This document shows positions 1-64,000 of a DNA stretch of 64,000 bases, one piece after another. Both the position numbers and the translations under genes were made by a program. Under the pieces are notes generated by a model. That model had not been told where the DNA came from, made no database searches, and saw only the letters and a list, made by a program, of their open reading frames with translations. The stretch is from a virus, in the IMG/VR virus record IMGVR_UViG_3300031368_000001, positions 1 through 64,000 of that record. One strand, given 5' to 3'. Numbering within the stretch: the stretch's first letter is position 1; every line of letters begins with the position of its first letter.

Positions 1-825
1 GATTCAGATGAGCTACTTGATTCTGAAGAACTACTGGAGCTTGATTCAGATGAGCTGCTTGATGATTCAGAACTTGAGCTTGATGATTCAGACGAGCTGC
101 TCGATGAAGATTCTGAAGAACTAGAGGATTCAGAACTGCTACTTGATGAAGATTCTGAAGATGAGCTGGAAGATTCTGAAGAGCTTGAACTAGATGATTC
201 AGATGAGCTGGAAGATGATTCAGATGAGCTACTTGATTCTGAAGAACTACTGGAGCTTGATTCAGATGAGCTGCTTGATGATTCAGAACTTGAGCTTGAT
301 GATTCAGACGAGCTGCTCGATGAAGATTCTGATGAACTAGAGGATTCAGAACTGCTACTTGATGAAGATTCTGATGATGAGCTGGAAGATTCTGAAGAGC
401 TTGAACTAGATGATTCAGATGAGCTGGAAGATGATTCAGATGAGCTACTTGATTCTGAAGAACTACTGGAGCTTGATTCAGATGAGCTACTTGATGATTC
501 AGAACTTGAGCTTGATGATTCAGACGAGCTGCTCGATGAAGATTCTGATGAACTAGAGGATTCAGAACTGCTACTTGATGAAGATTCTGATGATGAGCTG
601 GAAGATTCTGAAGAGCTTGAACTAGATGATTCAGATGAGCTGGAAGATGATTCAGATGAGCTACTTGATTCTGAAGAACTACTGGAGCTTGATTCAGATG
701 AGCTACTTGATGATTCAGAACTTGAGCTTGATGATTCAGACGAGCTGCTCGATGAAGATTCTGATGAACTAGAGGATTCAGAACTGCTACTTGATGAAGA
801 TTCTGATGATGAGCTGGAAGATAAT
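1..825. repeat. 216-bp (72-codon) tandem repeat, about 3.8 copies
   Basis: The same stretch restarts at positions 1, 217, 433 and 649, an exact 216-bp period, with only a few base differences between copies; the fourth copy breaks off near 825. The period is a multiple of three, so the Ser/Glu frame on the minus strand is kept. Each copy is itself made of shorter Ser/Glu-coding units, so this is a higher-order repeat. Confidence 0.85.
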
Positions 826-1103
826 TCAGATGAGCTGGAAGATTCAGAACTGCTACTTGACGATTCAGATGAGCTTGATGATTCAGAGCTGCTACTTGAT
901 GATTCAGACGAACTTGAAGATTCAGAACTGCTGCTTGATGACTCAGAACTGCTGCTTGATGACTCAGAACTGGAGCTGGATTCAGATGAACTACTTGATT
1001 CTGAGCTAGAACTTTCAGAGGAAGAACTGCTAGCCCATTCATCATCTGTGGTAGATTTAAAAATATCATCTGTGGTAGATTTAAAAATATCGTCAACTGC
1101 CAC
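1..1103 (-). CDS. Ser-rich repeat protein, partial (runs off the left edge)
   Basis: The frame is open from a GTG at 1103 to the window edge (367 codons seen). The start has a weak AAGG 9 bases upstream, and an in-frame TAA lies just before it, so GTG is the only reasonable start. The N-terminus carries a doubled octapeptide DDIFKSTT (a 24-bp tandem copy). After that it is almost entirely runs of five or six Ser broken by single Glu. Such stretches are flexible, low-complexity linkers in virion or surface proteins; any folded domain lies beyond the edge. It is the last gene of the leftward late cluster, and two other genes here (6218-9328 and 15583-16779) use the same Ser/Glu linker. Function is unknown; tail-fibre or adhesin stalk is inferred. 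Confidence 0.7.
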   Translation of the reverse strand, partial: MAVDDIFKSTTDDIFKSTTDDEWASSSSSESSSSESSSSSESSSSSESSSSSSESSSSSSESSSSSESSSSSSESSSSSESSSSSSESSSSSELSSSSSSESSSSSSSESSSSSESSSSSSSESSSSSSESSSSSSESSSSSSSESSSSSESSSSSSESSSSSSSESSSSSSESSSSSSSESSSSSESSSSSSSESSSSSSESSSSSSESSSSSSSESSSSSESSSSSSESSSSSSSESSSSSSESSSSSSSESSSSSESSSSSSSESSSSSSESSSSSSESSSSSSSESSSSSESSSSSSESSSSSSSESSSSSSESSSSSSSESSSSSESSSSSSSESSSSSSESSSSSSESSSSSSSESSSSSE

Positions 1104-1144
1104 TGGTTTTTACCTTATTTAAGTTATTTTTGGTACTTAAAATT

Positions 1145-1918
1145 TTAGCTTGCGCCACCATCTGTCCATACAGCCTTACCATATCCAAATGTTAGCCATC
1201 CGTCCGTACCAGCACCATCAGCATCTGTTGTTGCTACCAAAAATATGAAATCTCCTACATTTCCTGGACTATCGATTGTGTCTCCTGCATCAAGAGGAGT
1301 ACCATGAAGGTTAATTTTATCAGCATTATCGATCTCTATGATTAGTGTTTCAGTGGTATCACGCACATAAAAACCCACAGTAGCTCCATAACCAACTGTA
1401 GATGCCTTAGCCAGAGTCACGGTACATGCTGCTGATACGAGATAAAGCTTATTCCAAACTTCTGTTAGCTCATCCCCAAGAGTTATAGCTCCTGTTATTT
1501 GAGGTCCCCAAGATGTTCTAGCAATAATTTCTTCTCCATAAAGTTTACACAATTCCCAGTCTTCATTTCCGGCATCTCCAGAATCTATAATACTTGGAAC
1601 AGCTTCAGTACCCGCTGCATCTACATCCAAGACATACGGAAAAAATGCATTTCCGTAAGTGCCATCTTCTAATAAAACCACAATTCCCACATCCAAATTC
1701 TCTGTTGAAGTAATTTTATCAAGAGCACCTGCTGCACCTCCTGTGAGTAAGTGAGCAGGATAGAAATTAGCGGCAATTCCTCCTGCTCCTCCCATCAACA
1801 TTTCGTCTTCCAACTCTGCAACTTTCTTTTCTAATTGATCTAGTCTAACAGACTGGTTAGAACACCCAACGAAAGAAAGGAAAACACCAAGTACTAACAA
1901 AACAAATAATCTTTTCAT
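1145..1918 (-). CDS. exported lipoprotein with coiled-coil and beta-rich domain
   Basis: 257 aa. The first 19 residues are a signal peptide with basic start, hydrophobic core and lipobox-like FVGC, so Cys19 is the likely lipidated residue. Residues 24-40 (LDQLEKKVAELEDEM) form a short coiled coil, and the rest is Gly/Asp/Thr-rich and beta-like. A lipoprotein inside a virion operon is unusual; it could be a host-surface protein made during infection or lysogeny (for example superinfection exclusion) or a cell-attached receptor-binding protein. It lies between the Ser-rich partial gene and the transglutaminase-like gene, in the same direction. No named family recognised. Confidence 0.75.
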   Translation of the reverse strand: MKRLFVLLVLGVFLSFVGCSNQSVRLDQLEKKVAELEDEMLMGGAGGIAANFYPAHLLTGGAAGALDKITSTENLDVGIVVLLEDGTYGNAFFPYVLDVDAAGTEAVPSIIDSGDAGNEDWELCKLYGEEIIARTSWGPQITGAITLGDELTEVWNKLYLVSAACTVTLAKASTVGYGATVGFYVRDTTETLIIEIDNADKINLHGTPLDAGDTIDSPGNVGDFIFLVATTDADGAGTDGWLTFGYGKAVWTDGGAS

Positions 1919-1943
1919 CTTACTTACCTCCTAAGTTTATTCT

Positions 1944-2375
1944 TTACATTTTAACAAAAAAGATATCATCACTTTCTGGATCTGCCTTCCAGATACGATC
2001 ATCTCTTGGTTCAATCAAATAAATTCCACCCTGAGTAACACAAATGTTTACTGCATGCAGACCTTGCATCCCTCTAAATTCCTTCCCCATGACTTCTCCG
2101 AAAGCCCACGGAAACCATTCTTCTGGCGGGATTTCCTGAAACTCTACTTTTGTAATTCTCATTTTTTTAATATCAGCATGAAGCTGTAAAGAAAAGTCAT
2201 CACAATCAGCTATTGTATTTCTATACTGCATCTGGTCCACTTTACTCTTAGCTAAAGCCTCCTTAAGTTCTTCTGGAGTCGGAATCCAATATTCAGGATC
2301 TACTAGCCATATATGACGAAGTCTTGGCCAGATTAATTTTAATTCTTGTTTAACTTCCCTGTTTGTTTTTTTCAT
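1944..2375 (-). CDS. transglutaminase-like cysteine peptidase fold protein
   Basis: 143 aa, no signal peptide. It carries the ordered triad pattern of bacterial transglutaminase-like cysteine proteinases: Cys58 in ADCDDFSLQL, His107 in GLHAVNI, and an acidic residue after a short strand (Glu122 in YLIEPRDD). That Cys-Asp-Asp-Phe / His-Ala-Val / acidic layout recurs in small phage proteins near tail-fibre genes. Such enzymes cleave or cross-link peptides; here the substrate may be a neighbouring fibre or the host surface (inference). The start is ATG with only short spacing to the beta-helix gene upstream, so the two are probably co-translated. Confidence 0.7.
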   Translation of the reverse strand: MKKTNREVKQELKLIWPRLRHIWLVDPEYWIPTPEELKEALAKSKVDQMQYRNTIADCDDFSLQLHADIKKMRITKVEFQEIPPEEWFPWAFGEVMGKEFRGMQGLHAVNICVTQGGIYLIEPRDDRIWKADPESDDIFFVKM

Positions 2376-2380
2376 AATTA

Positions 2381-4663
2381 TTACTCCACTTTTAATCCTT
2401 CTAAAGTAACTCCAAAGGTTATAGGACTTGGATTAATCGTAAATGCACTTACCGCATTTGAGGTGGTTTCGTTTGCTGCTGATTCATCTTGCCCGCCAAT
2501 GTAATATGTCTTTGCATCACTTGGATTTAATCCTGTAGAGTCATAACTGAATGATGTACCATAGCCTGCCCCACAAGCCCCTTGTGTTTCTACCGTAGCA
2601 AGGTTTGTCAAATCATCCTCATCCGCTGCGTCTGATTCTCCTATTCTACACACCGCACACTCGTCAGTATCCCATGTAACTGTAACCGTTGTGGTTGCAC
2701 TTGGATATTCTACTGTGGGAAGGGGGACAATATTGCCAATAACGGGAGGGGTTGTATCTCCTTCACCTTCTCCTTCGTATGCTCCTTGGTCTGGTGCAGA
2801 TCCGACTAAAACTATATTTCCGCTAGAGTCCTTATAGAGCCATACATACTCGCCATCAACTCTCGTAAAATCAGCAACTGTAATTGTATTGGTTGCATAA
2901 TTCACCGCTGAAATTTGCATACAGTCAGCAGCCCCGACTGTTGCTCCCACACAGATATAATCAGCAGCTATCGCAGAAAGTGATGATCCCCATGTGCCAT
3001 CTTGGAAATAAAGGGCATCAGTAACGATAAGAGAAGTTCCGCTGCTGGTATCACCAGCATGAACAGTGGTAAGATACGTTCCAGCGTCTATTGCCCCCGA
3101 ACCTGATTGCAATCTAAGATCGGGCAATGTTGTACTTGTTGGGTCAGATAGATCAGCATTAACGAATTTTGGATCACCATAAGCCGAACAATATGCTGAA
3201 GAACCGGTGCAAAAATTATTACTGAAAGTATTGTAATCTGCTATTTGTGCACCTAACGCCCAATCTCCGCCGCCAGAACCATAATCATAAAAGATATTAT
3301 TCTTAATAACATTATCTACTGTAGGCCACCCTGCTCTTGCTGTTCCGCTTGTTTCTTCGGCCCACGTTCCTGCCATACTAAATGTAAGTGTTGTATCATT
3401 AACTACCGTACAGGTATGATACCCGTTATAGTTGATAGTATTTTCAAAATACATCGCAACGCCAGTTTTGAATCTGGGTTCTGCTGCTGTAAGCACTACC
3501 GTTACAGTACCATCCACACCCTCAATAGAGGCTATCGATGCCCAGGCATAACCACCAGCAGTTCTAAAATTCTTACCTTGCCACTGAGGGCCATCATTCT
3601 CATACCGACCACTGTGATAAATTGTGTTATTGTAGAACCTATTATCATCCGAGATAGACGATGAACCACATTTAAAATAGATCCCATTGTTCTGAGCATC
3701 ATAAACTTCATTATACCTTATAATGTTTTTGGGGGCAGTAATTGTCATACCGTCCCCTCCATCATCATCAGGAGGCGGGCCAGACGGGCCGAATCTATTT
3801 CCCTCTACTAAGTTAAATTTATCCTCAGCATACCCGTCATATATCTGTATATTCCGGTTGCCGTACTTCCCGTTAGTGTCCGGGCCATAAGTGCAACCTC
3901 CAGGAGAATCCATGCTTCCTTCGTGATGAAAGTAGTTATTTCTGATAACATTGTATTTTGTAAATGTTTCGAGATTATGATGGCCTCCTGAGTAAAAAGT
4001 ACAATCCTCAATCGTATTATATCCGCTGCCGTTATCATATGAAGGAACACCTATTTGCATTCCTCCGGCATCATTACATCCATCAGTTACATAGCCAGTA
4101 TTTTTAATCGTACACCCATGTATCCAGTTATGGGTACAGGCGGTTCCGCCTTCGGTTAATCCATCCCATATTTGAATGGTTGATGAGCCAGCACCATCAA
4201 TTACACAGTTAGTTATTTCGTTATATGAACCTCCATGTGTAATCATCAATACTCTGTTCATTGTTGCTTCAGGGCCAACATCAATCCCGTCAATCTTAAT
4301 GTAGCTCCTACCAACCAGACAGATGCCGTGATAATAAGTGGTATAAGTTGTTGTAGTATTTTTTATAATAGGCTGTTCGTCTGTATGCGCCTGATAAGTA
4401 ATAACGTGACCTGCCGAACCTGAATTAGCTGGATAGATATGGGTATTGTATATCCCATCTCTCAGAATAACCACATCATCATCATCTGCATTGGCATTGG
4501 CCGTGGTAAGAGAACATGGTTTAGCAATATCCTCCGAGTCAGCCCATGAGTCTGTGCCGTCTGATGCAACATAATTAGTCGTTGCAAAAGCAGATGAGGC
4601 AAAAAATAAAACTATGCCTATAAGAAATATTAATTTATTCAGGTGAGCTACCAATTTGTTCAT
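2381..4663 (-). CDS. secreted parallel beta-helix (pectate-lyase-like) protein with C-terminal Fn3-like domain
   Basis: About 760 aa from the ATG at 4663. The open frame runs upstream to 4897, but that part overlaps the preceding gene. The 4663 start gives a clean signal peptide (MNKLVAHLNK, then a hydrophobic stretch ending in ASSAFA). The body has spaced right-handed beta-helix coils with repeated N-x-I and G-x-x-N-x-I patterns, as in pectate lyase C-like and phage depolymerase proteins. The last ~110 residues resemble a fibronectin type III or Ig-like domain. Likely binds or degrades a polysaccharide. A Sec signal is odd for a virion fibre and suggests export from the host cell. It overlaps the upstream gene by 29 bases. 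Confidence 0.75.
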   Translation of the reverse strand: MNKLVAHLNKLIFLIGIVLFFASSAFATTNYVASDGTDSWADSEDIAKPCSLTTANANADDDDVVILRDGIYNTHIYPANSGSAGHVITYQAHTDEQPIIKNTTTTYTTYYHGICLVGRSYIKIDGIDVGPEATMNRVLMITHGGSYNEITNCVIDGAGSSTIQIWDGLTEGGTACTHNWIHGCTIKNTGYVTDGCNDAGGMQIGVPSYDNGSGYNTIEDCTFYSGGHHNLETFTKYNVIRNNYFHHEGSMDSPGGCTYGPDTNGKYGNRNIQIYDGYAEDKFNLVEGNRFGPSGPPPDDDGGDGMTITAPKNIIRYNEVYDAQNNGIYFKCGSSSISDDNRFYNNTIYHSGRYENDGPQWQGKNFRTAGGYAWASIASIEGVDGTVTVVLTAAEPRFKTGVAMYFENTINYNGYHTCTVVNDTTLTFSMAGTWAEETSGTARAGWPTVDNVIKNNIFYDYGSGGGDWALGAQIADYNTFSNNFCTGSSAYCSAYGDPKFVNADLSDPTSTTLPDLRLQSGSGAIDAGTYLTTVHAGDTSSGTSLIVTDALYFQDGTWGSSLSAIAADYICVGATVGAADCMQISAVNYATNTITVADFTRVDGEYVWLYKDSSGNIVLVGSAPDQGAYEGEGEGDTTPPVIGNIVPLPTVEYPSATTTVTVTWDTDECAVCRIGESDAADEDDLTNLATVETQGACGAGYGTSFSYDSTGLNPSDAKTYYIGGQDESAANETTSNAVSAFTINPSPITFGVTLEGLKVE

Positions 4664-5390
4664 CATCAACCCGTATTTTATCATAAATTCCATCCATTTG
4701 GCCGTCAAAACTAAGAAACATAAGATAGTCTGCATCGAAAGCGCTATTTCCATCCGTGACTTCCACCGTTGGTGTTTCTGGCTTAGTTGAATTTTCCGAA
4801 ATCCATATCCTCCCGACAGCGTTACCCCCTTCGCCTGTTTGCTTGGCATATTCCCACCAGACATGATAGGTAGTAGCAGCTGATAAAGCCGTAGCATCTA
4901 CATCCTGTCCACCCCCTAATACTAGCTTAGGTGTCTCATTCCATGCACACTTAAAAGAAAGGACAATAACTCCTCCGTTGTTGCCATTAATTTGAAACAG
5001 GGTACGATCCGTTGATAGACTAAAAGTATCGTAATTTACTATAAAATATCCATAAACGGGATTTGTGTCGGTTATTGCAATATCTATCGTATCGTAATCA
5101 CTACCATTAGCATCAATATCACACCCATAAACACCATCAAGTCCTGATGCCTGAAAATTCACCGCTGTAGTATCTGCGACAACCCATGTATTTTCACAAT
5201 TTACATAAGTCTCATCACCGCTATAACAAACAGATGAACTATCAAAATCTTCACTAAGTATATATGTTGGTGAAGCAGCAGCAGGTATCCCACTCCCAAT
5301 CAAACTAATCGCTGATACAGAGCCACCTATGGCAAGACAAATCAAAACACTGAGTAATATATATAATCGTTTTATACTAATTCTTTTCAT
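4635..5390 (-). CDS. secreted lectin-like (concanavalin/LamG-type) protein
   Basis: 251 aa. The N-terminus is a signal peptide (basic MKRISIKR, hydrophobic core, cleavage near SVSA). The rest is a beta-sandwich-like sequence with alternating strands and an acidic end, resembling LamG/concanavalin-like carbohydrate-binding modules; this is recognised by pattern only. It ends 29 bases inside the start of the beta-helix gene, so the two are translationally coupled and may act together on a glycan. One of five signal-peptide proteins in the leftward operon. Confidence 0.6.
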   Translation of the reverse strand: MKRISIKRLYILLSVLICLAIGGSVSAISLIGSGIPAAASPTYILSEDFDSSSVCYSGDETYVNCENTWVVADTTAVNFQASGLDGVYGCDIDANGSDYDTIDIAITDTNPVYGYFIVNYDTFSLSTDRTLFQINGNNGGVIVLSFKCAWNETPKLVLGGGQDVDATALSAATTYHVWWEYAKQTGEGGNAVGRIWISENSTKPETPTVEVTDGNSAFDADYLMFLSFDGQMDGIYDKIRVDDEQIGSSPE

Positions 5391-5426
5391 GATTTCTCCT
5401 TCTATCTTAAGTTATTACCATGTATC

Positions 5427-6221
5427 TTACATCTCCTCCGTCCATGTTAGTTGTGTCAGCATAGACCACTTTCCACTCGCAACATCCTGCACAATTATAT
5501 ATGAACCTATAGTCTTTGCTTCCCAATAATGGCCAGCAGCCCCAGCACCAATCGTATCTGTCCCATCAGGCTCAACTCGGAAATCATAAGAATCATCTCC
5601 ATCTGCTATGTAAAAGCAATACTCTACTCCACTACCTGTTGCTGGGGGAAGATTACCAGATCTATCAGCAGTTAAACCAGCGATGGTACAGACAAAAGTT
5701 GTTTTCGTTTCATCTACCTCAATATCAAATCCAGCATCAGTCAAGGTCTTTGCTTCTATTCTCCATTTGCCAACTGTGAATGTTTCGTTAGTATCTATGG
5801 TAGAAGGTACAGTTAGAATGTAATAATTAGTGCCTCCTCCAGAACCTTCATAGAATGTCACCTGTCCAGGACTCGTACCTTGACTCACTACTAATACTTT
5901 TGCATAAAATTCTACAAGCATCCATCTTCCAGCTGCTGCCCCAATATCGTCTGGCGCTATTACATCAGGTGAATCTTCTGCAGGGGAACCAGTCGGAACA
6001 GAGTCATAGCGATATAGATAACCCTTATATGTACCGCCATCATCCTGAATGACTATCGCCCCATCTCCATCGGAATAACCTGTCACCGCATCCAAAGCGG
6101 TTCCGCCACCAGTAAGGCCAATTCTCCACCAGATATTATTCGCAGCACTTGCTGGAACCGCAAACACCAACAAAAATAAAACCAATAAAATACCTATTTT
6201 TTTTAATAAACTACTTTTCAT
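5427..6221 (-). CDS. secreted beta-rich protein, unknown function
   Basis: 264 aa from the ATG at 6221. That start forms an ATGA overlap with the stop of the Ser-rich gene upstream and has GGAAAG five bases before it, so it is preferred over the ATG at 6233. Residues 1-27 are a signal peptide ending in VPASAA. The mature part has Gly/Asp/Thr-rich beta segments and an extended C-terminus rich in aromatic residues (WEAKTIGSYIIVQDV), as in phage fibre head-binding domains. Family not recognised. Confidence 0.65.
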   Translation of the reverse strand: MKSSLLKKIGILLVLFLLVFAVPASAANNIWWRIGLTGGGTALDAVTGYSDGDGAIVIQDDGGTYKGYLYRYDSVPTGSPAEDSPDVIAPDDIGAAAGRWMLVEFYAKVLVVSQGTSPGQVTFYEGSGGGTNYYILTVPSTIDTNETFTVGKWRIEAKTLTDAGFDIEVDETKTTFVCTIAGLTADRSGNLPPATGSGVEYCFYIADGDDSYDFRVEPDGTDTIGAGAAGHYWEAKTIGSYIIVQDVASGKWSMLTQLTWTEEM

Positions 6222-9200
6222 GAATCTTTCCATGTGAAACCTCCATCATCTTTAAAGTCAAAACCACCATCATCTTTGAAAACAAAATCAGCACCTGAAG
6301 AACTCGAACTTTCTGAAGAACTTGAACTACTCTCAGAGCTTGAACTGGATTCTGAAGAACTCGAACTACTCTCAGAGCTTGAACTGGAACTCTCAGAGCT
6401 TGAACTGGAACTCTCAGAGCTTGAACTAGATTCTGAAGAACTCGAACTGCTCTCAGAGCTTGAACTAGATTCTGAAGAACTCGAACTGCTCTCAGAGCTT
6501 GAACTAGATTCTGAACTTGAACTACTTGAACTTTCCGAACTACTACTCGAACTCGTCCAAGTTAGTTTTATTTTTACCCAGCCTGTACTGGTAAAACTTA
6601 TACCATTATAAGCATGCCATGTATCTGCATCACATAATACTTCAGTAGTTCCAGTCTTATACTCTATATCAGGGGTTAATCCACTACCGGCGCTGTATTT
6701 ATCTATTATTATTCTTGCACTGCCACTTCCAAGATTCCAGGTCTCTGATTCTACATATTCCCCTGAGCCAAAAGTAATAATTTCATTGTCTCCAACTCCA
6801 GAGATTATAGCAGTACCTGACCAGTTTGTGTCAAGCATTTTGGTATAAGTCTCTGCTACACCAGTTGTATGGCCCCAGCAAATAGTTCCTGCTTGTTGAC
6901 TTGAGGAAGAAGAAGATTCAGAACTAGAACTGGAAGATGATTCAGAGCTGGAACTTGAAGATTCAGAGCTTGAACTTGAAGATTCAGAGCTTGAACTTGA
7001 AGATTCAGAGCTTGAACTTGAAGATTCAGAGCTTGAACTTGAAGATCCAGAGCTTGAACTTGAAGATCCAGAAGAACTTGAAGATCCAGAAGAACTTGAA
7101 GATCCAGAAGAACTTGAAGATCCAGAAGAACTTGAAGATTCAGAGCTTGAACTTGAACTTTCTGATGAGCTTGAGGAAGAAGATTCAGATGAGCTTAAGG
7201 AAGAAGATTCAGATGAGCTTGAGGAAGATTCAGATGAGCTTGAGGAAGATTCAGATGAGCTTGAGGAAGATTCAGATGAGCTTGAGGAAGAAGATTTAGA
7301 TGAGCTAGAGGAAGAAGATTCAGAGCTAGAACTAGATTCAAAGCTAGAACTAGATTCAGAGCTAGAACTAGATTCAAAGCTAGAACTAGATTCAGAGCTT
7401 GATGAACTTGAAGATTCTGAAGAAGAAGAAGGCTCAGAGCTGGATGAACTAGACGATTCAGAACTTGATGAAGATTCAGAGCTTGAACTTGATGATTCAG
7501 AGCTTGAACTTGATGATTCAGAGCTTGAACTTGATGATCTAGAACTGGAAGATGATTCAGAACTGGAGCTGGATGATGATCTAGAATTTGAGCTTGAAGA
7601 AGAATAAAGTGGAAAATGGGTAAACGAACTTGAACTCGAAGATCTAGAACTTGATGATGATTCAGAACTTGATGAAGATTCAGAACTTGAGCTTGAAGAT
7701 CCAGAGCTTGAACTTGATGATCCAGAACTTGATGAAGATTCAGAACTTGAGCTTGATGATTCAGAACTTGATGAAGATTCAGAACTTGAGCTTGAAGATC
7801 CAGAGCTTGAACTTGATGATCCAGAACTTGATGAAGATTCAGAACTTGAGCTTGAAGATTCAGAACTTGAGCTGGATGATTCAGAACTTGAGCTTGATGA
7901 TTCAGAACTTGAGCTTGATGATTCAGAACTTGAGCCGGATGATTCAGAACTTGATGAAGATTCAGAACTCGAGCTTGATGATTCAGAGCTTGAACTTGAT
8001 GATCCAGAACTTGATGATGACTCAGAGCTTGAGCTTGAAGATTTAGAACTTGATGAAGATTTAGAGCTCGAGCTTGAAGATTCAGAGCTTGAGCTGGATG
8101 ATTCAGAACTTGATGAAGACTCAGAGCTTGAACTTGATGATCCAGAACTTGATGATGACTCAGAGCTTGAGCTTGATGACTCAGAGCTTGAACTTGATGA
8201 TTCAGAACTTGATGATGATTCAGAACTTGAGTCAGACGAAGATACTGAAGAAAAACCTCCATAAAACTCTATGTTAGTAATTTCCATATTAGGATCTAAG
8301 TAATTCCAACCCTGAAGAAGAGCTATCGCTCTACCATGAAATGTCAATTCCAATATACTTCCAGAGCTAACCTCTCCTTCATAAACAAGAAAATACGATG
8401 AAAGAGTTTTATCATAAAGATCTATAGTAAAACTTCCTCCGCCACTCAGTGTAAATCTCATCTTGGTGGGTCGATAACAATCTGTCCAACCACCAATCGG
8501 CTCTATTTCAATTTCACCGCCTTCATCTAGCTTCCATTTAGCCCCGGTCCAAGAGCCAGGACCAAACAACTGCCATTCTGTATTGTCAAAGTGTGGTTTC
8601 CACCCAGGAAATAAATCCGGACAACTAGAAGAAGAACCCGAGCTACTACTGGCGCTAGAAGAACTACTTTCTGGGAATAAGTCTATACCAACGTCACTAC
8701 CATCACCACTCTCACCACCACTACCGAAAAAAACTTTGGCATTTTTATCAGCTAGTAAATCTGCCTTTATATAACTTGGTACATTTTCATCATTTATATA
8801 TGATTCATACTGTGCCAGACATGCATTATGTGCTCCCCCATGGGTCCAACCTGCTATAAGATATTGATCTATCATTAAGGCAGAATTAAAGAAATATTTA
8901 GATATTGAATCAGAATCAGGCTCGGCTCCTGATTCTAGCCAAAAAGTCCATACATCATTATAGGCATGAACACCATAGGCTCCATGATCTACTAACCATG
9001 AGGCAAGACTTTGTCCAAGATTACAAGACAGAAAATTAAAATGTCTGTTAGCACAGACGGCAGCCGTTTCAGAATTTTCAGAGAATACCATTTGGGTATT
9101 TTGGCCATACCAACTCGTAGAAGAACCATGGCCAAAAACGGAAATATAACGAGAATAAGGTGTTTCCGATAAAAATTTTGTTCTTGTAGCATTGGCTGCG

Positions 9201-9328
9201 TATAAATCTGCACAAAATGGTCGTGTCTCTGCGCAATAACTACCAACATTGCCCTGCCACCATGCTCCCCAGTGAGTAGCAAGATCATAATCAGGCCTGC
9301 CTACAAGAATTTGTCCGTAGTCACTCAT
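6218..9328 (-). CDS. Ser-rich multidomain protein with N-terminal caspase/gingipain-like domain
   Basis: 1036 aa. Residues 1-200 look like a clan CD (C25/CHAT/caspase fold) peptidase: after a hydrophobic strand comes a His-Gly pair (FGHGSS, His67) and, about 35 residues on, a strand ending in Ser-Cys (FNFLSCNLGQS, Cys102), followed by a small-residue helix and GAYGVHAY. A jelly-roll-like domain (about 240-365) and a second beta domain (about 805-910) are joined by long Ser/Glu linkers. The end repeats FKDDGGF. This resembles a modular fibre or surface protein that carries its own protease. Peptidase activity is inferred from the His-Gly/Ser-Cys dyad only. It follows a small hypothetical gene and overlaps the next gene by ATGA. 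Confidence 0.7.
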   Translation of the reverse strand: MSDYGQILVGRPDYDLATHWGAWWQGNVGSYCAETRPFCADLYAANATRTKFLSETPYSRYISVFGHGSSTSWYGQNTQMVFSENSETAAVCANRHFNFLSCNLGQSLASWLVDHGAYGVHAYNDVWTFWLESGAEPDSDSISKYFFNSALMIDQYLIAGWTHGGAHNACLAQYESYINDENVPSYIKADLLADKNAKVFFGSGGESGDGSDVGIDLFPESSSSSASSSSGSSSSCPDLFPGWKPHFDNTEWQLFGPGSWTGAKWKLDEGGEIEIEPIGGWTDCYRPTKMRFTLSGGGSFTIDLYDKTLSSYFLVYEGEVSSGSILELTFHGRAIALLQGWNYLDPNMEITNIEFYGGFSSVSSSDSSSESSSSSESSSSSSESSSSSSESSSSSGSSSSSSESSSSSESSSSSSESSSSSSKSSSSSKSSSSSSESSSSSGSSSSSSESSSSSSESSSSSESSGSSSESSSSSSESSSSSSESSSSSSESSSSSSESSSSSGSSSSSSGSSSSSSESSSSSESSSSSSESSSSSGSSSSSSGSSSSSSESSSSSESSSSSRSSSSSSFTHFPLYSSSSSNSRSSSSSSSESSSSSRSSSSSSESSSSSSESSSSSSESSSSSESSSSSSSEPSSSSESSSSSSSESSSSFESSSSSESSSSFESSSSSESSSSSSSKSSSSSSSESSSSSSESSSSSSESSSSSSESSSLSSSESSSSSSSESSSSSSESSSSSGSSSSSGSSSSSGSSSSSGSSSSSSGSSSSSSESSSSSSESSSSSSESSSSSSESSSSSSESSSSSSSESSSSSSQQAGTICWGHTTGVAETYTKMLDTNWSGTAIISGVGDNEIITFGSGEYVESETWNLGSGSARIIIDKYSAGSGLTPDIEYKTGTTEVLCDADTWHAYNGISFTSTGWVKIKLTWTSSSSSSESSSSSSSESSSSSESSSSSSESSSSSESSSSSSESSSSSESSSSSSESSSSSSESSSSSSESSSSSESSSSSSESSSSSGADFVFKDDGGFDFKDDGGFTWKDS

Positions 9329-9372
9329 TTTAATTCTCTTGATTTGTTAGTTAGAAAAAGATTTCAACATAA

Positions 9373-9684
9373 TTACTTCATAATTCCTTTACTGATTTTA
9401 TATCGCATCCATTCTTTTTGTTTATCTAATTCTTTTTTACCTACAGAATCTATCTTTCTTGTGTTAACTGCATGTTTCTTTTTTGAACCTTTAAGTTTTT
9501 TGTCCTTTCTTATTTCTGTTATTTCTATATTAACATGTTTGAACACATCTGACATCTTTACTGGTGAATCCCCATCTAAAGTTACTCTGAGCATTTTTTC
9601 AGGATCTTTCCCATCTTTAATCATTGCATCTACAACATATTTTTTATAATGCTTATATGCTTCTTCATCAGTTATCTTTCTCAT
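9373..9684 (-). CDS. small basic hypothetical protein
   Basis: 103 aa, Lys-rich (KDKKLKGSKKKHAVNTRK) with a helical N-terminus. No signal peptide and no recognised domain. It lies between the short tail gene at 10049 and the caspase-like Ser-rich protein. The Shine-Dalgarno region upstream is repeated in tandem (see 9685-9752), so the start is well supported. Function unknown. Confidence 0.6.
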   Translation of the reverse strand: MRKITDEEAYKHYKKYVVDAMIKDGKDPEKMLRVTLDGDSPVKMSDVFKHVNIEITEIRKDKKLKGSKKKHAVNTRKIDSVGKKELDKQKEWMRYKISKGIMK

Positions 9685-9752
9685 ATTTCTCCTTCTTTCT
9701 AAAAAATTTCTCCTTCTTTCTAAAAAATTTCTCCTTCTTTCTAAAAAATTTT
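9685..9752. repeat. 21-bp tandem repeat carrying a Shine-Dalgarno sequence
   Basis: Just upstream of the gene that starts at 9684, a 21-bp unit (tttctccttctttctaaaaaa on the plus strand, giving AGAAGGAGAAA on the coding strand) is present about 3.5 times. Each unit supplies a ribosome binding site, but only the last one is next to the ATG. Confidence 0.8.
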
Positions 9753-10048
9753 TCCTTGATACATACTCTTAGATTTATCTAGTTTAGTGGAATCACAAAA
9801 TAGGCATTTAGAGTTCTTGCTACTGAGTTTCTGGAAGACTCAGATGAGTTGGAAGATCCAGAATTTGAGCTGCATTATGTGTTGTTTCATAGCAATTATC
9901 TGAAAGCCCCACCAGTACATTGGTCTGGTCCCCAATTTAATTTAAACAAGCCTTTACTCCACTGTCTTCTTTACTCCACTGTCTTCTTTACTCCACTGTC
10001 TTTTTTACTTCACTGTCTTTGTTATTCCACTGTCTCCATTGTCTCTAT
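9753..10048. other. gene-free spacer with copies of a gene 3' end
   Basis: No credible gene. About 9955-10048 holds five imperfect ~17-bp copies related to the last codons and stop of the gene ending at 10049 (coding-strand pattern GACAGTGGA(A/G)TAA). Near 9840-9875 is a short remnant that would encode Ser/Glu on the minus strand, like the Ser-rich genes. Confidence 0.5.
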
Positions 10049-10615
10049 TTATTCCACCGTCTCCATTGCATCTACCGAAAATTCAACCATCTCGTCAGTC
10101 TGATACGAAAGTACCTGATCTTCTGAGATCCGTGATGCGATTACAGGATATACAAATGAACCTATTCCCCAGGTTTTCGTTAATACTCCACCAAGAGAAA
10201 TTTGAGTCAAACTTATTCCAGAAATAGTTTGCACTTCATAAGTCCTGAAATCTGTTTTATCTATTAAGATACACTCATCTCCAATCTCAAACCTTCGGTA
10301 GATAGTAGTTTTTACTGTTAGACTATTATCTCCTATAGTACCAATAGCACTTAAAATAGCCTTGTCCGGCCAGATTGGAAATCCCCATTGATAATGAAGA
10401 TATTTGAAAAACATAGCCTCAAGCCATATCAGCTCGTTTCTGTACATCGCTATGCTTGAGTAGGCAACTCGTTTTCTTTTGGATGTGAATAGGGCAGATC
10501 TCTTTTCGCGTCCGGTGATAGCCTTCTGGATATTTGTTCGCCATGTATGGGAAACTTTAGGCCGATTAGCAGCCCAGTCAGGTGGGACTACAAAATATGC
10601 GGAAAGAATGCTCAA
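10049..10615 (-). CDS. probable tail protein
   Basis: 188 aa. The motif at about 24-46 (WRTNIQKAITGREKRSAL) matches a pattern I associate with distal-tail or tail-assembly proteins, where a Trp-Thr helix is followed by GxExRxAL and a basic strand. The rest is beta-rich. The start overlaps the tape-measure-like gene by ATGA, giving the usual order tape measure then tail-tip protein. The 3' end is repeated in tandem downstream. The tail role rests mainly on position. Confidence 0.5.
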   Translation of the reverse strand: MSILSAYFVVPPDWAANRPKVSHTWRTNIQKAITGREKRSALFTSKRKRVAYSSIAMYRNELIWLEAMFFKYLHYQWGFPIWPDKAILSAIGTIGDNSLTVKTTIYRRFEIGDECILIDKTDFRTYEVQTISGISLTQISLGGVLTKTWGIGSFVYPVIASRISEDQVLSYQTDEMVEFSVDAMETVE

Positions 10616-11709
10616 CGTATTATTCTCCGCACTGTCTGCAACCTACTGGAAAGCACATTGATTACGGCATCCTTACCAGCAGGCGTAGCTAGATATCTAT
10701 CGAGTTCTCGGGGATCTGTAATATTGACAAAAGTAAATTCTGATTTTTGTGTACCTTCGGTTAGTCCACCAGCTGATAGATTTTCGCTAAAAGCAGGTCT
10801 TTCTAAATCTTTGGCTGACGCTTCGGCTGGTAGATTTTCGCTAAAAGCAGGTCTTTCTAAATCTTTGGCTGACTCATCGGCTGGTATATTTTCTCTTGCA
10901 TCTCCAACTGGTCCACCAGCTTGTAGATTTCTTCCAGATGGACTTGGAGATAGGTTTTCAGATGCACCCGGAGCACCTGGTAGTGTTAATCCTGAAAAGA
11001 GTTCTCTTGGAATAAGTTTTTGTCGCATTGCTTCATGCACCCGTGTACCGTAATAATTTACCGAATCTACTGGCTGCATGAATTCACCCGCTGTGCCTGC
11101 AAGAGGGATATTATCAGCAGTCTTAGTTGGTGAGTAACCCTGAACCAGGCCTCCTCTTGCCAATGTCTGAGCAGAAACTGTAGCCATCTGCGCAGCACCT
11201 TCTGCTGTAATGAGTAAAGCGAGTGGCCAATTATTTTCTCCTAAAGCCAGCATTATACCCTGGGAGGTTTTTATAATTATAGTTGCTATTGCAGCAGCCT
11301 TGGATAAAAGAAATAATGTTTTATCTTGCTTTCCTCGAGCTACATAAAAGTCCTTAAAGACAGTATCTAATCTATTCGTATAATCCCTGGCGTTATTAAG
11401 TTTATACTCCCAGGCTTTTCTATCATTTTCAGCATCTAGATTTAAAGCTTCTTGACGATGTTTTTGTGTTATGTCTCTTAGTTTTTGCTCATAATTTTCT
11501 TTTCCTTTTAGATCTGCTTTCTCTGTAGCCTGAAGTTTCCGCAAAATTTTTATTCGATCGTCAGCCCATTTTTGTGTGCCTATAAGACTTTTCTTTTCAG
11601 ACTCAGCTATAATTTCTCCATATGGATCTCCCTTCATTCGTTCTATAGCTTTTTCATAAGACTTCATTCCTTCATATGGAGTTCCTACATATGGATCTTT
11701 TTCTGCCAT
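10612..11709 (-). CDS. tape-measure-like tail protein (short)
   Basis: 365 aa. Residues 15-125 are charged and coiled-coil-like. Residues ~133-195 (KAAAIATIIIKTSQGIMLAL, then AEGAAQMATV) match the hydrophobic Ala/Gly-rich end of tail tape-measure proteins, followed by ARGGLVQGYSPTKTADNIPL, the usual tape-measure C-terminal signature. It is very short for a tape measure (commonly above 600 aa), implying a short tail, a split tape measure or a related internal tail protein. A 17-residue unit around SAKDLERPAFSENLP is duplicated in tandem near 285-320. It lies downstream of the chaperone genes, as expected. Confidence 0.65.
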   Translation of the reverse strand: MAEKDPYVGTPYEGMKSYEKAIERMKGDPYGEIIAESEKKSLIGTQKWADDRIKILRKLQATEKADLKGKENYEQKLRDITQKHRQEALNLDAENDRKAWEYKLNNARDYTNRLDTVFKDFYVARGKQDKTLFLLSKAAAIATIIIKTSQGIMLALGENNWPLALLITAEGAAQMATVSAQTLARGGLVQGYSPTKTADNIPLAGTAGEFMQPVDSVNYYGTRVHEAMRQKLIPRELFSGLTLPGAPGASENLSPSPSGRNLQAGGPVGDARENIPADESAKDLERPAFSENLPAEASAKDLERPAFSENLSAGGLTEGTQKSEFTFVNITDPRELDRYLATPAGKDAVINVLSSRLQTVRRIIR

Positions 11710-11725
11710 GATTTACCTGTATTGT

Positions 11726-12142
11726 TTACCCTGTATTGTTTACTTTATACTTTCTCAACAACGCTGACTTATATCTCTCAAAAATTCTATCCGCTTTTTC
11801 TGGATCAGTATTACACACCAGAAGAAATCTTTTTCCCTCATCACGCAGGATTATGAAAGGAACAATGATATCCTCAACTCCTTCAAGAAATTTAGCAAAG
11901 ACCTGAGTTAAATTAGCTCGAAACACAAAAAAATCCTTAAGGAATTGACTTTCTTTACTCATTGCTTTTTTACTAATAATTGCTTTTTTACTACTCATTG
12001 CTTTTTTACTAATAATTGCTTTTTTACTAATAATTGCTTTTTTACTGGTAATTGCTTTTTTTTTACTGGTAATTGCTTTTTTTTTACTGATTATTCTTTC
12101 TCCCGTTATTTTCTCTACTCCCATTATTTTCTCTACTCCCAT
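11726..12142 (-). CDS. hypothetical tail-region protein with SKKAI repeats
   Basis: 138 aa. The ATG at 12142 overlaps the stop of the frameshifted chaperone product (TAATG), with AGGAGA just upstream. Residues 1-60 are short tandem repeats (MGVEKI twice, then SKKAI units of 6 residues), and the folded part is residues ~62-138 (SQFLKDFFVFRANL onward). A start within the repeats, such as MSKESQFLK, is also possible. The repeats are DNA tandem copies of 18 bp, so the N-terminus may be a recent expansion. Role unknown. Confidence 0.55.
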   Translation of the reverse strand: MGVEKIMGVEKITGERIISKKKAITSKKKAITSKKAIISKKAIISKKAMSSKKAIISKKAMSKESQFLKDFFVFRANLTQVFAKFLEGVEDIIVPFIILRDEGKRFLLVCNTDPEKADRIFERYKSALLRKYKVNNTG

Positions 12143-12662
12143 TATTTTCTCCTGGCGATGAATTTCCTGAAATCTTCTTTTTTACCCCAGATTGCAACTC
12201 GCATTGCATCGGCAAATCTTTTCGATTCATTAAGTTCAGATTTATAAGATTCCTCAAGAGCCTTTATGAAGAAACTGAATCCGTATTCCCAGACTTCTGT
12301 GTGTCCTTTTTCGATGAGTCGGCATACATCGCGCTCAAATCTTGCAAGGCTGTTTTCTTTAACTCTTGCAGCATACCGTTTAGGTAATCGCCGATCCCGA
12401 GAGACTTGAACGCGTTGAAAAAATCCGAGTTAACTTCTTTGAAAACTTTATAAAGTTCAGATAGCTCACTTGGAGTCAGAGGAATAATATCAGGAAGGGT
12501 TAGGTTGGTAAATCTGGGAAGAAAATCATAAAAGAGTTTTTTAAAATCATTTAAAAAAAAACCTCCTTCGAGATTTAATAAGTCTAAGATATCTTTGACT
12601 CGAAGTTCCTCAAAGATAATTTTTTTGTCATTGAAACTAAATTCTTTTTTTTTTCTGCTCAT
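12142..12662 (-). CDS. tail assembly chaperone, -1 frameshift product (gpGT-like)
   Basis: Shifting back one base at 12417 joins the first 82 codons to a 91-codon extension that ends at 12142, giving ~173 aa. The extension is protein-like and well charged (RLPKRYAARVKENSLARFER, then EVWEYGFSFFIKALEES, ending in FIARRK) and has no start codon of its own near its upstream limit. It overlaps the unshifted frame for ~150 bases and continues ~120 bases past its stop. The next gene begins in TAATG with its stop, so translation of the extension is coupled to it. This is the classic G/GT arrangement of long-tailed phages. Confidence 0.75.
12264..12662 (-). CDS. tail assembly chaperone, unshifted product (gpG-like)
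   Basis: 132 aa. It lies between the tail tube gene and the tape-measure-like gene, where lambda gpG-type chaperones are found. The sequence starts basic, with FxFNDKKIIFEELRVKD, then a helical region (LTPSELSELYKVFKEVN), typical of these chaperones. Codons 81-82 (TTT TTC) are a slippery site for a -1 shift; the unshifted frame continues to a stop at 12264. Chaperones of this type bind the tape measure and recruit tail tube subunits. Confidence 0.7.
   Translation of the reverse strand: MSRKKKEFSFNDKKIIFEELRVKDILDLLNLEGGFFLNDFKKLFYDFLPRFTNLTLPDIIPLTPSELSELYKVFKEVNSDFFNAFKSLGIGDYLNGMLQELKKTALQDLSAMYADSSKKDTQKSGNTDSVSS
12417..12423 (-). promoter_or_regulatory. slippery heptamer for programmed -1 frameshift
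   Basis: The coding strand reads T TTT TTC in the zero frame, a perfect X XXY YYZ heptamer in which both tRNAs can re-pair after a -1 slip. The -1 frame opens two codons before it (after a TAA) and stays open for more than 90 codons. Confidence 0.75.
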
Positions 12663-12750
12663 GTTAGTCTCCTGATGTTAGTCTGCTCATGTTAGTCTCC
12701 TGATGTTAGTCTGCTGATGTTAATCTCCTAATATTAGTCTCCTGAATAAA
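12660..12750. repeat. tandem copies of a ribosome binding site and start region
   Basis: Upstream of the chaperone gene the unit AGGAGACTAACATGAGCAG (coding strand) is repeated in degenerate form about four times. The copies include the Shine-Dalgarno and, in one case, an extra ATG. Only the last copy is followed by the gene. Confidence 0.7.
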
Positions 12751-12779
12751 TTATTAAGTATAGCTACTAGTCACAGCTC

Positions 12780-13799
12780 TTAGGCATAAATTCTTTGCCT
12801 GAAATAGGGATACTCAGTGCTGGAATTGGGTCCATCTGCCAGTGGCGTAAATGTCAAAGCCATCTCAGCATCATCATCACTTTCTGAAATTATTTTCTTG
12901 GTGGCATCGGCCTTAACTGCACATTTCCAAAAAGTCCACTCAATTTTTTTTCCATACTCATTTTGTGGTAGAATATGAATTTCATAGTGGTCAACGGCAG
13001 AATCACTTTCCTGGATAACAACATCTGAGATAGCAGCATAATCGTAGATAGCCTGCAAAGCAGGATCACCCACAGCGATAGTCACTCCAGAATAGATGAA
13101 TATTGTGCCAGATTTTTCGTGTATGCCATAGTCTGTATTCAGCGTATATTTCTTATCTTTTACATTATTCAGCAAGACTATATCATTGAGGATTGATTGG
13201 GTACCATTGACTACTGCAGCCCCCGCTACGCCATCAGTGATAGCTTCATCATTTACAAAGGTACCGGTCACTCCTACCAGATAAAGAGTTCCAGATTCCA
13301 CAGTCCCATCTACAAATGCAATGTGCCCCGTGGCTCCGCCAGCGCCTGTCACTGTATCACCATTCGCAAAAGCTCCGGTTCCACCATCGTAAAGAAGCTT
13401 TACACAAGTCACTCCCTTTTTGGCGAGTGCAAATGCTCTATCCAAAGCAGAAGGTACAGTAACACTTTCAGGGGCAGCAAAGGTGTAATTATCTCCAGCC
13501 TGAGTGTAGAGCGCTTTAACGCCATTAAATAAAATCGCAAAGTTATCGCCATTCTCCGAGATGATGGTTATCGGGATCGAGTAATCAGTCTGAACTATCC
13601 GTTCATAGATTTTTTTCTTAGTACCATCACGGGGCGAATATCTGTTTTTAACGGTGTCTGCAATTTTAAGCTCTGTCTCCATACAATAACCTAGATCGAT
13701 TCCTTCATTGACTACTGCGTTATTAATGATAGGATATGCTATAACAATGCCCTTCGGGACGGTGACATCGTCAATGGTTTGAATACCTTGTATTGCCAT
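12780..13799 (-). CDS. major tail tube protein
   Basis: 339 aa. Gene order (after tail terminator, before chaperone) and composition (beta-rich, VEFTFW-type strands, C-terminal STEYPYFRQRIYA) fit a tail tube protein. Between about 150 and 205 it carries two copies of a GxFxxGxxVTG module (GAFANGDTVTG and GTFVNDEAITDG), an insertion also seen four times in the protease/scaffold protein at 20392. The inserted module probably decorates the tube surface. Strong local support from synteny, moderate from sequence. Confidence 0.65.
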   Translation of the reverse strand: MAIQGIQTIDDVTVPKGIVIAYPIINNAVVNEGIDLGYCMETELKIADTVKNRYSPRDGTKKKIYERIVQTDYSIPITIISENGDNFAILFNGVKALYTQAGDNYTFAAPESVTVPSALDRAFALAKKGVTCVKLLYDGGTGAFANGDTVTGAGGATGHIAFVDGTVESGTLYLVGVTGTFVNDEAITDGVAGAAVVNGTQSILNDIVLLNNVKDKKYTLNTDYGIHEKSGTIFIYSGVTIAVGDPALQAIYDYAAISDVVIQESDSAVDHYEIHILPQNEYGKKIEWTFWKCAVKADATKKIISESDDDAEMALTFTPLADGPNSSTEYPYFRQRIYA

Positions 13800-13823
13800 G
13801 AGTTTATACCTCCTCCTAAAAAA

Positions 13824-14297
13824 TTAATACCAGCCAACATCACGATGATAAAATTCACCATAATGTCCGAGATAAGGATATCTAAAAGGACAAACTTGCT
13901 TTTCTCCAGCAATTATCTTTTCAGCATCACGAGGCCAGCCTTTTTTTATAATGTCTTTATGTCTTTTAGTAAGATCCTTTTTCGCAGCTGCTCTAACTAA
14001 AACATCTTCGATTTCAATGGCACTTGCATCATAATCTCGAATGAGTTTTCTTGCAGGTCCAAGAAATTCTTTTTCAACAGCTGATTCTGGTACTTTAGGC
14101 CACCAAGATGGAATTTGTCCTGAAGTTTTTAAGCCTAGTTCCATTTCAGCTTTTGCTACTTTTTTATTTATTAGAGTATCAGTTTCTTTTTCCATTTGTT
14201 TTTTCTGTTTTTCTGTTGGTTTCTTCATTATAGTCAATCCTGCAAATTTTTCACTCCCAGTCGTTATATCTTCGCTAAATGGTTTTATTTTATCCAT
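13824..14297 (-). CDS. tag-family protein, displaced member (GEFYHRDVGWY tag)
   Basis: 157 aa. It starts with MDKIKPFSEDITTG and ends with GEFYHRDVGWY, the two terminal motifs shared by the array at 22.2-26.9 kb, but it sits alone between the tail tube and tail terminator genes. The middle (AIEIEDVLVRAAAKKDLTKR, then IIKKGWPRDAEKIIAG) resembles the helical core of the members at 25426 and 26207. Likely a transposed copy. Function unknown; see the array. Confidence 0.75.
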   Translation of the reverse strand: MDKIKPFSEDITTGSEKFAGLTIMKKPTEKQKKQMEKETDTLINKKVAKAEMELGLKTSGQIPSWWPKVPESAVEKEFLGPARKLIRDYDASAIEIEDVLVRAAAKKDLTKRHKDIIKKGWPRDAEKIIAGEKQVCPFRYPYLGHYGEFYHRDVGWY

Positions 14298-14318
14298 GAT
14301 TATCTCCTTGAAAAATTT

Positions 14319-14786
14319 TTACCTATTAGCTAAAAAGCTTCCCGATGTTCTCGCAGAAGCTCTTCCTACCAATGTATACTCATAATCCTGTCCATAAATA
14401 GTTAAGTTTTTATCATGATAAATCATAGTTTCGCTTAAAAGATCCAGATAATAAAAAGTTCCTGTCACGGAAAGCTTAACATGATCAAGCACACCAGGAA
14501 CATCTTCCAATAAACTATAAGCATCAATCCGTGCTGCTGTAACACTTCTAAGGTTTTTAGCACCAAGAAAAATGGTTAGTCTTCTGGTCCCGGTAAGAGC
14601 CTGATTTACGCGTGAAAAAGAACCTCCGCCATAAAGAATCAGGGCACAGGGTAGAATATATCGAAGTCCGGATAGGCCTTCTGCATCAAAATCTCCCTGA
14701 TATCTTTTAACCGTATTAATAGAAGGGAGTTCAGCTTTGATTAAAGCTATTACAGCATCTTCAAGTTCTTCTATTTTTGTAGTCAT
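14319..14786 (-). CDS. Mu gp37-like (DUF1834) tail terminator / neck protein
   Basis: 155 aa. It has the pattern of Mu gp37-type proteins: an N-terminal helix (IEELEDAVIALIKAELP), a central GxxRRLTIFLGAKNLR strand region, then VLDHVKLSVTG and a terminal DYEYTLVGRAS strand. Family members cap the tail or join it to the head. It follows the gp36-like gene directly, as in Mu-like head modules. Confidence 0.65.
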   Translation of the reverse strand: MTTKIEELEDAVIALIKAELPSINTVKRYQGDFDAEGLSGLRYILPCALILYGGGSFSRVNQALTGTRRLTIFLGAKNLRSVTAARIDAYSLLEDVPGVLDHVKLSVTGTFYYLDLLSETMIYHDKNLTIYGQDYEYTLVGRASARTSGSFLANR

Positions 14787-14806
14787 CTAAATTTTACTCT
14801 CCAATT

Positions 14807-15274
14807 TTACCAATCGTCAAGTGAACCCCCCTCAAGGTCCCATTGACCCATCATATCACCTAACAAATTACCATCTACGTCAACTTTTCCTCTAGTAAAT
14901 TCTGGCTTCACATCTATAGCAGCTGAATCAGGTCCAACCTCAGCAATATCAAGCTGGATGTCTCCATCACGAATAGCTTTTAATTTTTCAACGGCGGCAA
15001 GATATCGTACTAAACGATCTGCTGGGGGACTCTCTCGTCTGGAATAAAGATTATAGATAGCAATATCCACTGACATTTTTCTTACTTCATTGGTAACTGT
15101 AAGTGGAACTATATACTTTTTACGACAGTATATATCTATCTCGCTATCTGCATCTTCGATAGCTCTTGTGATTACAGTTTCGACAATGCTTCCAGTAGCT
15201 AAATCATCTGTGAGTTCAACAAGATGGGATAGCTGAATAGAATTTTCTAAATCAGCTTGTATGGAGTAGGCCAT
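14807..15274 (-). CDS. Mu gp36-like (DUF1320) head-tail connector
   Basis: 155 aa. The features match DUF1320: N-terminal helix with LVELTDDLATGSIVETVITR, then AIEDADSEIDIYCRKKYIVP, then a helix with SVDIAIYNLYSRRE and AVEKLKAIRDGDIQLDI. These are all-helical head-completion proteins. The neighbours (gp37-like downstream, capsid genes upstream) support the call. Confidence 0.75.
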   Translation of the reverse strand: MAYSIQADLENSIQLSHLVELTDDLATGSIVETVITRAIEDADSEIDIYCRKKYIVPLTVTNEVRKMSVDIAIYNLYSRRESPPADRLVRYLAAVEKLKAIRDGDIQLDIAEVGPDSAAIDVKPEFTRGKVDVDGNLLGDMMGQWDLEGGSLDDW

Positions 15275-15283
15275 AGAATTCTC

Positions 15284-15433
15284 CTATTTATTCATATAAA
15301 GTGTGATTAGATCTCCAATATTCTTAGGTTTTTGAACTAAGATTATCTTTGATTTACTTTTATTATTTTCAGAGATCGAGGTAAGAGCTAAAGTTCTTTT
15401 TTTAAAAATTTTATGAAGAAATCTTTTGAACAT
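15284..15433 (-). CDS. small basic hypothetical protein
   Basis: 49 aa, beginning MFKRFLHKIFKKRTLAL and ending LITLYMNK. It has a perfect AAGGAGG seven bases before the ATG and fits the gap between the Ser-rich gene and the gp36-like gene, which is why I call it despite its size. Strongly basic N-terminus, possibly amphipathic. No family recognised. Confidence 0.6.
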   Translation of the reverse strand: MFKRFLHKIFKKRTLALTSISENNKSKSKIILVQKPKNIGDLITLYMNK

Positions 15434-15582
15434 TCACAAACCTCCTTAAATTATTTAACACAAAAGATAGAAGAAAAGTCAAGGTTTATTCCTGGTGAGA
15501 AATCCTCAGCTTCAAAAAAAAATCCTCAGCTTCACATAAAAACTATGTGGAAACCAAGGATTGAATTAATTTATAAAGATTG

Positions 15583-16779
15583 TTATACAGTTCCTGACGA
15601 ACTGCTTGAAGATTCAGAACTACTTGAAGATTCAGAACTTGAACTAGATTCAGATGAACTGCTTGAAGATTCAGAACTTGAACTAGACTCAGATGAGCTG
15701 CTTGATGATTCAGAACTTGAGCTTGATGAAGACTCTGAGCTGCTTGATGATTCAGAAGAGCTGCTTGATGATTCAGAAGAGCTGCTTGATGATTCAGAAC
15801 TTGAAGATGAAGATTCTGAAGATGAGCTGCTTGATGATTCAGAACTGGAGCTTGATTCAGATGAGCTGCTTGATGATTCAGAACTGGAGCTTGATTCAGA
15901 TGAGCTGCTTGATGATTCAGAACTGGAGCTTGATGATTCAGATGAGCTGCTTGATGATTCAGAACTTGAACTAGATTCAGATGAGCTGCTTGATGATTCA
16001 GAACTGGAGCTTGATGATTCAGATGAGCTGCTTGATGATTCAGAACTTGAGCTTGATTCAGACGAGCTGCTTGATGAAGACTCTGATGATGAGCTACTTG
16101 ATGATTCTGAACTGCTGCTTGATTCAGACGAACTACTTGATGATTCAGAACTGGAGCTTGATTCAGACGAACTACTTGATGATTCAGAACTGGAACTTGA
16201 TTCAGATGAGCTACTTGATGAAGATTCTGATGATGAACTGCTTGATGATTCAGATGAACTGCTTGATGATTCAGATGAGCTGCTTGATTCAGATGAGCTG
16301 CTTGATTCAGAAGAGCTACTTGATGACTCAGAACTTGATGAAGAAAGAGGTTCAGTGAAGGCCATTCTCACGAATTTTCCACTAGCAAAGAAGTATTGTA
16401 TGGCTACATCCCCTCCAGTTTCATTTTTCGCTGAAAATTTATCTACAACAAGATCGCCAAGCTCATTATTCCAGACAGTTCCAAGTTCAGCAATATTCCA
16501 TGCAATATCAGGCCCATTATTAAATTTAAGAGTAAGATTTCCATCAGACAGTATAAAACCAACAGTAGCAGGAGTATTATATCCAAGCTCGATTGAATGT
16601 CCAGCAGCAGCAGTCCATGTAGCTTCATGTTTGAGTCTTAACAATCCTCCAACATCTAAAGAGAAAGTAGTACCTGTTGATATCACTACATTTGCAGACA
16701 GATATTCTGTAGGAAAAGAATCAGAAAAGAGCTGAGCTAAAAGCTGCTCTGGGAGCAGAGTTTTCATCTTTGAGGGCAT
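15583..16779 (-). CDS. Ser-rich repeat protein with N-terminal beta domain
   Basis: 398 aa. Residues ~1-145 form a compact beta-like domain (FSLDVGGLLRLKHEATW, then IELGYNTPATVGFILS); the remaining ~250 residues are Ser5-6/Glu repeats ending in GTV. The N-terminal part probably attaches to the virion and the Ser/Glu part extends out as a stalk. It lies inside the head-tail gene run rather than with the fibres, so it may be a head decoration or neck fibre (inference). Long plus-strand open frames over this stretch are artefacts of the repeat. Confidence 0.65.
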   Translation of the reverse strand: MPSKMKTLLPEQLLAQLFSDSFPTEYLSANVVISTGTTFSLDVGGLLRLKHEATWTAAAGHSIELGYNTPATVGFILSDGNLTLKFNNGPDIAWNIAELGTVWNNELGDLVVDKFSAKNETGGDVAIQYFFASGKFVRMAFTEPLSSSSSESSSSSSESSSSSESSSSSESSSSSSESSSSSSSESSSSSSSESSSSSESSSSSSESSSSSESSSSSSESSSSSESSSSSSSESSSSSSSESSSSSESSSSSSESSSSSSESSSSSSESSSSSESSSSSSESSSSSSESSSSSSESSSSSESSSSSSESSSSSESSSSSSSESSSSSSESSSSSSESSSSSSESSSSSESSSSSSSESSSSSSESSSSSESSSSSSESSSSSESSSSSESSSSSSGTV

Positions 16780-16830
16780 TAGTTATCGTTACTCCTGGTA
16801 AAAAAAAGACCATCACTGATTTAAATGTGC

Positions 16831-17100
16831 CTAATCTGGCGGACCATCGCTCCAAGTATCTTGAGACGAGTATGTGCCAGAAATACCTCGATTAGTATTA
16901 CGACTTACACTTCGTCCTCGACTTACACTTCGTCCTTGACCTAGTCCGCCTCTGAGAGGACCAACTCCTAAACCCCGATTATCACGACCTCTGTTAACAT
17001 TAGGATTTAGATAGCCTGGATGATCATAGCCTGCACAATAACCTGCCTGCCTGCCTGTTTTTTTGCCTGCCCCTCGCGGGCCAGTTCTATCACCTAACAT
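16831..17100 (-). CDS. DUF5320-like Gly-rich protein
   Basis: 89 aa. The start MLGDRTGPRGAGKKTGRQAG followed by YCAGYDHPGYLNPN closely matches the N-terminal signature of DUF5320 proteins (pattern M-GDGTGP-G-GP-TGR-GYC-G---PG), which are common in anaerobic bacteria and archaea. The rest is Gly/Arg-rich with a doubled GRSVSR unit. It has AAGGAGACT before the ATG. Such a protein in a virion gene cluster is unusual; role unknown. Confidence 0.7.
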   Translation of the reverse strand: MLGDRTGPRGAGKKTGRQAGYCAGYDHPGYLNPNVNRGRDNRGLGVGPLRGGLGQGRSVSRGRSVSRNTNRGISGTYSSQDTWSDGPPD

Positions 17101-17113
17101 GGTTTAGTCTCCT

Positions 17114-18064
17114 TTACTTATACGCCACAAAAGCCAACCCATCGTAAGTACTATTGTCTGACATACCAACAATGAAATCATTTGTAGCTTCGTAGTGTGT
17201 AAAATAATTTGTGTGTTCAACGCCCTGGATAGCTACATTATCTGTTCCAAATGCTTCAATGGACATAATGACACTTAAAACACCATCTGATACTATATTT
17301 ACTGCAAGGGCTTCTTCGTCAGCTACAGCCCACTTGTACATTGCATCTAAGTAAATAGTAAATGCTCCATGATTTGTTGCACCGGCAGTAGATAATAGTA
17401 TATTCAGATCGCTAACATCATCCCCATTTCCAGCAGCTAATGAAGAAATATCAATTTCAACCCATGTCCATTTTTTTGCAGATACTGCCGGAAGATTAAA
17501 ATTTGTGAGAACTGGTCCAGTATCAACTGTTTGAACATATAAATCACCAGCAGCTAACCTATCGGTAGAATAAATCCAGAATCCAATACTATCATCAACT
17601 TCTAAATCATCATTAGCTCCGATGGTCCCGATAGCGCCATTACCTGCAACGGCAGCAGATGTAAAAGCAACTTTTAATGAATTAGCGCCTGCACGATAAA
17701 TATCTGTATCCGCTGTAAGCGTTACCGGAGTTCCAACATTAGTCCATTCACCAGTGGGAGAATCATCCAGGTATACTCTAGTTTCACCACTAGCATCACT
17801 CGCATCCGTCAGTGTCCCAAGAGCTACCAACTTAAGTTTTGGCAGTCCTGTAATTGATGTTGTAGTTCCTTGATTTCCGCTGGGATGATCTGCTACGTAG
17901 ATATTGCCTTTAACTAATACATTTCCAGGAAATATCTTAGAATAAACAACCTCACCTGTAGCAGTATTGAGGAAAAACACCATCGCAACAAACAAAACAG
18001 AAATTGCTGACATCGATATAAGGAGAGTTTTCCAGTGAAAAATTTTCTTAAACATTTTAAACAC
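17114..18064 (-). CDS. membrane-anchored or exported beta-rich protein
   Basis: 316 aa. The N-terminus has a single hydrophobic segment (TLLISMSAISVLFVAMVFFL) that could be a signal anchor. Residues ~90-250 look like a carbohydrate-binding-module jelly roll (TDIYRAGANSLKVAF, then KKWTWVEIDISSLAAG). The C-terminal part is also beta-rich. A membrane anchor is unexpected between capsid genes. Family not identified; it may be a head fibre whose hydrophobic start is not a true signal. Confidence 0.55.
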   Translation of the reverse strand: MFKMFKKIFHWKTLLISMSAISVLFVAMVFFLNTATGEVVYSKIFPGNVLVKGNIYVADHPSGNQGTTTSITGLPKLKLVALGTLTDASDASGETRVYLDDSPTGEWTNVGTPVTLTADTDIYRAGANSLKVAFTSAAVAGNGAIGTIGANDDLEVDDSIGFWIYSTDRLAAGDLYVQTVDTGPVLTNFNLPAVSAKKWTWVEIDISSLAAGNGDDVSDLNILLSTAGATNHGAFTIYLDAMYKWAVADEEALAVNIVSDGVLSVIMSIEAFGTDNVAIQGVEHTNYFTHYEATNDFIVGMSDNSTYDGLAFVAYK

Positions 18065-18132
18065 CTCCAGTTAAAGAAATTACATTTCCAGTTAAAGAAA
18101 AGTTAAAAATTATCAGCTTAATCCAGTACTCA

Positions 18133-18492
18133 TTACTCAAATCCGGTAAGTTCTTTAACACGCCTTTCAATAAACTTGGTAATTGAGACTCTCGGAAATT
18201 CTTCAGCATTTGCCTGATCCAGATATTTTTCAAGCATATCTACATGAGGTTCTGCCTCAAGAAATTCCTTTGCTTCAGCTACTGTCATTTGAGAAAGATC
18301 TGCAATTACAGGAATCTCATTACCAGCCGGCTTGCTTGGTCTCTCCTTGCTTTTTTTAATAGCACCATTTTCAAGAAGAGTATTTCTATCAGCTGGCTTA
18401 AAAAAATCTTTTTCAACAATCTGTCCTACCACCAGCTGATAGCTCTTACCATTTTTTCCGTACTTTACCTGACGAACAAGTTCAAAGCTCAT
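18133..18492 (-). CDS. Mu gp35-like small head protein
   Basis: 119 aa. A short N-terminal beta part (VKYGKNGKSYQLVVGQIVEK) and acidic-helical C-terminus, directly downstream of the capsid gene, where Mu-like phages place gp35. It lies two genes before the DUF5320-like gene. The homology is suggested by position and the GKSYxxGxxV pattern, not by strong motifs. Confidence 0.5.
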   Translation of the reverse strand: MSFELVRQVKYGKNGKSYQLVVGQIVEKDFFKPADRNTLLENGAIKKSKERPSKPAGNEIPVIADLSQMTVAEAKEFLEAEPHVDMLEKYLDQANAEEFPRVSITKFIERRVKELTGFE

Positions 18493-18588
18493 ATAACCTC
18501 CTTTTTTTTAGAGACTGAGAAAACTTTTTTTTCGTAAGACTAAGAAAACTCAGTGAGCTTTGATTAATCAACGTAATTACTTGAAATA

Positions 18589-19542
18589 TTACGCTATTAC
18601 GGTTTGAAATAAATACCCGGCGGTGGAACACACGCACTTCTCATCTGAAATTTGATGCTGAATACGGATTACATCAGACTTCTTTGGTTTATCCTCGTAT
18701 GTTTCAGCCTGTAAACCTGCACTCTTTAGAGTGTAAGCAAAACTCATCGTTTTCTTAGACGGTCTTGGATTGACTATTCCAACCCATACATTCTTTCCCC
18801 AGACACGTGAAATTGCTTCTGCAACACCAGGCATAGTGGTAATTTCTCTGGCACCTGGAAACACTGCATTAAGACCAAACAGCCTTCTTGGAAAACCATC
18901 GTCGGTTAATTGCCGGGAATCTTGTTCTCTCATTAAGGCACGAATAGCAGGATGTCGTCTGACTGTTCTCCAAACGGTAACAGGAATAGCAATCGTATTT
19001 GGCTCAGCAGCATTCAGGGATACTTTTTCCCTTGCATCCTCAATATCCCCTTCAGGATCAGAGTTTACAAAATCATCCCACATATTTCCACCGGCAAGGG
19101 CATTGATGTAAGTACCATCAAAGTACACACCATTTGCTACTGCTACATTTGTAAACATGTCTGCAATTCGGACTTCATAGTTAAGCAATAAGAGCTCAAG
19201 AGTGATTTCCTGAGTAGTGACTGCAAGATCCATATACTTCTTCCACTTTTTAAACTCGCGCCAGTCAATTGCTTTTTCCAGCGTATGCTCTTCGCAGTGA
19301 TAACTATCGGTCGATGTTTTCCAATCGAACGTGGTTGCCCTTGCACCCAGTGCTCTGATATCATCATAAGAACTGTTAAGATTGGTCTTATCAAAAATAA
19401 AATAAGTTCCATCTTCTTCACCCTCAGGGACGTCTACATAAGGAGCAAGCTTTGATGCAACCAGTCCATTCTGCGGGTAAGCAATGGCCATTTTTGTTAA
19501 GACCGGGTTGATCAAAACCTGATCTGTTTTGGTAATAAACAT
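18589..19542 (-). CDS. major capsid protein (HK97-type fold expected)
   Basis: 317 aa. Size, position after the protease/scaffold and decoration genes, and features typical of capsid proteins: N-terminal arm ending KLAPYVDVPEGEEDGTYFIF, spine-helix-like stretch (LAVTTQEITLELLLLNYEVR), a conserved IAIPVTVWRTVRRHPAIRAL segment and C-terminal IRIQHQISDEK. The ribosome binding site is GGAGG. Likely the most abundant virion protein. Confidence 0.8.
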   Translation of the reverse strand: MFITKTDQVLINPVLTKMAIAYPQNGLVASKLAPYVDVPEGEEDGTYFIFDKTNLNSSYDDIRALGARATTFDWKTSTDSYHCEEHTLEKAIDWREFKKWKKYMDLAVTTQEITLELLLLNYEVRIADMFTNVAVANGVYFDGTYINALAGGNMWDDFVNSDPEGDIEDAREKVSLNAAEPNTIAIPVTVWRTVRRHPAIRALMREQDSRQLTDDGFPRRLFGLNAVFPGAREITTMPGVAEAISRVWGKNVWVGIVNPRPSKKTMSFAYTLKSAGLQAETYEDKPKKSDVIRIQHQISDEKCVCSTAGYLFQTVIA

Positions 19543-19843
19543 GATAAGTCACCTCCGTAACATTAAAACTGTTACAATTAATTAATAGGTTTCTCACAAT
19601 CAACATCATGGATGTGATTATGACACTAAACCTCATAGAGGCAACTTAAGCATTACTTAAGTTAAAGAAATTTTTAAAACTGGCCTAATATAATTAAGCC
19701 AGTGTTAATAACAAGCTAATATTAATCAGCCAGTTAATTACAAGCTAATATTAATTAGCCAGTGTTAATTACAAGCTAATATTAATTAGCCAGTGTTAAT
19801 AACAAGCTAATATTAATCAGCCAGTGTTAATAACAAGCTAATA
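19543..19843. repeat. intergenic 31-bp tandem repeats, about five copies
   Basis: No gene. From about 19690 to 19843 a ~31-bp unit (gctaatattaatcagccagtgttaataacaa with small changes) is present about five times. On the coding strand each unit begins with GGCTGATTAATATTAG, that is, the last codons and stop of the decoration gene that ends at 19844. AT-rich with short palindromes (TAATATTA). Confidence 0.75.
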
Positions 19844-20302
19844 TTAATCAGCCTTGACTACGATAGTACGAGTCAGAAACAGCTTAAATTTTGCTTTGGC
19901 TACACATCCTTCTAAAGCGATTCCTGCGATCATTTTACCAGTATAGCTAGCGCCAGTAATTGTTTGAAACCAACCATTATCAGAATCCACAGCAGCATTG
20001 ATGGCTTCCACCAATGCATTTCTGATTATTCCAGCACCATCATAACAATATGCCCATGTAGGACCAAACAATACGACCTTGACAGTCTCACCCTCGAGAC
20101 CATCTTCTTGGGCAACGCCTTCAATGATAGCTCCAATAGTTGTATCATCACCAGCTTCCAACGCGTGTACCTGATAATCATTTGAACCAGGTTTTACGGC
20201 ATGGTACTGATAAACACGTTCATCGTTGTTATTTAATTCTACAGTATAGCTCCCATGAAATGGATTATCCAAGGGAATAGCTGGAGTTGCTCTTCTAGAC
20301 AT
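19844..20302 (-). CDS. capsid decoration / head stabilisation protein (DUF2190-like)
   Basis: 152 aa, between the protease/scaffold and capsid genes, the usual slot for a decoration protein. The sequence is beta-rich (YTVELNNNDERVYQYHAVKP, GEEVKVVLFGP-type strand, Gly-rich turns), similar in size and order to DUF2190 head proteins. The 3' end is repeated in tandem downstream. Confidence is mainly from synteny. Confidence 0.6.
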   Translation of the reverse strand: MSRRATPAIPLDNPFHGSYTVELNNNDERVYQYHAVKPGSNDYQVHALEAGDDTTIGAIIEGVAQEDGLEGETVKVVLFGPTWAYCYDGAGIIRNALVEAINAAVDSDNGWFQTITGASYTGKMIAGIALEGCVAKAKFKLFLTRTIVVKAD

Positions 20303-20391
20303 GATTCTTCACCTCCTAGTTATAAAAATTATCAAATTACTTACAAAAATTACTTACAAAAATTACCTACAAAAAATACCTACAGAGAAAA

Positions 20392-22197
20392 CTACTTTCC
20401 TTGAGTATCCATGACAGCCTTAAAGGCTACATCATAGGAGACTTTATTCTCCTCGGCGTACTTGGTTATTTCACGATCAAGCTTAGCGCCTTCTTCGTCA
20501 ACACCAGTTGGGGTAATTTCTTCTTCCTCTTCAATTACCTTACCAAATGTATCCAGAGGAACAAGCAGCTTGCCCTCTTTATGACGATCAATGATCGCAC
20601 TAAAGAGCTCAGAGAATTTTTGCCATGGAGTCTTTTCATCCTCACCCTCAGCAAACTTGAACATGTTCGTCCAGTCAAGGGCATTGGCATAATTCAATAA
20701 TCCAAGTTCATCAACCACTGCCGGGGCTAAGCCTTTCTTTTTCAGATCCTCGGCCCATCTCTGTACATCTTTCATATGAGATGCACGTTTCTCCGCTGAT
20801 CTTTCTTTTTCAACGATCCCGATTTTGCTTTCTTGAGCGGTGAGCTTGGATGTCAGATCAGAAATCTCGGTATTTTTTGCATTTAGCTGTTCGCTGAGAG
20901 CAGTTAATTGTTCCTGAACCTGCTTTAAATCCTCAGCATCCTTCTTGGGTGGTTCAGGGTATTTATATGGTGATGGCTTTTTGCCAACATTCGCCTTAGC
21001 CTTGGAGTCCGCTCCAACGATCTCTTCTCCCTTTTTGAAGTCACCTTCAACAGCGAGAAACACAGAGATTTTTTCAGGTTCTACTTTCCTGACTGTTCCG
21101 ATGAGCTTGCTATCTGCACCCTTAACTTTCTCACCTTCTTTAAATTCACCCTCAACTGCATTTATTTCAACCATAACAGTTTTTCCGGCAAACTTATTGG
21201 GATCTTCCTCACCGACAACAGCCTTTGCCTTTGACTTTGTTCCGGTTATTTCTTCGTCGTCCTGAAAGTTCTCTCCTGAGGTAAGAACAATGACTAATTT
21301 CTTTTCATCGAACTCCTCAAGCGTACCGACAACCTTTGATGCATTGCCAGTCACTTCCTCTCCAACCTCAAAATCCCCGGAGATGGATTTGATCGGTACA
21401 GTTATTTTCTTCATATTGTCACCTCCTAGCCAAAATGTTTCTTCCTCACTGTCTGGCCGAACAATCGGTAGACAGAAAGAATCTTCGCGGTTATCCTCGC
21501 CGTACCTTGCAACGATATCACTAAGACTCTTTATCCTTGGAATATCGGCTCCCAACAGAGCAACTCTCCGGAGAACCGGCCCAAACTCTTGATTATCAAA
21601 AACAAAATTACGATATATCTCTACTGAAGGATAACGATATGCACCATTTTTAATAATGTCAACAATTTGTTTTGGGACATCTTTGAAATCTGCATAAAGT
21701 TTTTTCCCTTTAGTCCAAACTTTGGATACCCATCCGGCAGACGGAAGTCCAGATTTTTGTAATAGATCTTGATTTTCATCATGTCCAAGTACCACCATAG
21801 GTGGTCTATGCGAATCTTTCAGTTTAGAAAAATTTGCGATGATTTTGTTAAGATCTTCTTCAGTATACTTTTTAGATTCTGCCTGGCCTATTTCAAAAAT
21901 TTGAACTCCGTTACATTCACCAAATTCTTGAAAGTTTCCACTAAGTTGTGTGAGAAGAATAGGACAACCATGCTGGTATGCGTGTATACACTGCTTGATT
22001 GGCTCGAGGTCTGAAAAGTCATCTGTCATCGGACATTCGGGCGCAAAGTGACATAAAGATTTTGGCCAGGCATATTCAGGGTAAAGCTCAGTTTCAGGAA
22101 TTGGATATGGATAAGTTTCTTGACCTGTTGAATATGTCCATGGCAGTGAAAAATCTTCCTTTGGAAAAGGGAAGGGATGTTCGTAAATTTTTTTCAT
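20392..22197 (-). CDS. fused prohead protease and scaffold (Mu gpI-like)
   Basis: 601 aa. Residues ~85-225 match Mu gpI-type prohead proteases: KYTEEDLNKIIANF, then VVLGHDENQ (His139), PSAGWVSKVW, GAYRYPSVEIYRN (Ser191) and LRRVALLGADIPRIKSL. Residues ~270-420 hold four copies of a GDFxxGEEVxGxxSK module. Residues ~430-490 are coiled coil, and the rest is acidic and helical, as expected of a scaffold released by self-cleavage. A Cys-containing N-terminal extension (1-80) is unusual. It sits just downstream of the tag-family array, whose members could be its substrates (inference). Confidence 0.8.
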   Translation of the reverse strand: MKKIYEHPFPFPKEDFSLPWTYSTGQETYPYPIPETELYPEYAWPKSLCHFAPECPMTDDFSDLEPIKQCIHAYQHGCPILLTQLSGNFQEFGECNGVQIFEIGQAESKKYTEEDLNKIIANFSKLKDSHRPPMVVLGHDENQDLLQKSGLPSAGWVSKVWTKGKKLYADFKDVPKQIVDIIKNGAYRYPSVEIYRNFVFDNQEFGPVLRRVALLGADIPRIKSLSDIVARYGEDNREDSFCLPIVRPDSEEETFWLGGDNMKKITVPIKSISGDFEVGEEVTGNASKVVGTLEEFDEKKLVIVLTSGENFQDDEEITGTKSKAKAVVGEEDPNKFAGKTVMVEINAVEGEFKEGEKVKGADSKLIGTVRKVEPEKISVFLAVEGDFKKGEEIVGADSKAKANVGKKPSPYKYPEPPKKDAEDLKQVQEQLTALSEQLNAKNTEISDLTSKLTAQESKIGIVEKERSAEKRASHMKDVQRWAEDLKKKGLAPAVVDELGLLNYANALDWTNMFKFAEGEDEKTPWQKFSELFSAIIDRHKEGKLLVPLDTFGKVIEEEEEITPTGVDEEGAKLDREITKYAEENKVSYDVAFKAVMDTQGK

Positions 22198-22225
22198 GAT
22201 CTAACCTCGTACTAACATTCTTAAG

Positions 22226-22804
22226 TTATTCAGCATAAGATATATCAGGATGCATAAATCCGTCTTTATCAATATCCGCAAATCCCCAGGCCTTTATTAC
22301 AACATTTGCATCTGAACCTTTGGGAGCAACCTTTGGATCTGTATATCGAGTAAATCCAGTTTCAGGTCCCTTCTTATAGAGTTTTTCCACATCGCTGATT
22401 TCTACTTTTGAGAAACCCATTTTCAGCAATGCGTCTCTTTGCTCTTTTTCATAATATCCTGCAAAACCAGGAAGCTTCTTATTCTCAGGAACACTTTCCA
22501 GAAGTTTTTTCTCTTCAGATGTTAATTCTCGATTTATCGAAATACTATCACCTGTGGTGATATCATCACTAAAAGCTTTAATCTTTGGTTGATCCAAAGG
22601 TTCCTGAGAAACTTCGTTAGGTTCATGAGAAACTTCGTTAGGTTCATGAGGAACTTCGTTAGGTTCATGAGGAACTTCGTTAGGTTCATGAGGAACTTCG
22701 TTAGGTTCATGAGGAACTTCGTTATAATTTCTATCGCCTTCACCCCCTGTTGTTTCTTCTACTCTTCCCGTCGTTATGTCTTCTGAAAAAGGTTTTATTT
22801 CCAT
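22226..22804 (-). CDS. tag-family protein with two N-terminal motifs and HEPNEVP repeats
   Basis: 192 aa. It starts MEIKPFSEDITTG, then has six tandem PHEPNEV heptads (a 21-bp DNA repeat), then a second motif IKAFSDDITTG, as if a new N-terminus had been added in front of an old one. The C-terminal tag is absent; the protein ends HPDISYAE. The core includes LLKMGFSKVEISDVEKLYKK. It lies immediately upstream of the protease/scaffold gene. Confidence 0.75.
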   Translation of the reverse strand: MEIKPFSEDITTGRVEETTGGEGDRNYNEVPHEPNEVPHEPNEVPHEPNEVPHEPNEVSHEPNEVSQEPLDQPKIKAFSDDITTGDSISINRELTSEEKKLLESVPENKKLPGFAGYYEKEQRDALLKMGFSKVEISDVEKLYKKGPETGFTRYTDPKVAPKGSDANVVIKAWGFADIDKDGFMHPDISYAE

Positions 22805-22827
22805 GATCTAACCTCGTTAATTAAAAA

Positions 22828-23445
22828 CTAATACCAGCCTACATCTCTGTGATAATATTCGCCAAGCTTTATTCCCCAACTTTTCCCGGGAATCCACATT
22901 TTCTTCATTACTTCAAGTAAATTTCTCCAGTACTCCTCAAATGCCCTCTTTTCTTTATCAAGAATTCTTGGATCAATCTTGCCACGCTCGTCTCTGGGAA
23001 TAGCTTTTTCCCACTCTACCCAGTGAAATTCTTTTGCTTTTTTTGTGGTTTCTGGATCTTGGAAATCTTCGCTCTGGAAGTTTTTATTCTTGAGGTTTTC
23101 GGAATTTTTGGAGATTAAAATTTTTGGAAATATCTTTTTAAATAATTTTGGCCAGCCAACTACCAAGATTTGTTTTTGCTTTTCAACAATATCCTTACCA
23201 GCGAATAATGCTTGAGCTGCATTATCTACCTCTTTTGACTCAGTTTCAAGGGTATCTTTAACTCTCTTATATCCTGGTTCAAGACCGTCACCAGTTGCTA
23301 GTAGCATCCATTGACTATAAAGTTTTCTGCGTGTGATAGGGTTGATTTGGAAGATATCAGTGGGAGCTGAAGAATTCAAAGATTCATCGTATGTTTCGAC
23401 ATGACCCTGAATATCTGATGAGAAAGATTTTATTGTTGTTGCCAT
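22828..23445 (-). CDS. tag-family protein
   Basis: 205 aa. N-terminus MATTIKSFSSDIQGHVETYD (the IQGHVExYDES version of the motif, also in 25035-25424), C-terminus GEYYHRDVGWY. The core has AAQALFAGKDIVEKQKQIL, close to the helical core of the 13824 and 26207 members. Positively charged middle. Part of a same-strand run of seven members; the intergenic gap upstream (23446-23588) holds two 20-bp tandem copies and no gene. Confidence 0.75.
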   Translation of the reverse strand: MATTIKSFSSDIQGHVETYDESLNSSAPTDIFQINPITRRKLYSQWMLLATGDGLEPGYKRVKDTLETESKEVDNAAQALFAGKDIVEKQKQILVVGWPKLFKKIFPKILISKNSENLKNKNFQSEDFQDPETTKKAKEFHWVEWEKAIPRDERGKIDPRILDKEKRAFEEYWRNLLEVMKKMWIPGKSWGIKLGEYYHRDVGWY

Positions 23446-23588
23446 AAAGTTACCCTAACAGACATAAAAAATTTTTGTCAACCCTTTTTTAAACAAGAAT
23501 AGTGATATTTAAACAAGAATAGTGATATTTAAGTAAGAATAATGGAAAAAGAAAAAATTAGTCAAGGTTTTTTTAGTATACTCTTTTT

Positions 23589-24242
23589 TTAGTACCACCC
23601 AACATCTCTGTGGTAATATTCACCAGATTTCTCCAAAAACCCTTCAACAACCGGTATATATCCAGCACTTCTCAAAAATTCTCCAGCTTTGTGTCTTTTC
23701 AGGGCTGCTAAATCCTTCTTACTTAATTTTTTTGCCCATTCAGGTTTTGTGAGTCGCATTATTTTCTTGCCAGCCTCTTCTTGAGTAACACCAAGATCTC
23801 TCATCAAACCTTGCGTAACGGAACGATCGGTTATTCCCGCTTTCTGAGCTGCCTGAAATCTAAGCCATCTGTTATCCTGCTTCCTTAAAAATTCCACTAA
23901 ATCTTTATTATATTTCTGGGAGTTCCAACCCTGATACTGAGTATGTTTAACATCATCCCAAAGACGATTTTTTTCTTCATGAATCCAGGCTTCCCGAAGA
24001 TGTGTAGCGCCTACCATCTGTATGTAGAGATTAGCTTTATCTACATAAGTTTTGGCATTTTTTAGATCATCAGCGGTTACTTCAGACGGTTTTTTGATGG
24101 GACCTGTATAAATAGGGGTGTGTTTTGGCTGGGTAGGAACCTCAATTTTAGCACCAGGGAAATCTATAATATCACCTGGATCAAAGAAAGTTCCTGTGGA
24201 TATATCTTCTGAGAAGGGTTTAAGAGTATTCATATTAATCAT
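23589..24242 (-). CDS. tag-family protein
   Basis: 217 aa. Starts MINMNTLKPFSEDISTG, ends GEYYHRDVGWY. Core: AKTYVDKANLYIQMVGATHL and QGLMRDLGVTQEEAGKKIMR, with a stretch WDDVKHTQYQGWNSQKYNKD that is shared in pattern with the 25426 and 26207 members (LWKDEKYLQLQ..., TWVDWQYLDPG...). So at least three members share a helical segment around a WxD-x-QYL-x-G-x-xS-x-YNK pattern. Confidence 0.75.
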   Translation of the reverse strand: MINMNTLKPFSEDISTGTFFDPGDIIDFPGAKIEVPTQPKHTPIYTGPIKKPSEVTADDLKNAKTYVDKANLYIQMVGATHLREAWIHEEKNRLWDDVKHTQYQGWNSQKYNKDLVEFLRKQDNRWLRFQAAQKAGITDRSVTQGLMRDLGVTQEEAGKKIMRLTKPEWAKKLSKKDLAALKRHKAGEFLRSAGYIPVVEGFLEKSGEYYHRDVGWY

Positions 24243-24252
24243 TTCCTTATGT

Positions 24253-24945
24253 TTAATACCACCCTACATCTCTGTGGTAATACTCACCAAACGAACCTAG
24301 GTTAGCTTCACCTTTAATTTCTACACCTTTTGGTGTGTAGGCTTTTCTTCCTTTTATGATCACATCTACTTTTCTTTTCCATATTCCTTTATGTTCTTTG
24401 AGATATTTCAGTGCCTGATTCACCGACCAGCCACTCTTTTCCACTAAATTGCTCACTTCCCACCGGGTTACTCCCCAGGGTGGAATTCCTCTATGCTCCT
24501 CACCGCCTTTTATACTCTGTACTTTCAGAATATTATTTCTAGAATAACCCATATCCCGTAGAATCTTATCATGAAATGTAAAATCTCCTCCAGTCCCTAT
24601 AGCCAAAGCAGCTCCTAATTGTGCTACATACCGATTCAGTATTTTTGAATCAAGCTTAAGTTTTGGATTTTCTTTATTAAGCACTGCCGCCACTTTTTCT
24701 GCTCTTTCATCCCATATTTCCTGACGAATCCCTCCACCAGGTTGCACTGGGCTATTTCTATAAATTGGTTCTTTTCTTTCTTTTGGCTGTAGAGTAACAA
24801 GTTTTAAAATATCTTCGAGCAGACCAAACTCATCCGGGACACCGTAAGTAATATCGTCAGAGAATGGTTTAACAAACGAACCTTCTGGTATTTCTGGAAG
24901 ACTTGTTTGTTCATTTATATCGTCAGAAAATGATTTCATGTCCAT
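24253..24945 (-). CDS. tag-family protein with doubled N-terminal motif
   Basis: 230 aa. It begins MDMKSFSDDINEQ and repeats the motif at residue ~24 (VKPFSDDITYG). It ends SFGEYYHRDVGWY. The middle has AAVLNKENPKLKLDSKILNR and a helix-turn-helix-like KSGWSVNQALKYLKEHKGIW. No family recognised. It is separated from 23589-24242 by 10 bases. Confidence 0.75.
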   Translation of the reverse strand: MDMKSFSDDINEQTSLPEIPEGSFVKPFSDDITYGVPDEFGLLEDILKLVTLQPKERKEPIYRNSPVQPGGGIRQEIWDERAEKVAAVLNKENPKLKLDSKILNRYVAQLGAALAIGTGGDFTFHDKILRDMGYSRNNILKVQSIKGGEEHRGIPPWGVTRWEVSNLVEKSGWSVNQALKYLKEHKGIWKRKVDVIIKGRKAYTPKGVEIKGEANLGSFGEYYHRDVGWY

Positions 24946-25034
24946 GATTTATTTAATATCACCCTTTGTCCTTATGATAGTATTTGTAACACAAGAATTT
25001 TCCGTTAATTTTTTTATTTATAGCGACCCAGATT

Positions 25035-25424
25035 TTATTCTCCTCTCTGTGCAAATGGGCTTTTACCATCATTGATTCTCTTCATTGCATGTTTTATAGC
25101 TTTATCAACTATCCGTTTAGTAGGTTTATTTCCTTTAAGAAGATAATTAATTTCATCCTTTGTTAATGTAGGCACAAGAGATGGTATTTCTATTTCTTTG
25201 CCATCTATACCTACACCGATAGATAACTCAGTAGATATATGCCCATCTGGTCTTTTTAATGTACCTAAAAATCCCGGGCCTTTAGGAGTACCATCCGTCC
25301 TTAATCCCCATCCTTTTTCTCTAACTGTTTCTTTATGATCGAAAAAATCAGCTTGAGACCTGGTAAAAGATTCATCATAATTTTCAACATGCCCCTGGAT
25401 ATTTGAGGAAAATGGCTTGAACAT
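25035..25424 (-). CDS. tag-family N-terminus fused to a conserved phage domain, no C-terminal tag
   Basis: 129 aa from the ATG at 25424 (MFKPFSSNIQGHVENYDESF). The frame is open to 25502, but that part overlaps the previous gene. Residues ~45-128 (RTDGTPKGPGFLGTLKRPDG, then SIGVGIDGKEIEIPSLVPTL, ending INDGKSPFA) form a module I have seen in many unrelated phage proteins near head genes, with no known activity. It shows that the N-terminal motif is added to different bodies. Confidence 0.75.
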   Translation of the reverse strand: MFKPFSSNIQGHVENYDESFTRSQADFFDHKETVREKGWGLRTDGTPKGPGFLGTLKRPDGHISTELSIGVGIDGKEIEIPSLVPTLTKDEINYLLKGNKPTKRIVDKAIKHAMKRINDGKSPFAQRGE

Positions 25425-25425
25425 C

Positions 25426-26205
25426 TTAATACCACCCCACGTCTCTGTGATAATATTCACCATATAATCTAAATGTTTTTTCACTAACAGGATATTTACC
25501 ATCCAGAAGCTTTATGCCTCCTAAAATTCCCCATCCTCTTACAATGATTTGTGTTTCATGAGGATTGAGTATTTCACCTTTTGCTGCTTTCTCCACAGTA
25601 AGCCTAACATCTCTGGCAGATACATTTAAAGTTTTGATAGCTTTTGATGCATGATAGGTATACGTATCTTTTTTTGGATCATGCCACCACCATGTAGGAA
25701 CTACCCCAGGACTTGCATAAATTTTTTCCTGTTCTTTTGCTGAAAGTGCAATCTGTTCCTTTCCTCTTGCTTTTACAGGTTTTTTCACAAGTTCATCGAT
25801 CTGAGCCTTAAGATGTTTCTGAAGCTCCTTCGGAATGGGTTCTTTACCTTCAAGGATTCTTGATAGGCGATAGTCATTATCATGAAATTCGAGAAAGTTT
25901 AAAAGCTCTTTATTATATGCTGAAGATTTAGGGCCTTGAAGCTGTAGATATTTCTCGTCTTTCCAGAGACTATCTAATTTATACTCTATCCACTTCTTTC
26001 TATTATCCTCTATAATACCAGCCTGATCAAAATATATTTTGACTTTTTCATCTAAGTCCTTACCTTGTTGAAGCTGATTAACAGTGACATCGGAGTAAAA
26101 AATAGGAGTTGGTTCTGTAAGATTTATTCCTATAGAATCCGGTGTGGAATCTACTCCTGTGAAATCTGCTCCTGTAGATATAGTTTCTGAAAAGGATCTG
26201 AGCAT
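25426..26205 (-). CDS. tag-family protein
   Basis: 259 aa. N-terminus MLRSFSETISTGADFTG, C-terminus YGEYYHRDVGWY. Core: QGKDLDEKVKIYFDQAGIIE, then YLQLQGPKSSAYNKELLNFL, then ARDVRLTVEKAAKGEILNPH and RGWGILGG. This core aligns by eye with 26207-26935 (VEKAIKRAAAGNITEADKRM) and 13824-14297. The longest fully tagged member. Confidence 0.75.
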   Translation of the reverse strand: MLRSFSETISTGADFTGVDSTPDSIGINLTEPTPIFYSDVTVNQLQQGKDLDEKVKIYFDQAGIIEDNRKKWIEYKLDSLWKDEKYLQLQGPKSSAYNKELLNFLEFHDNDYRLSRILEGKEPIPKELQKHLKAQIDELVKKPVKARGKEQIALSAKEQEKIYASPGVVPTWWWHDPKKDTYTYHASKAIKTLNVSARDVRLTVEKAAKGEILNPHETQIIVRGWGILGGIKLLDGKYPVSEKTFRLYGEYYHRDVGWY

Positions 26206-26206
26206 C

Positions 26207-26935
26207 TTAATACCATCCTACATCTCTGTGATAATATTCACCAAAACTTCTTATTGCCCTCATTGTCTTTTCAGGAAATTCGCGTTTTCCTTTTATAATC
26301 CTCTCTGCTTCATATGAAGGCCAGCTTAATCGTATCATCCGTTTATCTGCTTCGGTTATATTTCCTGCTGCAGCTCTCTTAATTGCTTTTTCCACATCAG
26401 CGGCTGAGGCCCCCTGACCTTCTATTACTTTTTTTATGTAATAGGTTAAACTTTTTGTGGCTGGTACGGGATCCCACCATGGAGGAACATGCCCACCAGT
26501 ATTCCATATTCGTTCCTTATCGCGCTTTGTTATTCCAGGAACTTTTTTCTTGATTAGATCTTCAATCTCTTTCTTCATTGCCGCTACTTTCTCGGTAGGC
26601 ATATGGGTTCCTACATCTTTTATGCCTCTAAAACCAAACTCTTTATCTGCTGTCTGACAAGCCTTCAAGAAATTCTTGTTATAATAATCTCCTTGAAAAC
26701 CACCTGGATCTAAATACTGCCAATCTACCCAGGTATCTTTTAGTTTTTTCAGAATGAAATTTTTGTGCTTGGTATTAATAACTCTAGCATATTTGAAATA
26801 TAATCCTAATTTCTCTTTTTGGGTTCTTCCATGTCTGATATATCCTATCGTTACATCTTCAGGAGCGAAGGAATCTATTGTACTATCTATATAATTTTTA
26901 ACACTACCCTGTACGCTATCTGAAAAAGTTTTCAT
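26207..26935 (-). CDS. tag-family protein, first of the array
   Basis: 242 aa from the ATG at 26935 (MKTFSDSVQGSVKNYIDST). AGAGG lies just before it; the upstream frame to 27025 is only translated tandem repeats (YKLLTYKLLTYKL). Ends SFGEYYHRDVGWY. Core: LYFKYARVINTKHKNFILKK, WQYLDPGGFQGDYYNKNF and SAADVEKAIKRAAAGNITEA. It begins the array in the direction of transcription. Confidence 0.75.
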   Translation of the reverse strand: MKTFSDSVQGSVKNYIDSTIDSFAPEDVTIGYIRHGRTQKEKLGLYFKYARVINTKHKNFILKKLKDTWVDWQYLDPGGFQGDYYNKNFLKACQTADKEFGFRGIKDVGTHMPTEKVAAMKKEIEDLIKKKVPGITKRDKERIWNTGGHVPPWWDPVPATKSLTYYIKKVIEGQGASAADVEKAIKRAAAGNITEADKRMIRLSWPSYEAERIIKGKREFPEKTMRAIRSFGEYYHRDVGWY

Positions 26936-26988
26936 TTTTGCCTCTAGTTTATAAGTAAGTAGTTTATAAGTAAGTAGTTTATAAATAA

Positions 26989-27126
26989 TTATTTTATGAT
27001 TAATACAGGTATAAATCCATTCCAACCAAATTCATAATAGGGGTATTTTTCATTTAGATCCTCTATGATGTTCCAGCGAGTTTTCAGTGAAAGATATGAT
27101 TCAAGGTAATACCGAATAATGTTCAT
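26989..27126 (-). CDS. small hypothetical protein
   Basis: 45 aa, MNIIRYYLESYLSLKTRWNI to NGFIPVLIIK. It begins two bases after the stop of the next gene upstream. Aromatic-rich, no signal peptide. The ribosome binding site is weak, so translation would depend on coupling. Kept because it fills the gap in the operon and looks protein-like. Confidence 0.4.
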   Translation of the reverse strand: MNIIRYYLESYLSLKTRWNIIEDLNEKYPYYEFGWNGFIPVLIIK

Positions 27127-27128
27127 GG

Positions 27129-27296
27129 TCAAACGTCTGGTATTTTCTCAGGATCTTTCATTATAAATTCTTTTTTGGCTTTATCGTAAGCCTCTTCTAT
27201 TTGCTTTACACTCATCCTACTTCGTTGTGCCTCTTGTAAGGCTAACATCATGAAAAATTTAACCAGCTCTGCGCCAGCCGATGCTATTGTGCTCAT
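27129..27296 (-). CDS. small helical hypothetical protein
   Basis: 55 aa, MSTIASAGAELVKFFMMLAL then RSRMSVKQIEEAYDKAKKEF. The first helix is hydrophobic, the second amphipathic. GAGGT lies about nine bases upstream. It follows the lipoprotein gene in the same direction. Possibly a small membrane-associated protein; no family recognised. Confidence 0.5.
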   Translation of the reverse strand: MSTIASAGAELVKFFMMLALQEAQRSRMSVKQIEEAYDKAKKEFIMKDPEKIPDV

Positions 27297-27339
27297 TACT
27301 GTCTACCTCATTAAATAAATTTTCTCGGTACGTCTTTCC

Positions 27340-27693
27340 CTAATACGTCATCCCTGCTAATTTTTCTAACAGTCCCAGTATCTTATTTTCAAGATCCAGG
27401 TTCTGCAGTCCCCCTTCTACAACTCCCAAATATATGATCATTAATTTATTAGTCTTGATCAGTAATTCTTTTTTTGCTCTAACTATTTTTTTCCCGTCTT
27501 CGGTTAAATCTCTTCTCACTGCCAGCCTCATCGTATCGTCATATTGAGCATTATACATCTCCATAAATGCTAATCCCTTCTCCTGACTACTTCGTTCACT
27601 CCAGGGCTTTATGCCTATCCCAGCACAGCCTACGAGAAAAATGGTTAGAAGCGCTAGTAAGAAAATTCTTAAGAGACTTCTATCCTTTTGCAT
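27340..27693 (-). CDS. small lipoprotein, first gene of the leftward operon
   Basis: 117 aa. Signal peptide with lipobox FLVGC (Cys23), then a charged, mainly helical domain (EDGKKIVRAKKELLIKTNKL, ending LGLLEKLAGMTY). The ribosome binding site is a strong GGAGGAG. It could be an outer-membrane spanin or an exclusion lipoprotein; I see no partner inner-membrane spanin, so I do not name it. Confidence 0.65.
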   Translation of the reverse strand: MQKDRSLLRIFLLALLTIFLVGCAGIGIKPWSERSSQEKGLAFMEMYNAQYDDTMRLAVRRDLTEDGKKIVRAKKELLIKTNKLMIIYLGVVEGGLQNLDLENKILGLLEKLAGMTY

Positions 27694-27731
27694 GATACTC
27701 CTCCTTTTTTTTGTTTATTTCACTCTTCTTT

Positions 27732-27761
27732 ACCCTAAAGAAAAATTTCAATTATTGTCAA
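27732..27761 (-). promoter_or_regulatory. sigma70-like promoter for the leftward operon
   Basis: On the minus strand: TTGACA (perfect -35, 27756-27761), 18-base AT-rich spacer, TAGGGT as a weak -10 (27732-27737). It points at the lipoprotein gene starting at 27693. The -10 is poor, so the call is tentative. Confidence 0.45.
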
Positions 27762-29530
27762 GATTTATTTCTCTCAATAAAAAAATCTCCGTAACTAATT
27801 CTCACTAGCTGCGGAGTCTCTCAATAAAACCCCTCCCCATATATCCCACATCTACCTCTTATCACTTCCTCACGGCACCTCGTACACTCGTAACACGGCA
27901 GACTCTTCCTCATACTTTTCCCTTGTTTCCGTCCTAACATATCCCTCCCCTACAAGAAATATCCTCCCCTACAAGAAAATTCAAGCTCTGCGCACCTTTA
28001 TCACAATCCAAACTTTTGCACAGCCACTACCACCATCTGGGCTGGCGCAGCGACTACCATCAGAATATGGCCACTACCACCATCTAGGCTGGCGCAGCGA
28101 CTATCAAAAAACCTACCCCCTAAGCAGCCACTACTCATGTTAACACCATAACCGTAGCAACCACTGCAAAAATCACGGTCTAATAATTTCTTTACCACTA
28201 CCTAGCGCGCACAAATTACTCTGCGTACAATATCACAAATTACTCTGCGCACACTACCCTAACCAGAAATATTACTTCCCTTGTCTATTGCACTCTCTAC
28301 CCTGTCTATCAGCATATATCTCTCCCTCTACCAGGAATACTACCTTCAGTGCACTCTGTTCCTTGTGCCTGCATTGATCTTCCTTATCCCCACCACCTGG
28401 CTACCACCCCCATCCCCACCACCACTCTCGTTATACATACCACCACTCTCGTTATACATACTTTATTACTAAAACCACGGTGTTGTCTTTGAAAATGGCT
28501 CCAGTTACTGTGCAAACATAAGCTATATATGAGCATCCTGGTTTTTAAAATTTAGGGTATGGGTATTTGGGCGTCAGACCTCTTTTCTAACTCCCGTGAG
28601 TTTTTGCCCTACCATCTATTTCTTACCACTTTACTCGGCGCACCTTCTACCCTGTTCATGCAGCCATGAAAGCCAGGGCTGGCGCGGGTTGTAGAGGGAG
28701 GCTGGTTTGAGGAAGAGGGAGAGGGGAGTCTGTTTTTTCTTTTAACTCATTTTCTCGACAATTCAACTACTTTTTAAACTAGCCTCTTAATAGAGTGATT
28801 TCACTACATTTTTCAGTCCTAAAATATTTCTGGCACTTTTCCGGCCTATAAAAGTCATTCTCAGTAGTCGGTGCCCACTTTTCACTGGCCAGTGCCCTAC
28901 TTCCGGCTGAGTTTCACCTTTTTGCAGTGTTTTAATCGTGAAGCGGCTGGTACAAAGATGAATGTTGATATTCCAAAGGACCTGTACCAGGAATAGAGGC
29001 TTGGATGCTATTGGTACATGGCTGATGTATGAATTAGAAGAGATGAAGAAGACAGGAGTAAGTATAAGCATGAAATTTGTTACATCATTTCGGTAGGTTA
29101 GATAAATAAGTTAAAGTAATCCTTTAGGTATTAAAACCAACGCCATACTCTCATCCTCTCTTTTCTCTCATATCTATGCTTCTCTCATGCCAACTCTTTG
29201 AAAGGTCTATGTATCCTTTTCCTTGTGCAAGTATCAGGTGCAAGTATCAGGTGCAAGTATCAGGTGCAAGTATCAGATGCAAGTATCAGATGCAAGTTCC
29301 CAGGTGCTACAAGCCAGCGCCGAGGTAAATATATATCCTATTACTTCTGCCAGCTCCGAGGAAACAAAGCCAGCCCATAGGTGCTTGCTATTCATGTACT
29401 TCTACCAGCCCTACTTGATGCCGGAGCGAAGCTGTCGCTTCGCTTTAGTCTCAGCCCCGCTCGCTTGCGGCTCGCTGTTTAGTGGATCTTATTCAATGCT
29501 TCAGCCACGAAGGAATTAAGACGCTCCTAG
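27762..29530. other. gene-free divergence region with tandem repeats
   Basis: No reading frame here looks like a real protein. What I see: pyrimidine-rich plus strand at about 27830-28480; a 47-bp repeat, two copies with one mismatch over 33 bases, at 28024-28105 (ccactaccaccatct, then ggctggcgcagcgacta); doubled ~20-bp units at 27940-27980, 28200-28250 and 28425-28465; and a 12-bp perfect palindrome CACTGGCCAGTG near 28890. Near 29430-29455 a hairpin AGCGAAGC/GCTTCGCT leads into the structured block. It lies between the leftward and rightward arms, so promoters or an origin could be here. Confidence 0.5.
29225..29302. repeat. 13-bp tandem repeat, about six copies
   Basis: The unit gtgcaagtatcag repeats without gaps from 29225; copies 5 and 6 start with atg and the last one decays. 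No gene. The period is not a multiple of three. Confidence 0.85.
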
Positions 29531-29936
29531 GGTCGCGGTTAGTAAGCGCTACTAAGCTCGAAAGGACCCGAGCAAAGTATCGCTAACAAAGGGGGTTGTT
29601 CTGCGTCCAAATTAACCAGTCGAAGAAACATGACTGGTCAATTTTCCTTATAGAGCTGTTCTACTAAGTATTAATTATTATTCGCTAACAAAGACAACAA
29701 CGAATAATAACGAATACTAAGTATCACGAACGCTCTATCAACGCCCCTTAGATCCCTTCTGGGTGAGCAACCAAGAGGCTACTCGCCTGGCCACATTATA
29801 CCTAAGTCCCGCCATGTCAAGACCCAAGCCCTTCGAAACGAAGGGTTGAGGCGGCAAGTAAATCGGTTCCTTCCAAAAAAATAAACAACGCATTTTTTCG
29901 GTTCTTTCCAATTTACTTTTGCCTCAAGATCTTGAG
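29531..29936. ncRNA. candidate large structured RNA
   Basis: About 400 bases without a gene are almost filled by well-ordered stems: (a) GTTAG 29538-29542 / CTAAC 29583-29587 enclosing GCTCG/CGAGC; (b) ACCAGTC/GACTGGT 29615-29638; (c) a long hairpin 29651-29737 (TAGAGC/GCTCTA, GTTC/GAAC, a 10-of-11 pair stem, then TTATTATTCG/CGAATAATAA); (d) CTTAG/CTAAG 29747-29806 enclosing the 9-bp CTGGGTGAG/CTCGCCTGG; (e) CCCTTCG-AAA-CGAAGGG 29829-29845; (f) TTGAGGC and AAGTAAAT 29846-29863 pairing with 29911-29927. A 14-bp palindrome CTCAAGATCTTGAG follows. No homology to a known class checked; strand undetermined. It could also be a leader for the gene at 30125. Confidence 0.55.
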
Positions 29937-30124
29937 CATAGCGGTTTAAATTATAACAAACGAGTTGCAGTTATTTGAATACTGACAAAGATGTTTGTGA
30001 GAAGTCCTCTCGGTGGATTGTTAATTAAATTTTATTTTTATTAATTCTTAACATGAATTGCCTAAGGCCCGAAGCTCAAAGCTGGACGGGAGCTACACTG
30101 AGCAGTTCACGAAAGGAGGATGTT

Positions 30125-30277
30125 ATGAGATGTAAGAAATGTGGTTCAAAAAATTTAATCATTGTTAAGTCAGGCCCTCACAATAAACTTGTTTGTGCAG
30201 ATTGCCTGGCGTATCAAAAATTCCTCAGCAAAGCTGAAACTCAAACTTTTGAGCAGCTTCAAAAGAAGGAGTCCTAA
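30125..30277 (+). CDS. small zinc-ribbon protein
   Basis: 50 aa from the ATG at 30125, which has GGAGG upstream; the frame is open to 30053, but that start has no ribosome binding site. Two Cys pairs (RCKKCGSKN and VCADCLAYQ) form a zinc ribbon. First gene of the rightward arm. Likely nucleic-acid binding; target unknown. Confidence 0.65.
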   Translation: MRCKKCGSKNLIIVKSGPHNKLVCADCLAYQKFLSKAETQTFEQLQKKES

Positions 30278-30278
30278 A

Positions 30279-30440
30279 ATGTTTATATATTTCCTTGAAC
30301 AAGTCTGGGCTTATGATCAAAGAATAGACAATGAGACTCACCTTCTTCAACGACATTTCTGGGATCTTTGGCATAACAGCCCCAAATCAATTTATCCTTT
30401 TCCTTGGATGGAAGAAGGAAATGATTGGATTGATTATTAG
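30279..30440 (+). CDS. small hypothetical protein
   Basis: 53 aa, MFIYFLEQVWAYDQRIDNET to EEGNDWIDY. AAGGAG seven bases upstream. Acidic and aromatic. The frame extends upstream but there overlaps the zinc-ribbon gene. No family recognised. Confidence 0.55.
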   Translation: MFIYFLEQVWAYDQRIDNETHLLQRHFWDLWHNSPKSIYPFPWMEEGNDWIDY

Positions 30441-30469
30441 CCTTAAAAAATTATGAAAGGAGCTACATC

Positions 30470-31621
30470 ATGAGAAACGCAGTAGATTTTAAGTACTATG
30501 ATATCACAGCAGAAGATCATTCTGCTAAGAGAGACCTGAGACCTATAGAAAATCTTGAGGATGTAATCAATCCAGGGTTTGATGAAAACGGGACTATTCT
30601 AACTGATCCACTCCCGCCACAGATCCCAAGACTGTCCCAGTCAGACAGGCAAATTTTTGAATCCTGTGCAGTTGCAGGATCTAAGATTCTCTGGCCACAT
30701 CGAAATAATAGCGGTATTCAGAAACATCTCACTGTTCAGTACATTATGAATAAGGCCAAATGCACAGTTCAAGAGGCAAATTATATTGCCGACTCCTGCG
30801 TAGCCCTGGAAGCTACAGCCAAAATAGTTGATAAATTCTGTGAGTGGGCGGTAAAGAAAGGCGCCGATAAGCTAATACAGTACTTATGGAAATTCGTTAT
30901 TGGCATTACTGAAGCTGAAGCCCCTTCAGACAAGCATGAACCATGGGAAGACGAACCGGTCACAGCAGGCGAACCATTGTGGAAAAACTCAATCGACAAG
31001 ATCAGAGGTTACAACGGAATCTGTGAAGATATAGAGATGGAACAAATTGAGGTAAAGCCGAAAGAACCAGGGTTAGCCAAAATCATCGGCGACAAAATCA
31101 TATGGCCAAAATCAAAGCTGGATTTTCTTCCTACATCACTTCCTGTTGAGGAAGACTTAACTGTGATAGAAGAGCCTGAATCTGAAACAGTTCCCAGCGC
31201 CATAGCCTACCACGTACTTGAAGACTTCAACTCAGAAGAAGAAATTCCATGGATCGACAGACAACCTGAATGGTTTATACTCCAGCTCGAAGCTTTACAG
31301 AGTTGTAAAAACCTTGAGCATCTTTCAGAGATGGGTAAAGCAGTCCATGCTATAAACAACTTTAATAGGGACCAGGCAGGAGTTTTCTGGACAGAGTATA
31401 ACTCACGGAAGCATATACTTGAGCCCAAACATCTCGGACTCACAGCTCGCAGCTTCCTCAAAAAGATTATTCAGAGCAACGGCCATATCGGAGCTCTTGG
31501 AGTATTCCTGCATAACGTACAGAGTAACAAGATAAAGGTAACTCCCGAGCCAAGTAAGCATGAGTGGGGAGTTATCTGGAAAACTTATAAGAGAAGAAAG
31601 GAGGTACATGCAAATGCCTAA
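30470..31621 (+). CDS. early phage protein, unknown
   Basis: 383 aa, soluble, acidic middle (about 160-260, many Glu and Pro) between two helical parts. The C-terminal part (AGVFWTEYNSRKHILEPKHL, then KKIIQSNGHIGALGVFLHNV) looks globular and may be a domain of its own. GAAAGGAG precedes the ATG. No family recognised; its large size within a set of tiny genes makes it a candidate for an early takeover protein (inference). Confidence 0.6.
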   Translation: MRNAVDFKYYDITAEDHSAKRDLRPIENLEDVINPGFDENGTILTDPLPPQIPRLSQSDRQIFESCAVAGSKILWPHRNNSGIQKHLTVQYIMNKAKCTVQEANYIADSCVALEATAKIVDKFCEWAVKKGADKLIQYLWKFVIGITEAEAPSDKHEPWEDEPVTAGEPLWKNSIDKIRGYNGICEDIEMEQIEVKPKEPGLAKIIGDKIIWPKSKLDFLPTSLPVEEDLTVIEEPESETVPSAIAYHVLEDFNSEEEIPWIDRQPEWFILQLEALQSCKNLEHLSEMGKAVHAINNFNRDQAGVFWTEYNSRKHILEPKHLGLTARSFLKKIIQSNGHIGALGVFLHNVQSNKIKVTPEPSKHEWGVIWKTYKRRKEVHANA

Positions 31622-31769
31622 AGATGAGTTAACACCAGTAGCAGCCATCAAGAGATTCTTTGAAGCAGAACCACATGGTCGGCGAGTAGACCTTGACGAG
31701 CTTAAAGCCCTGTCCGTAGATGATAGACACGAGCTCGGCAATCTTGCCAAAGAAGAGCTTGCGGCATAA
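31614..31769 (+). CDS. small acidic protein
   Basis: 51 aa from ATG 31614 (MPKDELTPVAAIKRFFEAEP). GGAGG lies nine bases upstream, whereas the ATG at 31608 is too close to it. The sequence RRVDLDELKALSVDDRHELG is helical and resembles small phage proteins of this type found in many genomes. Overlaps the end of the upstream gene by 8 bases and is followed by a terminator. Confidence 0.6.
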   Translation: MPKDELTPVAAIKRFFEAEPHGRRVDLDELKALSVDDRHELGNLAKEELAA

Positions 31770-31776
31770 GCTATAA

Positions 31777-31812
31777 GGGAGAAGGTTGGTAAAATCTTCT
31801 CCCTATTTTTTT
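31777..31812 (+). terminator. Rho-independent terminator
   Basis: Stem GGGAGAAG (31777-31784) / CTTCTCCC (31796-31803), 11-base loop, followed by TATTTTTTT. It closes the first early transcription unit. Confidence 0.85.
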
Positions 31813-31834
31813 GGGCGAGAGGAGGTAATAGTTC

Positions 31835-32038
31835 ATGAGCAAGCAACTATATAGAATTGATCTAAACTGGTATGGCGAGAATCATAGATTTTTTCGGTAT
31901 GCTGTTAGTGAAAAATCCGCCTTAGCGCTAGGCATTGTAGCCCTTGCTCAAAAATTAAGTTTTCCCTGGAGAGTAGTAAATAATTACATCCGAGACGGAT
32001 TTGATCGGTACCGGGTACAGGTTGAAAGGAAAAAATAA
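31835..32038 (+). CDS. small hypothetical protein
   Basis: 67 aa, basic with aromatic residues (MSKQLYRIDLNWYGENHRFF; FPWRVVNNYIRDGFDRYRVQ). GGAGG upstream. Overlaps the next gene by TAATG. Possibly nucleic-acid binding by charge only. Confidence 0.6.
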   Translation: MSKQLYRIDLNWYGENHRFFRYAVSEKSALALGIVALAQKLSFPWRVVNNYIRDGFDRYRVQVERKK

Positions 32039-32229
32039 TGAAAATAGTAAAAGTCGATAATTTTGATAGAGAAAATACATCTGATGTATTGATAGCAAAT
32101 AACGTCCATAATTTTTATGCAGAATATATCGCTGAAGCCCTCAACAAAAAATTTAGCCCAGGAGACCACTCACCAGATTTTTTCAGAGCAGTCGAGAATG
32201 ATTATAAACCGTACAAATTTGAGCCATAA
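32038..32229 (+). CDS. small hypothetical protein
   Basis: 63 aa, MKIVKVDNFDRENTSDVLIA to DYKPYKFEP. Coupled to the previous gene by TAATG. Mixed alpha/beta; looks like a small single-domain protein. A 13-codon frame with its own ribosome binding site follows at 32241, too short to call. Confidence 0.55.
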   Translation: MKIVKVDNFDRENTSDVLIANNVHNFYAEYIAEALNKKFSPGDHSPDFFRAVENDYKPYKFEP

Positions 32230-32366
32230 AGGGAGATGATATGAGTGACAACCCTGAAAAACAAAGTTCAACATCGTCTTAATCCCCTACATGTTTATTG
32301 TAGATTGACACATCTCTGCGGTAAGAAAATCGCGCGAAAGATTTGCATGTTTTATCAGAAACACTT

Positions 32367-32395
32367 TTGGTTTATATTGTATTAGAAAATATATT
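32367..32395 (+). promoter_or_regulatory. possible promoter
   Basis: TTGGTT, 17-base spacer, TATATT, shortly before the gene at 32417 and after a break in the operon. Overlaps a doubled 14-bp unit (atattgtattagaaa). Confidence 0.35.
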
Positions 32396-32416
32396 GTATT
32401 AGAAAAAAAGGTAGTT

Positions 32417-32671
32417 ATGAATAAGATAAAGAGAAAACTCAACAAGCTGGAATATACGAAAAGAACGATGACTGAAATAGAGGACAGAATAAAAATCATG
32501 GTAGCAACAGAAGTAAGAAAAACTCATCCAGATATTAAGTCCCTTGATATTCATTGTCCCTTCCAATGGGAATGTAAAAAAAGTCCTTTCGGTTATTGTG
32601 TCTATGATACCTGGAAAGATTCAGCTATGAACAACTGTATCTACTGCGGTGAACCTTATGAGAGAAAATAG
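32417..32671 (+). CDS. small Cys-rich protein
   Basis: 84 aa. Coiled-coil-like N-terminus (RKLNKLEYTKRTMTEIEDRI), then Cys residues in HCPFQWECKKSPFGYCVYD and NNCIYCGEPYE, likely zinc or metal binding. AAGG before the ATG. Ends in TAGTG with the next gene. Confidence 0.6.
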   Translation: MNKIKRKLNKLEYTKRTMTEIEDRIKIMVATEVRKTHPDIKSLDIHCPFQWECKKSPFGYCVYDTWKDSAMNNCIYCGEPYERK

Positions 32672-32841
32672 TGAAAAACCTATTCTTTAAATACTATTTC
32701 ATTCCAGCTCTAAAACTCTTTTTACATCCACATTATAGAAAACACGGCTTATGGAAAGCTTGCTTGGTGTTTGAAATTAAAAGATTACTAAAAAGGAACA
32801 ACCGTGAAAAAACAAAAATCCTACCCTGTTGTAATTTATGA
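32671..32841 (+). CDS. small basic protein, GTG start
   Basis: 56 aa. The GTG overlaps the previous stop (TAGTG). Sequence: hydrophobic start (KNLFFKYYFIPALKLFL), then Arg/Lys-rich (RKHGLWKACLVFEIKRLLKR). Could be an amphipathic membrane-associated peptide. Overlaps the next gene by 38 bases in another frame, which lowers confidence. Confidence 0.4.
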   Translation: MKNLFFKYYFIPALKLFLHPHYRKHGLWKACLVFEIKRLLKRNNREKTKILPCCNL

Positions 32842-33013
32842 ATGGCCCTGGTCACAGAACTGTATGGACTGTAAATACGGAGAATACATGTATTCAGAAA
32901 CTTATAGTACAAATTGCTACCTATGCCATCTATGCTGTGAAAAAAATGACGGAGAGTATTGTCCGAGAAAGGAGAAAAATAAATATGGCCATGCATACAA
33001 TCATCGAACTTAA
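32804..33013 (+). CDS. small Cys-rich protein, GTG start
   Basis: 69 aa with many Cys: QNCMDCKYGEYMYS, TNCYLCHLCCEKNDGEYCPR. The CxxC pattern suggests one or two zinc sites. GTG start with AAAGGAAC upstream. Overlaps its neighbours at both ends. Confidence 0.55.
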   Translation: MKKQKSYPVVIYEWPWSQNCMDCKYGEYMYSETYSTNCYLCHLCCEKNDGEYCPRKEKNKYGHAYNHRT

Positions 33014-33200
33014 TCATGATCTTTCACACACATGGTTGAATGAAAAATTTGCTTACAATCTATACCATGCTCTTATCGGATCATTCTTTAAAGACAATGT
33101 CGTAGATCAGAATGAGCGGATACTAAGAAACTACGGTATCAAAATCCTAAGCCAGCACCACAGCAGTAGGATATTTGAACTGACAGAAAAGACACCATGA
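32985..33200 (+). CDS. small hypothetical protein
   Basis: 71 aa from ATG 32985 (MAMHTIIELNHDLSHTWLNE), with AAAGGAG upstream; ATG 32991 is an alternative. Overlaps the Cys-rich gene by 29 bases and the next gene by ATGA. Mixed alpha/beta. Not recognised. Confidence 0.55.
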   Translation: MAMHTIIELNHDLSHTWLNEKFAYNLYHALIGSFFKDNVVDQNERILRNYGIKILSQHHSSRIFELTEKTP

Positions 33201-33631
33201 GAAAATATATCTACATCGGCATATTTCTTGCGTGTGTTCTTCCTATAGCCTGGCCAACAAACTGGCCTATAATCTGGCCTGACGGATGGTGGAAATTCAC
33301 CATGCAGCTCCCATCAGGAAAACCCGCAGAAGAACTTATAAAAAGAAAGAGGCCTCTTCCAAAACTTAAACTTGGAGAGGCTATGCTTCACATAGACCCT
33401 TTCGATAGAATGACATTCGGAAAAATTATTCGGATCCAGAGATTCCCGTCGGGGGATAACACATCGAGGGGTAAAACATCGGGGGATAAACCCGAAATTT
33501 TTATCCTTGTTTATTTGAAGAGTGAAAAAAGTATTAAGAAGATCCCAGCCAATCATGGAACCTGGATCAGCATTGAAGAAATTCTAAGAAAGGAATATCT
33601 GGAAAATGAGACTAAGTTAGGTTGGGAGTAA
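33197..33631 (+). CDS. membrane-anchored hypothetical protein
   Basis: 144 aa. The first 24 residues form a membrane segment (YIYIGIFLACVLPIAWP), followed by Trp/Pro-rich NWPIIWPDGWW and a soluble domain with a beta-rich end (FILVYLKSEKSIKKIP). ATGA overlap with the previous gene. A short tandem copy (TSRGKTSGDK) is at about 90-100. Probably faces the periplasm. Confidence 0.55.
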   Translation: MRKYIYIGIFLACVLPIAWPTNWPIIWPDGWWKFTMQLPSGKPAEELIKRKRPLPKLKLGEAMLHIDPFDRMTFGKIIRIQRFPSGDNTSRGKTSGDKPEIFILVYLKSEKSIKKIPANHGTWISIEEILRKEYLENETKLGWE

Positions 33632-33636
33632 ATATT

Positions 33637-33759
33637 ATGAGAAAGATTAAGTACGATATTTTAGTAATTACCTTAGGATCTATTTCAATCAGTTTCGGTC
33701 TTGGTTTGTGTGTCGGTGTAGGAATCTGGCTTATCGCATTAACCATATATTCCAAATAA
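33637..33759 (+). CDS. small membrane protein
   Basis: 40 aa, MRKIKYDILVITLGSISISF then GLGLCVGVGIWLIALTIYSK: one long Gly-rich transmembrane span, with GGGAG upstream. A typical small phage membrane peptide; no named family. Confidence 0.5.
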   Translation: MRKIKYDILVITLGSISISFGLGLCVGVGIWLIALTIYSK

Positions 33760-33781
33760 ATAAGAAAACCCAGAAAGAAAG

Positions 33782-33885
33782 GGATCGTCTCTGTGCTGTC
33801 GTATCCAGAGACGATTCCAACTATGAATTAAACAATACAAAGAGAAAAGGCCATCTCCCTGTGAAGGATACAGGGAGTGATGGCC
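33782..33885 (+). ncRNA. two strong hairpins before the exported OB-like gene
   Basis: Hairpin 1: GGATCGTCTCTG (33782-33793) / CAGAGACGATTCC (33806-33818), one bulge. Hairpin 2: GGCCATCTCCCTGT (33849-33862) / ACAGGGAGTGATGGCC (33870-33885). Neither has a U tract, so they are not plain terminators; a structured leader or RNA is possible. A third small hairpin (AGGTG/CACCT) overlaps the Shine-Dalgarno of the next gene. Confidence 0.5.
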
Positions 33886-33968
33886 AGGAAGAGATAGTGT
33901 ATTCAGGGACCCAGCACTAACCGCCTGGTTACCTTGAAAATCCATAATGGAAAGGAGGTGAACCACCT

Positions 33969-34298
33969 ATGCGGAAGTTCTTAATCGTGCTGAGCATTAT
34001 CTGCATGCTCTTCATCGTAAGCGTCGCCCAAGCAGCTGACGTGGTTATCACGGCAAAGATCCAGAGCGTAACTACTGCCATTGATAAAAATGGCAATCCG
34101 TACGTCCGGTTCATAGTCGATGAAACTCGTAAGATGCAAGGAGTCGAGTACGAGGTAGGAGTAGCAGTAATGGCCTTCAGAGGTACAGTCAAGGAAGCAA
34201 AGACTCTTAAAGACGGAGATGTTCTTAAAGCTATCTGTAGCGAGAAAGAGTATCAAGGTCGGAAGTCTTACACTATCCTGAAGCTGTTGCCTAAGTAA
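33969..34298 (+). CDS. exported small protein, OB-fold-like
   Basis: 109 aa with signal peptide (MRKFLIVLSIICMLFIVSVA, cleavage near AQA). The mature part has five short strands (VVITAKIQSVTTAI, YVRFIVDET, LKAICSEKEYQGRKSYTILK), like an OB or small beta-barrel fold. GGAGG precedes the start, and strong hairpins and a strong terminator frame the gene, so it looks like an independently controlled unit, perhaps highly expressed. It could act in the periplasm on superinfection or the envelope (inference). Confidence 0.65.
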   Translation: MRKFLIVLSIICMLFIVSVAQAADVVITAKIQSVTTAIDKNGNPYVRFIVDETRKMQGVEYEVGVAVMAFRGTVKEAKTLKDGDVLKAICSEKEYQGRKSYTILKLLPK

Positions 34299-34310
34299 GG
34301 CAAACCTGGA

Positions 34311-34371
34311 AGGGGAGATTCGGTCTCAGATCTCTTGATTGAGACAAAGACTGAATCTTCCCTTTTTTTTT
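34311..34371 (+). terminator. strong Rho-independent terminator
   Basis: A 14-bp outer stem (GGGGAGATTCGGTC / GACTGAATCTTCCC, two G-U pairs), extended inside by GTCTC/GAGAC, then TTTTTTTTT. Closes the 33969-34298 gene. Confidence 0.9.
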
Positions 34372-34472
34372 ATGTATTGATAGTTTTTATTAGTTTCAAT
34401 CCTTGTTTTAGTAGACCCCCGCCCTTCACAGGTTTTTTATTATTATAACATAGACAAAAGGAGAAAGCAAGC

Positions 34473-34832
34473 ATGCAACACACACTTGGAAAATTACGAA
34501 TCAATGATATGCCTTTACCAGCCAGAGGGCATATTGAAATCAATGGTGATAAAGTAAGATTAATTATGAAAGACCTTCGCCGAGGTAAACATTACACCAT
34601 GAGTGACTCAATGGCTTCCGATGCCCAGCGCATAGTCGATTGCGTCAACGGCTGTATAGGAATCGAAAATCCGGGAGCGATAATGGAGGCTGTGGAAGCA
34701 TTAAAGTTAGCTGATGGAATAGCCAGCACACTCATGGATGAACTCGTCGGTATCAAGGCTACAAACTGGAGCATCGTTAATGGTGGCCTTGTAAGAATAG
34801 GCAATGCTCTTAAAAATATCCAGAAGGAATAA
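34473..34832 (+). CDS. conserved small phage protein
   Basis: 119 aa. The motif DAQRIVDCVNGCIGIENPGA, then EALKLADG, recurs in small early proteins of many phages; no activity is known to me. Beta-rich N-terminus, helical C-terminus. AAAGGAG upstream. Confidence 0.6.
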   Translation: MQHTLGKLRINDMPLPARGHIEINGDKVRLIMKDLRRGKHYTMSDSMASDAQRIVDCVNGCIGIENPGAIMEAVEALKLADGIASTLMDELVGIKATNWSIVNGGLVRIGNALKNIQKE

Positions 34833-34836
34833 AATC

Positions 34837-35019
34837 ATGATCGACATATACACTAAAGTAATTCTAACTATCATAGGCATAACACTTATCGGTCTTCTAT
34901 TACAGCCGATAATAATGCCTAAACCAAGTATAGCAGATGGAATCGTAGCAGTCGATCTCGTCCGCATCAATGGCTACTATGTTCAGAATCCGCTGGAAGT
35001 GAAGGTGGTGAAAAGATAA
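34837..35019 (+). CDS. small membrane protein
   Basis: 60 aa from ATG 34837; GAAGGA precedes it. Transmembrane span (YTKVILTIIGITLIGLLLQP), then an exposed tail (DLVRINGYYVQNPLEVKVVK). Small membrane proteins of this shape are common in phages. Confidence 0.55.
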   Translation: MIDIYTKVILTIIGITLIGLLLQPIIMPKPSIADGIVAVDLVRINGYYVQNPLEVKVVKR

Positions 35020-35040
35020 TTGTGATAGAGAAGGGTAACC

Positions 35041-35124
35041 ATGTTCTACATAGGATTAACAGTTGGAATATTTATCGGATTTGTAATCGCAGCACTGATG
35101 GTTATGGGTAGAAAGGAATCATGA
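35041..35124 (+). CDS. very small membrane protein
   Basis: 27 aa, MFYIGLTVGIFIGFVIAALM then VMGRKES. GAAGGGTAACC upstream; stop overlaps the next start (ATGA), which supports translation. A single Gly-rich span. Confidence 0.5.
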   Translation: MFYIGLTVGIFIGFVIAALMVMGRKES

Positions 35125-35681
35125 AAATCCAAGACATCCTGGCTTCCCTGGAAAAAAAATCAAAGCTGAATACCTTCCTGAAGATATTCTTTGCATACGT
35201 AACTCTTTGCGGCCTAACCATGTTCCCTTGTTTCATCATGGAAGAATCAATTCAGATGACAACTTTTGGGACATGGCCAGCGAAGGATGCAAAAAATTGG
35301 AGCCTAGTATTAAAAGGCTGCGACACAATAAACAAAATTAATCTTTCTTTAAAGATCATAAATTATTCGGTTGGGTGGGTTCAACCACTTGCCTTTTTTT
35401 CATATCGATCATTTTCACATGGAACCGATTACTACGTTAAAAGTTTAAAAACCCTTGCATTCGCCAAATCCCCAGAAAGCTTCGATGGCAGAAAGATTGA
35501 ATTCACGTTTACTCCTCAGAGAATAATTCAGGAAGGCGGAAAGGTAATCTTAGTAAATAGAACCATTAGAGTAATCGTAGATAAGGTCCCCATTGAGAAG
35601 TCAGTAAAAGTGAAAGGGATTGTTAAAGTAGAAAATAATTTAGTGATAGTGGAGGATGAAGATGGACATAACAGGAATTGA
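35121..35681 (+). CDS. membrane-associated hypothetical protein
   Basis: 186 aa. N-terminal amphipathic helix, then a hydrophobic segment (IFFAYVTLCGLTMFPCFIME). The C-terminal ~70 residues are beta-rich and basic (IVLVNRTIRVIVDKVPIEKS). ATGA overlap upstream. The 3' end overlaps the next gene by ~20 bases in another frame. Confidence 0.55.
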   Translation: MKIQDILASLEKKSKLNTFLKIFFAYVTLCGLTMFPCFIMEESIQMTTFGTWPAKDAKNWSLVLKGCDTINKINLSLKIINYSVGWVQPLAFFSYRSFSHGTDYYVKSLKTLAFAKSPESFDGRKIEFTFTPQRIIQEGGKVILVNRTIRVIVDKVPIEKSVKVKGIVKVENNLVIVEDEDGHNRN

Positions 35682-36186
35682 GCTACATTATAAACATCCA
35701 GATTTTTTAGGAATCAAATGGATTCTGAGAGCTATAGATAAAAAGAATCGCAATCACATTCTAAGAAACATAATCTTCGATTCCGGTAAATGGGTGGGAA
35801 CAGATGAAAGCCGGATCCATATCTATGAAAGCCAAGGGAGATCTTTTAAAGAAGGCTTGTATGAATCTGTAATAAATAACAATGAAAAGCTTATTCTAAA
35901 ATTTGTTTCAAATGATCTAAACAAATATCCAGAGTGGGAAAATATCTTTCCCGATCCCTCGAAAGCTTCACTGGAACTTAAAATCAATTCTGTCTCTAAT
36001 CCCTCAGTTGAATATACTAAAATCATTCGATGCATGGAGGTATCAGTCACTTTGAATTTTCGATTCTTTAAGGATTTACTAAAAGGAACTTCCAGTCCCT
36101 GGACAGTACATATTTATGAAAAATTAGATCCTGTTTACTTTATGAATGAACGAAAGACAGGAATGATTTCGCCGATACATGTGTAA
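35662..36186 (+). CDS. hypothetical protein
   Basis: 174 aa. I prefer ATG 35662 (six bases after GGAGG) to 35656. Mixed alpha/beta with FRFFKDLLKGTSSPW and a DESRIHIYES segment; no recognised domain. Overlaps the preceding gene. Confidence 0.55.
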   Translation: MDITGIELHYKHPDFLGIKWILRAIDKKNRNHILRNIIFDSGKWVGTDESRIHIYESQGRSFKEGLYESVINNNEKLILKFVSNDLNKYPEWENIFPDPSKASLELKINSVSNPSVEYTKIIRCMEVSVTLNFRFFKDLLKGTSSPWTVHIYEKLDPVYFMNERKTGMISPIHV

Positions 36187-36211
36187 TAGTAACAAGTGAG
36201 GTGAAAAAAAA

Positions 36212-36472
36212 ATGGGGGAAGAAAGAAAAAATATTGAATGTCCCTTTGCTAATGAAATTAAAGAACTTCGGGACAAAGCCGAAAACAGAGATTACTGGAG
36301 AGAATTATACTTTGAGGAAGAAAGAAAAAATGATGAATGGTGTGAAACACAAACCGAAATCGTTAAAAATTTACTCAATACTGAATCATCGAAGAGCCTT
36401 CACGATCTTCTTCAAGAGTTATATATAGAATTTAGGTATCTTCAACAACCACTGAAAGGAGGTGATACATAA
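36212..36472 (+). CDS. small acidic helical protein
   Basis: 86 aa, coiled-coil-like (EIKELRDKAENRDYWRELYF). GTGAGGTG upstream. Its TAA overlaps the ATG of ssb (TAATG), so the two are coupled. May be an SSB-associated factor by position only. Confidence 0.55.
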   Translation: MGEERKNIECPFANEIKELRDKAENRDYWRELYFEEERKNDEWCETQTEIVKNLLNTESSKSLHDLLQELYIEFRYLQQPLKGGDT

Positions 36473-36861
36473 TGTTAAACGTAGCAGCGTTAGAGGTAAG
36501 ACTAGGACGAAATCCAGAACTCAGGTACACTCCAGATGGAACTGCGGTGTGTAATTTATCCGGAGCGAACAACTTCAGATATAACGGAAAAGAGCGTACA
36601 GACTGGTTTTCATTTGTCTTCTGGAATAAGCTCGCTGAAATAGTTGCTCAGTACCTGAAGAAAGGTAGCCGCATCAACGTCAGTGGCAGACTCCAAAGCA
36701 GAACCTGGGAAGACAAGGATGGTAGCACGCGATATGTGACAGAGATCCGCGCCAATGATGTAAGCTTCCTCGATCCAAAAAGTGGAGATACGGTAGAAGC
36801 TAAAGATGAGGTTGGACCAGTCGCGGGGGAGAAGGATGATGATGGAGACATTCCTTTTTAA
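36472..36861 (+). CDS. ssb: single-stranded DNA-binding protein
   Basis: 129 aa OB-fold SSB: N-terminal NVAALEVRLGRNPELRYTPD, central WFSFVFWNKLAEIVAQYLKK, then GSRINVSGRLQSRTWEDKDG and YVTEIRANDVSFLD. The C-terminus is acidic and ends DDDGDIPF, the conserved tip that binds repair and replication partners. GGAGG upstream. Size close to bacterial SSB without the long linker. Confidence 0.9.
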   Translation: MLNVAALEVRLGRNPELRYTPDGTAVCNLSGANNFRYNGKERTDWFSFVFWNKLAEIVAQYLKKGSRINVSGRLQSRTWEDKDGSTRYVTEIRANDVSFLDPKSGDTVEAKDEVGPVAGEKDDDGDIPF

Positions 36862-36889
36862 CGGGAAGACTTTTTTAAGGTAACTAATT

Positions 36890-36921
36890 AGAGAGGAGGT
36901 AGCTGTTATCTCCTCTCTTTA
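36890..36921 (+). terminator. terminator-like hairpin after ssb
   Basis: AGAGAGGAG (36890-36898) / CTCCTCTCT (36910-36918), 11-base loop, then TTTAAA. The U tract is short, so it may be partial or regulatory. Confidence 0.55.
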
Positions 36922-36944
36922 AACAAAATATAAGGAAAAAAATT

Positions 36945-37442
36945 ATGGCTAAGGCTTTAGGAATAAAACAAATCGAAATGTACGAACACATGATCATCGA
37001 AGACTTTGCACCATTAATTACCATTTTAGAAAGCAGGACTGCAGGAATCCAGGATAGCGTCACAAAACAGGTTAAGAAAGATATGGGAATATATGAGCTG
37101 CTGGCAGAAAAAGCAGCGCTGAAAGAAAGAATTAAAGAGATTGAATCAAAAACTGAACGGCTCACAAAAGATACATACCATAGGGATCCTGATGGTAATA
37201 ATACCTGGATCTCTGAATTAAGTTCAGAGACAAATCGCAGACTGGAAGAACTAAATGAACCTCTCTCTACTGCCACTGAAGCGAAAAAAGAAATAGTCAG
37301 AGAAATCCGGTTATCGAGCGTTCCCACTGATATCAAAACAATTTTTGCCAGGAGCGGAAAAATTATCAAACAACTCAGCAAAGAAGTAGCGAAACTCCCG
37401 GCAATAAATATCGGGGTTGTGCCTGAGTTGGAAGATCTGTAA
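36945..37442 (+). CDS. coiled-coil hypothetical protein
   Basis: 165 aa, almost all helical, with a long coiled coil (LAEKAALKERIKEIESKTER). No domain recognised. It follows ssb and its hairpin. Could be a structural scaffold or recombination accessory. Confidence 0.55.
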   Translation: MAKALGIKQIEMYEHMIIEDFAPLITILESRTAGIQDSVTKQVKKDMGIYELLAEKAALKERIKEIESKTERLTKDTYHRDPDGNNTWISELSSETNRRLEELNEPLSTATEAKKEIVREIRLSSVPTDIKTIFARSGKIIKQLSKEVAKLPAINIGVVPELEDL

Positions 37443-37470
37443 AGGAATAATATCTTGTAAGGAGATAATC

Positions 37471-37863
37471 ATGAAAGAAATATTTTACTTCATTCGAGAC
37501 AAAGATCACAAGCCGGTTATCTCAGTTTGCTTATTGGCAACAACCGATGATTCACCCACAAAGATCGGAGCCCGCGGAGTTGCCATCTGCAGCGATAAGG
37601 ATACACCGTGCACCAAACTACATGCTCACCAAAGTAATGGACCTGGGATAGCTCGGAGGAGAGCATGGAAAGCGTGGAAGAGTGGTGGAGATAAACACGG
37701 AATTCATAGAGAAGAAGCATTTAAAATCCTGGATGCAGTCAGATTTAATAATTCAGAAATCTGGGAAGATATTGCATTTCCTCAGATGTTTGCGTGTAAG
37801 GCTTTTTACTCTCCCATCCCCAGTCCCAAAGAAACACGCATACTAATAAAGGTGAAACGATGA
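37471..37863 (+). CDS. conserved hypothetical protein
   Basis: 130 aa from ATG 37471, with AAGGAG upstream; the open frame to 37417 has no ribosome binding site. Contains the segment TKIGARGVAICSDKDTPCTK and a basic helix (GIARRRAWKAWKSGGDKHGI). Related patterns occur in early phage proteins; function unknown. ATGA overlap with the next gene. Confidence 0.6.
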   Translation: MKEIFYFIRDKDHKPVISVCLLATTDDSPTKIGARGVAICSDKDTPCTKLHAHQSNGPGIARRRAWKAWKSGGDKHGIHREEAFKILDAVRFNNSEIWEDIAFPQMFACKAFYSPIPSPKETRILIKVKR

Positions 37864-38282
37864 ACTTATATCTACATCCAAAACATGGAGTCAATCCAAC
37901 TATGGATACTTGTTTTTATTGCGGAGAAGCAAAAGACATACTGCTTGTTGGAAGCCACACGCAGAGGTTTCAAGAAGAAAGCCTTGCCGATAGCACTGGC
38001 AAAATGAATACACAGATTGGTGTGACAAACATGGAACCCTGTAATAAATGTGCTAAGTATATGAAACAGGGTATCATCCTTATTTCAACTAAAAATGAAA
38101 TTAGTGATGAACCATATAGAACCGGCGGGTGGATCGTAATCAAAGAAGAGGCTTTAAAAAGAATGGTAAACATAGAACTCTTCGAACAGATTAGAAAGAA
38201 ACGTTTTGCCTTTGTTCCTGACGCAGTATGGGATAAATTAGGCTTACCAAGAGGAGAGGTAGAAGGAATACCATCATCATGA
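37860..38282 (+). CDS. conserved zinc-finger phage protein
   Basis: 140 aa. Two CxxC pairs: DTCFYCGEAKDILLVG and EPCNKCAKYMKQGIILIS, then YRTGGWIVIKEEALKRMV and KKRFAFVPDAVWDKLGLP. This layout is a widespread phage family of unknown role. Overlaps both neighbours by ATGA. Confidence 0.7.
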   Translation: MNLYLHPKHGVNPTMDTCFYCGEAKDILLVGSHTQRFQEESLADSTGKMNTQIGVTNMEPCNKCAKYMKQGIILISTKNEISDEPYRTGGWIVIKEEALKRMVNIELFEQIRKKRFAFVPDAVWDKLGLPRGEVEGIPSS

Positions 38283-38644
38283 AATTTCTCTACTATGCAC
38301 ATTCAAAATTATCTTATGGGACCCGAAAAGAAAAACGGGAACTGAGGTTAATTAGAAAAGAGTTCCCTGAATATGAGATCATAAATCCGGGTACGGTTAA
38401 TTTTGTGAGCTTATACGAAAATGACATCATGGATGAATGCAAAAGTATTGTTCGACAAGTTCATATAGTAGTTGCATCAGAATATAATAAACACATAGGC
38501 CGAGGGGTATTCGAAGAACTATCAGAAAAAACCAGAGCCAGGAAATTCTTATTAAGAAATAAAGAGTTTATAAAAAACTTCTCTGTGAGAATAGTAGATA
38601 AAGAAGATTGGAGTGTGAAATATGGGAAATGTGAGGAGGTGTAA
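38279..38644 (+). CDS. nucleoside 2-deoxyribosyltransferase-like protein
   Basis: 121 aa. N-terminal FLYYAHSKLSYGTRKEKREL, a Rossmann-like strand-helix start, then EIINPGT, then MDECKSIVRQVHIVVASEYN and GRGVFEEL, the pattern of the N-deoxyribosyltransferase superfamily. Such proteins act on nucleotides or NAD-like substrates. The catalytic Glu would be in GVFEEL. Activity is inferred. Confidence 0.55.
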   Translation: MKFLYYAHSKLSYGTRKEKRELRLIRKEFPEYEIINPGTVNFVSLYENDIMDECKSIVRQVHIVVASEYNKHIGRGVFEELSEKTRARKFLLRNKEFIKNFSVRIVDKEDWSVKYGKCEEV

Positions 38645-38712
38645 GGAGGTATGAGATGTGAGGAGGTGTGAGATGTAAGGAGGCATGAGGTGTGAAGCGT
38701 AAGGAGGTGTGA
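38630..38712 (+). repeat. five tandem Shine-Dalgarno units
   Basis: AGGAGG occurs five times in about 80 bases, each followed by TGTGAG, TATGAG or CATGAG-like bases, between the end of the previous gene and the ATG at 38716. Several copies are followed by ATG or GTG with an immediate stop (ATGAG). Confidence 0.8.
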
Positions 38713-38715
38713 GGT

Positions 38716-38883
38716 ATGGGAAAATATTGGAAGATAAAAATATGGATCGAGGTAGATGAAGAAATACCAGATGTATGGAATAATAAATCTGAGTGTATAA
38801 CAGAAAGCAAGCATCTACAATCTATACAACCAGAAAATAAGTATGAGTGTATAGAATGTGATGAGAACGGAGAGGAGCTATGA
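38716..38883 (+). CDS. small acidic protein
   Basis: 55 aa, MGKYWKIKIWIEVDEEIPDV to CDENGEEL, with a terminal CIEC pair. AAGGAGG upstream is the last of five tandem copies. No family recognised. Confidence 0.5.
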   Translation: MGKYWKIKIWIEVDEEIPDVWNNKSECITESKHLQSIQPENKYECIECDENGEEL

Positions 38884-38886
38884 CCT

Positions 38887-39285
38887 ATGGGCGATAAATG
38901 CTGGATACAAATGATATTCAGGAAAGAAGACCAGGGGAAGTTTGAGAAGATACTCGGAGATTGCTGGGACAACACAGACGAAGAAAATGGCGTAATGACC
39001 GGGAATGCCTATGAAGTAAACTATGGCCTCTATGAAGAAAGAGAAGAACTTGCTGAAACAGGCCTTACATTTTATGGGCATCATGGAGCTGGAGGAGACT
39101 ACAATGATTGTGTCTTTGCCTGTCATAATAAACATCACGTTGAATCCAATGCAGACTTTGATGGCAGACCGGTAGTTGCTATAAATACAAAAACCGGTGA
39201 AATATCTCAAATAGATCTCAGTATATTCTACAACTATCGAAGAGTTTACTTAGATGCTAAGGAATATATCGAGAGAGGAACATAA
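38887..39285 (+). CDS. hypothetical protein
   Basis: 132 aa, acidic and Tyr-rich: FYGHHGAGGDYNDCVFACHN, then RPVVAINTKTGEISQIDLSI. The GHHGAGGD and CVFACHNKHH stretches could bind metal. Start three bases after the previous stop. Not recognised. Confidence 0.55.
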   Translation: MGDKCWIQMIFRKEDQGKFEKILGDCWDNTDEENGVMTGNAYEVNYGLYEEREELAETGLTFYGHHGAGGDYNDCVFACHNKHHVESNADFDGRPVVAINTKTGEISQIDLSIFYNYRRVYLDAKEYIERGT

Positions 39286-39288
39286 ACT

Positions 39289-39480
39289 ATGAAACAAGAA
39301 GACATAGATAAATATATAAATCATCGCGGACTTCACTGTCCATATTGCAATAGTCCAGAAATTGAAGGTAACTATGTAAATGTTGATGCTGGATTTGCAT
39401 GGCAAAAAATAAAATGTCTGAACTGTGATAAATCATGGATTAATATTTATAAACTAGTAAATATAGAGGAGGAATTTTGA
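39289..39480 (+). CDS. zinc-ribbon protein
   Basis: 63 aa. CPYCNSPEIEGNYVNVD and KIKCLNCDKSWINIYKL form a treble-clef or ribbon motif. Stop overlaps the TTG start of the next gene. Confidence 0.6.
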   Translation: MKQEDIDKYINHRGLHCPYCNSPEIEGNYVNVDAGFAWQKIKCLNCDKSWINIYKLVNIEEEF

Positions 39481-39710
39481 AAATTAAACACATCAACGTA
39501 ATAGTCTCTAAAGCAATAGAGAAAAAAACCTGGCACGACAATCTATCCAAAGGAAGCAGGTGGGGCTTAACTTATGGCGCTGATGCTGACCTGAGCAGGC
39601 GGGATGACCCGATAGATTCCATTATAAGTTTAGATAACCAGCTGAGGGAGTTGATAGCGGAGAGGCTGGAGGGACCAGGAGGAAATAATGTGGACAAAAA
39701 AGTGGCCTGA
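39477..39710 (+). CDS. conserved small phage protein, TTG start
   Basis: 77 aa. The N-terminal stretch (KTWHDNLSKGSRWGLTYGAD) recurs in small phage genes of this kind. The TTG is coupled to the previous stop, with GGAGGA upstream. Function unknown. Confidence 0.55.
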   Translation: MKIKHINVIVSKAIEKKTWHDNLSKGSRWGLTYGADADLSRRDDPIDSIISLDNQLRELIAERLEGPGGNNVDKKVA

Positions 39711-39954
39711 AGAAAGAGGATTTTACTGGTTTTATGGACGACCATATAATTCTAATGGAATCTCATACTCTGATAAAGAAGAACTCTTCGTTGTTGAAGT
39801 AGTGAGAATCCACAAAAATTTCGTGATATGCATTAATCTTTCTGATGATACTACTGAATATGGTGAAAGCTTAATATCTGAAGAAAAAACACAGGGAATG
39901 TGGCAAAAGATACAGCCTCCAAAACTACCTGGGGATTACTATGACACTCACTGA
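39688..39954 (+). CDS. small hypothetical protein
   Basis: 88 aa, Trp/Tyr-rich (WTKKWPEERGFYWFYGRPYN), ending in GDYYDTH. Resembles small phage proteins of the GxYWF type. GGAGG upstream. Overlaps both neighbours. Confidence 0.55.
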   Translation: MWTKKWPEERGFYWFYGRPYNSNGISYSDKEELFVVEVVRIHKNFVICINLSDDTTEYGESLISEEKTQGMWQKIQPPKLPGDYYDTH

Positions 39955-40084
39955 ATATCTCCATCAGAGAAAAATAAAGATTATATCTGACATCAAACGA
40001 GATAATAAAATCGATGCAGACAATTATCATAATGTTGGATTGCTGAAAGAAATTGAGAAGGTGATAGCTATAGCTGAGAAGTGA
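39941..40084 (+). CDS. small hypothetical protein
   Basis: 47 aa, MTLTEYLHQRKIKIISDIKR to IAIAEK; helical. Starts inside the previous gene's last codons; GGGG lies seven bases upstream. No family. Confidence 0.4.
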   Translation: MTLTEYLHQRKIKIISDIKRDNKIDADNYHNVGLLKEIEKVIAIAEK

Positions 40085-40145
40085 TAATAGCTAGAAAATG
40101 GTAGTAGCTGCTGAGAAAAATGGAGAAATATGATAGGATAAAGCT

Positions 40146-40460
40146 ATGAAAAAAAAATTAGTCTGTGATGAGTGCGGTGAAACAAATGATGTAATAACCT
40201 CAACTGTTTGGTGGACTGCATGGGGAAGAAATACCTTTGATCTCGCCTGGCAAAAAAATAAAGGCAAACTCTTTCTATGTGAAAAATGTGAAGAAGAAAA
40301 CTGGACTGTTTGCTGTGATTGTCAAGCTCTTATTGAAAATGATCATTATGGTCTTGGGTATCTATTAGGTGAAGAAATATACGGCGATAGTTTATGTCCA
40401 GAATGTGCAGAAAAGCGGGGCCTTAAAAGAACTTGCAGAATTGCAAATTATACAAAATAA
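40146..40460 (+). CDS. multi-zinc-finger protein
   Basis: 104 aa with four Cys pairs: LVCDECGETND, LFLCEKCEEEN, CCDCQAL, SLCPECAEKRG. Probably two zinc sites in a treble-clef/ribbon fold. Nucleic-acid or protein binding. AGGATAAAGCT upstream is a weak site. Confidence 0.6.
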   Translation: MKKKLVCDECGETNDVITSTVWWTAWGRNTFDLAWQKNKGKLFLCEKCEEENWTVCCDCQALIENDHYGLGYLLGEEIYGDSLCPECAEKRGLKRTCRIANYTK

Positions 40461-40514
40461 CAAACAACAATTTACCAGCTGTAAACAAACAACAAATTAC
40501 CAAAGGAGGTAAAA

Positions 40515-40736
40515 ATGTTTGAAGTATTATTCTTTAACAATGGAAGTTCTGCTTGTCTGAAAGATGGAAAACAGGTACTAGAATTACAGGAATCATGGCT
40601 TTTGTTATATGTAAAATTCCTAGAAGAAAAAGGGATTGATCCTACTGATGGCATTTTCAGTATGCCAGGAGGGGAAGAAGTAAAAGTTTTCAAAACCGGT
40701 AGTGACTATAACTGGAGATTTCTATCAAAATCATGA
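40515..40736 (+). CDS. small hypothetical protein
   Basis: 73 aa, MFEVLFFNNGSSACLKDGKQ to GSDYNWRFLSKS; beta-rich. AAAGGAGG upstream. ATGA overlap with the next gene. Confidence 0.55.
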   Translation: MFEVLFFNNGSSACLKDGKQVLELQESWLLLYVKFLEEKGIDPTDGIFSMPGGEEVKVFKTGSDYNWRFLSKS

Positions 40737-40939
40737 AAATACATCTCAAAGTAAACAGTTCAAACCTACGACACACACGCTTCACAGTCTTTACTAACGG
40801 CGCGAATTGTGGCACACTTATAATGACGAATGAAGAGTTTAAGAGGTTTTGTGATTTGCTGAGGAAAGGCGCTGGGAATAATGTGGACTTGACCGCATCC
40901 GGGACAATATATACTGAGGAAGACAGGAGAGGAAGATGA
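40733..40939 (+). CDS. small hypothetical protein
   Basis: 68 aa, beta-alpha (KVNSSNLRHTRFTVFTNGAN, MTNEEFKRFCDLLRKGA). Coupled to its neighbours through ATGA at both ends. A generic small phage fold; not recognised. Confidence 0.55.
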   Translation: MKIHLKVNSSNLRHTRFTVFTNGANCGTLIMTNEEFKRFCDLLRKGAGNNVDLTASGTIYTEEDRRGR

Positions 40940-41112
40940 TAATAGAAGGAACCTGGCCAAAAGATGATTTACGAAGAGCTTTCGTAGCTGGCGCGAAATG
41001 GTGGGAGTATCATCAAACTAACTTTACTATGTGGCCGAGTGATCGAAAACTCGCAGAGACTAAAGCGGAAAAACTGTACCCCTCTGGCGAACCTAGAACT
41101 AAGGAGCAATAA
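40936..41112 (+). CDS. conserved small phage protein
   Basis: 58 aa. RRAFVAGAKWWEYHQTNFTM then WPSDRKLAETKAEKLYPSGE is a widespread phage signature (AFV-GAKWWE ... W-SDR--AE--AE--Y). ATGA overlap upstream. Function unknown. Confidence 0.65.
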   Translation: MIIEGTWPKDDLRRAFVAGAKWWEYHQTNFTMWPSDRKLAETKAEKLYPSGEPRTKEQ

Positions 41113-41114
41113 CT

Positions 41115-41339
41115 ATGTCTGACTTTACCTGTCGTAACGGTCATCTCATGAGCATCAAAGATAAATTCTGCCCAATCTGTGGTCTACCAGTTAGATATGA
41201 AGATAGAAGAATAGATTATATAACCTATGAAGAGTATGTAAGAGAGTGGAAAAAAAAAGAACAACCATGCTCTTTATTCCAGGAGCCATTTATTTTAGAT
41301 GAGAGATATTCGCATCAAACAAGATACCATAACAGATGA
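41115..41339 (+). CDS. small zinc-finger protein
   Basis: 74 aa. FTCRNGHLMSIKDKFCPICG gives a CxxxH...CxxC zinc site, then a basic/acidic helical tail. AAGGAG upstream of the ATG. Overlaps the next gene by 41 bases. Confidence 0.5.
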   Translation: MSDFTCRNGHLMSIKDKFCPICGLPVRYEDRRIDYITYEEYVREWKKKEQPCSLFQEPFILDERYSHQTRYHNR

Positions 41340-41574
41340 AATCAGAGTCTCAACTGCCGCAATATATAGGGAAGAAGTATTTTATGATGGCCTTCATAAA
41401 TACTGGCTTATTGAAACCTGGTGTTTTAGCAAGGACCCAAAACAAAAAAGTTTTCAGGTTATATATGGCACACCAAGTTTTCTATATGATCAGATCAGAT
41501 GGAAGGCACGAAAAGTTCATGGATATATTGTAGAAAATTTAAGGAGAAATCATGACAGAAAGAACTCTCCGTAA
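41299..41574 (+). CDS. small hypothetical protein
   Basis: 91 aa. Beta-rich with aromatic residues (YWLIETWCFSKDPKQKSFQV). An alternative frame at 41336 also starts in ATGA with the previous stop, but its sequence is less protein-like. No ribosome binding site is obvious, so the start is uncertain. Confidence 0.45.
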   Translation: MRDIRIKQDTITDEIRVSTAAIYREEVFYDGLHKYWLIETWCFSKDPKQKSFQVIYGTPSFLYDQIRWKARKVHGYIVENLRRNHDRKNSP

Positions 41575-41632
41575 ACTAATCATAATCTTCTTAATTTTAG
41601 GAAGCATAGTAATCTTGGTAAAGATATTATAA
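41552..41632 (+). CDS. very small membrane protein
   Basis: 26 aa, MTERTLRKLIIIFLILGSIV then ILVKIL. AAGGAG six bases upstream. Single membrane span. Confidence 0.45.
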   Translation: MTERTLRKLIIIFLILGSIVILVKIL

Positions 41633-41650
41633 GGAAAGAGAGGAATAGTA

Positions 41651-41911
41651 ATGCTTGATATTAAAACAATACCAGACGATAGGCTCAAACAAGATTTAGA
41701 TGACAGCTATAAAGATATCATGGATTGCACAACAGCATTAAAAGTTGGAGTAACTCAGTATAGTGGCGGTTCAATCGAGGAACGCTTAAATAAGAATAAA
41801 CATTTTGTGAAAGTTATTACGGCTGAAATTAAACGTAGAAAAATGTTCCATGGTAAATCTATACACTCTGATCCTTGTTTAGGCGAACGGAATTTAGAGG
41901 CAGATAATTAA
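41651..41911 (+). CDS. conserved small phage protein
   Basis: 86 aa. The pattern LDIKTIPDDRLKQDLDDSYK, DCTTALKVGVTQYSGGSIEE, RLNKNKHFVKVITAEIKRR resembles a common early phage family of helical proteins with unknown role. GGAATAGTA upstream is a weak site. Confidence 0.6.
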   Translation: MLDIKTIPDDRLKQDLDDSYKDIMDCTTALKVGVTQYSGGSIEERLNKNKHFVKVITAEIKRRKMFHGKSIHSDPCLGERNLEADN

Positions 41912-41917
41912 AATATT

Positions 41918-42046
41918 ATGATCTCTCTCATCTCAACTATACTTACTTTAATCTGGCTTTGTCATAAGCCTGCTTTAATTAAAGTTTTTATCGGCCTCGG
42001 TATGATGTTGATAGATTTGATAATTATAGGGAAGGGATTGCCGTGA
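41918..42046 (+). CDS. small membrane protein
   Basis: 42 aa, MISLISTILTLIWLCHKPAL then KVFIGLGMMLIDLIIIGKGL: two hydrophobic stretches. Stop overlaps the GTG start of the next gene. No clear ribosome binding site. Confidence 0.4.
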   Translation: MISLISTILTLIWLCHKPALIKVFIGLGMMLIDLIIIGKGLP

Positions 42047-42228
42047 AAAACTTCGATTGGAATGTAGATAAAATTAGCGATGTAGAAGCAAGACTTAATG
42101 CTGCTCAGAAACTATGGAACATGCAAACATTCCTTAAGCCTACTCAAAAAAGACGCATAGAGATTCTCAGTTTGTTTAACCAGACTGTAACAGATCTTGA
42201 ATCTATTATAACTGAGTTAGAGGAATAA
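42043..42228 (+). CDS. small helical protein, GTG start
   Basis: 61 aa, ISDVEARLNAAQKLWNMQTF, helical throughout. GGGAAGGG upstream. Coupled to the previous gene. Followed by a 160-base gap that holds a small hairpin and a 12-codon frame with a strong ribosome binding site (near 42284-42330). Confidence 0.5.
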   Translation: MKNFDWNVDKISDVEARLNAAQKLWNMQTFLKPTQKRRIEILSLFNQTVTDLESIITELEE

Positions 42229-42384
42229 AAAGAAAGGACGCCCCTGCCAGATTACGGCCAAATCTAACAGGGACGCTTAAAGGAGGATAATGAAAAGAGA
42301 ACTGTCTTTCCTTCTATCCTACCTTTGAAATATTGTCAAGTGATTTATTTTTATAAGTGAAAAAAAATATAATGAGGTGAACCT

Positions 42385-43344
42385 ATGGCAACTAAGGGCC
42401 TAGCAAACAAAGCTATGTTGGTAAGTTTAGTTATATCACAATGGCTTACCAGAATAGTTGATAAGTCGATTACATGGCAAATTGCCAATGATCATAAAGC
42501 AAGCAAAGATGCAGGCACATACCGCAAACGTCTATTAGCAAACAAAGGCGCTGTAGCTAGAGTGCAGACTGCAGTAAGCGCGCTCAGAAGATATCATGGG
42601 CAGATGACTCTTCCTTGGACTAAGGGAATAGGAATTCTTGCGAGCTCAAAGTATACAGAGTACTCAGCTAAAATGAGAGGACTCATCAATGAATTCAAGG
42701 CAGCTGTCCTGGAGCTTCTTAATGAATATCCTATTTTAAAAGATGATGCAAAGTATGATCTTGGTGATATGTGGAAAGATGATGACTATCCAACAGAGAA
42801 ATGGCTTAAAGCAAAGTTCGATGTAAGGATTGATGTTTTTCCTGTTCCTCAAGCTGGAGACTGGAGGGTAGAGCTTACAGACAAAGAAATGGAAAAACTT
42901 AATAAAGAAATTGAGAAGCGCGAAGAAGAACGCACCAAGGAAGCCATGAATAAACTATGGGAGCGCCTGTATAAACCGGTAAAGCATATGGTTGAAGTTC
43001 TCAACAAAGATAATCCTAAGATCTTCAAGACACTTACTTCAAATATTATGAATCTCACAGAAATCCTGCCTGATCTTAACTTCACTGAAGATCCGAAGCT
43101 CGAGGATCTCAGAAAAGAGGTCCAGGATAAACTTTGTGAAATCTCAATAGACGAACTGAAAGAATCCAAATACTTTAGAGAAACTATAGCCGGAAAAGCC
43201 GAGGAGCTACGCCAGAAAATTAAGGAAGGTGGGGATATAACAGATGATGATGTTCTAGAAATGATGGATGGATATGTAGGAAATGAAATCATAGAAGAAT
43301 TTGGTCCACCTGTTGTTGGACAGAAAAAAATAAAGGGGGTGTGA
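42385..43344 (+). CDS. DUF3150 family phage protein
   Basis: 319 aa. The pattern LVSLVISQWLTRIVDKSITW, DAGTYRKRLLANKGAVARVQ, TLPWTKGIGILASSKYTEYS, YDLGDMWKDDDYPTEKWLKA, VFPVPQAGDWRVELTDKE matches DUF3150, which sits beside a MoxR-type AAA+ ATPase and a VWA/metallopeptidase-like gene in many phages, as here. The central and C-terminal parts are long helices. Probably a partner of the ATPase; the function of the trio is not known. Confidence 0.75.
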   Translation: MATKGLANKAMLVSLVISQWLTRIVDKSITWQIANDHKASKDAGTYRKRLLANKGAVARVQTAVSALRRYHGQMTLPWTKGIGILASSKYTEYSAKMRGLINEFKAAVLELLNEYPILKDDAKYDLGDMWKDDDYPTEKWLKAKFDVRIDVFPVPQAGDWRVELTDKEMEKLNKEIEKREEERTKEAMNKLWERLYKPVKHMVEVLNKDNPKIFKTLTSNIMNLTEILPDLNFTEDPKLEDLRKEVQDKLCEISIDELKESKYFRETIAGKAEELRQKIKEGGDITDDDVLEMMDGYVGNEIIEEFGPPVVGQKKIKGV

Positions 43345-43348
43345 GTAG

Positions 43349-43537
43349 ATGATTAGTTTATCTGCAAAAGAATATAGAATAGATTTAATCTGGCAGTGCC
43401 CAAAATGCAAAAAAACAGTAACATCCTGTATTGATGAACCTATCGAGAATGGATGGCCTTTATGTACCTGTAGCAAAGAACCGTTTCCAGAAATGAACTT
43501 AGTTACTTACCTTTTATCAAATAATAACATCGAATGA
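43349..43537 (+). CDS. zinc-ribbon protein
   Basis: 62 aa. WQCPKCKKTVTSCIDEPIEN then WPLCTCSKEPF: four Cys in CxxC and CxC arrangement. GGGGGTG upstream. Between DUF3150 and the AAA+ gene, so possibly part of that module. Role unknown. Confidence 0.55.
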   Translation: MISLSAKEYRIDLIWQCPKCKKTVTSCIDEPIENGWPLCTCSKEPFPEMNLVTYLLSNNNIE

Positions 43538-43761
43538 ACCACACACAGACTTCCGCACTATCTTTTCTTCACAACCAAATGGATGATCTGCTCGCAGATT
43601 ACGCCAATGCCAAAATCAATGCCGCCTTTTTTATTAACCAGATCAATGACTTACTTAACAAACTTGAAGTCTTTATTAAAGAAAATAAATCTTCTGATGT
43701 TTCATATGAAAGAAGCATCCAGATACATAAATCATTTTTCAGAGTGAAGAACGGAGGATAA
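43534..43761 (+). CDS. small helical protein
   Basis: 75 aa, MNHTQTSALSFLHNQMDDLL, ADYANAKINAAFFINQINDL; helical. ATGA overlap with the previous gene; GGAGG near its end serves the AAA+ gene. Not recognised. Confidence 0.5.
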   Translation: MNHTQTSALSFLHNQMDDLLADYANAKINAAFFINQINDLLNKLEVFIKENKSSDVSYERSIQIHKSFFRVKNGG

Positions 43762-43762
43762 C

Positions 43763-44809
43763 ATGAAACCATCACAACTCTTAGATGTCCTTAAAACAGG
43801 CATACCTTTACAGCGAGCCTTCTTACTTACCGGCGGCCCGGGAGTTGGAAAAACTGATGTCAGCAAACAAGCTGCTAAATTGGCCAACTATGAATGTCAG
43901 ATATTTCATCCGGTATGGAGTGATCCAACAGATCCTAAAGGAATGCCATGGGTTTATGTTCCAAAAGAATCCGATGCGCCTAAGGCAGAATTCATTCCGT
44001 TCGGTGATCTAAGAAGATTACTCGAGGCCACTGTTCCAACTTTAGCGGTACTTGATGATTTAGGCCAGGCAGCTCCATTGGTACAAGCATCATATATGCC
44101 ATGGCTTCTGGAACGCAGAATCAACGGAAGAAAGTTTCCTGATTTTATTACATTTCTTGCATGCACCAACAGGAGAGAGGACAAAGCCGCAGTATCAGGA
44201 ATTCTTGAACCCGTAAAATCCAGATTTATGAGTATACTCAATTTTGATGTTGATGTTGAAGACTGGATACAGTGGGCAATTATAAATAACATTCATCCCG
44301 TCATGAGAGCATTCATCAGAGCAAGACCAAAATTACTCTTTGACTTTAGGCCTACTGGAGATATGACCAATTCTCCAACACCGCGGACGGTCGCTCATGT
44401 AGGAAGATTATACGCAGATAAATATTCTACAGAGACAGAGTATGAACTTTACTCAGGCGCTGCAGGCGAAGGCTTTGCCGTAGAATTCCTGGCATTTTCA
44501 AAGATCTTTAGAAAGCTTGTCAGCCCTAAGAAAGTTATTCAGGACCCTGATAGCTTTGTTATCCCTTCTGAGCCTGATGTACTCTACGCACTCTGCGGAG
44601 CAGTAGCTAATCTTTCAAGCGAAGATACTATGAAGAGTATAGTTAAATTTGCAGAGAGATTAGCGGATAGCAATAACTTTGATAATGGAACAGCCAGGTC
44701 TGAATTTGCAGTGTTGCTAATTAGAGACAGCTGTAACCATGATAATGAATGTAGGAATACACGAGAATATATAGAATGGCAGACACAGAATCCAGATATC
44801 GTGGTGTAG
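43763..44809 (+). CDS. MoxR-type AAA+ ATPase
   Basis: 348 aa. Walker A GGPGVGKT (24-31), Walker B TLAVLDDL (93-100), sensor 1 in FLACTNRRED (131-140), and a pattern of conserved Pro/Arg (LEPVKSRF) as in MoxR ATPases. MoxR ATPases work with VWA proteins as chaperones that load cofactors or remodel complexes. Here the partner is likely the VWA protein at 45212. The C-terminal lid is helical. Confidence 0.8.
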   Translation: MKPSQLLDVLKTGIPLQRAFLLTGGPGVGKTDVSKQAAKLANYECQIFHPVWSDPTDPKGMPWVYVPKESDAPKAEFIPFGDLRRLLEATVPTLAVLDDLGQAAPLVQASYMPWLLERRINGRKFPDFITFLACTNRREDKAAVSGILEPVKSRFMSILNFDVDVEDWIQWAIINNIHPVMRAFIRARPKLLFDFRPTGDMTNSPTPRTVAHVGRLYADKYSTETEYELYSGAAGEGFAVEFLAFSKIFRKLVSPKKVIQDPDSFVIPSEPDVLYALCGAVANLSSEDTMKSIVKFAERLADSNNFDNGTARSEFAVLLIRDSCNHDNECRNTREYIEWQTQNPDIVV

Positions 44810-44840
44810 GAAATGATGGTATAAGCCGCAGGGGAGTACT

Positions 44841-45209
44841 ATGAAAAAGAAAAAACTATATTATGCTACAAAGGATAATTTTACAGAACTAACATGGAAT
44901 CCAGAACTTTTTGATAATTTTAGAGAAGCAAGCTCTCATGAAATCACATTAGAGCAGCTAGCAGACATGTTCGACCAGCACGCGGAAAGTATTAATGCGC
45001 ATGACTTCGTTACTACTCACCGTGCATTAGCAGCATTGCTTTATAAAAACTTTGGCAGGGAAATAGCAACCAAAGTATTAATATCACTTGTAGATTTTGA
45101 AGGTCTGCATGGTCTTACCGGGGTCGGTGGCAAAACAAATCCAGATGAACATGAAAAAGAATTACATGTACCATTGAATAACTGGAAAGATTGGAGCTTA
45201 GGAATATAA
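44841..45209 (+). CDS. hypothetical protein
   Basis: 122 aa between the MoxR and VWA genes. Contains FREASSHEITLEQLADMFDQ, TTHRALAALLYKNFGREIAT and GLHGLTGVGGKTNPDEHEKE. Mostly helical. Its position suggests it is part of the module. No family recognised. Confidence 0.5.
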   Translation: MKKKKLYYATKDNFTELTWNPELFDNFREASSHEITLEQLADMFDQHAESINAHDFVTTHRALAALLYKNFGREIATKVLISLVDFEGLHGLTGVGGKTNPDEHEKELHVPLNNWKDWSLGI

Positions 45210-45211
45210 TT

Positions 45212-46615
45212 ATGAACCAAGACATTCTTACTAAAATAACCACAGCCCAAAAAATTCTCATTCTCGATTATTCATTCTGGGGAAGTCTCGCTCTGCGTCT
45301 TACTCTAAAAGAGGACGAAACCTGTAAGACCGGTTGGACTGATGGAGTTACTCTTGGGTATAATCCACACTGGATCGAGACTCTCTCACACAAAGGAACC
45401 GTGGCCTGGTGCGCTCATGAAGTATGCCATCCAATGTGTCAGCATCATACAAGAAGAGCTGGAAGAAATCATAGGTTATGGCAAACGGCTGCTGATTATG
45501 TGGTTAACAGTATACTTGTAAAAGAAAAATTTGATTTACCCGGCCAGCCTCTCTACGATCCACGCTTCAATGGTATGAGTACAGATGAGGTATATAGTAT
45601 TTTAGAGAAAGAAATGGAGGAGGAAAGGGAAAATAGAAGGAAAGAAATCAATGAAAAAAATAAAAGTGAAAATAAAGGAGTTAAAGGAAATAACTTACCT
45701 GATAGCTCTACTGATCCTGGCAACGAGCCTATGGATGACAATTCAGATGATGGGAATGCTGGGAATGATAGAGACACCAACGATAATGGTAAAGATGATG
45801 AAAAGAATCAAAAAGACAGCGGAGGTGATTTAGGGAATAACGCCAATAAGAGCAAAGATGATCCTGATGATAACGATCCTGATAATAATGATCCTGATCC
45901 TGGCAACTGCGGAGAAGTAAGAGACTATCCAGGCAAGGATAATGACCCCTCCCCTTCTGACATGAAACAGCAAGAACAAGATTGGAAAATAGCAACTGTG
46001 CAAGCTGCAACACAAGCTAAACAACATGGCAACATGCCCGCAGGTCTCGATGCTGAAATTCAAAACATAGTAGAACCAAAAGTAGATCCGCGAGATTTAT
46101 TACAAAAATTTGTGGCCATGTCTGCTAAGAATGACTTCACGTGGTCCATGCCAAATAGAAAATATATTCCTCATGGATTATACCTACCCAGTATGAAGAG
46201 TGAAGAACTGGGAACTGTGGTTTTAGTTTTAGATACATCGATTAGTATCGGTCAGAAAGAACTGGATAATTTTTCAGCGATCGTCTCAGCTATTCTGGAA
46301 ACGTATATTATAGATGCGATTGTTCTTTACTGTGACACGAAAATATACGAACCTGAGTATTTCAAGAGAGAAGATTTACCCCTGAAACTAAAAATGAAAG
46401 GACGGGGTGGAACGAATTTTGCGCCACCTTTCTTGTTCGTAAAAGAACATGACATAGATCCGGTATGCCTGATTTATTTAACAGATCTTGAATGTAATGA
46501 CTATCCAGATTTTGAACCAAGTTATCCGGTGATGTGGATATGTACGGACCCACCGGAATATGTATATGATATACCACCATTCGGGGAAATAATATATATA
46601 GATTTAGAGAAGTGA
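45212..46615 (+). CDS. metallopeptidase-like and VWA domain protein (DUF2201-like)
   Basis: 467 aa from ATG 45212 (the frame is open to 45191, but that part overlaps the previous gene). N-terminal half has a putative zinc site in WCAHEVCHPMCQHHTRRAGR (HExxH plus a further His). Residues ~150-240 are an Asp/Asn/Gly-rich low-complexity linker (DDNDPDNNDPDPGN). The C-terminal half is a VWA domain with MIDAS motif LDTSISIG, then a Thr in GRGGTNFAPPF and Asp in LTDLECND. This two-part layout is typical of phage DUF2201-type proteins that partner a MoxR ATPase. A predicted substrate is unknown. Confidence 0.75.
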   Translation: MNQDILTKITTAQKILILDYSFWGSLALRLTLKEDETCKTGWTDGVTLGYNPHWIETLSHKGTVAWCAHEVCHPMCQHHTRRAGRNHRLWQTAADYVVNSILVKEKFDLPGQPLYDPRFNGMSTDEVYSILEKEMEEERENRRKEINEKNKSENKGVKGNNLPDSSTDPGNEPMDDNSDDGNAGNDRDTNDNGKDDEKNQKDSGGDLGNNANKSKDDPDDNDPDNNDPDPGNCGEVRDYPGKDNDPSPSDMKQQEQDWKIATVQAATQAKQHGNMPAGLDAEIQNIVEPKVDPRDLLQKFVAMSAKNDFTWSMPNRKYIPHGLYLPSMKSEELGTVVLVLDTSISIGQKELDNFSAIVSAILETYIIDAIVLYCDTKIYEPEYFKREDLPLKLKMKGRGGTNFAPPFLFVKEHDIDPVCLIYLTDLECNDYPDFEPSYPVMWICTDPPEYVYDIPPFGEIIYIDLEK

Positions 46616-46797
46616 TGATGCCTAAATATAAAGTAGTTTTGTTGTCGCCAATGCTAACCTGGGAGAAAGTAGATGCTGAATCAACTGAAAAGGCTGAAGA
46701 AGAATGTTGGAATGATCCATGCCTTGATCGAATAGATTTGACAGACGGGCCATTTTATATGGCCGCAGAGGAAATTGAGGAGGATGAAATTGAGTAA
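46615..46797 (+). CDS. small acidic protein
   Basis: 60 aa, start overlapping the VWA stop (TGATG). MPKYKVVLLSPMLTWEKVDA, then EEECWNDPCLD and an acidic end EEIEEDEIE. Acidic tails of this type occur in small anti-repressor or DNA-mimic proteins, but nothing specific is seen. Confidence 0.5.
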   Translation: MMPKYKVVLLSPMLTWEKVDAESTEKAEEECWNDPCLDRIDLTDGPFYMAAEEIEEDEIE

Positions 46798-46896
46798 ACC
46801 TAATCTCCTTGTAGTTACCTTCTTATATCTTTACTTTGTTGTCCGCGCGTAACCTTTTTTTTAGAAATACTACCTAAAGAAAGAGAGAAAGAATAA

Positions 46897-47136
46897 ATGA
46901 AAATAGCCATAGTTAGCTCAAAAGACCTTGGCCTCAACTGCTGGTCACCAAAAAGATTTCTTGGATCCTGTGATCAGTGTGATAAAGTAATGAAATGTAA
47001 ATTACCAGAAGCCCGAGCAGGGAGAATTAAGTTACTAAATGGTAAAATTACTGAAGCTCATAAAATAGTGAAAAAATTAGAAGAGCAGAGATTCCAGGAA
47101 GTGAAAGAAGGGTTGAGGGAAGAGAGTAAATTGTAA
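46897..47136 (+). CDS. small Cys-containing protein
   Basis: 79 aa. N-terminal KIAIVSSKDLGLNCWSPKRF, LGSCDQCDKVMKCKLPEARA, then a helical coiled tail. A four-Cys site is possible (SCDQCDKVMKC). It is the last ordinary gene before the cassette cluster. GAAAGAGAG upstream is a weak site. Confidence 0.5.
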   Translation: MKIAIVSSKDLGLNCWSPKRFLGSCDQCDKVMKCKLPEARAGRIKLLNGKITEAHKIVKKLEEQRFQEVKEGLREESKL

Positions 47137-47175
47137 TTTGTTTATATACAGATATTTTTCTGGTTAATACTGTGC

Positions 47176-47184
47176 GTTATACGC
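47176..47184. other. left boundary of integron-type cassette (R' box GTTATACGC)
   Basis: GTTATACGC here is exactly complementary to GCGTATAAC at 47392-47400, the R'' box of the following attC site. A free cassette has matching R' and R'' boxes, so these 9 bases mark the left end of the first cassette. The upstream bases (CTGGTTAATACTGTGC) look like the 3' half of an attC site, but I cannot see its 5' half. The target could also be a secondary site. Confidence 0.6.
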
Positions 47185-47200
47185 AAAAGGAAACTTAAAT

Positions 47201-47392
47201 ATGAAATATATATATGCTGTACTCAGGGAGACAGGTGGAGCACACAAAAGTATGGACGTAATGAGCGTGTGGACAAACAAAAAACTCGCCCAGAAAGAGG
47301 CTAATAAATTGAATGTATTAGCATCGGAGGGCTATGAATGTGAAGTGCGTAGATGGATTGTAAATGAAACTGGTGATACAATTAACTGGTAG
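47201..47392 (+). CDS. cassette-borne small protein
   Basis: 63 aa, MKYIYAVLRETGGAHKSMDV to VNETGDTINW; beta-alpha, with CEVRRWIVNE near the end. Its stop overlaps the start of the attC R'' box, as usual for cassette genes, and the flanking boxes are complementary. Cassette proteins are mostly of unknown function. A nearly identical reading (strand-helix-strand) occurs in small single-domain proteins; none is named here. Confidence 0.6.
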   Translation: MKYIYAVLRETGGAHKSMDVMSVWTNKKLAQKEANKLNVLASEGYECEVRRWIVNETGDTINW

Positions 47393-47393
47393 C

Positions 47394-47452
47394 GTATAAC
47401 CATGCCCCTGAAGCCAACAGCAAATAGCTGCGGCTTACCGGCGGCGTTAGGA
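47394..47452 (+). repeat. attC recombination site 1
   Basis: R'' GTATAAC (47394-47400), then AAGCC...CAGC / GCTG...GGCTT pairing inside, ending R' GTTAGGA (47446-47452) with GCG before it. Length ~59 bp. The inner stem (AAGCC/GGCTT and CAGC/GCTG) and conserved GCGTTAGG end are the features of integron attC sites. Confidence 0.65.
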
Positions 47453-47459
47453 GTCAACA

Positions 47460-47729
47460 ATGAGTGTTGTCACAGATATTATTTTGGTTACTGCTATTGA
47501 GGATGGCGCATATAGACCATCATTCGACTTAGTTAAAGTCGACCAATACGCAGGCGGAGGCAAGGCGGTACAGTGCGATGTGTTTATGTCAGCCGTTAAC
47601 TACTTGGTTTTAGAGGATTTACTTGATTGGTTCAAGTCTGTAAGATGGGAATATCCAGAACAGGTGCAACTTTTTGTTAAAGGCGAACACGACGACAAGT
47701 TTGCTGTGTACTGCCCTGAAAACTCCTAA
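47460..47729 (+). CDS. cassette-borne protein
   Basis: 89 aa, MSVVTDIILVTAIEDGAYRP to AVYCPENS. It begins eight bases after the attC 1 R' box, and its stop TAA lies inside the R'' box (CCTAAC) of attC 2. The cassette ends are GTTAGGAGT and ACTCCTAAC, perfectly complementary. Base composition looks a little more GC-rich than the neighbours, in keeping with a foreign gene (judged by eye). The protein is alpha/beta, soluble; family not recognised. Confidence 0.7.
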   Translation: MSVVTDIILVTAIEDGAYRPSFDLVKVDQYAGGGKAVQCDVFMSAVNYLVLEDLLDWFKSVRWEYPEQVQLFVKGEHDDKFAVYCPENS

Positions 47730-47790
47730 CCAATCGTTCAACAACCGACCGCCGATACAGCCCTGTGGCGGGTTAACTCAAACGTTAGGT
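47725..47790 (+). repeat. attC recombination site 2
   Basis: 66 bp from CCTAAC to GTTAGGT. Internal pairing CCGCC/GGCGG, ACAG/CTGT at the tip and AAC/GTT. The 3' half (GGGTTAACTCAAACGTTAGG) closely follows the classic attC end TTAACTCAAGCGTTAG, and the 5' half (CTAACCAATCGTTCAA) follows CTAACAATTCGTTCAA. The strongest of the sites. Confidence 0.8.
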
Positions 47791-48005
47791 GGCAAGCATG
47801 AGAAAGCCTTTGACAGGGCATAGGCCATATCCGAGTGAAAGGATAGTACAGCCCATGGATAAGGCATCACACATGCAAGTCTGGTTGGCTATAACTATTA
47901 TTGGCAATTAGCATTGCTGGTAGTTTAGGCAGTTCGATTCTGCCATTGCCACCTAATAAATCCCTGAACCAGACGCCATAAAGCTCGGCGCTGGTTAGCT
48001 CAAGC
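47785..48005 (+). other. cassette without a sizeable gene
   Basis: It is bounded by TTAGGTGGCAA (47785) and TTGCCACCTAAT (47946-47957), which are complementary. The longest frame is 37 codons (47798-47911), with no ribosome binding site. A tRNA-like fold at 47902-47952 (next entry) is the main visible content. Confidence 0.5.
47902..47952 (+). ncRNA. tRNA-like minihelix (acceptor stem plus T arm)
   Basis: TGGCAAT (47902-47908) pairs with ATTGCCA (47945-47951); the 3' side is a T arm, GGCAG-TTCGATT-CTGCC, with the exact B-box pattern GTTCGATTC. Between them is a 19-base stretch (TAGCATTGCTGGTAGTTTA) that resembles a shrunken D arm. There is no room for an anticodon arm. It looks like a tRNA 3' half or a deleted tRNA carried in a cassette. 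Confidence 0.45.
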
Positions 48006-48012
48006 GTTAAGG
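47951..48012 (+). repeat. attC recombination site 3
   Basis: 62 bp, ACCTAAT to GTTAAGG. Internal stem AACCAG-CGCC / GGCG-CTGGTT, tip ataaagct. The 3' half GGTTAGCTCAAGCGTTAAGG is near the classic form. The R'' box ends in T rather than C (CCTAAT), a small degeneration. Confidence 0.75.
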
Positions 48013-48021
48013 AGGAAAAAA

Positions 48022-48180
48022 ATGAAAATGTCAGTAAAAGAGTTTGATTCATTGACAAAGAGAGATTTTGACAATGGAGCGGTTAGGGATGCTATTCGCA
48101 ATAGCTTAAAAGAGTGTGAAAAATTGCTTGCCTCCCAACAAGTCGTTGAAGCAGACCGCGCTAATCGCACGACTGATTAA
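48022..48180 (+). CDS. cassette-borne small protein
   Basis: 52 aa, MKMSVKEFDSLTKRDFDNGA to EADRANRTTD, helical and charged. AAGGAGG precedes the ATG. The gene runs into the following attC site (stop at 48178-48180, inside its 3' half), as in short cassette genes. No family recognised. Confidence 0.55.
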   Translation: MKMSVKEFDSLTKRDFDNGAVRDAIRNSLKECEKLLASQQVVEADRANRTTD

Positions 48181-48194
48181 CTCAGGCGTTATAA
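48134..48194 (+). repeat. attC recombination site 4
   Basis: 61 bp, CCCAAC to GTTATAA, with internal stem AGTCGT/ACGACT and the end GATTAACTCAGGCGTTATAA, which keeps the TTAACTCA-GCGTTA pattern. The 5' box is less well conserved than in sites 2, 3 and 5. Confidence 0.6.
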
Positions 48195-48207
48195 TTTAAG
48201 AGGAAAA

Positions 48208-48456
48208 ATGAAAGAAGAAAAAAAAATATGCGACATGATTTTAAGTACTGTTTCACGCTTCAATGATGCTCAAAGTATTGGGATTGAGGTTCTAGAGAAA
48301 TATAAGAACATGGATAAAGGCATAGTTCCAGAGTTGCAAGAAATCGCTTTTCATGTTCAGAGTTTAGCACGAGGCTGGCGTTCTCAGCAAGATCGGGCAG
48401 ATGAGTGTTATGAGAAATATGCTGCATATAAAAAATATTGCAATGAAAATCTATAA
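48208..48456 (+). CDS. cassette-borne helical protein
   Basis: 82 aa, helical and charged (MKEEKKICDMILSTVSRFND, EIAFHVQSLARGWRSQQDRA). It starts after the R' box of attC 4; its stop TAA lies in CTATAAC (48452-48458), which is nearly complementary to GTTATAA at 48188. That makes it a cassette gene whose own attC has lost its right part. AGAGGAAAA precedes the ATG. Confidence 0.6.
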   Translation: MKEEKKICDMILSTVSRFNDAQSIGIEVLEKYKNMDKGIVPELQEIAFHVQSLARGWRSQQDRADECYEKYAAYKKYCNENL

Positions 48457-48474
48457 CAATAAGGAGGAAAAACC

Positions 48475-48744
48475 ATGCCAGGAGTAATTAATTACACAAA
48501 GCTCCCAGAAAGTCTAAGAGGGGGAGCACAAAGATGGATAGAAAATGGAATAGTTCCAGGAAGTTTTCTCACAGCAGTGATCCGTAATGATCTAACAGAA
48601 AGCTTTGCACAAGCTGATTATATTAATATCACTAAATTACAAGATATTGTGCACTTCTTTTACTGGGAAGCTCCAAGCCAGTGCTGGGGCTCAAAGGAAA
48701 AGATGATTGCATGGGGGAAAAAATTTAATGAGATAAGACCATGA
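48475..48744 (+). CDS. conserved small phage protein
   Basis: 89 aa, MPGVINYTKLPESLRGGAQR; IENGIVPGSFLTAVIRNDLT, then ITKLQDIVHFFYWEAPSQCW. The LRxGxxRxIExGxxPGxFL pattern is common in small early phage genes. AAGGAGG upstream. ATGA overlap with the next gene. Confidence 0.65.
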   Translation: MPGVINYTKLPESLRGGAQRWIENGIVPGSFLTAVIRNDLTESFAQADYINITKLQDIVHFFYWEAPSQCWGSKEKMIAWGKKFNEIRP

Positions 48745-49004
48745 ATATGAGAAGCGCTATGGCCAGCGCAAGAGCGAGAACTTTAAATGAAAAATTCCAT
48801 AAAAGTGCTGAAAACACTGTAAATAGATTACTAACAAGCCCCACACATTCAGCAAGAGTCTCTACAAAGTTAGCTAAACATATTTTGATACAACATGAAA
48901 CTCTCTTATATAATGGAATAGTATATTCTACTCACGTAAGAAATATAGGCGCTGGTGTAAAGGAATTATATTTAAAGGAATTTCATGAGGAGATAAGACC
49001 ATGA
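48741..49004 (+). CDS. small basic hypothetical protein
   Basis: 87 aa, MNMRSAMASARARTLNEKFH to FHEEIRP; Arg/Lys-rich helix then beta segment. Coupled by ATGA at both ends. Possibly nucleic-acid binding by charge. No family. Confidence 0.55.
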   Translation: MNMRSAMASARARTLNEKFHKSAENTVNRLLTSPTHSARVSTKLAKHILIQHETLLYNGIVYSTHVRNIGAGVKELYLKEFHEEIRP

Positions 49005-49273
49005 CTGATAATGATGCCATGACCGACAATAACACCATCCGTGATGTAAACACCGTCCGTGATGTAAACACCGTCCGTGATGTAAACACCGTCCGTGATG
49101 TAATAAAATTTAAAGTACATGTGATAAGAACAGGCTGGGCAAGTTTGGATATTGCTATCGCTGCAAAAGATAAGGATAGTGCAAAAACAAAAATTATGGA
49201 TACTATTGGAGACTATGAATTCTCAGAATATGATGCTGAGTATGAAATAGAATCTATGGAGATAATACCATGA
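49001..49273 (+). CDS. small protein with NTVRDV repeats
   Basis: 90 aa. Residues 4-35 are tandem hexapeptides TVRDVN (an 18-bp DNA repeat, four copies). The core after them (FKVHVIRTGWASLDIAIAAK, then AKTKIMDTIGDYEFSEYDAE) resembles a small conserved phage beta-alpha-beta domain. The start could lie later than the repeats. ATGA overlap. Confidence 0.55.
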   Translation: MTDNDAMTDNNTIRDVNTVRDVNTVRDVNTVRDVIKFKVHVIRTGWASLDIAIAAKDKDSAKTKIMDTIGDYEFSEYDAEYEIESMEIIP

Positions 49274-49497
49274 CTGACAATACTATGACTGATAATACCA
49301 TGACCGATAATAATATGACTGATAATAACACCGTCCGTGATGTAATGAAAGATCGTATCCGGGATCTGTTGGCTGGATATTTTAGGATAGATAATTTAGA
49401 TGTAGACGCTGATCTCGTAGCCAATATAGCTGATGAAGCTTTTTCGGTGACAGGGATAAGTGAGAAAGAACAGGATGAGGAGTGGAAAATTTTATAG
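49270..49497 (+). CDS. small protein with MTDN repeats
   Basis: 75 aa. The first 20 residues are MTDN(T/N) repeats, each carrying an ATG, i.e. a tandem copy of the gene start. The core (RDLLAGYFRIDNLDVDADLV, then ADEAFSVTGISEKEQ) is helical. The true start may be a later ATG. Shares the NTVRDV hexapeptide with its upstream neighbour. Confidence 0.5.
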   Translation: MTDNTMTDNTMTDNNMTDNNTVRDVMKDRIRDLLAGYFRIDNLDVDADLVANIADEAFSVTGISEKEQDEEWKIL

Positions 49498-49507
49498 AGG
49501 TTAGCTA

Positions 49508-49577
49508 ATACAGGCAGTGATTATAAAGAGCCCCAAGAAGGAACCTGGTGTGGTTTTAATCATTGCCTGTATTTTTA
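49508..49577 (+). terminator. terminator-like 16-bp hairpin
   Basis: ATACAGGCA then GTGATTA (49508-49523) pairs with TAATCAT then TGCCTGTAT (to 49572), with one G-U, followed by TTTTTATG. The ~35-base loop is long and contains GAGCCCC/ACCTGG-like complementary bits, so it may be a structured RNA as much as a terminator. Confidence 0.6.
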
Positions 49578-49611
49578 TGTCTGGGTTTTCTCTTGTTCTA
49601 AGAGATCAAAA

Positions 49612-49872
49612 ATGAAAAATAAAAGCCGGTCCTTTAGGAAATCCTTAATGGTTGTGAGAAAAAGTAGCTGTGAGAAAAAAAAAGAAAATATCATGAATAC
49701 TTACATAGGCACTTACCAGGATATGATAGAAAGAACTGTAGAGCTGATCCTTGCCGCGGCAGAAAAAATTCATAATAAAGATGCTATAAGTCGGATTTAC
49801 ACGGCCAACAGAGAGGTTGACACAAAAATTGGCAATATTATGGAGAATATCAGAAAGAAGAAGAGATCATGA
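49612..49872 (+). CDS. small hypothetical protein
   Basis: 86 aa; alternative start at 49693 (MNTYIGTYQDMIERTVELIL), which skips a Lys/Ser-rich, repeat-derived N-terminus. The helical core DTKIGNIMENIRKKKRS follows. No ribosome binding site is strong for either. ATGA overlap with the next gene. Confidence 0.45.
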   Translation: MKNKSRSFRKSLMVVRKSSCEKKKENIMNTYIGTYQDMIERTVELILAAAEKIHNKDAISRIYTANREVDTKIGNIMENIRKKKRS

Positions 49873-50084
49873 CTAAACAGGAAAAGCGTAAGTACTGCAT
49901 CGGCTGTAGAGACAATTTCTACAACGGCAATAATCCATATGGCATTAAGGAATGCTGGAATCTTAAAGATGCAAAATTCGTGAAAAGAAAAAAGATTCCT
50001 ATAGATTTGAGCCCACCTTATGATCATATAAAAAAACAGAAAGTTTTGAGCTGCTATGGCCAAAAGGGGTATGTATATTGGTAG
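49869..50084 (+). CDS. conserved small zinc-binding phage protein
   Basis: 71 aa. CIGCRDNFYNGNNPYGIKEC then LSCYGQKGYVYW is a common small phage pattern (Cys-x2-Cys, then CW and SCY), probably one zinc. The stop TAG ends at the G of GTTAGGTGG, where the lone cassette begins: the cassette is joined exactly at the gene end. Confidence 0.65.
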   Translation: MTKQEKRKYCIGCRDNFYNGNNPYGIKECWNLKDAKFVKRKKIPIDLSPPYDHIKKQKVLSCYGQKGYVYW

Positions 50085-50179
50085 TTAGGTGGTAAATGCT
50101 GCTTATAAGCAGAGGGTCAGCTTGTATCTGACGTTTGATAGTAAACAAAACTATCATGCAGGGTTAAATCTGTATACCA
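50085..50179 (+). ncRNA. geneless cassette with a cloverleaf-like fold
   Basis: Bounded by TTAGGTGGTA and TACCACCTAA, complementary over 10-11 bases. Inside: palindrome CTGCTTATAAGCAG (D-arm-like), GTCAG-CTTGTAT-CTGAC (5-bp stem with a 7-base loop, T33-like and anticodon-like TGT), TGATAG/CTATCA (like a long variable arm), and ATGCAG-GGTTAAAT-CTGTAT (T-arm-like). Five stems in ~95 bases give a tRNA-shaped fold, but the T loop lacks TTC and the linkers are irregular, so it is not a canonical tRNA. Confidence 0.4.
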
Positions 50180-50236
50180 CCTAACCAACCCACTAAGCTC
50201 GATAGCTAAAATTGCTGGTTAATTCAAGCGTTAGAT
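50180..50236 (+). repeat. attC recombination site 5
   Basis: 57 bp from CCTAAC to GTTAGAT. Internal AACCA/TGGTT and AGC/GCT pairings; the end CTGGTTAATTCAAGCGTTAG is close to the classic attC end. The following bases (TTAGATTCATC) may be the right flank of the target. Confidence 0.75.
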
Positions 50237-50253
50237 TCATCAAGGAGGTAAAC

Positions 50254-50451
50254 ATGGAAATAGACGAAATTATAAATAACTTGGGCAAAAAAATATCAAC
50301 TCCAAAAGGAAATCAATTATTAGCTGGTTTTCAAATTGCAGTGTTAATGGAAAACAATAAATTAAAAGCATATCCTCAATCAATATCATTAATCTGTTGG
50401 TCAGATAATGGTGGAAAATATATGCATTGGGCAATTGATTGTAAAAAATAA
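50254..50451 (+). CDS. small hypothetical protein
   Basis: 65 aa from ATG 50254 (MEIDEIINNLGKKISTPKGN), with AAGGAGG upstream. Beta-alpha (LAGFQIAVLMENNKLKAYPQ, ending WAIDCKK). Its stop lies in AATAAC, resembling a cassette R'' box, and TAACAAGCCGG follows, so it may itself be a cassette gene with a decayed attC, or an ordinary phage gene displaced by the lone cassette. Confidence 0.5.
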   Translation: MEIDEIINNLGKKISTPKGNQLLAGFQIAVLMENNKLKAYPQSISLICWSDNGGKYMHWAIDCKK

Positions 50452-50539
50452 CAAGCCGGTTGAGTCTAACGCTCATAAACTCGCGTGTCTTACCTCACCA
50501 TTATACATCCTAATAGCGTCTTAACGAAAGGAAAATACC

Positions 50540-50689
50540 ATGAAAGTAGACCTAATAGCTATTGGCTATGAATGGATCTGTCTGAAGTGTGGACATCTTA
50601 ATAATGAGTTCGAGATATTAAAAGAAGTTACCTGCGTAGAATGCGGTGAGATTTATGAAGTAGGTGAGACAGAACATGCGTGTGGGTGA
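50540..50689 (+). CDS. small zinc-ribbon phage protein
   Basis: 49 aa: YEWICLKCGHLNNEFEILKE then VTCVECGEIYEVGETEHACG, a zinc ribbon widespread in phages. The last 21 bases including the stop (GGTGAGACAGAACATGCGTGT) are repeated four times after the gene. AAAGG upstream. Confidence 0.65.
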   Translation: MKVDLIAIGYEWICLKCGHLNNEFEILKEVTCVECGEIYEVGETEHACG

Positions 50690-50756
50690 GACAGAACATG
50701 CGTGTGGGTGAGGCAGAACATGCTTATAGGTGAGACAGAACATACTTATAGATAAA
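50690..50756 (+). repeat. tandem copies of a gene 3' end
   Basis: Three further copies of GGTGAGACAGAACATGCGTGTG-like units (21-22 bp, drifting to GGTGAGACAGAACATACTTATAG), directly after the stop of the zinc-ribbon gene. Each copy has its own in-frame stop. Confidence 0.8.
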
Positions 50757-50783
50757 AAAGCAAAATAGAGGAGGTGAGTATAC

Positions 50784-51023
50784 ATGAATAACACAATTTT
50801 CATATCGATAAAGGGCGGAGTTATCCAGAGTATCAATGTTACGGATGACCTGGATAGTATAAAAGCTGTGGTTATTGATTTTGATGTTCAAGGAATAGAG
50901 GATTCAACGCTCAATCTTGTGGATGGTCAGTGGGCAGTAATTTTTAATTACGGAGTAGAAAAAATAGCGGACGGAGATGTGGAGCATTTTGAGGGGATAG
51001 TGAAGAAGGGGACTAAGGGATGA
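50784..51023 (+). CDS. small hypothetical protein
   Basis: 79 aa, MNNTIFISIKGGVIQSINVT to DVEHFEGIVKKGTKG; beta-rich, acidic. GAGGAGG nine bases upstream. Last plus-strand gene of this run. Confidence 0.55.
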   Translation: MNNTIFISIKGGVIQSINVTDDLDSIKAVVIDFDVQGIEDSTLNLVDGQWAVIFNYGVEKIADGDVEHFEGIVKKGTKG

Positions 51024-51046
51024 TTTTTTAGTAATGACAGCTAGAT

Positions 51047-51202
51047 TTACTTGGATACTGTTTTTTGAGAAACTGTTTTCTTTGAAGATTTTCTATGTCG
51101 CTTCTTTTTATAATTCTCCAGACTTCTGATAAAATCCGGGTCAAAGTAAAGTGGTTTCTTTTTAGGCAGTAAATTCTTACCAAAGTCTCCAAAGTTAGTC
51201 AT
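51047..51202 (-). CDS. small basic hypothetical protein
   Basis: 51 aa on the minus strand, MTNFGDFGKNLLPKKKPLYF then NYKKKRHRKSSKKTVSQKTV; very basic C-terminus. AGGGAAAAATTATAATG upstream. It faces the plus-strand genes and begins beside the origin-like region. Confidence 0.5.
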   Translation of the reverse strand: MTNFGDFGKNLLPKKKPLYFDPDFIRSLENYKKKRHRKSSKKTVSQKTVSK

Positions 51203-52010
51203 TATAATTTTTCCCTATAACTCTTCCTTCTTTTTTAGCTTAAATTATATCATATTTATCAACTAAAAGCTAATATTATTTTAGACATATAGAAAAAATG
51301 TGGAAAATAGTAAAAATAAATAAGAACTTAGGAAAACACAGCAATTTAAAGCAATTTAAAGCATTTCAAAGCAATCCATCAGATCGGATATTTGGGGCCA
51401 TCAAAAATCAACAAAAATTTTTATTAATGATTCTATATACTTATATTAAAAATGATGGGGATGATTTTTTCTGATTCTTAAAAATCTCTGCAAAATTTTT
51501 CCTGGATAATCACGGAAAATAGCAAAAAGGTTTTTTGGGTAGTAACACTATCTTATTTAGAGTACCCGGTAAGTACCTGAAATTACTCAAAGAGTAACGG
51601 CAGAAAACCTTGGTGTTACTGGCCTAAGGGGTTGAAATAACTAAAAAAAACCCCTATATGGTAACGGGTACACCTGTTTTGAAAACTTTTTCTTGGAATT
51701 TTTAGCGTACCAGAAAAGTTTTATTTTTTATAATTCAGCCGTTACTGTTACCGGGGACGTCTAGCATTTAGTACTCTAAGTTATTGAAATGACTGAAGAA
51801 AAAAGGTTACAAACAGCGAAAACAGCGATTTTTTGAAAAGCTGAGAGCTACGTGATTTCAGGTACTTACGTCAACTAGTTAATAGTAACGTTTAACTATT
51901 TCTGGAGTACCTGTTTCAATGATTTCAGGTACTTAGCAGTACACGGCTGATTTTCTGCCGTTACTGTGTAAGTTATACTGTAAGTGTTGTAAGTTAGACC
52001 AAAAAAGTAC
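51203..52010. other. origin-like / control region with iterons
   Basis: No gene. AT-rich at 51240-51500. From 51540 to 51970 are many GTAAC and GTACC(T) words. A 14-base element ATTTCAGGTACTTA occurs twice directly (51855-51868, 51922-51935) and once inverted (51570-51583). A 15-base perfect inverted repeat, AGTAACGGCAGAAAA (51593-51607) and TTTTCTGCCGTTACT (51951-51965), frames the region. It lies beside the prim-pol gene. This is typical of an iteron origin or operator cluster. Confidence 0.55.
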
Positions 52011-52027
52011 TGGTGAGGAGGTTAAAA

Positions 52028-52231
52028 ATGGCAACTAAACGTAATGTGGGTTTTATCCCTATATTTAGAAAGAAGGATGGTGCTGTGTATTGCAGACCCT
52101 CTCCTATTTTTAGTGATAAGCGATCGGCCAGGATAGGTGTAGCAAAAAAAGGATGGTTGGACAAAGATAATTTTTTAACTATAGGCAAGGTGGTATTCAG
52201 AACGGAGGCAGAAAATAGTGCGGAGGGTTAA
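52028..52231 (+). CDS. small basic phage protein
   Basis: 67 aa from ATG 52028 (MATKRNVGFIPIFRKKDGAV), with GAGGAGG upstream. Beta-rich and basic (SDKRSARIGVAKKGWLDKDN). Just right of the iterons; it could bind DNA there, but that is inference. Confidence 0.5.
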   Translation: MATKRNVGFIPIFRKKDGAVYCRPSPIFSDKRSARIGVAKKGWLDKDNFLTIGKVVFRTEAENSAEG

Positions 52232-52264
52232 CGTATAAAAAATGCTCGAATTATGAACTATGAA

Positions 52265-53608
52265 TTATGAACTGAACGACTCTCTCCACACTGCATCGAA
52301 AGAGCGATACCAGACGCGGAGATGCATTTGCTTGACAGTTCTAAGTTCGTTACGAAAACCAAGGGTTCTTAATATTCGGCCTACATCCTTACGAGTAATC
52401 CTTTCTTTCTCTGCATTAGCCATATTAAGAAGAGTCTCCATACGAAGATAAATAACTTCACCATTCACCACAATTCTACTACCTATCCATTTGATATCCT
52501 TCATCACACCTTCTGAATAAACTTCTGAATTAATTAATCTTAAAATTAATCCAGTTAATGTCTCATCCATGGTAAGCTGAATAATTTCAGCTTCAGCCAA
52601 AGCTTTATTAACCATGTTTTCCCATGTTAGCTGTTTTACTGGTTTTGGAATCCTACCGGCTAGCTCACAAAATTTAATTTTAAACATGGAAAAAATAACC
52701 AATTCGTTTGTATTCATCTCAACTGATTCATCACTATGATTAGCTAAAAAAACTCTATATTTTCTTGCGCTATCGGGTGGAGGATATTTCAAAATTTGAA
52801 TTTTACTAATCTTTTCACCAACAGTTTTCCCCATTGCTTCTCGACCTTCTCGATCAGCAACTGATTTTATAGTACGTTTAATTTCTTTCCAGTCTAAAGG
52901 AGGAGTATTTCTTTCATTCCAATTCTCAAGAATTATTTCAGTTTGTGTAATATCACCATTAAAAATTCGTAAATAATAACCAGCAAGCTTGGTACAAACA
53001 GCATTTCGACTACCTTCCTTTACGCCCATAAGAGCTTCCTGTACCCAACCTTCAGGATTTTTTGAAACTCCGGTTATTCCCTGATCGGCTACAAGCTTAT
53101 CCTTAACATCACTTGGCAAATCCATAAGATCATCAAGGTCCATCTCAATAGGATCAATATCCCATTTATACTGAGTGCCATTAGGATGAATAGAAGGAGC
53201 TACTACAATATATCCTCCATCAGCACGAACATCCACATCAGGGAATAAACCAACTCTATTCTGATATTTTTGGTCTCGAGGATGTTTAAATAAAAGATGA
53301 AGAGATCCTTTTTTGCCTGTGGTTTGAGTAATAGTACCGTGAAGGTCGCCAAAGGCCGCAATATAATTCTCACGACCTATTTGTGAATCTAAATCTAATA
53401 CAATAAGATCCGAAACAAAACCAGTAACAAGACCAATATTAGCATCAGGCCATTTTTTCCACCAATGTTTTATTTGATCATCTGTTGCTTTCTCTTTTTG
53501 AAATTTTTCCCATGTTTTTAGCATAGGACTTTTTTCTCCAGGCCGAATTGGAAAAACAGACCATCCCAAACGAGCATATGCTAAAGCATACTCAGCTAAA
53601 GTTTTCAC
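52265..53608 (-). CDS. prim-pol primase (bifunctional primase/polymerase N-terminal domain)
   Basis: 447 aa. N-terminal prim-pol domain: LAYARLGWSVFPIRPGEKSP, WPDANIGLVTG, the metal-binding VLDLDS (Asp72, Asp74), then GSLHLLFKHP (His104), DVDVRADGGYIVVAPS. The primase C-terminal domain (about 180-280) contains VKEGSRNAVCTKLAGYYL. The last ~170 residues are unassigned and contain a winged-helix-like segment (NAEKERITRKDVGRILRTLG). Makes primers for replication. Beside the iteron region. Confidence 0.8.
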   Translation of the reverse strand: MKTLAEYALAYARLGWSVFPIRPGEKSPMLKTWEKFQKEKATDDQIKHWWKKWPDANIGLVTGFVSDLIVLDLDSQIGRENYIAAFGDLHGTITQTTGKKGSLHLLFKHPRDQKYQNRVGLFPDVDVRADGGYIVVAPSIHPNGTQYKWDIDPIEMDLDDLMDLPSDVKDKLVADQGITGVSKNPEGWVQEALMGVKEGSRNAVCTKLAGYYLRIFNGDITQTEIILENWNERNTPPLDWKEIKRTIKSVADREGREAMGKTVGEKISKIQILKYPPPDSARKYRVFLANHSDESVEMNTNELVIFSMFKIKFCELAGRIPKPVKQLTWENMVNKALAEAEIIQLTMDETLTGLILRLINSEVYSEGVMKDIKWIGSRIVVNGEVIYLRMETLLNMANAEKERITRKDVGRILRTLGFRNELRTVKQMHLRVWYRSFDAVWRESFSS

Positions 53609-53705
53609 AGATCCTCCTTGATTTTCCCGAACAAAAAAATGAGGTTTTAAATAATTGAATATATTGAATTATTTAGAACTATAAATTTCTTTCGAGTAGA
53701 AAAAA

Positions 53706-53888
53706 CTATTTCAGAAATTCTTTTTTAGCTTTTGCCAACTCCTCTGGATCATTAGATTTGTATAGAGCCCGTGGCATAGCTATTGAAATTAACGAATGAT
53801 TTATCTCTAAAATACTTTTGTTTTGCTTAAGAATTTCTTTTGATAATTCCATTAAATCTTGATCTGGTCTAATTTGTTCAATTTCCAT
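53706..53888 (-). CDS. small helical protein
   Basis: 60 aa, MEIEQIRPDQDLMELSKEIL, then KAKKEFLK; helical. GGAGG six bases upstream, right after the attenuator-like hairpin. First gene of the unit that includes the primase. Confidence 0.6.
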   Translation of the reverse strand: MEIEQIRPDQDLMELSKEILKQNKSILEINHSLISIAMPRALYKSNDPEELAKAKKEFLK

Positions 53889-53898
53889 CTAATCCTCC

Positions 53899-53989
53899 AA
53901 AAAAAATTGCCGCTTCTCTCAGACTACGCTCGAAGCTGGGCACTCCGCCCCGTGCCTCACGACATAGGGAATCTAAAAGAAAGCGGCAA
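53899..53989 (-). terminator. attenuator-like terminator upstream of the primase unit
   Basis: On the minus strand: TTGCCGCTT (53989-53981) / AAGCGGCAA (53915-53907) followed by eight Ts, then GGAGG and the ATG of the next gene. The ~65-base insert folds further: GGCAC/GTGCC with loop GGGGCGGA, and AGATT/AGTCT. A long-loop terminator within a leader suggests regulated read-through into the genes for the 60-aa protein and primase, or a true end of the nuclease unit upstream. Confidence 0.6.
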
Positions 53990-54101
53990 AATGTATTTGA
54001 TTCTTACCTCACCCAGCTCTTGGCGTTTTATACTCATTTAACTTATAATCTATTTATTAAAGTCCAATTATTACATTTTTTTAATTCATTATCCATGTTT
54101 T

Positions 54102-54425
54102 TTAATTCATTATCCATGTTTTTTTTAATTCACTGTCCATATCCTTTATCAATTTTTTTGTATCATCCAAGGATCTACCAACTATAGCTTTTCCCTCAGC
54201 TATTTTGACATCACGCATAAAGATAGCCTGGAGTTTACTTGGTTTATCATATCCTACTTTAACTTCAATAGACCCAAATAAACTCCGATAACAAAAAATA
54301 ATATCTATTACTCCACGATTTCCCCAGGGACCAGGATAAACGGGAAAGGCCTTGCAGAAAGAAAGAGAGTTAAGAAACTTTAAAGTGTCTCTTACAAGAT
54401 CAGTATGTTTGGTGCTTCTAGCCAT
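54102..54425 (-). CDS. VRR-NUC-type nuclease
   Basis: 107 aa. The motif order GVIDIIFCYRSLFGSIEVKV gives Asp41, Glu54 and Lys56 of a PD-(D/E)XK core (G-(V/I)-D...E-x-K), with Gln66 after it (KLQAIFMRDV), as in VRR-NUC proteins. These act as structure-specific nucleases, for example on Holliday junctions. It overlaps the HTH gene by a few bases. Activity inferred. Confidence 0.7.
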   Translation of the reverse strand: MARSTKHTDLVRDTLKFLNSLSFCKAFPVYPGPWGNRGVIDIIFCYRSLFGSIEVKVGYDKPSKLQAIFMRDVKIAEGKAIVGRSLDDTKKLIKDMDSELKKTWIMN

Positions 54426-54936
54426 GAATAATCTCCTGCGATGTACACTTCAGTGCAGTCGCTATTTTTTGAGCCGTGAAAAGAGATGTTTGTTGTTTTA
54501 TAAATAAAAAAGATATGCTCTGACGAGTAAGTCCTATTTTCTCCGCTAGCCTACTTTGATTATATTTTAAAAGAATCATTTCTTGTTTAATTTTATCAAC
54601 ATCTATCTTAGTTTTAAATTTATTAACAGATTCTTTTGCAACAGAGAGCTCGTAAATAATATCAGAAATATGGTAGAATCCTTTATTCTTAAGATTCCGA
54701 ATAAAAATTTTTATATCCCGAGTAGAGGTAAACCATCCTGTTTTTTTTACCCTTGAATTGTTGAAAAATAAATAGATTTTTTGTTTTGCTGTATGATCGT
54801 TCTCTGTGTTGATAATCTTTAGACAAAGCAGTTTCTTTGAAGAACCAGCTTGAAGCTTTTGAATTCGTGCATCAATATTTGTAGCAATCCCAATTCTGAC
54901 GGGTGTACCTCGTTGTTGTTTGATAAAATAAATCAT
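54418..54936 (-). CDS. GIY-YIG-like (T5orf172-type) N-terminus fused to Cro/CI-type HTH
   Basis: 172 aa. Residues 1-90: MIYFIKQQRGTPVRIGIATN then DARIQKLQAGSSKKLLCLKI, and WFTSTRDIKIFIRNLK, the T5orf172 / GIY-YIG-like pattern. Residues ~112-172: XRE-type helix-turn-helix (LLKYNQSRLAEKIGLTRQSI). It ends the divergent unit facing the promoter at 54995, a classic place for a repressor. Whether the first domain still cuts DNA cannot be said from sequence. Confidence 0.7.
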   Translation of the reverse strand: MIYFIKQQRGTPVRIGIATNIDARIQKLQAGSSKKLLCLKIINTENDHTAKQKIYLFFNNSRVKKTGWFTSTRDIKIFIRNLKNKGFYHISDIIYELSVAKESVNKFKTKIDVDKIKQEMILLKYNQSRLAEKIGLTRQSISFLFIKQQTSLFTAQKIATALKCTSQEIIHG

Positions 54937-54994
54937 GAATATAGAATAAACCTAAAAAAAAATGAAGTCAAGTCATTTTTTATACATTTTTTTG

Positions 54995-55023
54995 TTGACA
55001 TTCATTTTCTAATAAAATATACT
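54995..55023 (+). promoter_or_regulatory. consensus sigma70 promoter for the helicase operon
   Basis: TTGACA (54995-55000), 17-base AT-rich spacer, TATACT (55018-55023). It drives the SNF2 gene at 55108. Nearby inverted bits (AATGAagtcaagTCATT at about 54961) could be operator half-sites for the neighbouring HTH protein. A doubled gaatgaaacatcaag unit follows at 55060-55090. Confidence 0.8.
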
Positions 55024-55107
55024 GTATTCGACTAAGTAAAAAACTCTGTCAAGCAAAGAAAGAGAAAATAAAACATCAAGGAATGAAACATCAAGGAAAA
55101 AGGCACT

Positions 55108-56721
55108 ATGGAAATAAGCATCAAGGAATCTAAAAAAAAGGATAGACACCTCATTCTTCAATTTGACTATGATCCAGATATAATTTCTCAAGTGAAATCC
55201 ATCGGGATGAGATGGAGCCCGGCTAAAAAAATCTGGCATAGTAAAATCACCAAGCTTTTTGTTAGTTCCTTCCTTAAATTATTTCCTGAATTTCAAGATG
55301 AGTTAGAAGGATATGCTTTACAACCAGCCATAAACACTAATTATTTACCTTCAGAATATCTCAGGAATCATCAAAGAGAATCAGCTGCTTTAGAAAATCC
55401 GAGATACGGTGTATGGCACGATATTGGCTGTGGAAAGACCGTTTTGGCCATAGAGCTAATGAAACAGAAGGATGTAAAGACTATGGTAGTTTGTCCACTA
55501 TCTATCATTGAAACAACTTGGTTAGAGCTAATAGAAAAATTTGATCCTGAACGTTTTAAGTATACAATAAATCTCTGGGCACTAAAACAAAAAAATTCAC
55601 CAGCTGGAAGACGGGCTTATGAAGAAGGCTTAAAAAATTGTAAAACCGCACTTATAAATTTTGAGTCTTTTAGGACTATTCAAAAAGATTTAGAACAAGC
55701 AGACTTTCGGATGCTGCTGATTGACGAATCAACCTACTGTAAAAACCCTCGCTCCAAAATTACCGAGGCATTACTAGATTTTGGAGAAAATATGGATTTT
55801 GCATATCCTCTTTCTGGCAACCCTGCACCTAATTCTGAAATGGAATATTGGTCACAGACTCAGTTAATAGATCCAACTTTATTCGGAACTAACTTTTACG
55901 CTTTCAGAGCTCGTTATTTCTATAGCCATGGTTATGGAAATTTTAAGTGGTCAATGAAAAAAGATAAGCGAGAGGATTTTCTGGGAAAATTAGCTGGTAT
56001 ATCTGAAGCGGTACGAAAAGAAGATGTACTTGATTTACCTGAGAAGACAGAAAATGTTAGAAAGATATATTTGAATGTCACTGAGAGAAAAGCTTATGAA
56101 GATATGAAGAAGCATCTGGTTATCGAGTTCGGCGATCAAGAAATTATTGCCGCAAATGCTGCGGTTAAACTTATGAAGTTAAGAGAAGGTACAAGTGGTT
56201 TCTACTTAGATCAAGAAAAAAACGCAATTCATGTTGGAGACTCAAAGCTAAATGAACTTGAAAAATTACTAGAAGAAGCAAGAAATAATCAGATGATTAT
56301 CTGGACACATTTTCATTATGAAGCAGATCAAATTGAAAGACTATTCCGAAAAATATTGAAACAAAGATCAATAACCTGGGGTCGGGTTGATGGAACAATC
56401 AATAAGCAAGAGACTAAAAATCAGACGATTAAAGAATTCAAGGAAGGGAGACTCCAGTATTTAGTAGCTCATCCAGGTTCCCTTGGTCGCGGACAAAACC
56501 TATACAATTGTTCTTACATGACATTTTTCAGCCTCAGTCATAGCTATGACTTATTCGATCAGTGTGGAGGACGAATATATCGAGATGGCCAAGTAAACAA
56601 ATGTTCTTACTATTTTTTAATCGCTGATCGTTCTGTGGATGAAGTAATTATGAAAGCATTATTAGAGAAAGGTAAAGTGGTTGAGGCGGTATTTGAATAT
56701 ATTAAGAAGGGAGGGAAATGA
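55108..56721 (+). CDS. SNF2-family helicase
   Basis: 537 aa. The N-terminal ~70 residues look like a HARP-type DNA-binding domain (SIGMRWSPAKKIWHSKITK). Motif I is DIGCGKT (105-111), motif II a DES variant in LLIDESTYCKNP, motif III LSGNPAPN, motif V-like GSLGRGQNLYNC and motif VI QCGGRIYRDGQ. Phage SNF2 helicases remodel replication forks or displace proteins. Has its own strong promoter. The DES in place of DEAH is usual for phage members. Confidence 0.85.
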   Translation: MEISIKESKKKDRHLILQFDYDPDIISQVKSIGMRWSPAKKIWHSKITKLFVSSFLKLFPEFQDELEGYALQPAINTNYLPSEYLRNHQRESAALENPRYGVWHDIGCGKTVLAIELMKQKDVKTMVVCPLSIIETTWLELIEKFDPERFKYTINLWALKQKNSPAGRRAYEEGLKNCKTALINFESFRTIQKDLEQADFRMLLIDESTYCKNPRSKITEALLDFGENMDFAYPLSGNPAPNSEMEYWSQTQLIDPTLFGTNFYAFRARYFYSHGYGNFKWSMKKDKREDFLGKLAGISEAVRKEDVLDLPEKTENVRKIYLNVTERKAYEDMKKHLVIEFGDQEIIAANAAVKLMKLREGTSGFYLDQEKNAIHVGDSKLNELEKLLEEARNNQMIIWTHFHYEADQIERLFRKILKQRSITWGRVDGTINKQETKNQTIKEFKEGRLQYLVAHPGSLGRGQNLYNCSYMTFFSLSHSYDLFDQCGGRIYRDGQVNKCSYYFLIADRSVDEVIMKALLEKGKVVEAVFEYIKKGGK

Positions 56722-56910
56722 ATGAAGAAAACATATTGTGATATCTGTGATAAGGAAATTCGAGGTGAAGATAATCGGAGTACTATATACATTAAGGAAA
56801 GGGATGCTTATTCAGGCGAAATTCTTTTTTCTGAAGTTTGTAGTACTTGTACAAGGAAAGTAATAGATTTTATAAACGAGATTACGGAACATCGACGGGA
56901 GAAAAAATAA
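56722..56910 (+). CDS. small zinc-ribbon protein
   Basis: 62 aa: YCDICDKEIRGEDNRSTIYI then VCSTCTRKVIDFINEI. Two Cys pairs with a treble-clef-like layout; starts directly after the helicase stop. Confidence 0.6.
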   Translation: MKKTYCDICDKEIRGEDNRSTIYIKERDAYSGEILFSEVCSTCTRKVIDFINEITEHRREKK

Positions 56911-56912
56911 CA

Positions 56913-57071
56913 ATGACAAAAATTCAGTACTTAGGTCTTTTTCTATTATTCCTTGCACATTATTTCAACCACTGGCCTTACTTTAAAAAGAATGAATTTT
57001 CTTGTAGATTGATAGCTTGGATCTGTTTTACTGGTGCTAGTTTATGCTTAGGATTTGTTTTATTTGGTTAA
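56913..57071 (+). CDS. small membrane protein
   Basis: 52 aa, MTKIQYLGLFLLFLAHYFNH, then RLIAWICFTGASLCLGFVLF: two spans. Start three bases after the previous stop. Confidence 0.5.
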   Translation: MTKIQYLGLFLLFLAHYFNHWPYFKKNEFSCRLIAWICFTGASLCLGFVLFG

Positions 57072-57085
57072 CAAGGATTAGAACA

Positions 57086-57283
57086 ATGACTGATATTGAT
57101 ACCATCGAACTCTCAGGCGAAATAACAGCCGATACGGATCTGGCTATCCTATTCACTGACAGCATAACCGAAGCATGGATAGCGAGATCTTTGATTGAGA
57201 TTGAAACTGACTTTTACAAATTCGGAGAACCAATAACGATAATTATGCCGAGATGGGTAGCAGAAAAAGAAGGATTTATATGA
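57086..57283 (+). CDS. small acidic protein
   Basis: 65 aa from ATG 57086 (MTDIDTIELSGEITADTDLA), with AAGGATTAG upstream. Ends PRWVAEKEGFI. ATGA overlap with the next gene. Similar small proteins occur in many phages; function unknown. Confidence 0.5.
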   Translation: MTDIDTIELSGEITADTDLAILFTDSITEAWIARSLIEIETDFYKFGEPITIIMPRWVAEKEGFI

Positions 57284-57411
57284 ATTCAAAAGAAGCTATA
57301 AAAGAAATACAGAAAGAAATGAATGAATTGGAACTTCAAACTGAATTAGTCTGGATACTTATAGCAGTTTTAACAGTTTTATATTTTATCTACCCTTTAT
57401 TTATTATCTAA
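57280..57411 (+). CDS. small membrane protein
   Basis: 43 aa: charged helix (KEAIKEIQKEMNELELQTEL) then a span (VWILIAVLTVLYFIYPLFII). ATGA overlap upstream. Resembles a tail-anchored membrane peptide. Confidence 0.45.
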   Translation: MNSKEAIKEIQKEMNELELQTELVWILIAVLTVLYFIYPLFII

Positions 57412-57432
57412 AAACTTTAACAAGGAGGAATT

Positions 57433-57876
57433 ATGACCGAAGAAAAAGATCTAACCAAATTATTCACCGAAGAAAAAAAATCTACCCCGGAGCTTCAGCA
57501 GCACGTAAAAGAGTTTTATGACCTTGTTATAAAAGAACGCGCTCTCAAGAAAGACCTCGATGAATTACAGGAAAAGCGTATGGCAGCTGAGGAGACTCTC
57601 TACAGCAGTTTAGAAGATGCTAACTTTGAACTCATAAGAACCGAGAACGGAACTTTTTCCAGACGAATCGATCTCTATGCCAACTTCGAGCCTGGAAAAA
57701 AAGAAGAGGGTTTTGCATGGCTTAAAGAACAGGGTTTTGGAGATCTGATCTACGAGACCGTAAACTCGAGAACATTCTCTGCATTTATTAAAGATTTTAA
57801 GAAAGATGAAATGGCGGAGTTACCGGAGTTTGTGAATACTTCGATTAAGAAGAAAATAGGTTTTAGGAAGAAGTAA
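57433..57876 (+). CDS. conserved phage protein
   Basis: 147 aa. Coiled-coil centre (DLVIKERALKKDLDELQEKR), then GTFSRRIDLYANFEPGKKEE, WLKEQGFGDLIYETVNSRTF, SAFIKDFKKDEM. This pattern is a common early phage family often near recombination or replication genes; no activity is assigned. AAGGAGGAA upstream. Confidence 0.6.
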   Translation: MTEEKDLTKLFTEEKKSTPELQQHVKEFYDLVIKERALKKDLDELQEKRMAAEETLYSSLEDANFELIRTENGTFSRRIDLYANFEPGKKEEGFAWLKEQGFGDLIYETVNSRTFSAFIKDFKKDEMAELPEFVNTSIKKKIGFRKK

Positions 57877-57887
57877 GGAGATTAATC

Positions 57888-58163
57888 ATGCCAAAACTCT
57901 ACACACACAAAGTGCATGTTTCACCTCTCAGTGGTACTTTTACACCTTTCCCTATTGATATGTTGAGATATGATTGTCTGTGTCCGAATTCAGAGGAAGA
58001 TTCTGGAAAAATTATAGAAAATTTTAGTGTTCCATGGGATTTCATGAAAGCAAGAGAAAGTCTTATCATCACTCTCGAGCGTGAAGGCTGGAAAACCTGG
58101 GAACCAACTTATGAAAGATGGAAAAGTTTTTCGTGGACAGTTGTAGGGCATGAGGTAATTTAA
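57888..58163 (+). CDS. small hypothetical protein
   Basis: 91 aa, MPKLYTHKVHVSPLSGTFTP, beta-rich, Trp-containing end (WKSFSWTVVGHEVI). AAGGAG upstream. Overlaps the next gene by one base. Confidence 0.5.
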   Translation: MPKLYTHKVHVSPLSGTFTPFPIDMLRYDCLCPNSEEDSGKIIENFSVPWDFMKARESLIITLEREGWKTWEPTYERWKSFSWTVVGHEVI

Positions 58164-58447
58164 TGCCCGCACCATCTCACGCAAAAACTTTATTAAGCAT
58201 TAACAAAACTTGGAGTGAATCTAAACTGAGGTTTAAATGCACAAACTGTGGTTATAAAGGTCATGTCAGTGAGCTATTATGTGTGGACGAAGAAAAAACT
58301 TTATGGTGTCCGAGATGTTCAACAGCAAATACTGTGTGGGAAAGAGATTTGATAGAAGAGGGGGGAATGAAAAATGGAGCTCAGCGAAATCATAGAAAAA
58401 GAACTTTGGGGAAAGAAAGTAAAGATAAAACCATGGCAATACTGTAA
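58163..58447 (+). CDS. small zinc-ribbon protein
   Basis: 94 aa. RFKCTNCGYKGHVSELLCVD and LWCPRCSTANTVWE give a CxxC pair set. The last ~24 residues overlap the next gene in another frame and look less constrained. Confidence 0.5.
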   Translation: MPAPSHAKTLLSINKTWSESKLRFKCTNCGYKGHVSELLCVDEEKTLWCPRCSTANTVWERDLIEEGGMKNGAQRNHRKRTLGKESKDKTMAIL

Positions 58448-58613
58448 ATGTCAAATCTGTACACAGAGATTTGGTTTTATAGATAGCATAGAGAGACCTT
58501 CACTTTGGAAAAGAAACCACGGACCGCAAGAAGACATAATTTATGTAAGATCTTCCTCTGAACCTAATGGAGAAATACAGGGATTTCTGACTGATCGTGT
58601 AGAGCTTTTATAA
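58374..58613 (+). CDS. small hypothetical protein
   Basis: 79 aa, MELSEIIEKELWGKKVKIKP; CKCQICTQRFGFIDS has a CxCxxC that could bind metal. GGGGGG upstream of the ATG is a strong site. Overlaps the previous gene by ~74 bases in a different frame; which of the two overlapping ends is functional is unclear. Confidence 0.45.
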   Translation: MELSEIIEKELWGKKVKIKPWQYCKCQICTQRFGFIDSIERPSLWKRNHGPQEDIIYVRSSSEPNGEIQGFLTDRVELL

Positions 58614-58660
58614 CAAAAAAAAGAGTGAGATAATAATTAAAAAGAACGGGGAATGAGGTA

Positions 58661-58981
58661 ATGATGAAAACAACAAAATGGATACCAAAAGTAGAATATT
58701 CATCTCGTGAAGATATGCTTGATTTTTTTTCTTTAGATAAAAGCGAGAATGAAAATTTAGGTGAGTTTGATAAATACAACGAAGTAGAAGTAGCTGTAAT
58801 CAGAGAGGATAATAAAATAGGATTCGAGTCAGCTGGTTGGAACAGTAAAGATAAAATAATTTTATTTAGTTGCGATTTAGGTATGAAAGTTTCTAGTGAC
58901 GAAGAAGCTGATAAAGATATTGAATGGTGGAGAAAAGTTGCAAACGTAATAGCAGATGCATTAAATAAAGAAAAACTATAG
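58661..58981 (+). CDS. acidic hypothetical protein
   Basis: 106 aa, very acidic (SLDKSENENLGEFDKYNEVE; SSDEEADKDIEWWRKVANVI). GGGGAATGAG upstream. Could be a DNA mimic by charge; nothing specific. Confidence 0.5.
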   Translation: MMKTTKWIPKVEYSSREDMLDFFSLDKSENENLGEFDKYNEVEVAVIREDNKIGFESAGWNSKDKIILFSCDLGMKVSSDEEADKDIEWWRKVANVIADALNKEKL

Positions 58982-59065
58982 TTAAATGAATAAAAATAAA
59001 GGAGGTGAATATTAAGCTAGGGGATTCAAAGTAATAATAACCTTAACATACAAGGACAAAAAACA

Positions 59066-59788
59066 ATGAATACAAAAAACAAAGAATTAGCAACCAAAGA
59101 ACAAAGTGAAGAAAATCTCCCGGCAGAGCTCAAAGCTAAATTTGACCTCAAGCAAAACATGGAAGGGGTCACACCGAGACTTCCACAAATTTCCATCGTA
59201 CATCAAGCTCAATTATTCACTTTTCCAGATGAGACTCAGGTAAAAAAGTTTGAAGGGATTATTCTGGACACTAGTCGAATAAATGCCTGGTGGGAACAAA
59301 GTTATGATGAGACTGGAGGCGGAACTCCACCTGATTGTTTTTCTATGAATGGAGTTGAACCTGATCTTAACTGTAACATGCCACAAGCCAAAAGGTGTGC
59401 AGAGTGTGAGAAGAATAAATTCGGAAGCGATGGTCGTGGTAAGGCTTGTAAGAACATGAAACGGGTGCATATCATGCTCGAAGATGAAATGTTGCCCCTT
59501 AGACTTACACTTCCACCCTCAAATTTGAAAGCAATCGATATGTACATTTCTTTGCTGACTTCTAAAGGAATGCCGTACCAATTGGTTGTTACAAATTTTA
59601 AGCTTAAGAAAACTCAAAACAAGGACGGAATTGCCTTTTCAGAAATTAATCCAGAAAAGGTGAGGATCATAACAGATCCAGAAAAGGCTGAATTCTTGAG
59701 TAAAATGCTGAAAGAATTTAAACCTGTGATGAGAGGACAGGAAATTGTGATGGAGGAATATGGTAGTTCGGATACGGAAGAGATGTAG
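59066..59788 (+). CDS. conserved phage protein with a Cys cluster
   Basis: 240 aa. The pattern FEGIILDTSRINAWWEQSYD, GGGTPPDCFSMNGVEPDLNC, CAECEKNKFGSDGRGKACKN, MKRVHIMLEDEMLPLRLTLP, SNLKAIDMYISLLTSKGMPY, KLKKTQNKDGIAFSEI is a widespread early phage family, often beside DUF3150-type and replication genes, with a four-Cys site in the middle. Likely binds single-stranded DNA or zinc; that is not established. Confidence 0.65.
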   Translation: MNTKNKELATKEQSEENLPAELKAKFDLKQNMEGVTPRLPQISIVHQAQLFTFPDETQVKKFEGIILDTSRINAWWEQSYDETGGGTPPDCFSMNGVEPDLNCNMPQAKRCAECEKNKFGSDGRGKACKNMKRVHIMLEDEMLPLRLTLPPSNLKAIDMYISLLTSKGMPYQLVVTNFKLKKTQNKDGIAFSEINPEKVRIITDPEKAEFLSKMLKEFKPVMRGQEIVMEEYGSSDTEEM

Positions 59789-59815
59789 ATAGCTGGGAAG
59801 TTATCAGTGAATTCA

Positions 59816-59883
59816 AGCCTGCCCTGTGCATATAGCACAAGAGGAAAATTAAACTCATTCAGAACAACCTCTTAGGGCAGGCT
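59816..59883 (+). ncRNA. compact three-way-junction hairpin
   Basis: Outer 10-bp stem AGCCTGCCCT (59816-59825) / AGGGCAGGCT (59874-59883). Directly stacked inside are GTGC-atata-GCAC (59826-59838) and AAGAGG (59839-59844) / CCTCTT (59868-59873). All junction bases are paired, with no spacer between arms. An A-rich run (aactaaaaaaaa) follows, which on the minus strand is a U tract, so it could be a bidirectional or minus-strand terminator or an RNA element. Confidence 0.6.
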
Positions 59884-59941
59884 AACTAAAAAAAATTGGC
59901 TGCTGGGGACAGTGGTAAAAAGAGGAGAAAAGGACAAATTT

Positions 59942-60238
59942 ATGCGGTGTATATTCTGCCAGCTCCCAGAATTTCAGTTTGATTATTTATCTCAACAAAT
60001 CAAAGAAGCTAAATGCGCTAATGATGTCACTGAGATAATTTGTTCAAATTGTGTACAGAAAATTTTTAGTTTAAGCAAAGAACGTTTACAGGAGTTTCAA
60101 GAATTAAACCGGAGGAAGGAAAAGGCAAAAGCAGTAGACTACATTCAAAAAATATTATCTAGTGAAAAGGAGAAAATTGATGAACCGGGAAAAAGATCAC
60201 CTCACTCGAGATTTCCTAAAAGAAAAAAAAGTGCTTGA
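59942..60238 (+). CDS. hypothetical Cys-containing protein
   Basis: 98 aa from ATG 59942 (MRCIFCQLPEFQFDYLSQQI), with AGGAG upstream. Has CIFC and IICSNCVQ pairs, then a basic helical tail (ELNRRKEKAKAVDYI) rich in Lys/Arg. Possibly zinc-dependent nucleic-acid binding. Confidence 0.5.
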   Translation: MRCIFCQLPEFQFDYLSQQIKEAKCANDVTEIICSNCVQKIFSLSKERLQEFQELNRRKEKAKAVDYIQKILSSEKEKIDEPGKRSPHSRFPKRKKSA

Positions 60239-60395
60239 ATTACTGGGAATCGTTGAAGGAACTCTTGAGAGGCTCATAAGAGAAAAGGATTTTCCGCACA
60301 TAAAAATTGGCCAAGGAAGGCTATTTTATGAGCAGGATGTGATAAAGTGGCTGAGACTTCAAAAACGTGGGTACAATTCTAAGAAAAATGTATAA
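60180..60395 (+). CDS. excisionase-like winged-helix DNA-binding protein
   Basis: 71 aa from ATG 60180 (MNREKDHLTRDFLKEKKVLE), with GGAG upstream. The pattern LELLGIVEGTLERLIREKDF then HIKIGQGRLFYEQDVIKWLR is the MerR-like excisionase/HTH_17 form: helix, turn, helix, wing. Could control a promoter or act in recombination; no integrase is in the window. Confidence 0.7.
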   Translation: MNREKDHLTRDFLKEKKVLELLGIVEGTLERLIREKDFPHIKIGQGRLFYEQDVIKWLRLQKRGYNSKKNV

Positions 60396-60551
60396 GTTTT
60401 GTGTAAGTTTCGAAGAAGTTTGATTTGTTTTCAGTATAGTTTCGTAGGATTTTTTTTTAGCTAATGTCATCCTACCCACAAAAATTGAAAGTCGCTCCAC
60501 AGCGCTAAAAAAGGGCTTAAAGAGGAAATGGGATTTTTGAAAGGAGACAAG

Positions 60552-60803
60552 ATGAAACAAGAGCTTAAAATCGTTACTCCAACAGGCACTGGAACCGTAC
60601 AGTATGGAGAGTTTATGCTTAACGATGGACGGAAAAAGAAATTCCATTGCTGGTGGAACGGGAGTGGCATAGGTGGCGATAGTGATACCATAGAGGAGGC
60701 GAGAAAACATCTCATTGAATTTATCAAAATCAGATTAGCATCTGAACTTAATCAGCTTGAAGAACAATCAGCAAATATTCGATTGTTTTTGAGAGAAATA
60801 TAA
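60552..60803 (+). CDS. small hypothetical protein
   Basis: 83 aa from ATG 60552 (MKQELKIVTPTGTGTVQYGE), with AAAGGAG upstream. Beta-rich start, helical end (RKHLIEFIKIRLASELNQLE). Not recognised. Confidence 0.5.
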   Translation: MKQELKIVTPTGTGTVQYGEFMLNDGRKKKFHCWWNGSGIGGDSDTIEEARKHLIEFIKIRLASELNQLEEQSANIRLFLREI

Positions 60804-60842
60804 TAATGGCGTTGAATCCAATGCCTAAGAATTAGTGCAGCT

Positions 60843-61049
60843 ATGGAAATAATCTTAAAACTAACCATACCGGATAAAACTATCAAGAATCTAGATGAAG
60901 CTTCGGAGAAACTGGGCTGGGGTCAAGATATATGCTGGTGGGACATAGTAGAGAGAAATGTTGATGAGGTAGTTGAGAGATTGGGAGGGACCTGGAGATT
61001 TATGAAGATAATCTCAAAGAAGAGAAGATGGAGATTTTTTAGGTGGTAA
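60843..61049 (+). CDS. small basic hypothetical protein
   Basis: 68 aa, MEIILKLTIPDKTIKNLDEA, then Trp/Arg-rich WRFMKIISKKRRWRFFRW end. No clear ribosome binding site (GTGCAGCT). A basic tail that could bind nucleic acid. Confidence 0.45.
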   Translation: MEIILKLTIPDKTIKNLDEASEKLGWGQDICWWDIVERNVDEVVERLGGTWRFMKIISKKRRWRFFRW

Positions 61050-61053
61050 GAAG

Positions 61054-61265
61054 ATGAAGATATTAGCAACAATCAGTGATAATCCACTAGCACAATAGAA
61101 AAAGAACCCGAATTAGTTAAAGCTTTTGATGTTACATCGTGCCTGACAATATTCTATCAACTCAAAGAAATTGCGGATCTAGTGAATTCTTCTCCAAGTA
61201 GCTACTGTGAAGCAGCAAACCATATGGCTTATCTGATAAATCAAATAGAGAAATATATAAGATAA
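61054..61265 (+). pseudogene. frameshifted small gene
   Basis: The ATG at 61054 opens MKILATISDNPLAQ then stops at a TAG. In another frame, from the same area, comes a protein-like stretch EPELVKAFDVTSCLTIFYQL, then SSYCEAANHMAYLINQIEKY with no start codon. Joined by one base shift near 61090 the two give one 60-70 aa protein. Either a real frameshift or an assembly indel. Confidence 0.45.
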
Positions 61266-61289
61266 TTTTTTTCAAAAGGAGGAAAATCA

Positions 61290-61463
61290 ATGTTAGAACT
61301 TAAAATCGAAATCAAAGATAGTGAAACCGGATACGCTGTCACAAAAATCAAAAATCTTTCACTTGGTACTGGAACAACTTTTCGATTTGATACTGTTAGG
61401 CAGACATTATTAAATATAGTGGAGATGATTGTTCCAGCTTGTGAAAATCTCAAAGAAAAGTAA
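61290..61463 (+). CDS. small hypothetical protein
   Basis: 57 aa, MLELKIEIKDSETGYAVTKI, then LLNIVEMIVPACENLKEK. Perfect AAGGAGG upstream. Beta-beta-helix. No family recognised. Confidence 0.5.
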   Translation: MLELKIEIKDSETGYAVTKIKNLSLGTGTTFRFDTVRQTLLNIVEMIVPACENLKEK

Positions 61464-61472
61464 TTTTTTAAT

Positions 61473-61501
61473 TTGATATTTTTTGTATGATGTAGTAAAC
61501 T
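61473..61501 (+). promoter_or_regulatory. possible promoter
   Basis: TTGATA, 17-base spacer, TAAACT, a few bases before the gene at 61508. The -10 is weak, and the distance to the start is too short for a leader, so it may be incidental. Confidence 0.3.
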
Positions 61502-61507
61502 TACCTC

Positions 61508-61699
61508 ATGGATAAAAAAACTATGAGCAACAAAATTACAGGCAACAAATTTCAAACTATAAAAATCTGGGAAAAAACATTCAAACTATTATACTTTGTC
61601 AGAGCATATACTGGAGAATCTATCGTAGCTCTTTTTGATAGATTAGTGAATGAAGAATTAATTAGAGTACAAAGAGGGGATAAGCCATACAAGAAATAA
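61508..61699 (+). CDS. ribbon-helix-helix-like protein
   Basis: 63 aa. FQTIKIWEKTFKLLYFVRAY then TGESIVALFDRLVNEELIRV resembles an RHH domain (short strand, helix, helix), with a basic start. Such proteins are small dimeric repressors or antitoxins. No toxin gene is adjacent. Confidence 0.5.
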   Translation: MDKKTMSNKITGNKFQTIKIWEKTFKLLYFVRAYTGESIVALFDRLVNEELIRVQRGDKPYKK

Positions 61700-61757
61700 A
61701 TTTAAATGGATTGAGAGAGCCAATTGCTGCAACTGATTTGTAACGTTAAGCAACAAT

Positions 61758-62081
61758 ATGAGAATATCAGAACAAACAATAAAAAAGATTTTAGAAGATA
61801 ATTTAGATCTATCAGATTTTCTACAAGATTATGATGAGTTGAAATATCGAATAGGGAATATGGGACGTGGTAAGACAAAAGGAAAATCAAAATTCAAAGG
61901 AGTTGATTTTGATATCTGCAAAAAACAATGGAGGGCGCGAATCACAGAAAATTATTCTAGAAAATTTCTTGGTTATTTTGATTCTGAAGTAGAAGCAGCT
62001 AAAAAATATGATCAAGCGGCTCTATTGATATTTGGAAGATATGCTAGACTAAATCGTGAAATTTTTCCAGGTGAGTTTTAA
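61758..62081 (+). CDS. AP2-domain protein
   Basis: 107 aa. SKFKGVDFDICKKQWRARIT, then SRKFLGYFDSEVEAAKKYDQ and AALLIFGRYARLNREIFPGE is the AP2 DNA-binding domain of phage and mobile-element proteins, including the conserved YDQAA and YARLN segments. It lacks an HNH nuclease motif. The N-terminal 45 residues are helical. Confidence 0.75.
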   Translation: MRISEQTIKKILEDNLDLSDFLQDYDELKYRIGNMGRGKTKGKSKFKGVDFDICKKQWRARITENYSRKFLGYFDSEVEAAKKYDQAALLIFGRYARLNREIFPGEF

Positions 62082-62109
62082 TTGGTAAATTATCTTATAG
62101 GAAGAAACT

Positions 62110-62358
62110 ATGAATCTCCTTCTCACACTACTTATAATTATCTTAGTCCTTGAAGGCATTAGCAGAACCGAAATCACTGTTCACTGTTGCATCACGGACT
62201 GTAACAATATAACAACATGGACACTGACTTACTGGCTTATAGCCTGTTTTTTTACCGTCAGTTGGCATCCTTATGTATGTGGAAAACATTGGGAACTTTT
62301 TGAAGAAATAGGAAAAGAGGATGAGGTGAAACTTAGAGAAAAAGTGGAGAAGAAATAA
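62110..62358 (+). CDS. membrane-anchored Cys-rich protein
   Basis: 82 aa. N-terminal span (MNLLLTLLIIILVLEGISRT), then a Cys-containing CCITDCNNITTWTLTYWLIA segment and a charged tail. AAGAAACT upstream is weak. Confidence 0.5.
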   Translation: MNLLLTLLIIILVLEGISRTEITVHCCITDCNNITTWTLTYWLIACFFTVSWHPYVCGKHWELFEEIGKEDEVKLREKVEKK

Positions 62359-62380
62359 TAAACAAAGCAAGGAAAATTTA

Positions 62381-62755
62381 ATGTATGGTATTTCTATAAA
62401 ACAACCTTGGGCGAGCCTAATAATTACAGGAATAAAACCTATTGAAAACAGAACTTGGTCTACATCTTATCGGGGGCCTCTCTTAATTCACGCTTCAAAA
62501 AAATGGGATAAGGATGGGGCTGAATTTATCACTGAATCACATCCAGAATTAAAAAATTTGGTTCAAACCAGCAGAAATCTTACTGGAGTATTTCTTGGAC
62601 AAGTTTTAATGATCGATTGTGTTCAGAAACATAGTTCTGAATGGTTCTTTGGACCTTATGGATTTGTATTTATGCATTCCAGAGAATTTTATAAACCTAT
62701 TCCATACAAAGGTCACCTAAGAATTTTTAGTGTGCCTGATAATGTTTTGTACTAA
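62381..62755 (+). CDS. ASCH-domain protein
   Basis: 124 aa. SIKQPWASLIITGIKPIENR then WSTSYRGPLLIHASKKWDKD, and the end GPYGFVFMHS fit the ASCH (PUA-like) RNA-binding fold. Members are common in phages. Role may be in RNA binding or modification. Confidence 0.7.
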   Translation: MYGISIKQPWASLIITGIKPIENRTWSTSYRGPLLIHASKKWDKDGAEFITESHPELKNLVQTSRNLTGVFLGQVLMIDCVQKHSSEWFFGPYGFVFMHSREFYKPIPYKGHLRIFSVPDNVLY

Positions 62756-62787
62756 AAATACAGGCTAAAAATACAGGCTAAAAATAC
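62756..62787. repeat. 15-bp tandem duplication before a start codon
   Basis: aaaatacaggctaaa occurs twice, then a partial third copy ends in the ATG at 62788. One more case of a repeated gene start region. Confidence 0.7.
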
Positions 62788-63213
62788 ATGAATCTCCCCA
62801 ACTCTGAATCGATCAGTTACTGGAAAACAAGTCAATCTTCTCCGGATAAATGGATTGAACGAGCTAGTAGAGTTATCGAACAATATGACGGTAAGGTGCT
62901 TGCTGAAGGATTTGGTAGCAACGCTAACAGCCATGCTGCGTATATGATTGGTTTTGAGATGCATGGTGAAAAATTCAAGGCAGTCTGGCCTGTACTTCCG
63001 TCAGATACGAAAAATGAAAGAGCAGCTAGGATTCAGGCAGCTACTTTGCTTTACCACGACATAAAAGCTAAGTGTATCTCAGCTACGGTGCTAGGAGCCA
63101 GGGTAGCATTTTTTAGTTATCTTATGTTACCAGATGGAAGAACTGCTGGTGAGGCTACGGAGAAAGAATTGCTGGAAGGGATCCCGAAACAAATATTGTT
63201 GACAGAGATATGA
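62788..63213 (+). CDS. conserved phage protein
   Basis: 141 aa. FKAVWPVLPSDTKNERAARI, QAATLLYHDIKAKCISATVL, GARVAFFSYLMLPDGRTAGE is a recurrent early phage pattern with no assigned activity. Starts at the last copy of a tandem repeat. Confidence 0.6.
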   Translation: MNLPNSESISYWKTSQSSPDKWIERASRVIEQYDGKVLAEGFGSNANSHAAYMIGFEMHGEKFKAVWPVLPSDTKNERAARIQAATLLYHDIKAKCISATVLGARVAFFSYLMLPDGRTAGEATEKELLEGIPKQILLTEI

Positions 63214-63222
63214 GGAAAAGAG

Positions 63223-63414
63223 ATGGAAGCTCGCATTAAAACAATTATATTTATTGGTTGGTTTTTGATTACAATAAGTTCTTCTATTTGTGTCATGATA
63301 GAAGTATGGCGATGTAGGTGGATAGAATGTTTTCTGTACCTGGCATTAATTTTTATAATTAATGCTACTCTTAGAATTATCTCTAAAAAAAAGATAAAAC
63401 AGAATGGCAAATAA
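63223..63414 (+). CDS. small membrane protein
   Basis: 63 aa: two spans (IIFIGWFLITISSSICVMIE and ECFLYLALIFIINATLRIIS) with a short Arg-rich loop and a Lys-rich tail. GAGGAAAAG upstream. Overlaps the next gene by 11 bases. Confidence 0.55.
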   Translation: MEARIKTIIFIGWFLITISSSICVMIEVWRCRWIECFLYLALIFIINATLRIISKKKIKQNGK

Positions 63415-63598
63415 AACAATCAAAACCATAGATCAATTTAGGAAGACATATTTTCCTAAAGAATATGAAAGACAGAAATTGAGTGAGATGTCATCCACAG
63501 AGCTTGGAGAGGACCTGGCAAAAAAGTTTATAATTAAGATCAGGAAAAAATATGGAAAAGAGATAAAATGTTCTTCATTAAAGGTTACCACAACATAA
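63404..63598 (+). CDS. small basic protein
   Basis: 64 aa, MANKTIKTIDQFRKTYFPKE to KCSSLKVTTT; basic, helical. Overlaps both neighbours. Similar small helical proteins are common in phages. Confidence 0.5.
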   Translation: MANKTIKTIDQFRKTYFPKEYERQKLSEMSSTELGEDLAKKFIIKIRKKYGKEIKCSSLKVTTT

Positions 63599-63786
63599 AA
63601 TTTGGTAAAGTTATTAAACCTAAGAAGGGTTTACCATATATCAAAATCATTTTGCTAAAACCAGGCGCACCGGATAAAACCATAGAAGCAGGCTCTGTGA
63701 TCTGGGATCTCAAGAAAAAACAGTGGGAGTTGAGAACACGGAAAGAAACGGATGAATTAGTGAAAGAGATGGGGGGGGAGAGATGA
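63568..63786 (+). CDS. small hypothetical protein
   Basis: 72 aa, MFFIKGYHNIKFGKVIKPKK to LVKEMGGER; beta-rich basic start. Overlaps the previous gene by ~31 bases. AAAGAG upstream of the ATG. Confidence 0.45.
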   Translation: MFFIKGYHNIKFGKVIKPKKGLPYIKIILLKPGAPDKTIEAGSVIWDLKKKQWELRTRKETDELVKEMGGER

Positions 63787-63984
63787 CCTTCTTTTTTAAA
63801 CAAAAAAATATATAGGCTTCGATCAGAAGGCGAAATTATCCCCCCGTGGTATTTTAGTCTTGTTTATATAGATTATATGCACAGAAAAGATATCTGGTGT
63901 CCAATTCCTTTGAATTATATTCTCAGAGCTATGAAATTTATAGAATACTCTTGGATAAATTTCGTTCAAAGCCTACATGGATAG
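63783..63984 (+). pseudogene. frameshifted small gene at the window end
   Basis: The ATG at 63783 overlaps the previous stop (ATGA) and reads MTFFFKQKNI then stops. One base later another frame continues with YRLRSEGEIIPPWYFSLVYI, then DIWCPIPLNYILRAMKFIEY, ending at 63984. The switch is next to a run of seven A, so an indel (natural or assembly) is the simplest cause. Confidence 0.45.
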
Positions 63985-64000
63985 ACAAAAGAGTCGAAAA

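Follow-up and report, generated by a model that had tools for sequence, protein, structure and literature searches.

Nine genes on a genome fragment from an uncultured phage begin with a shared short peptide, and six of them also end in the same 11 residues. Judging from the sequence, we think that these N- and C-terminal peptides probably act as address labels by which an otherwise mixed set of small proteins reaches the prohead, for packaging with the DNA and later injection. The source is IMG/VR record IMGVR_UViG_3300031368_000001 (108,285 bases). The window, the whole stretch of DNA analysed here, is its first 64,000 bases; the remainder of the record was taken as three loci, and six frames were scanned across the full 108,285 bases. 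The eight open reading frames singled out in an earlier sequence-only reading are all present at the coordinates it gave, and all lie on the minus strand. They are given below with their neighbours, the shared N-terminal peptide being called the N-motif (or N-tag) and the shared C-terminal peptide the C-tag.

12780..13799, minus strand: major tail protein (phrog_807), directly downstream of the moved tag gene 13824..14297
13824..14297, minus strand: tagged protein, 157 aa; N-motif KPFSEDITTG at 14256-14285, C-tag GEFYHRDVGWY at 13827-13859
18589..19542, minus strand: major capsid protein (phrog_1005, 1.5e-51)
19844..20302, minus strand: small protein at the decoration-protein (DUF2190) position of Mu-type head modules, placed by gene order only
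20392..22197, minus strand: head maturation protease with a long scaffold-like C-terminal half (phrog_976, 1.1e-33)
22226..22804, minus strand: tagged acidic protein, 192 aa; N-motifs at 22766-22795 and 22550-22579, without an intact C-tag
22828..23445, minus strand: tagged protein, 205 aa; N-motif KSFSSDIQGHVETYDES from 23430, C-tag at 22831-22863
23589..24242, minus strand: tagged protein, about 214-217 aa (start ATG at 24242 or 24233); N-motif KPFSEDISTG at 24192-24221, C-tag at 23592-23624
24253..24945, minus strand: tagged protein, 230 aa; N-motifs at 24916-24936 and 24841-24870, C-tag at 24256-24288
24956..24988, minus strand: decayed C-tag YKYYHKDKG*Y
25035..25424, minus strand: N-tagged protein, 129 aa; N-motif KPFSSNIQGHVENYDES from 25418, without C-tag
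25426..26205, minus strand: tagged protein, 259 aa; N-motif RSFSETISTG at 26170-26199, C-tag at 25429-25461
26207..26935, minus strand: tagged protein, 242 aa; N-motif MKTFSDSVQG from residue 1 (26906-26935), C-tag at 26210-26242
89230-89592, outside the window: ninth N-tagged gene, shortly after the portal gene
93022-94659, outside the window: portal gene

An N-terminal K-x-F-S-x-x-I motif is common to all eight window genes, the moved gene included, and GE(Y/F)YHRDVGWY forms the last 11 residues of six of the eight, both as previously described. The ninth gene, which the earlier reading did not contain, starts with MVEQIKPFSEDISTG..., so that the N-motif is carried by nine of nine tagged genes and the C-tag by six of nine. 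Seven of the N-motif genes stand consecutively before the head protease; of the other two, the moved gene lies among the tail genes and the ninth near the portal gene. The pattern [KR]-x-F-S-x-x-[IV] has 15 matches among the 159 ORFs of the record, 11 of them in the nine tagged genes and the other four internal to other ORFs; shuffled proteins of the same record average 1.4 matches, with a maximum of 5. Two genes contain a second copy of the N-motif, at residue 76 in 22226-22804, where NEVPHEP repeats separate the two copies, and at residue 26 in 24253-24945. Such doubling would suit a linear binding or processing signal. The motif ends in ITTG, ISTG, ITYG, INEQ, IQG or VQG. In the whole-record scan, the string HRDVG is confined to six C-termini (13824-14297, 22828, 23589, 24253, 25426 and 26207), and the C-tag marks N-tagged proteins only.

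Selection acts on these peptides rather than on the DNA that encodes them. Over the 15 pairs among the six C-tag copies, mean pS is 0.70 versus a pN of 0.024: each pair differs by 2 to 6 silent changes at about 5.7 silent sites, and the sole residue change is from Y to F in one copy. The codons of the N-motif also vary between copies. Where gene ends and starts abut, these peptides give tag-to-tag DNA repeats of 39-77 bases, which could be taken to mean that the repeats serve the DNA itself as recombination or gene-exchange sites, or as overlapping regulatory signals. The near saturation of silent sites in the C-tag while its residues stay fixed, together with the many codon choices in the N-motifs, largely refutes this explanation, and we give it almost no credence.

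The C-tag has been lost once in the array. The decayed copy YKYYHKDKG*Y lies in the gap just after the tag-less array member 25035-25424 and is the best non-intact match in the six-frame scan of the record, scoring 35, where intact copies reach 68-72 and the runner-up 28. At the end of the 22226..22804 product, FMHPDISYAE is a candidate diverged C-tag, though only a suggestive one given that 17 of 2,833 background ORFs score equally well. If the C-tag were instead a stability or partner-binding signal, for a phage protease or chaperone for example, the N-motif alone would target the head, which would fit both its presence on all nine genes, against six for the C-tag, and the single loss of the latter. 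We consider this division of roles highly improbable, however, because conservation is much tighter in the C-tag than in the N-motif, and no protein without the N-motif carries a C-tag.

The tags are attached to bodies of more than one origin. The sequence-only reading held that the bodies mostly differ, and this proved half true: their lengths vary and some are unrelated, but several are duplicates. Once the tags are trimmed off, the 25426 and 26207 bodies align over 208 residues (1.8e-27), and the body of 13824 matches those of 26207 (1e-13) and 25426 (2.8e-5), which makes these three clear paralogues. The body of 23589 matches 25426 (1.7e-11) through its N-terminal half, and that of 22828 has a weak match to 13824 (3.4e-4), so that three to five bodies are paralogues. 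The bodies of 24253, 25035, 22226 and 89230 have no convincing match to the other tagged bodies in the same comparison, that of 24253..24945 being unlike all the rest. The tagged set is thus partly a duplicated family and partly a collection of foreign bodies under one leader. Searches of Pfam, PHROG, NCBIfam and the PDB gave no functional family for any tagged protein, and the paralogous bodies have no relatives by alignment-based search and none that convince in phage records. A lone marginal match of 23589 to HEC-02B in a defence-gene library (E 0.005) was taken as chance.

The foreign body of 25035..25424 (residues 39-129) is a widespread phage head-associated domain, with relatives in podophages and 294 in IMG/VR. 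As a gene of its own it lies either between portal and scaffold or between terminase and portal, the latter in L041 and L077; in phage MEP301 it stands alone between a head-tail connector and the capsid assembly region, and in L066 it adjoins connector and capsid genes. A P22-type portal in L039 (PF16510, 1.4e-144) and a head protein in L044 (phrog_992) carry it fused at their ends, and it occurs near the N terminus of proteins 1,000-2,800 residues long. None of these relatives starts with the N-tag. In our phage, a leader of about 37 residues precedes the domain, and the AlphaFold model assigns this leader a pLDDT of about 41 and the domain about 80-94. A fold search with the domain model matched only phage proteins of its own family, one of them annotated with a lytic transglycosylase domain, and found nothing alike in the PDB. 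The N-tag is also predicted to be unstructured in the model of the 242-aa protein (26207), the unstructured stretches spanning residues 1-26 and 1-36 in the two models. The 242-aa model is weak overall (pLDDT 60), too weak for its fold search, which gave no match, to carry weight.

The body of 89230-89592 likewise has an untagged counterpart, encoded in L125 (52% over residues 42-120), where a T4-type portal (phrog_213), protease (phrog_207) and capsid gene (phrog_138) follow directly downstream. With untagged relatives of 25035 and 89230 both beside or fused to head genes, the leader was added to, or lost from, a body in two independent cases. Peptide and body are therefore separable, since two bodies occur untagged elsewhere and the N-tag is unstructured in both models. 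This bears on the possibility that the shared ends are merely the conserved ends of a duplicated family acting in the host cytoplasm, with the head neighbourhood incidental. Such a family would account for 25426, 26207 and 13824, whose bodies are paralogous, and for the fainter resemblance of 23589 and 22828 to them. Yet the N-tag also heads two unrelated bodies that are found untagged elsewhere, both untagged families reside beside head genes, and the N-tag itself is predicted to be unstructured; we judge an incidental family of this kind unlikely.

The array lies directly upstream of the prohead protease/scaffold, as the first reading had placed it, the neighbour matching phrog_976 at 1.1e-33. 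After the array come the protease/scaffold, the decoration-position gene and the capsid gene, which is the Mu-type head order. Relatives such as L112 have no array, their protease gene coming straight after the portal/Mu-F-type gene, and in 14 related head modules we found no pair of ORFs with shared terminal peptides approaching those seen here. The tags are thus an accessory gain of this lineage. Compared with its relatives, the capsid protein is not extended at the N terminus and so gives no hint of the protease's preference; the six-protein capsid alignment was too diverse for use as a search query. A promoter scan gave a result no better than chance. The region 89807-93022 was considered as a head-morphogenesis gene and ruled out by Pfam, which identified a DNA ligase domain with a LAGLIDADG insert.

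The same neighbourhood could mean that the tagged proteins serve virion structure or morphogenesis, as core, neck or shell accessory proteins whose tags dock in the head or tail, and are not cargo for the host cell. Their genes lie among structural genes, one of them between tail genes, and portal and head proteins elsewhere carry homologous bodies as fusions. Nine genes of varied length and body that are missing from 14 related head modules have an accessory look, though, and one member is followed by a decayed C-tag; we regard the structural role as a doubtful, if serious, alternative.

The cargo reading fits best with the evidence taken together: selection on the peptides, an N-tag predicted to be unstructured, bodies whose untagged forms adjoin portal and head genes or are joined to their products, and a location in the late structural region. 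As first put forward, the reading drew on the T4 internal head proteins; it accounts for the data better than the rivals tested, but the T4 cleavage motif is absent. From these data we infer a course that would run from binding to the core through packaging, cleavage and injection to a role in the cell. The tagged proteins would be produced along with the head proteins, and the leader, the C-tag or both would attach to the core as it assembles, the simplest partner being the protease/scaffold encoded next door, which is a candidate tag receptor, processing enzyme or both. The shell would close around them, the head protease possibly cutting off the N-leader. As DNA enters, the tagged proteins would come to share the capsid interior with it, and at infection they would exit with it into the cell. 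Several findings count against this course. One tagged member lies in the tail gene block; the bodies, being without a functional family, offer no injected activity; and the 14 related modules without tags mean that this head type assembles without the tagged proteins.

Among known packaging systems, the closest parallel is the set of T4 internal proteins, a diverse set in which the targeting sequence alone is conserved (PMC3012670). Ten residues suffice in IPIII, residues 4 and 7 targeting the protein and residues 8 and 10 setting its processing (PMC9026906). Read from the genome, the T4 leaders are MKTYQEFIAE (ipII and ipIII) and MKTFKEFTST (ipI). As with the capsid-targeting sequences of IPI, IPII and IPIII, a short conserved N-leader here heads small, diverse, mostly basic proteins in the presence of a head protease, and the T4 lysine, position-4 aromatic and position-6 acid agree with MKTFSDS and KPFSEDI. 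The aromatic residue equivalent to position 4 is matched in all tagged genes; position 7 is D, N, S or T, versus F in T4. The shared K-x-[FY]-x-[ED] is short enough for chance convergence, which counts against the likeness. Unlike the T4 sequence, the tag is without the I/L-x-E cleavage motif and reads ITTG, ISTG or IQG at that point; in place of gp21 and gp23, the phage has a phrog_976 protease and a phrog_1005 capsid protein in Mu-type order; and it differs from the internal proteins in its second, stricter C-terminal tag, its nine members and its sometimes doubled leaders. The earlier appeal to T4 logic therefore stands in part: a short leader is shared by nine genes for diverse small proteins, but neither the cleavage motif nor a T4-type protease and capsid was found. 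By this comparison, the tag set would work like the T4 internal-protein system yet lie outside that family.

Other systems resemble the tags in single respects. T4 Alt is packaged and injected and has propeptides at both ends (PMC9026906), but it is one enzyme, its ends are not common to a gene array, and the likeness is one of description. The N-terminal 30 residues of P1 DarB suffice to package a reporter (PMC9024508); no common motif was found among the Dar proteins and no C-tag was described for them (PMC9024508), whereas both are present here. In SPN3US, the paralogues gp53 and gp54 have identical N-terminal 15 residues (PMC5694885), and a C-terminal propeptide of the protease has been proposed as its targeting signal (PMC7411985). 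Head propeptides of the SPN3US/phiKZ type have several processing sites, but they mostly exceed 100 residues, are cut after glutamate motifs and belong to a giant-phage head module, and the tags here are short. The polyvalent and giant injected phage proteins (PMC5512222) are comparable in that the 25035 body also turns up in a lytic-transglycosylase protein and, close to the N terminus, in proteins 1,000-2,800 aa long; unlike in those, the domain here is a tagged protein of 129 aa.

The proposed search for the 11-residue C-tag elsewhere was run, and the tag is at the C terminus of no other protein in IMG/VR or about 85,000 prokaryote genomes. An exact back-translated scan of these collections gave seven matches, none a real C-terminal tag, as they lie in other frames, internally in sugar-hydrolase-like proteins or in a 15-residue frame. 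The only match to the N-motif in IMG/VR is a near-identical sibling record with the ninth gene, a fragment in which we found no tag array. Within the collections searched, the tag system looks lineage-specific.

If the cargo reading is true, short-tag capsid loading is no speciality of T4 and P1 but has evolved a further time, on an unrelated head module and with a pair of tags in place of one. The C-tag would then be a portable packaging label of about 11 residues, and nine uncharacterised proteins would be candidates for delivery with the DNA. The approach also suggests a route to finding cargo from sequence, by looking for small genes near head genes whose terminal peptides are common and whose bodies are not. 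None of the libraries searched has a name for the 25035 body, a head-associated domain whose relatives occur on portals, head proteins and giant proteins.

Three GxFxxGExVxG repeats lie between the two halves of the protease/scaffold 20392..22197, and in the whole record such repeats occur in just one other protein, the major tail protein, which has two copies. An ambitious extension of the cargo reading would be a two-ended address system on a Mu-type head, in which a removable N-leader and a fixed C-tag are both read by these repeats and the same code sorts cargo to head and tail; we hold this to be a long shot. Both repeat-bearing proteins are encoded directly downstream of tag genes, the array and the moved gene respectively, and this adjacency in two cases may be a coincidence or may point to a candidate receptor.

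Giant proteins bearing the 25035-type domain (the body of the N-tagged array gene 25035-25424) at three loci of other viruses each have a short motif twice at the N terminus: TPEGF in L047:9764-11908, FSTEELFPS in L050:9878-15583 and F[IV]DPDAA in L101:9869-12955. Doubled leader motifs may be a wider habit among giant virion proteins.

Repeats in the DNA precede two array genes, and both sets are possible regulatory sites:
Window 26945-27004: tandem repeats with a 15-base unit, a short way upstream of the array's first gene.
Window 23488-23527: 20-base repeats, upstream of gene 22828-23445.

Two further genes of the window carry repeats in their coding sequence:
Window 15583-16779, minus strand: serine-glutamate repeat protein, 398 aa.
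Window 11726-12142, minus strand: small tail-block gene with SKKKAI units.
SSSSSE units make up most of the former product, and the strand opposite its gene is likewise open; in the latter, the SKKKAI units form short direct repeats at the start.

Beyond the window, the record (G000:C1) holds the following:
G000:C1:71638-74829 (L007:7638-10829), minus strand: NADAR and DprA-like protein, 1,063 aa.
G000:C1:76344-87962: glycosyltransferase-like and SAM methyltransferase-like genes, in a run.
G000:C1:89807-93022 (L008:5807-9022), minus strand: DNA ligase-domain protein, 1,071 aa.
The first joins NADAR (PF08719) and DprA-like (PF02481) domains in one chain, with a weak Gam-like stretch (PHROG); it is a possible multi-domain counter-defence protein. 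The run of apparent glycosyltransferases and methyltransferases lies between portal and array. Directly downstream of the portal gene, the third product combines an ATP-dependent DNA ligase domain (PF01068, 8e-14) with an intein-like LAGLIDADG insert (PF14528). An apparent intein also occurs in the portal protein of L125 (L125:2863-5148), a locus with the untagged 89230 body, where the insert ends in ...AVVHNSAY.

Follow-up and report, generated by a model that had tools for sequence, protein, structure and literature searches.

The window analysed here comprises bases 1-64,000 of a viral record with a total length of 108,285 bases. Leftward genes, including those for a major head protein and a head maturation protease, occupy its first 27.7 kb, and rightward genes begin at about 30.1 kb; a terminase-like gene of this phage lies far off, at about 95 kb of the record. 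A densely folding segment is flanked by the left, minus-strand late arm on one side and the right, plus-strand early arm on the other, which agrees with the position between divergent arms given in the initial annotation. The first good late gene is found at 27,693, and the roughly 1.8 kb between it and the segment is mostly noncoding, the part at 27.8-29.5 kb being rich in repeats and noncoding. At 29,225-29,297, a 13-bp repeat, GTGCAAGTATCAG, occurs five to six times head to tail, and the cumulative GC skew of the window turns within the same 1.8-kb stretch; judging from sequence, the two features possibly mark a replication origin. Relatives of the phage, sought through its 383-aa early protein, capsid protein, terminase and helicase, were limited to one near-identical partial record and one remote relative. 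The former does not contain the region of interest, its gene order placing the record beyond it, and the arm model R1 described below finds nothing there.

Some other features of the record can be mentioned here. At least six leftward ORFs at 13,824-27,025 (minus strand) have a common N-terminal 'KPFSDDITTG'-like stretch and a C-terminal 'GEYYHRDVGWY' or a near variant, and the proteins differ in size while their ends are common; these ends are perhaps virion or targeting tags. One more start-like copy of the N-terminal stretch is present at 89.2 kb of the record. Proteins with very long Ser/Glu-rich repeats (SSSSSES) are encoded at 6,218-9,328 and 15,583-16,779 (minus strand), and DNA repeats resembling those coding for SSSSSES are found at the start of the window (1-1,000). 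A run of proteins resembling, by eye only, methyltransferases and sugar or glycan enzymes is located at 77-84 kb of the record (L003:13,245-19,636).

The minus strand of 29,510-29,943 folds at -173.6 kcal/mol with 154 base pairs in 434 nt, as compared with a mean of -116.9 (sd 5.8) for 300 dinucleotide shuffles (z -9.7), and the excess stability of the plus strand is weaker (z -7.4). In a folding scan of the whole 64 kb with 300-nt windows on both strands, 29,551-29,850 on the minus strand ranked first; rank 2 was 19,501-19,950 (minus strand), where a 31-bp tandem array separates two genes. The packed stems pointed out at 29,531-29,936 in the initial annotation are thus present, and even denser than it stated, and the shuffle comparison that it had proposed bears out their excess stability. 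No convincing ORF overlaps the segment, the longest one inside being of 57 aa with a TTG start, in keeping with the earlier view that no gene fits. Rfam 15 gave no match at gathering score and no relevant one when relaxed to E 5, so that the absence of a specific match also stands, and neither a tRNA gene in the window (ARAGORN) nor anything useful in a blastn search of the region against phages and plasmids was found. With high confidence, 29,510-29,944 can be regarded as a real structured RNA of the minus strand.

This RNA consists of two domains, each of which folds with excess stability by itself on the minus strand. Domain 1 (29,808-29,944; z -6.9) comprises a closing helix, an arm, and a side hairpin. 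The closing helix pairs CCGCUAUG with CAUGGCGG and then CUCAAGAUC with GGUCUUGA, and the side hairpin, CCCUUCGUUUCGAAGGG, folds at 29,829-29,845. The arm (29,855-29,919), which is matched by the R1 model, shows covariation and is shared with other RNAs, is composed of an outer helix, a twofold-symmetric 6x6 purine loop, an inner helix, and an apical loop in this order. Sequence and alignment place the two loop strands at 29,900-29,909 (GGAAAGAACC) and 29,865-29,874 (GGAAGGAACC); the loop reads UGGAARGAACCG on both strands, R being a purine position, and is flanked by G-C and G-U pairs. Domain 2 (29,510-29,796; z -7.1) is multibranched with at least four hairpins, and the evidence for it as an RNA element is its folding energy. 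One of its hairpins, with an ACCAGUC/GACUGGU core, folds at 29,612-29,644. Another, at 29,662-29,723, is the long hairpin already noticed in the initial annotation; it is real, with 23-nt arms (29,662-29,684 and 29,701-29,723) that are 87% complementary.

Domain 1 begins directly after a promoter-like site on the minus strand, PA (29,950-29,979), recognized as an extended -10 sequence match: TTCAAA and TATAAT are separated by 18 nt, and TGT just precedes the second hexamer. The last base of the site is 29,950, and folding begins at about 29,944; a transcription start is predicted at about 29,944-29,942. PA is the sole extended -10 match of at least 10/12 in the window, where matches of that strength number 29 overall. 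Since promoter-like sites as a class are not enriched in the window (6 observed versus 10.3 expected from shuffles), the location of PA at the fold's 5′ edge is no more than suggestive. Between PA and the late genes of the window, the minus strand offers no further good promoter match. As to the extent originally assigned, 29,531-29,936 does hold the strongest-folding stretch, but the 5′ end lies nearer 29,944, and in a fold of 29,300-29,945 the hairpins extend beyond 29,510 to about 29,420, so that the position of the 3′ end is uncertain; among the terminator-like sites listed, none lies on the minus strand in this stretch. Between the two domains, perfect TTGACA and TATAAT hexamers can be read on the minus strand at 29,795-29,820. 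The usual promoter spacing is 17, from which both the 14 nt of this pair and the 19 nt of the podophage matches described below depart, and the former is too short for an ordinary sigma-70 promoter; the pair may be a second start or a coincidence.

As the arm helix has near-identical strands on both sides of the loop, viral contigs were scanned by loop letters alone (GGAARGAACC twice, 10-40 apart). This pattern was found in 50 stretches, 11 of which kept both flanking helices, with different letters and within long noncoding folds, while the rest were clearly separate; the criterion was at least 9/12 pairs in the outer helix and 5/5 in the inner helix, and cross-paired flanks reach 9/12 in 0.6%. 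A wider pattern, GGAARRAACC, gave no new arm in viral contigs. The 11 viral arms are related to one another, and blastn aligns them with the window RNA in the arm only, with no homology detected between the window RNA and the other arm-bearing RNAs outside it. Genome contigs scanned with the loop letters yielded two more arms (L101 and L164), both in Rhodobacteraceae; the remaining matches there were rejected as coding sequences or tandem repeats, judging from their flanks. Among 13 distinct arms, 92% of cells pair, a fraction that is biased for the viral arms because the search for these used the loop letters of the window itself and pairing was a ground for choosing them, and 13 of the 19 pairs change on both sides. 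The covariation score of these arms is 0.68, as compared with 0.18 in shuffles and at most 0.15 when the partners are slid. G-U pairs outnumber A-C oppositions 22 to 1, which fixes the folding strand of the arm. Covariation in relatives, named as a check in the initial annotation, was thus obtained for the domain 1 arm, but no relatives of domain 2 were found.

In the arm model R1, contigs with the same letters used as decoys score at most 24 bits versus 48-67 bits for the phage and plasmid arms, and true arms overall span 38-67 bits; the 55.6 bits of the window arm are partly by construction, the window being included in R1. Two weak matches near the decoy level, L242 (28 bits) and L243 (25 bits, three in tandem), were dropped. 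R1 detected no arm in ICP1, BRock or GiJojo and only a 13.5-bit match in a Bacteroides phage. Samples of 398 phylum and 289 class genomes yielded no further convincing arm besides that of the starting genome. In the mobile-element RNAs tested, the arm is embedded in an extended noncoding fold of its own strand, and Rfam 15 matched none of the arm-bearing RNAs tested. A reading of AAGGAA as a Shine-Dalgarno or CsrA site was discarded because the first loop strand of the window has AAAGAA instead.

The 11 viral arms sit in podophage-like contigs from other metagenomes, in which Pfam recognizes a head-tail connector and whose terminase is a relative (55.6% identity) of the one in Pelagibacter phage Hodr. 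The RNA of these contigs is bordered on one side by leftward genes (by eye, single-strand-binding-like ones and others) and on the other by rightward terminase genes; in the window and the podophages alike, it is placed at the early/late junction and reads toward the late genes. Contigs fetched through the podophage terminase contained the arm in 5 of 80, two of the five being already known records; the region itself is missing from many of the 80. TTGACA-N19-TATAAT (or TATACT) is conserved between RNA and terminase genes in six arm loci, or in seven if a weaker TAGACA match is counted, and because of this separate promoter match the podophage RNA need not be a late leader. Upstream of the podophage RNAs themselves, no sigma-70 consensus could be found. 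In 31 of 43 contigs checked, the late-gene strand holds the strongest fold upstream of terminase, frequently at 1.2-2.0 kb, a figure that is drawn from the best of many windows without a shuffle control and is to be taken as a lead; these folds differ between subgroups. Other large folds without the arm occur upstream of terminase, near the early/late junction, in related podophages (L257, L258, L297, L308, L322, and L326), with UGUGUGUGU in 23 of 34. An Rfam search on 13 such contigs returned one tRNA and nothing else.

When one Rhodobacteraceae arm element was used in blastn, 87 plasmids were retrieved, mostly from Rhodobacterales; these copies are free of the pairing bias mentioned above, as they were found by DNA similarity. 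In 8/8 plasmids examined, 39-44 bases separate the start of the element from that of ardC, and the two point in opposite directions; the identity of ArdC was confirmed in one plasmid (Pfam ArdcN, 4.6e-42). At L212:8,930-9,300 and in other plasmids, an unannotated conserved structured RNA thus adjoins ardC and is read away from it, heading no conserved operon. In plasmid pP129_f of Phaeobacter gallaeciensis P129, for instance, the element is located near 8,960-9,300. The loop of the plasmid RNA is GGAGGGAACC/GGGAGGAACC. For 22 aligned Rhodobacterales sequences, RNAalifold gives -114 in the sense and -83 in the antisense orientation, with 165 G-U versus 21 A-C and 33 of 84 pairs covarying. R1 matches are sporadic among Rhodobacteraceae genomes (15/198), the diverged copies scoring 38-46 bits, and all carriers of the arm found are mobile elements or sporadic loci. 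The arm is very probably a real RNA element, a module with covarying helices common to phage and plasmid RNAs. No description of the arm or the plasmid RNA was found in the open-licence literature searched, and one may exist elsewhere. The proposal of an undescribed large structured RNA in the initial annotation is upheld by the excess stability of one strand's fold, the promoter match where this fold begins, the lack of an Rfam match, and the shared, covarying arm of domain 1.

To our knowledge, very few large structured RNAs have been described from phages, none of them with a function that is established. The nearest in kind are GOLLD, a noncoding RNA, likewise large and ornate, that occurs in phages and prophages and forms an RNA-only cage, and ROOL, a large ornate and oligomeric phage or prophage RNA whose solved example of 659 nt is an eight-chain cage (PMC12286853). 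Although the likeness to GOLLD and ROOL drawn in the initial annotation holds for the kind of object, the window RNA matches neither Rfam model; GOLLD is often longer than 800 nt, about twice the length of the window RNA, and both GOLLD and ROOL are often, not universally, found near tRNAs or tRNA islands, which are absent from the window. Membership is disfavoured by the Rfam models, tRNA proximity, and length, and the window RNA is neither GOLLD nor ROOL. OLE RNA, also large and structured, dimerizes through a symmetric A-A contact (PMC12286853), which is the nearest analogy to the symmetric purine loop; however, that contact joins two chains whereas the window loop lies within one helix, OLE has no Rfam match to the window RNA, and it occurs mostly in Gram-positive extremophiles. 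The lytic phage ICP1 produces an approximately 800-nt noncoding transcript, its most abundant one, from an orf-less stretch adjoining the lysis cluster (PMC7567579), but the arm is absent there and no Rfam match exists. The STAXI motif, like the plasmid relatives, is a structured element near antirestriction genes and was suggested to be single-stranded DNA (PMC2864571); it consists of repeated pseudoknots, however, and the Rfam STAXI model was unmatched in every locus tested.

Given the computed fold and its strand, the recurring arm and the junction position common to two phage groups, we propose that a noncoding RNA of about 435 nt, perhaps up to 525 nt, is made leftwards from PA at the early/late junction. 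Domain 1 would fold first, its arm presenting the twofold-symmetric purine loop as a docking site for a second RNA copy or a protein, and domain 2 would form a compact multibranched fold. The twofold symmetry of the loop suggests a symmetric partner, namely a second RNA or a dimeric protein. The RNA may then build up during infection as a stable particle and act in trans, as is suspected for GOLLD and ROOL, yet as a separate family. We give this account as a whole, a stable trans-acting noncoding RNA with a docking arm, an even chance.

The main rival is a cis-acting leader of the late transcript, which would modify RNA polymerase, as put and EAR RNAs do, or delay late transcription. The window RNA precedes the late arm and has the same direction, the roughly 27 kb of leftward genes have in PA their only strong upstream promoter match on the minus strand, and the podophage RNAs likewise read toward late genes; with no better promoter match before the late genes, a leader role keeps some plausibility in the window itself. 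However, the first good late gene lies about 1.8 kb away, across DNA that is mostly noncoding, the podophages have a separate promoter match after the RNA, and the plasmid RNA points away from ardC. The last two points argue for an RNA acting in trans and not for a simple leader, and we consider the leader rather unlikely, while trans action in place of a cis role could fall either way. A special case of trans action is a counter-defence RNA, made on entry to inhibit a nuclease or toxin of the host or to serve it as a decoy, for which the direct adjacency of the plasmid relatives to an antirestriction gene and the mobile or sporadic nature of every carrier can be cited. As the sequence suggests no defence target and the podophage neighbours are terminase genes, this appears unlikely.

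Folding may instead be relevant at the DNA level, as in a replication origin or a single-strand site. The skew turn and the 13-bp repeats would fit an origin, although skew turns at any change of gene direction, and the suggestion made for STAXI points the same way, as does the leading region of conjugative plasmids, which enters single-stranded, with ardC acting in the recipient (PMC7213743). The wobble pairs are nevertheless strand-asymmetric, one strand folds better, a promoter match stands at the 5′ edge, and a double-stranded DNA phage has no obvious single-stranded stage here, so that a DNA element is quite improbable. Chance palindromes or repeat decay without function, which the noncoding and repeat-rich surroundings at 27.8-29.5 kb might suggest, are strongly disfavoured by the z of -9.7 and the independently recurring, covarying arm.

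Beyond the stable trans-acting RNA proposed for the window, the arm might mark an unnamed superfamily of large RNAs that move between unrelated phages and plasmids and, while otherwise different, have a single biochemical role in common, either self-assembly or the capture of some conserved protein of the host; we hold this broader reading only tentatively. The recurrence of the module in three unrelated settings provides a handle that has no counterpart in GOLLD and ROOL. Since the plasmid version is carried, beside an antirestriction gene, by plasmids of culturable Paracoccus, Phaeobacter, and Sulfitobacter, deletion, pull-down, and structural work would be directly possible. Judging from the podophage loci, the early/late junction may commonly harbour structured RNAs that have been overlooked.
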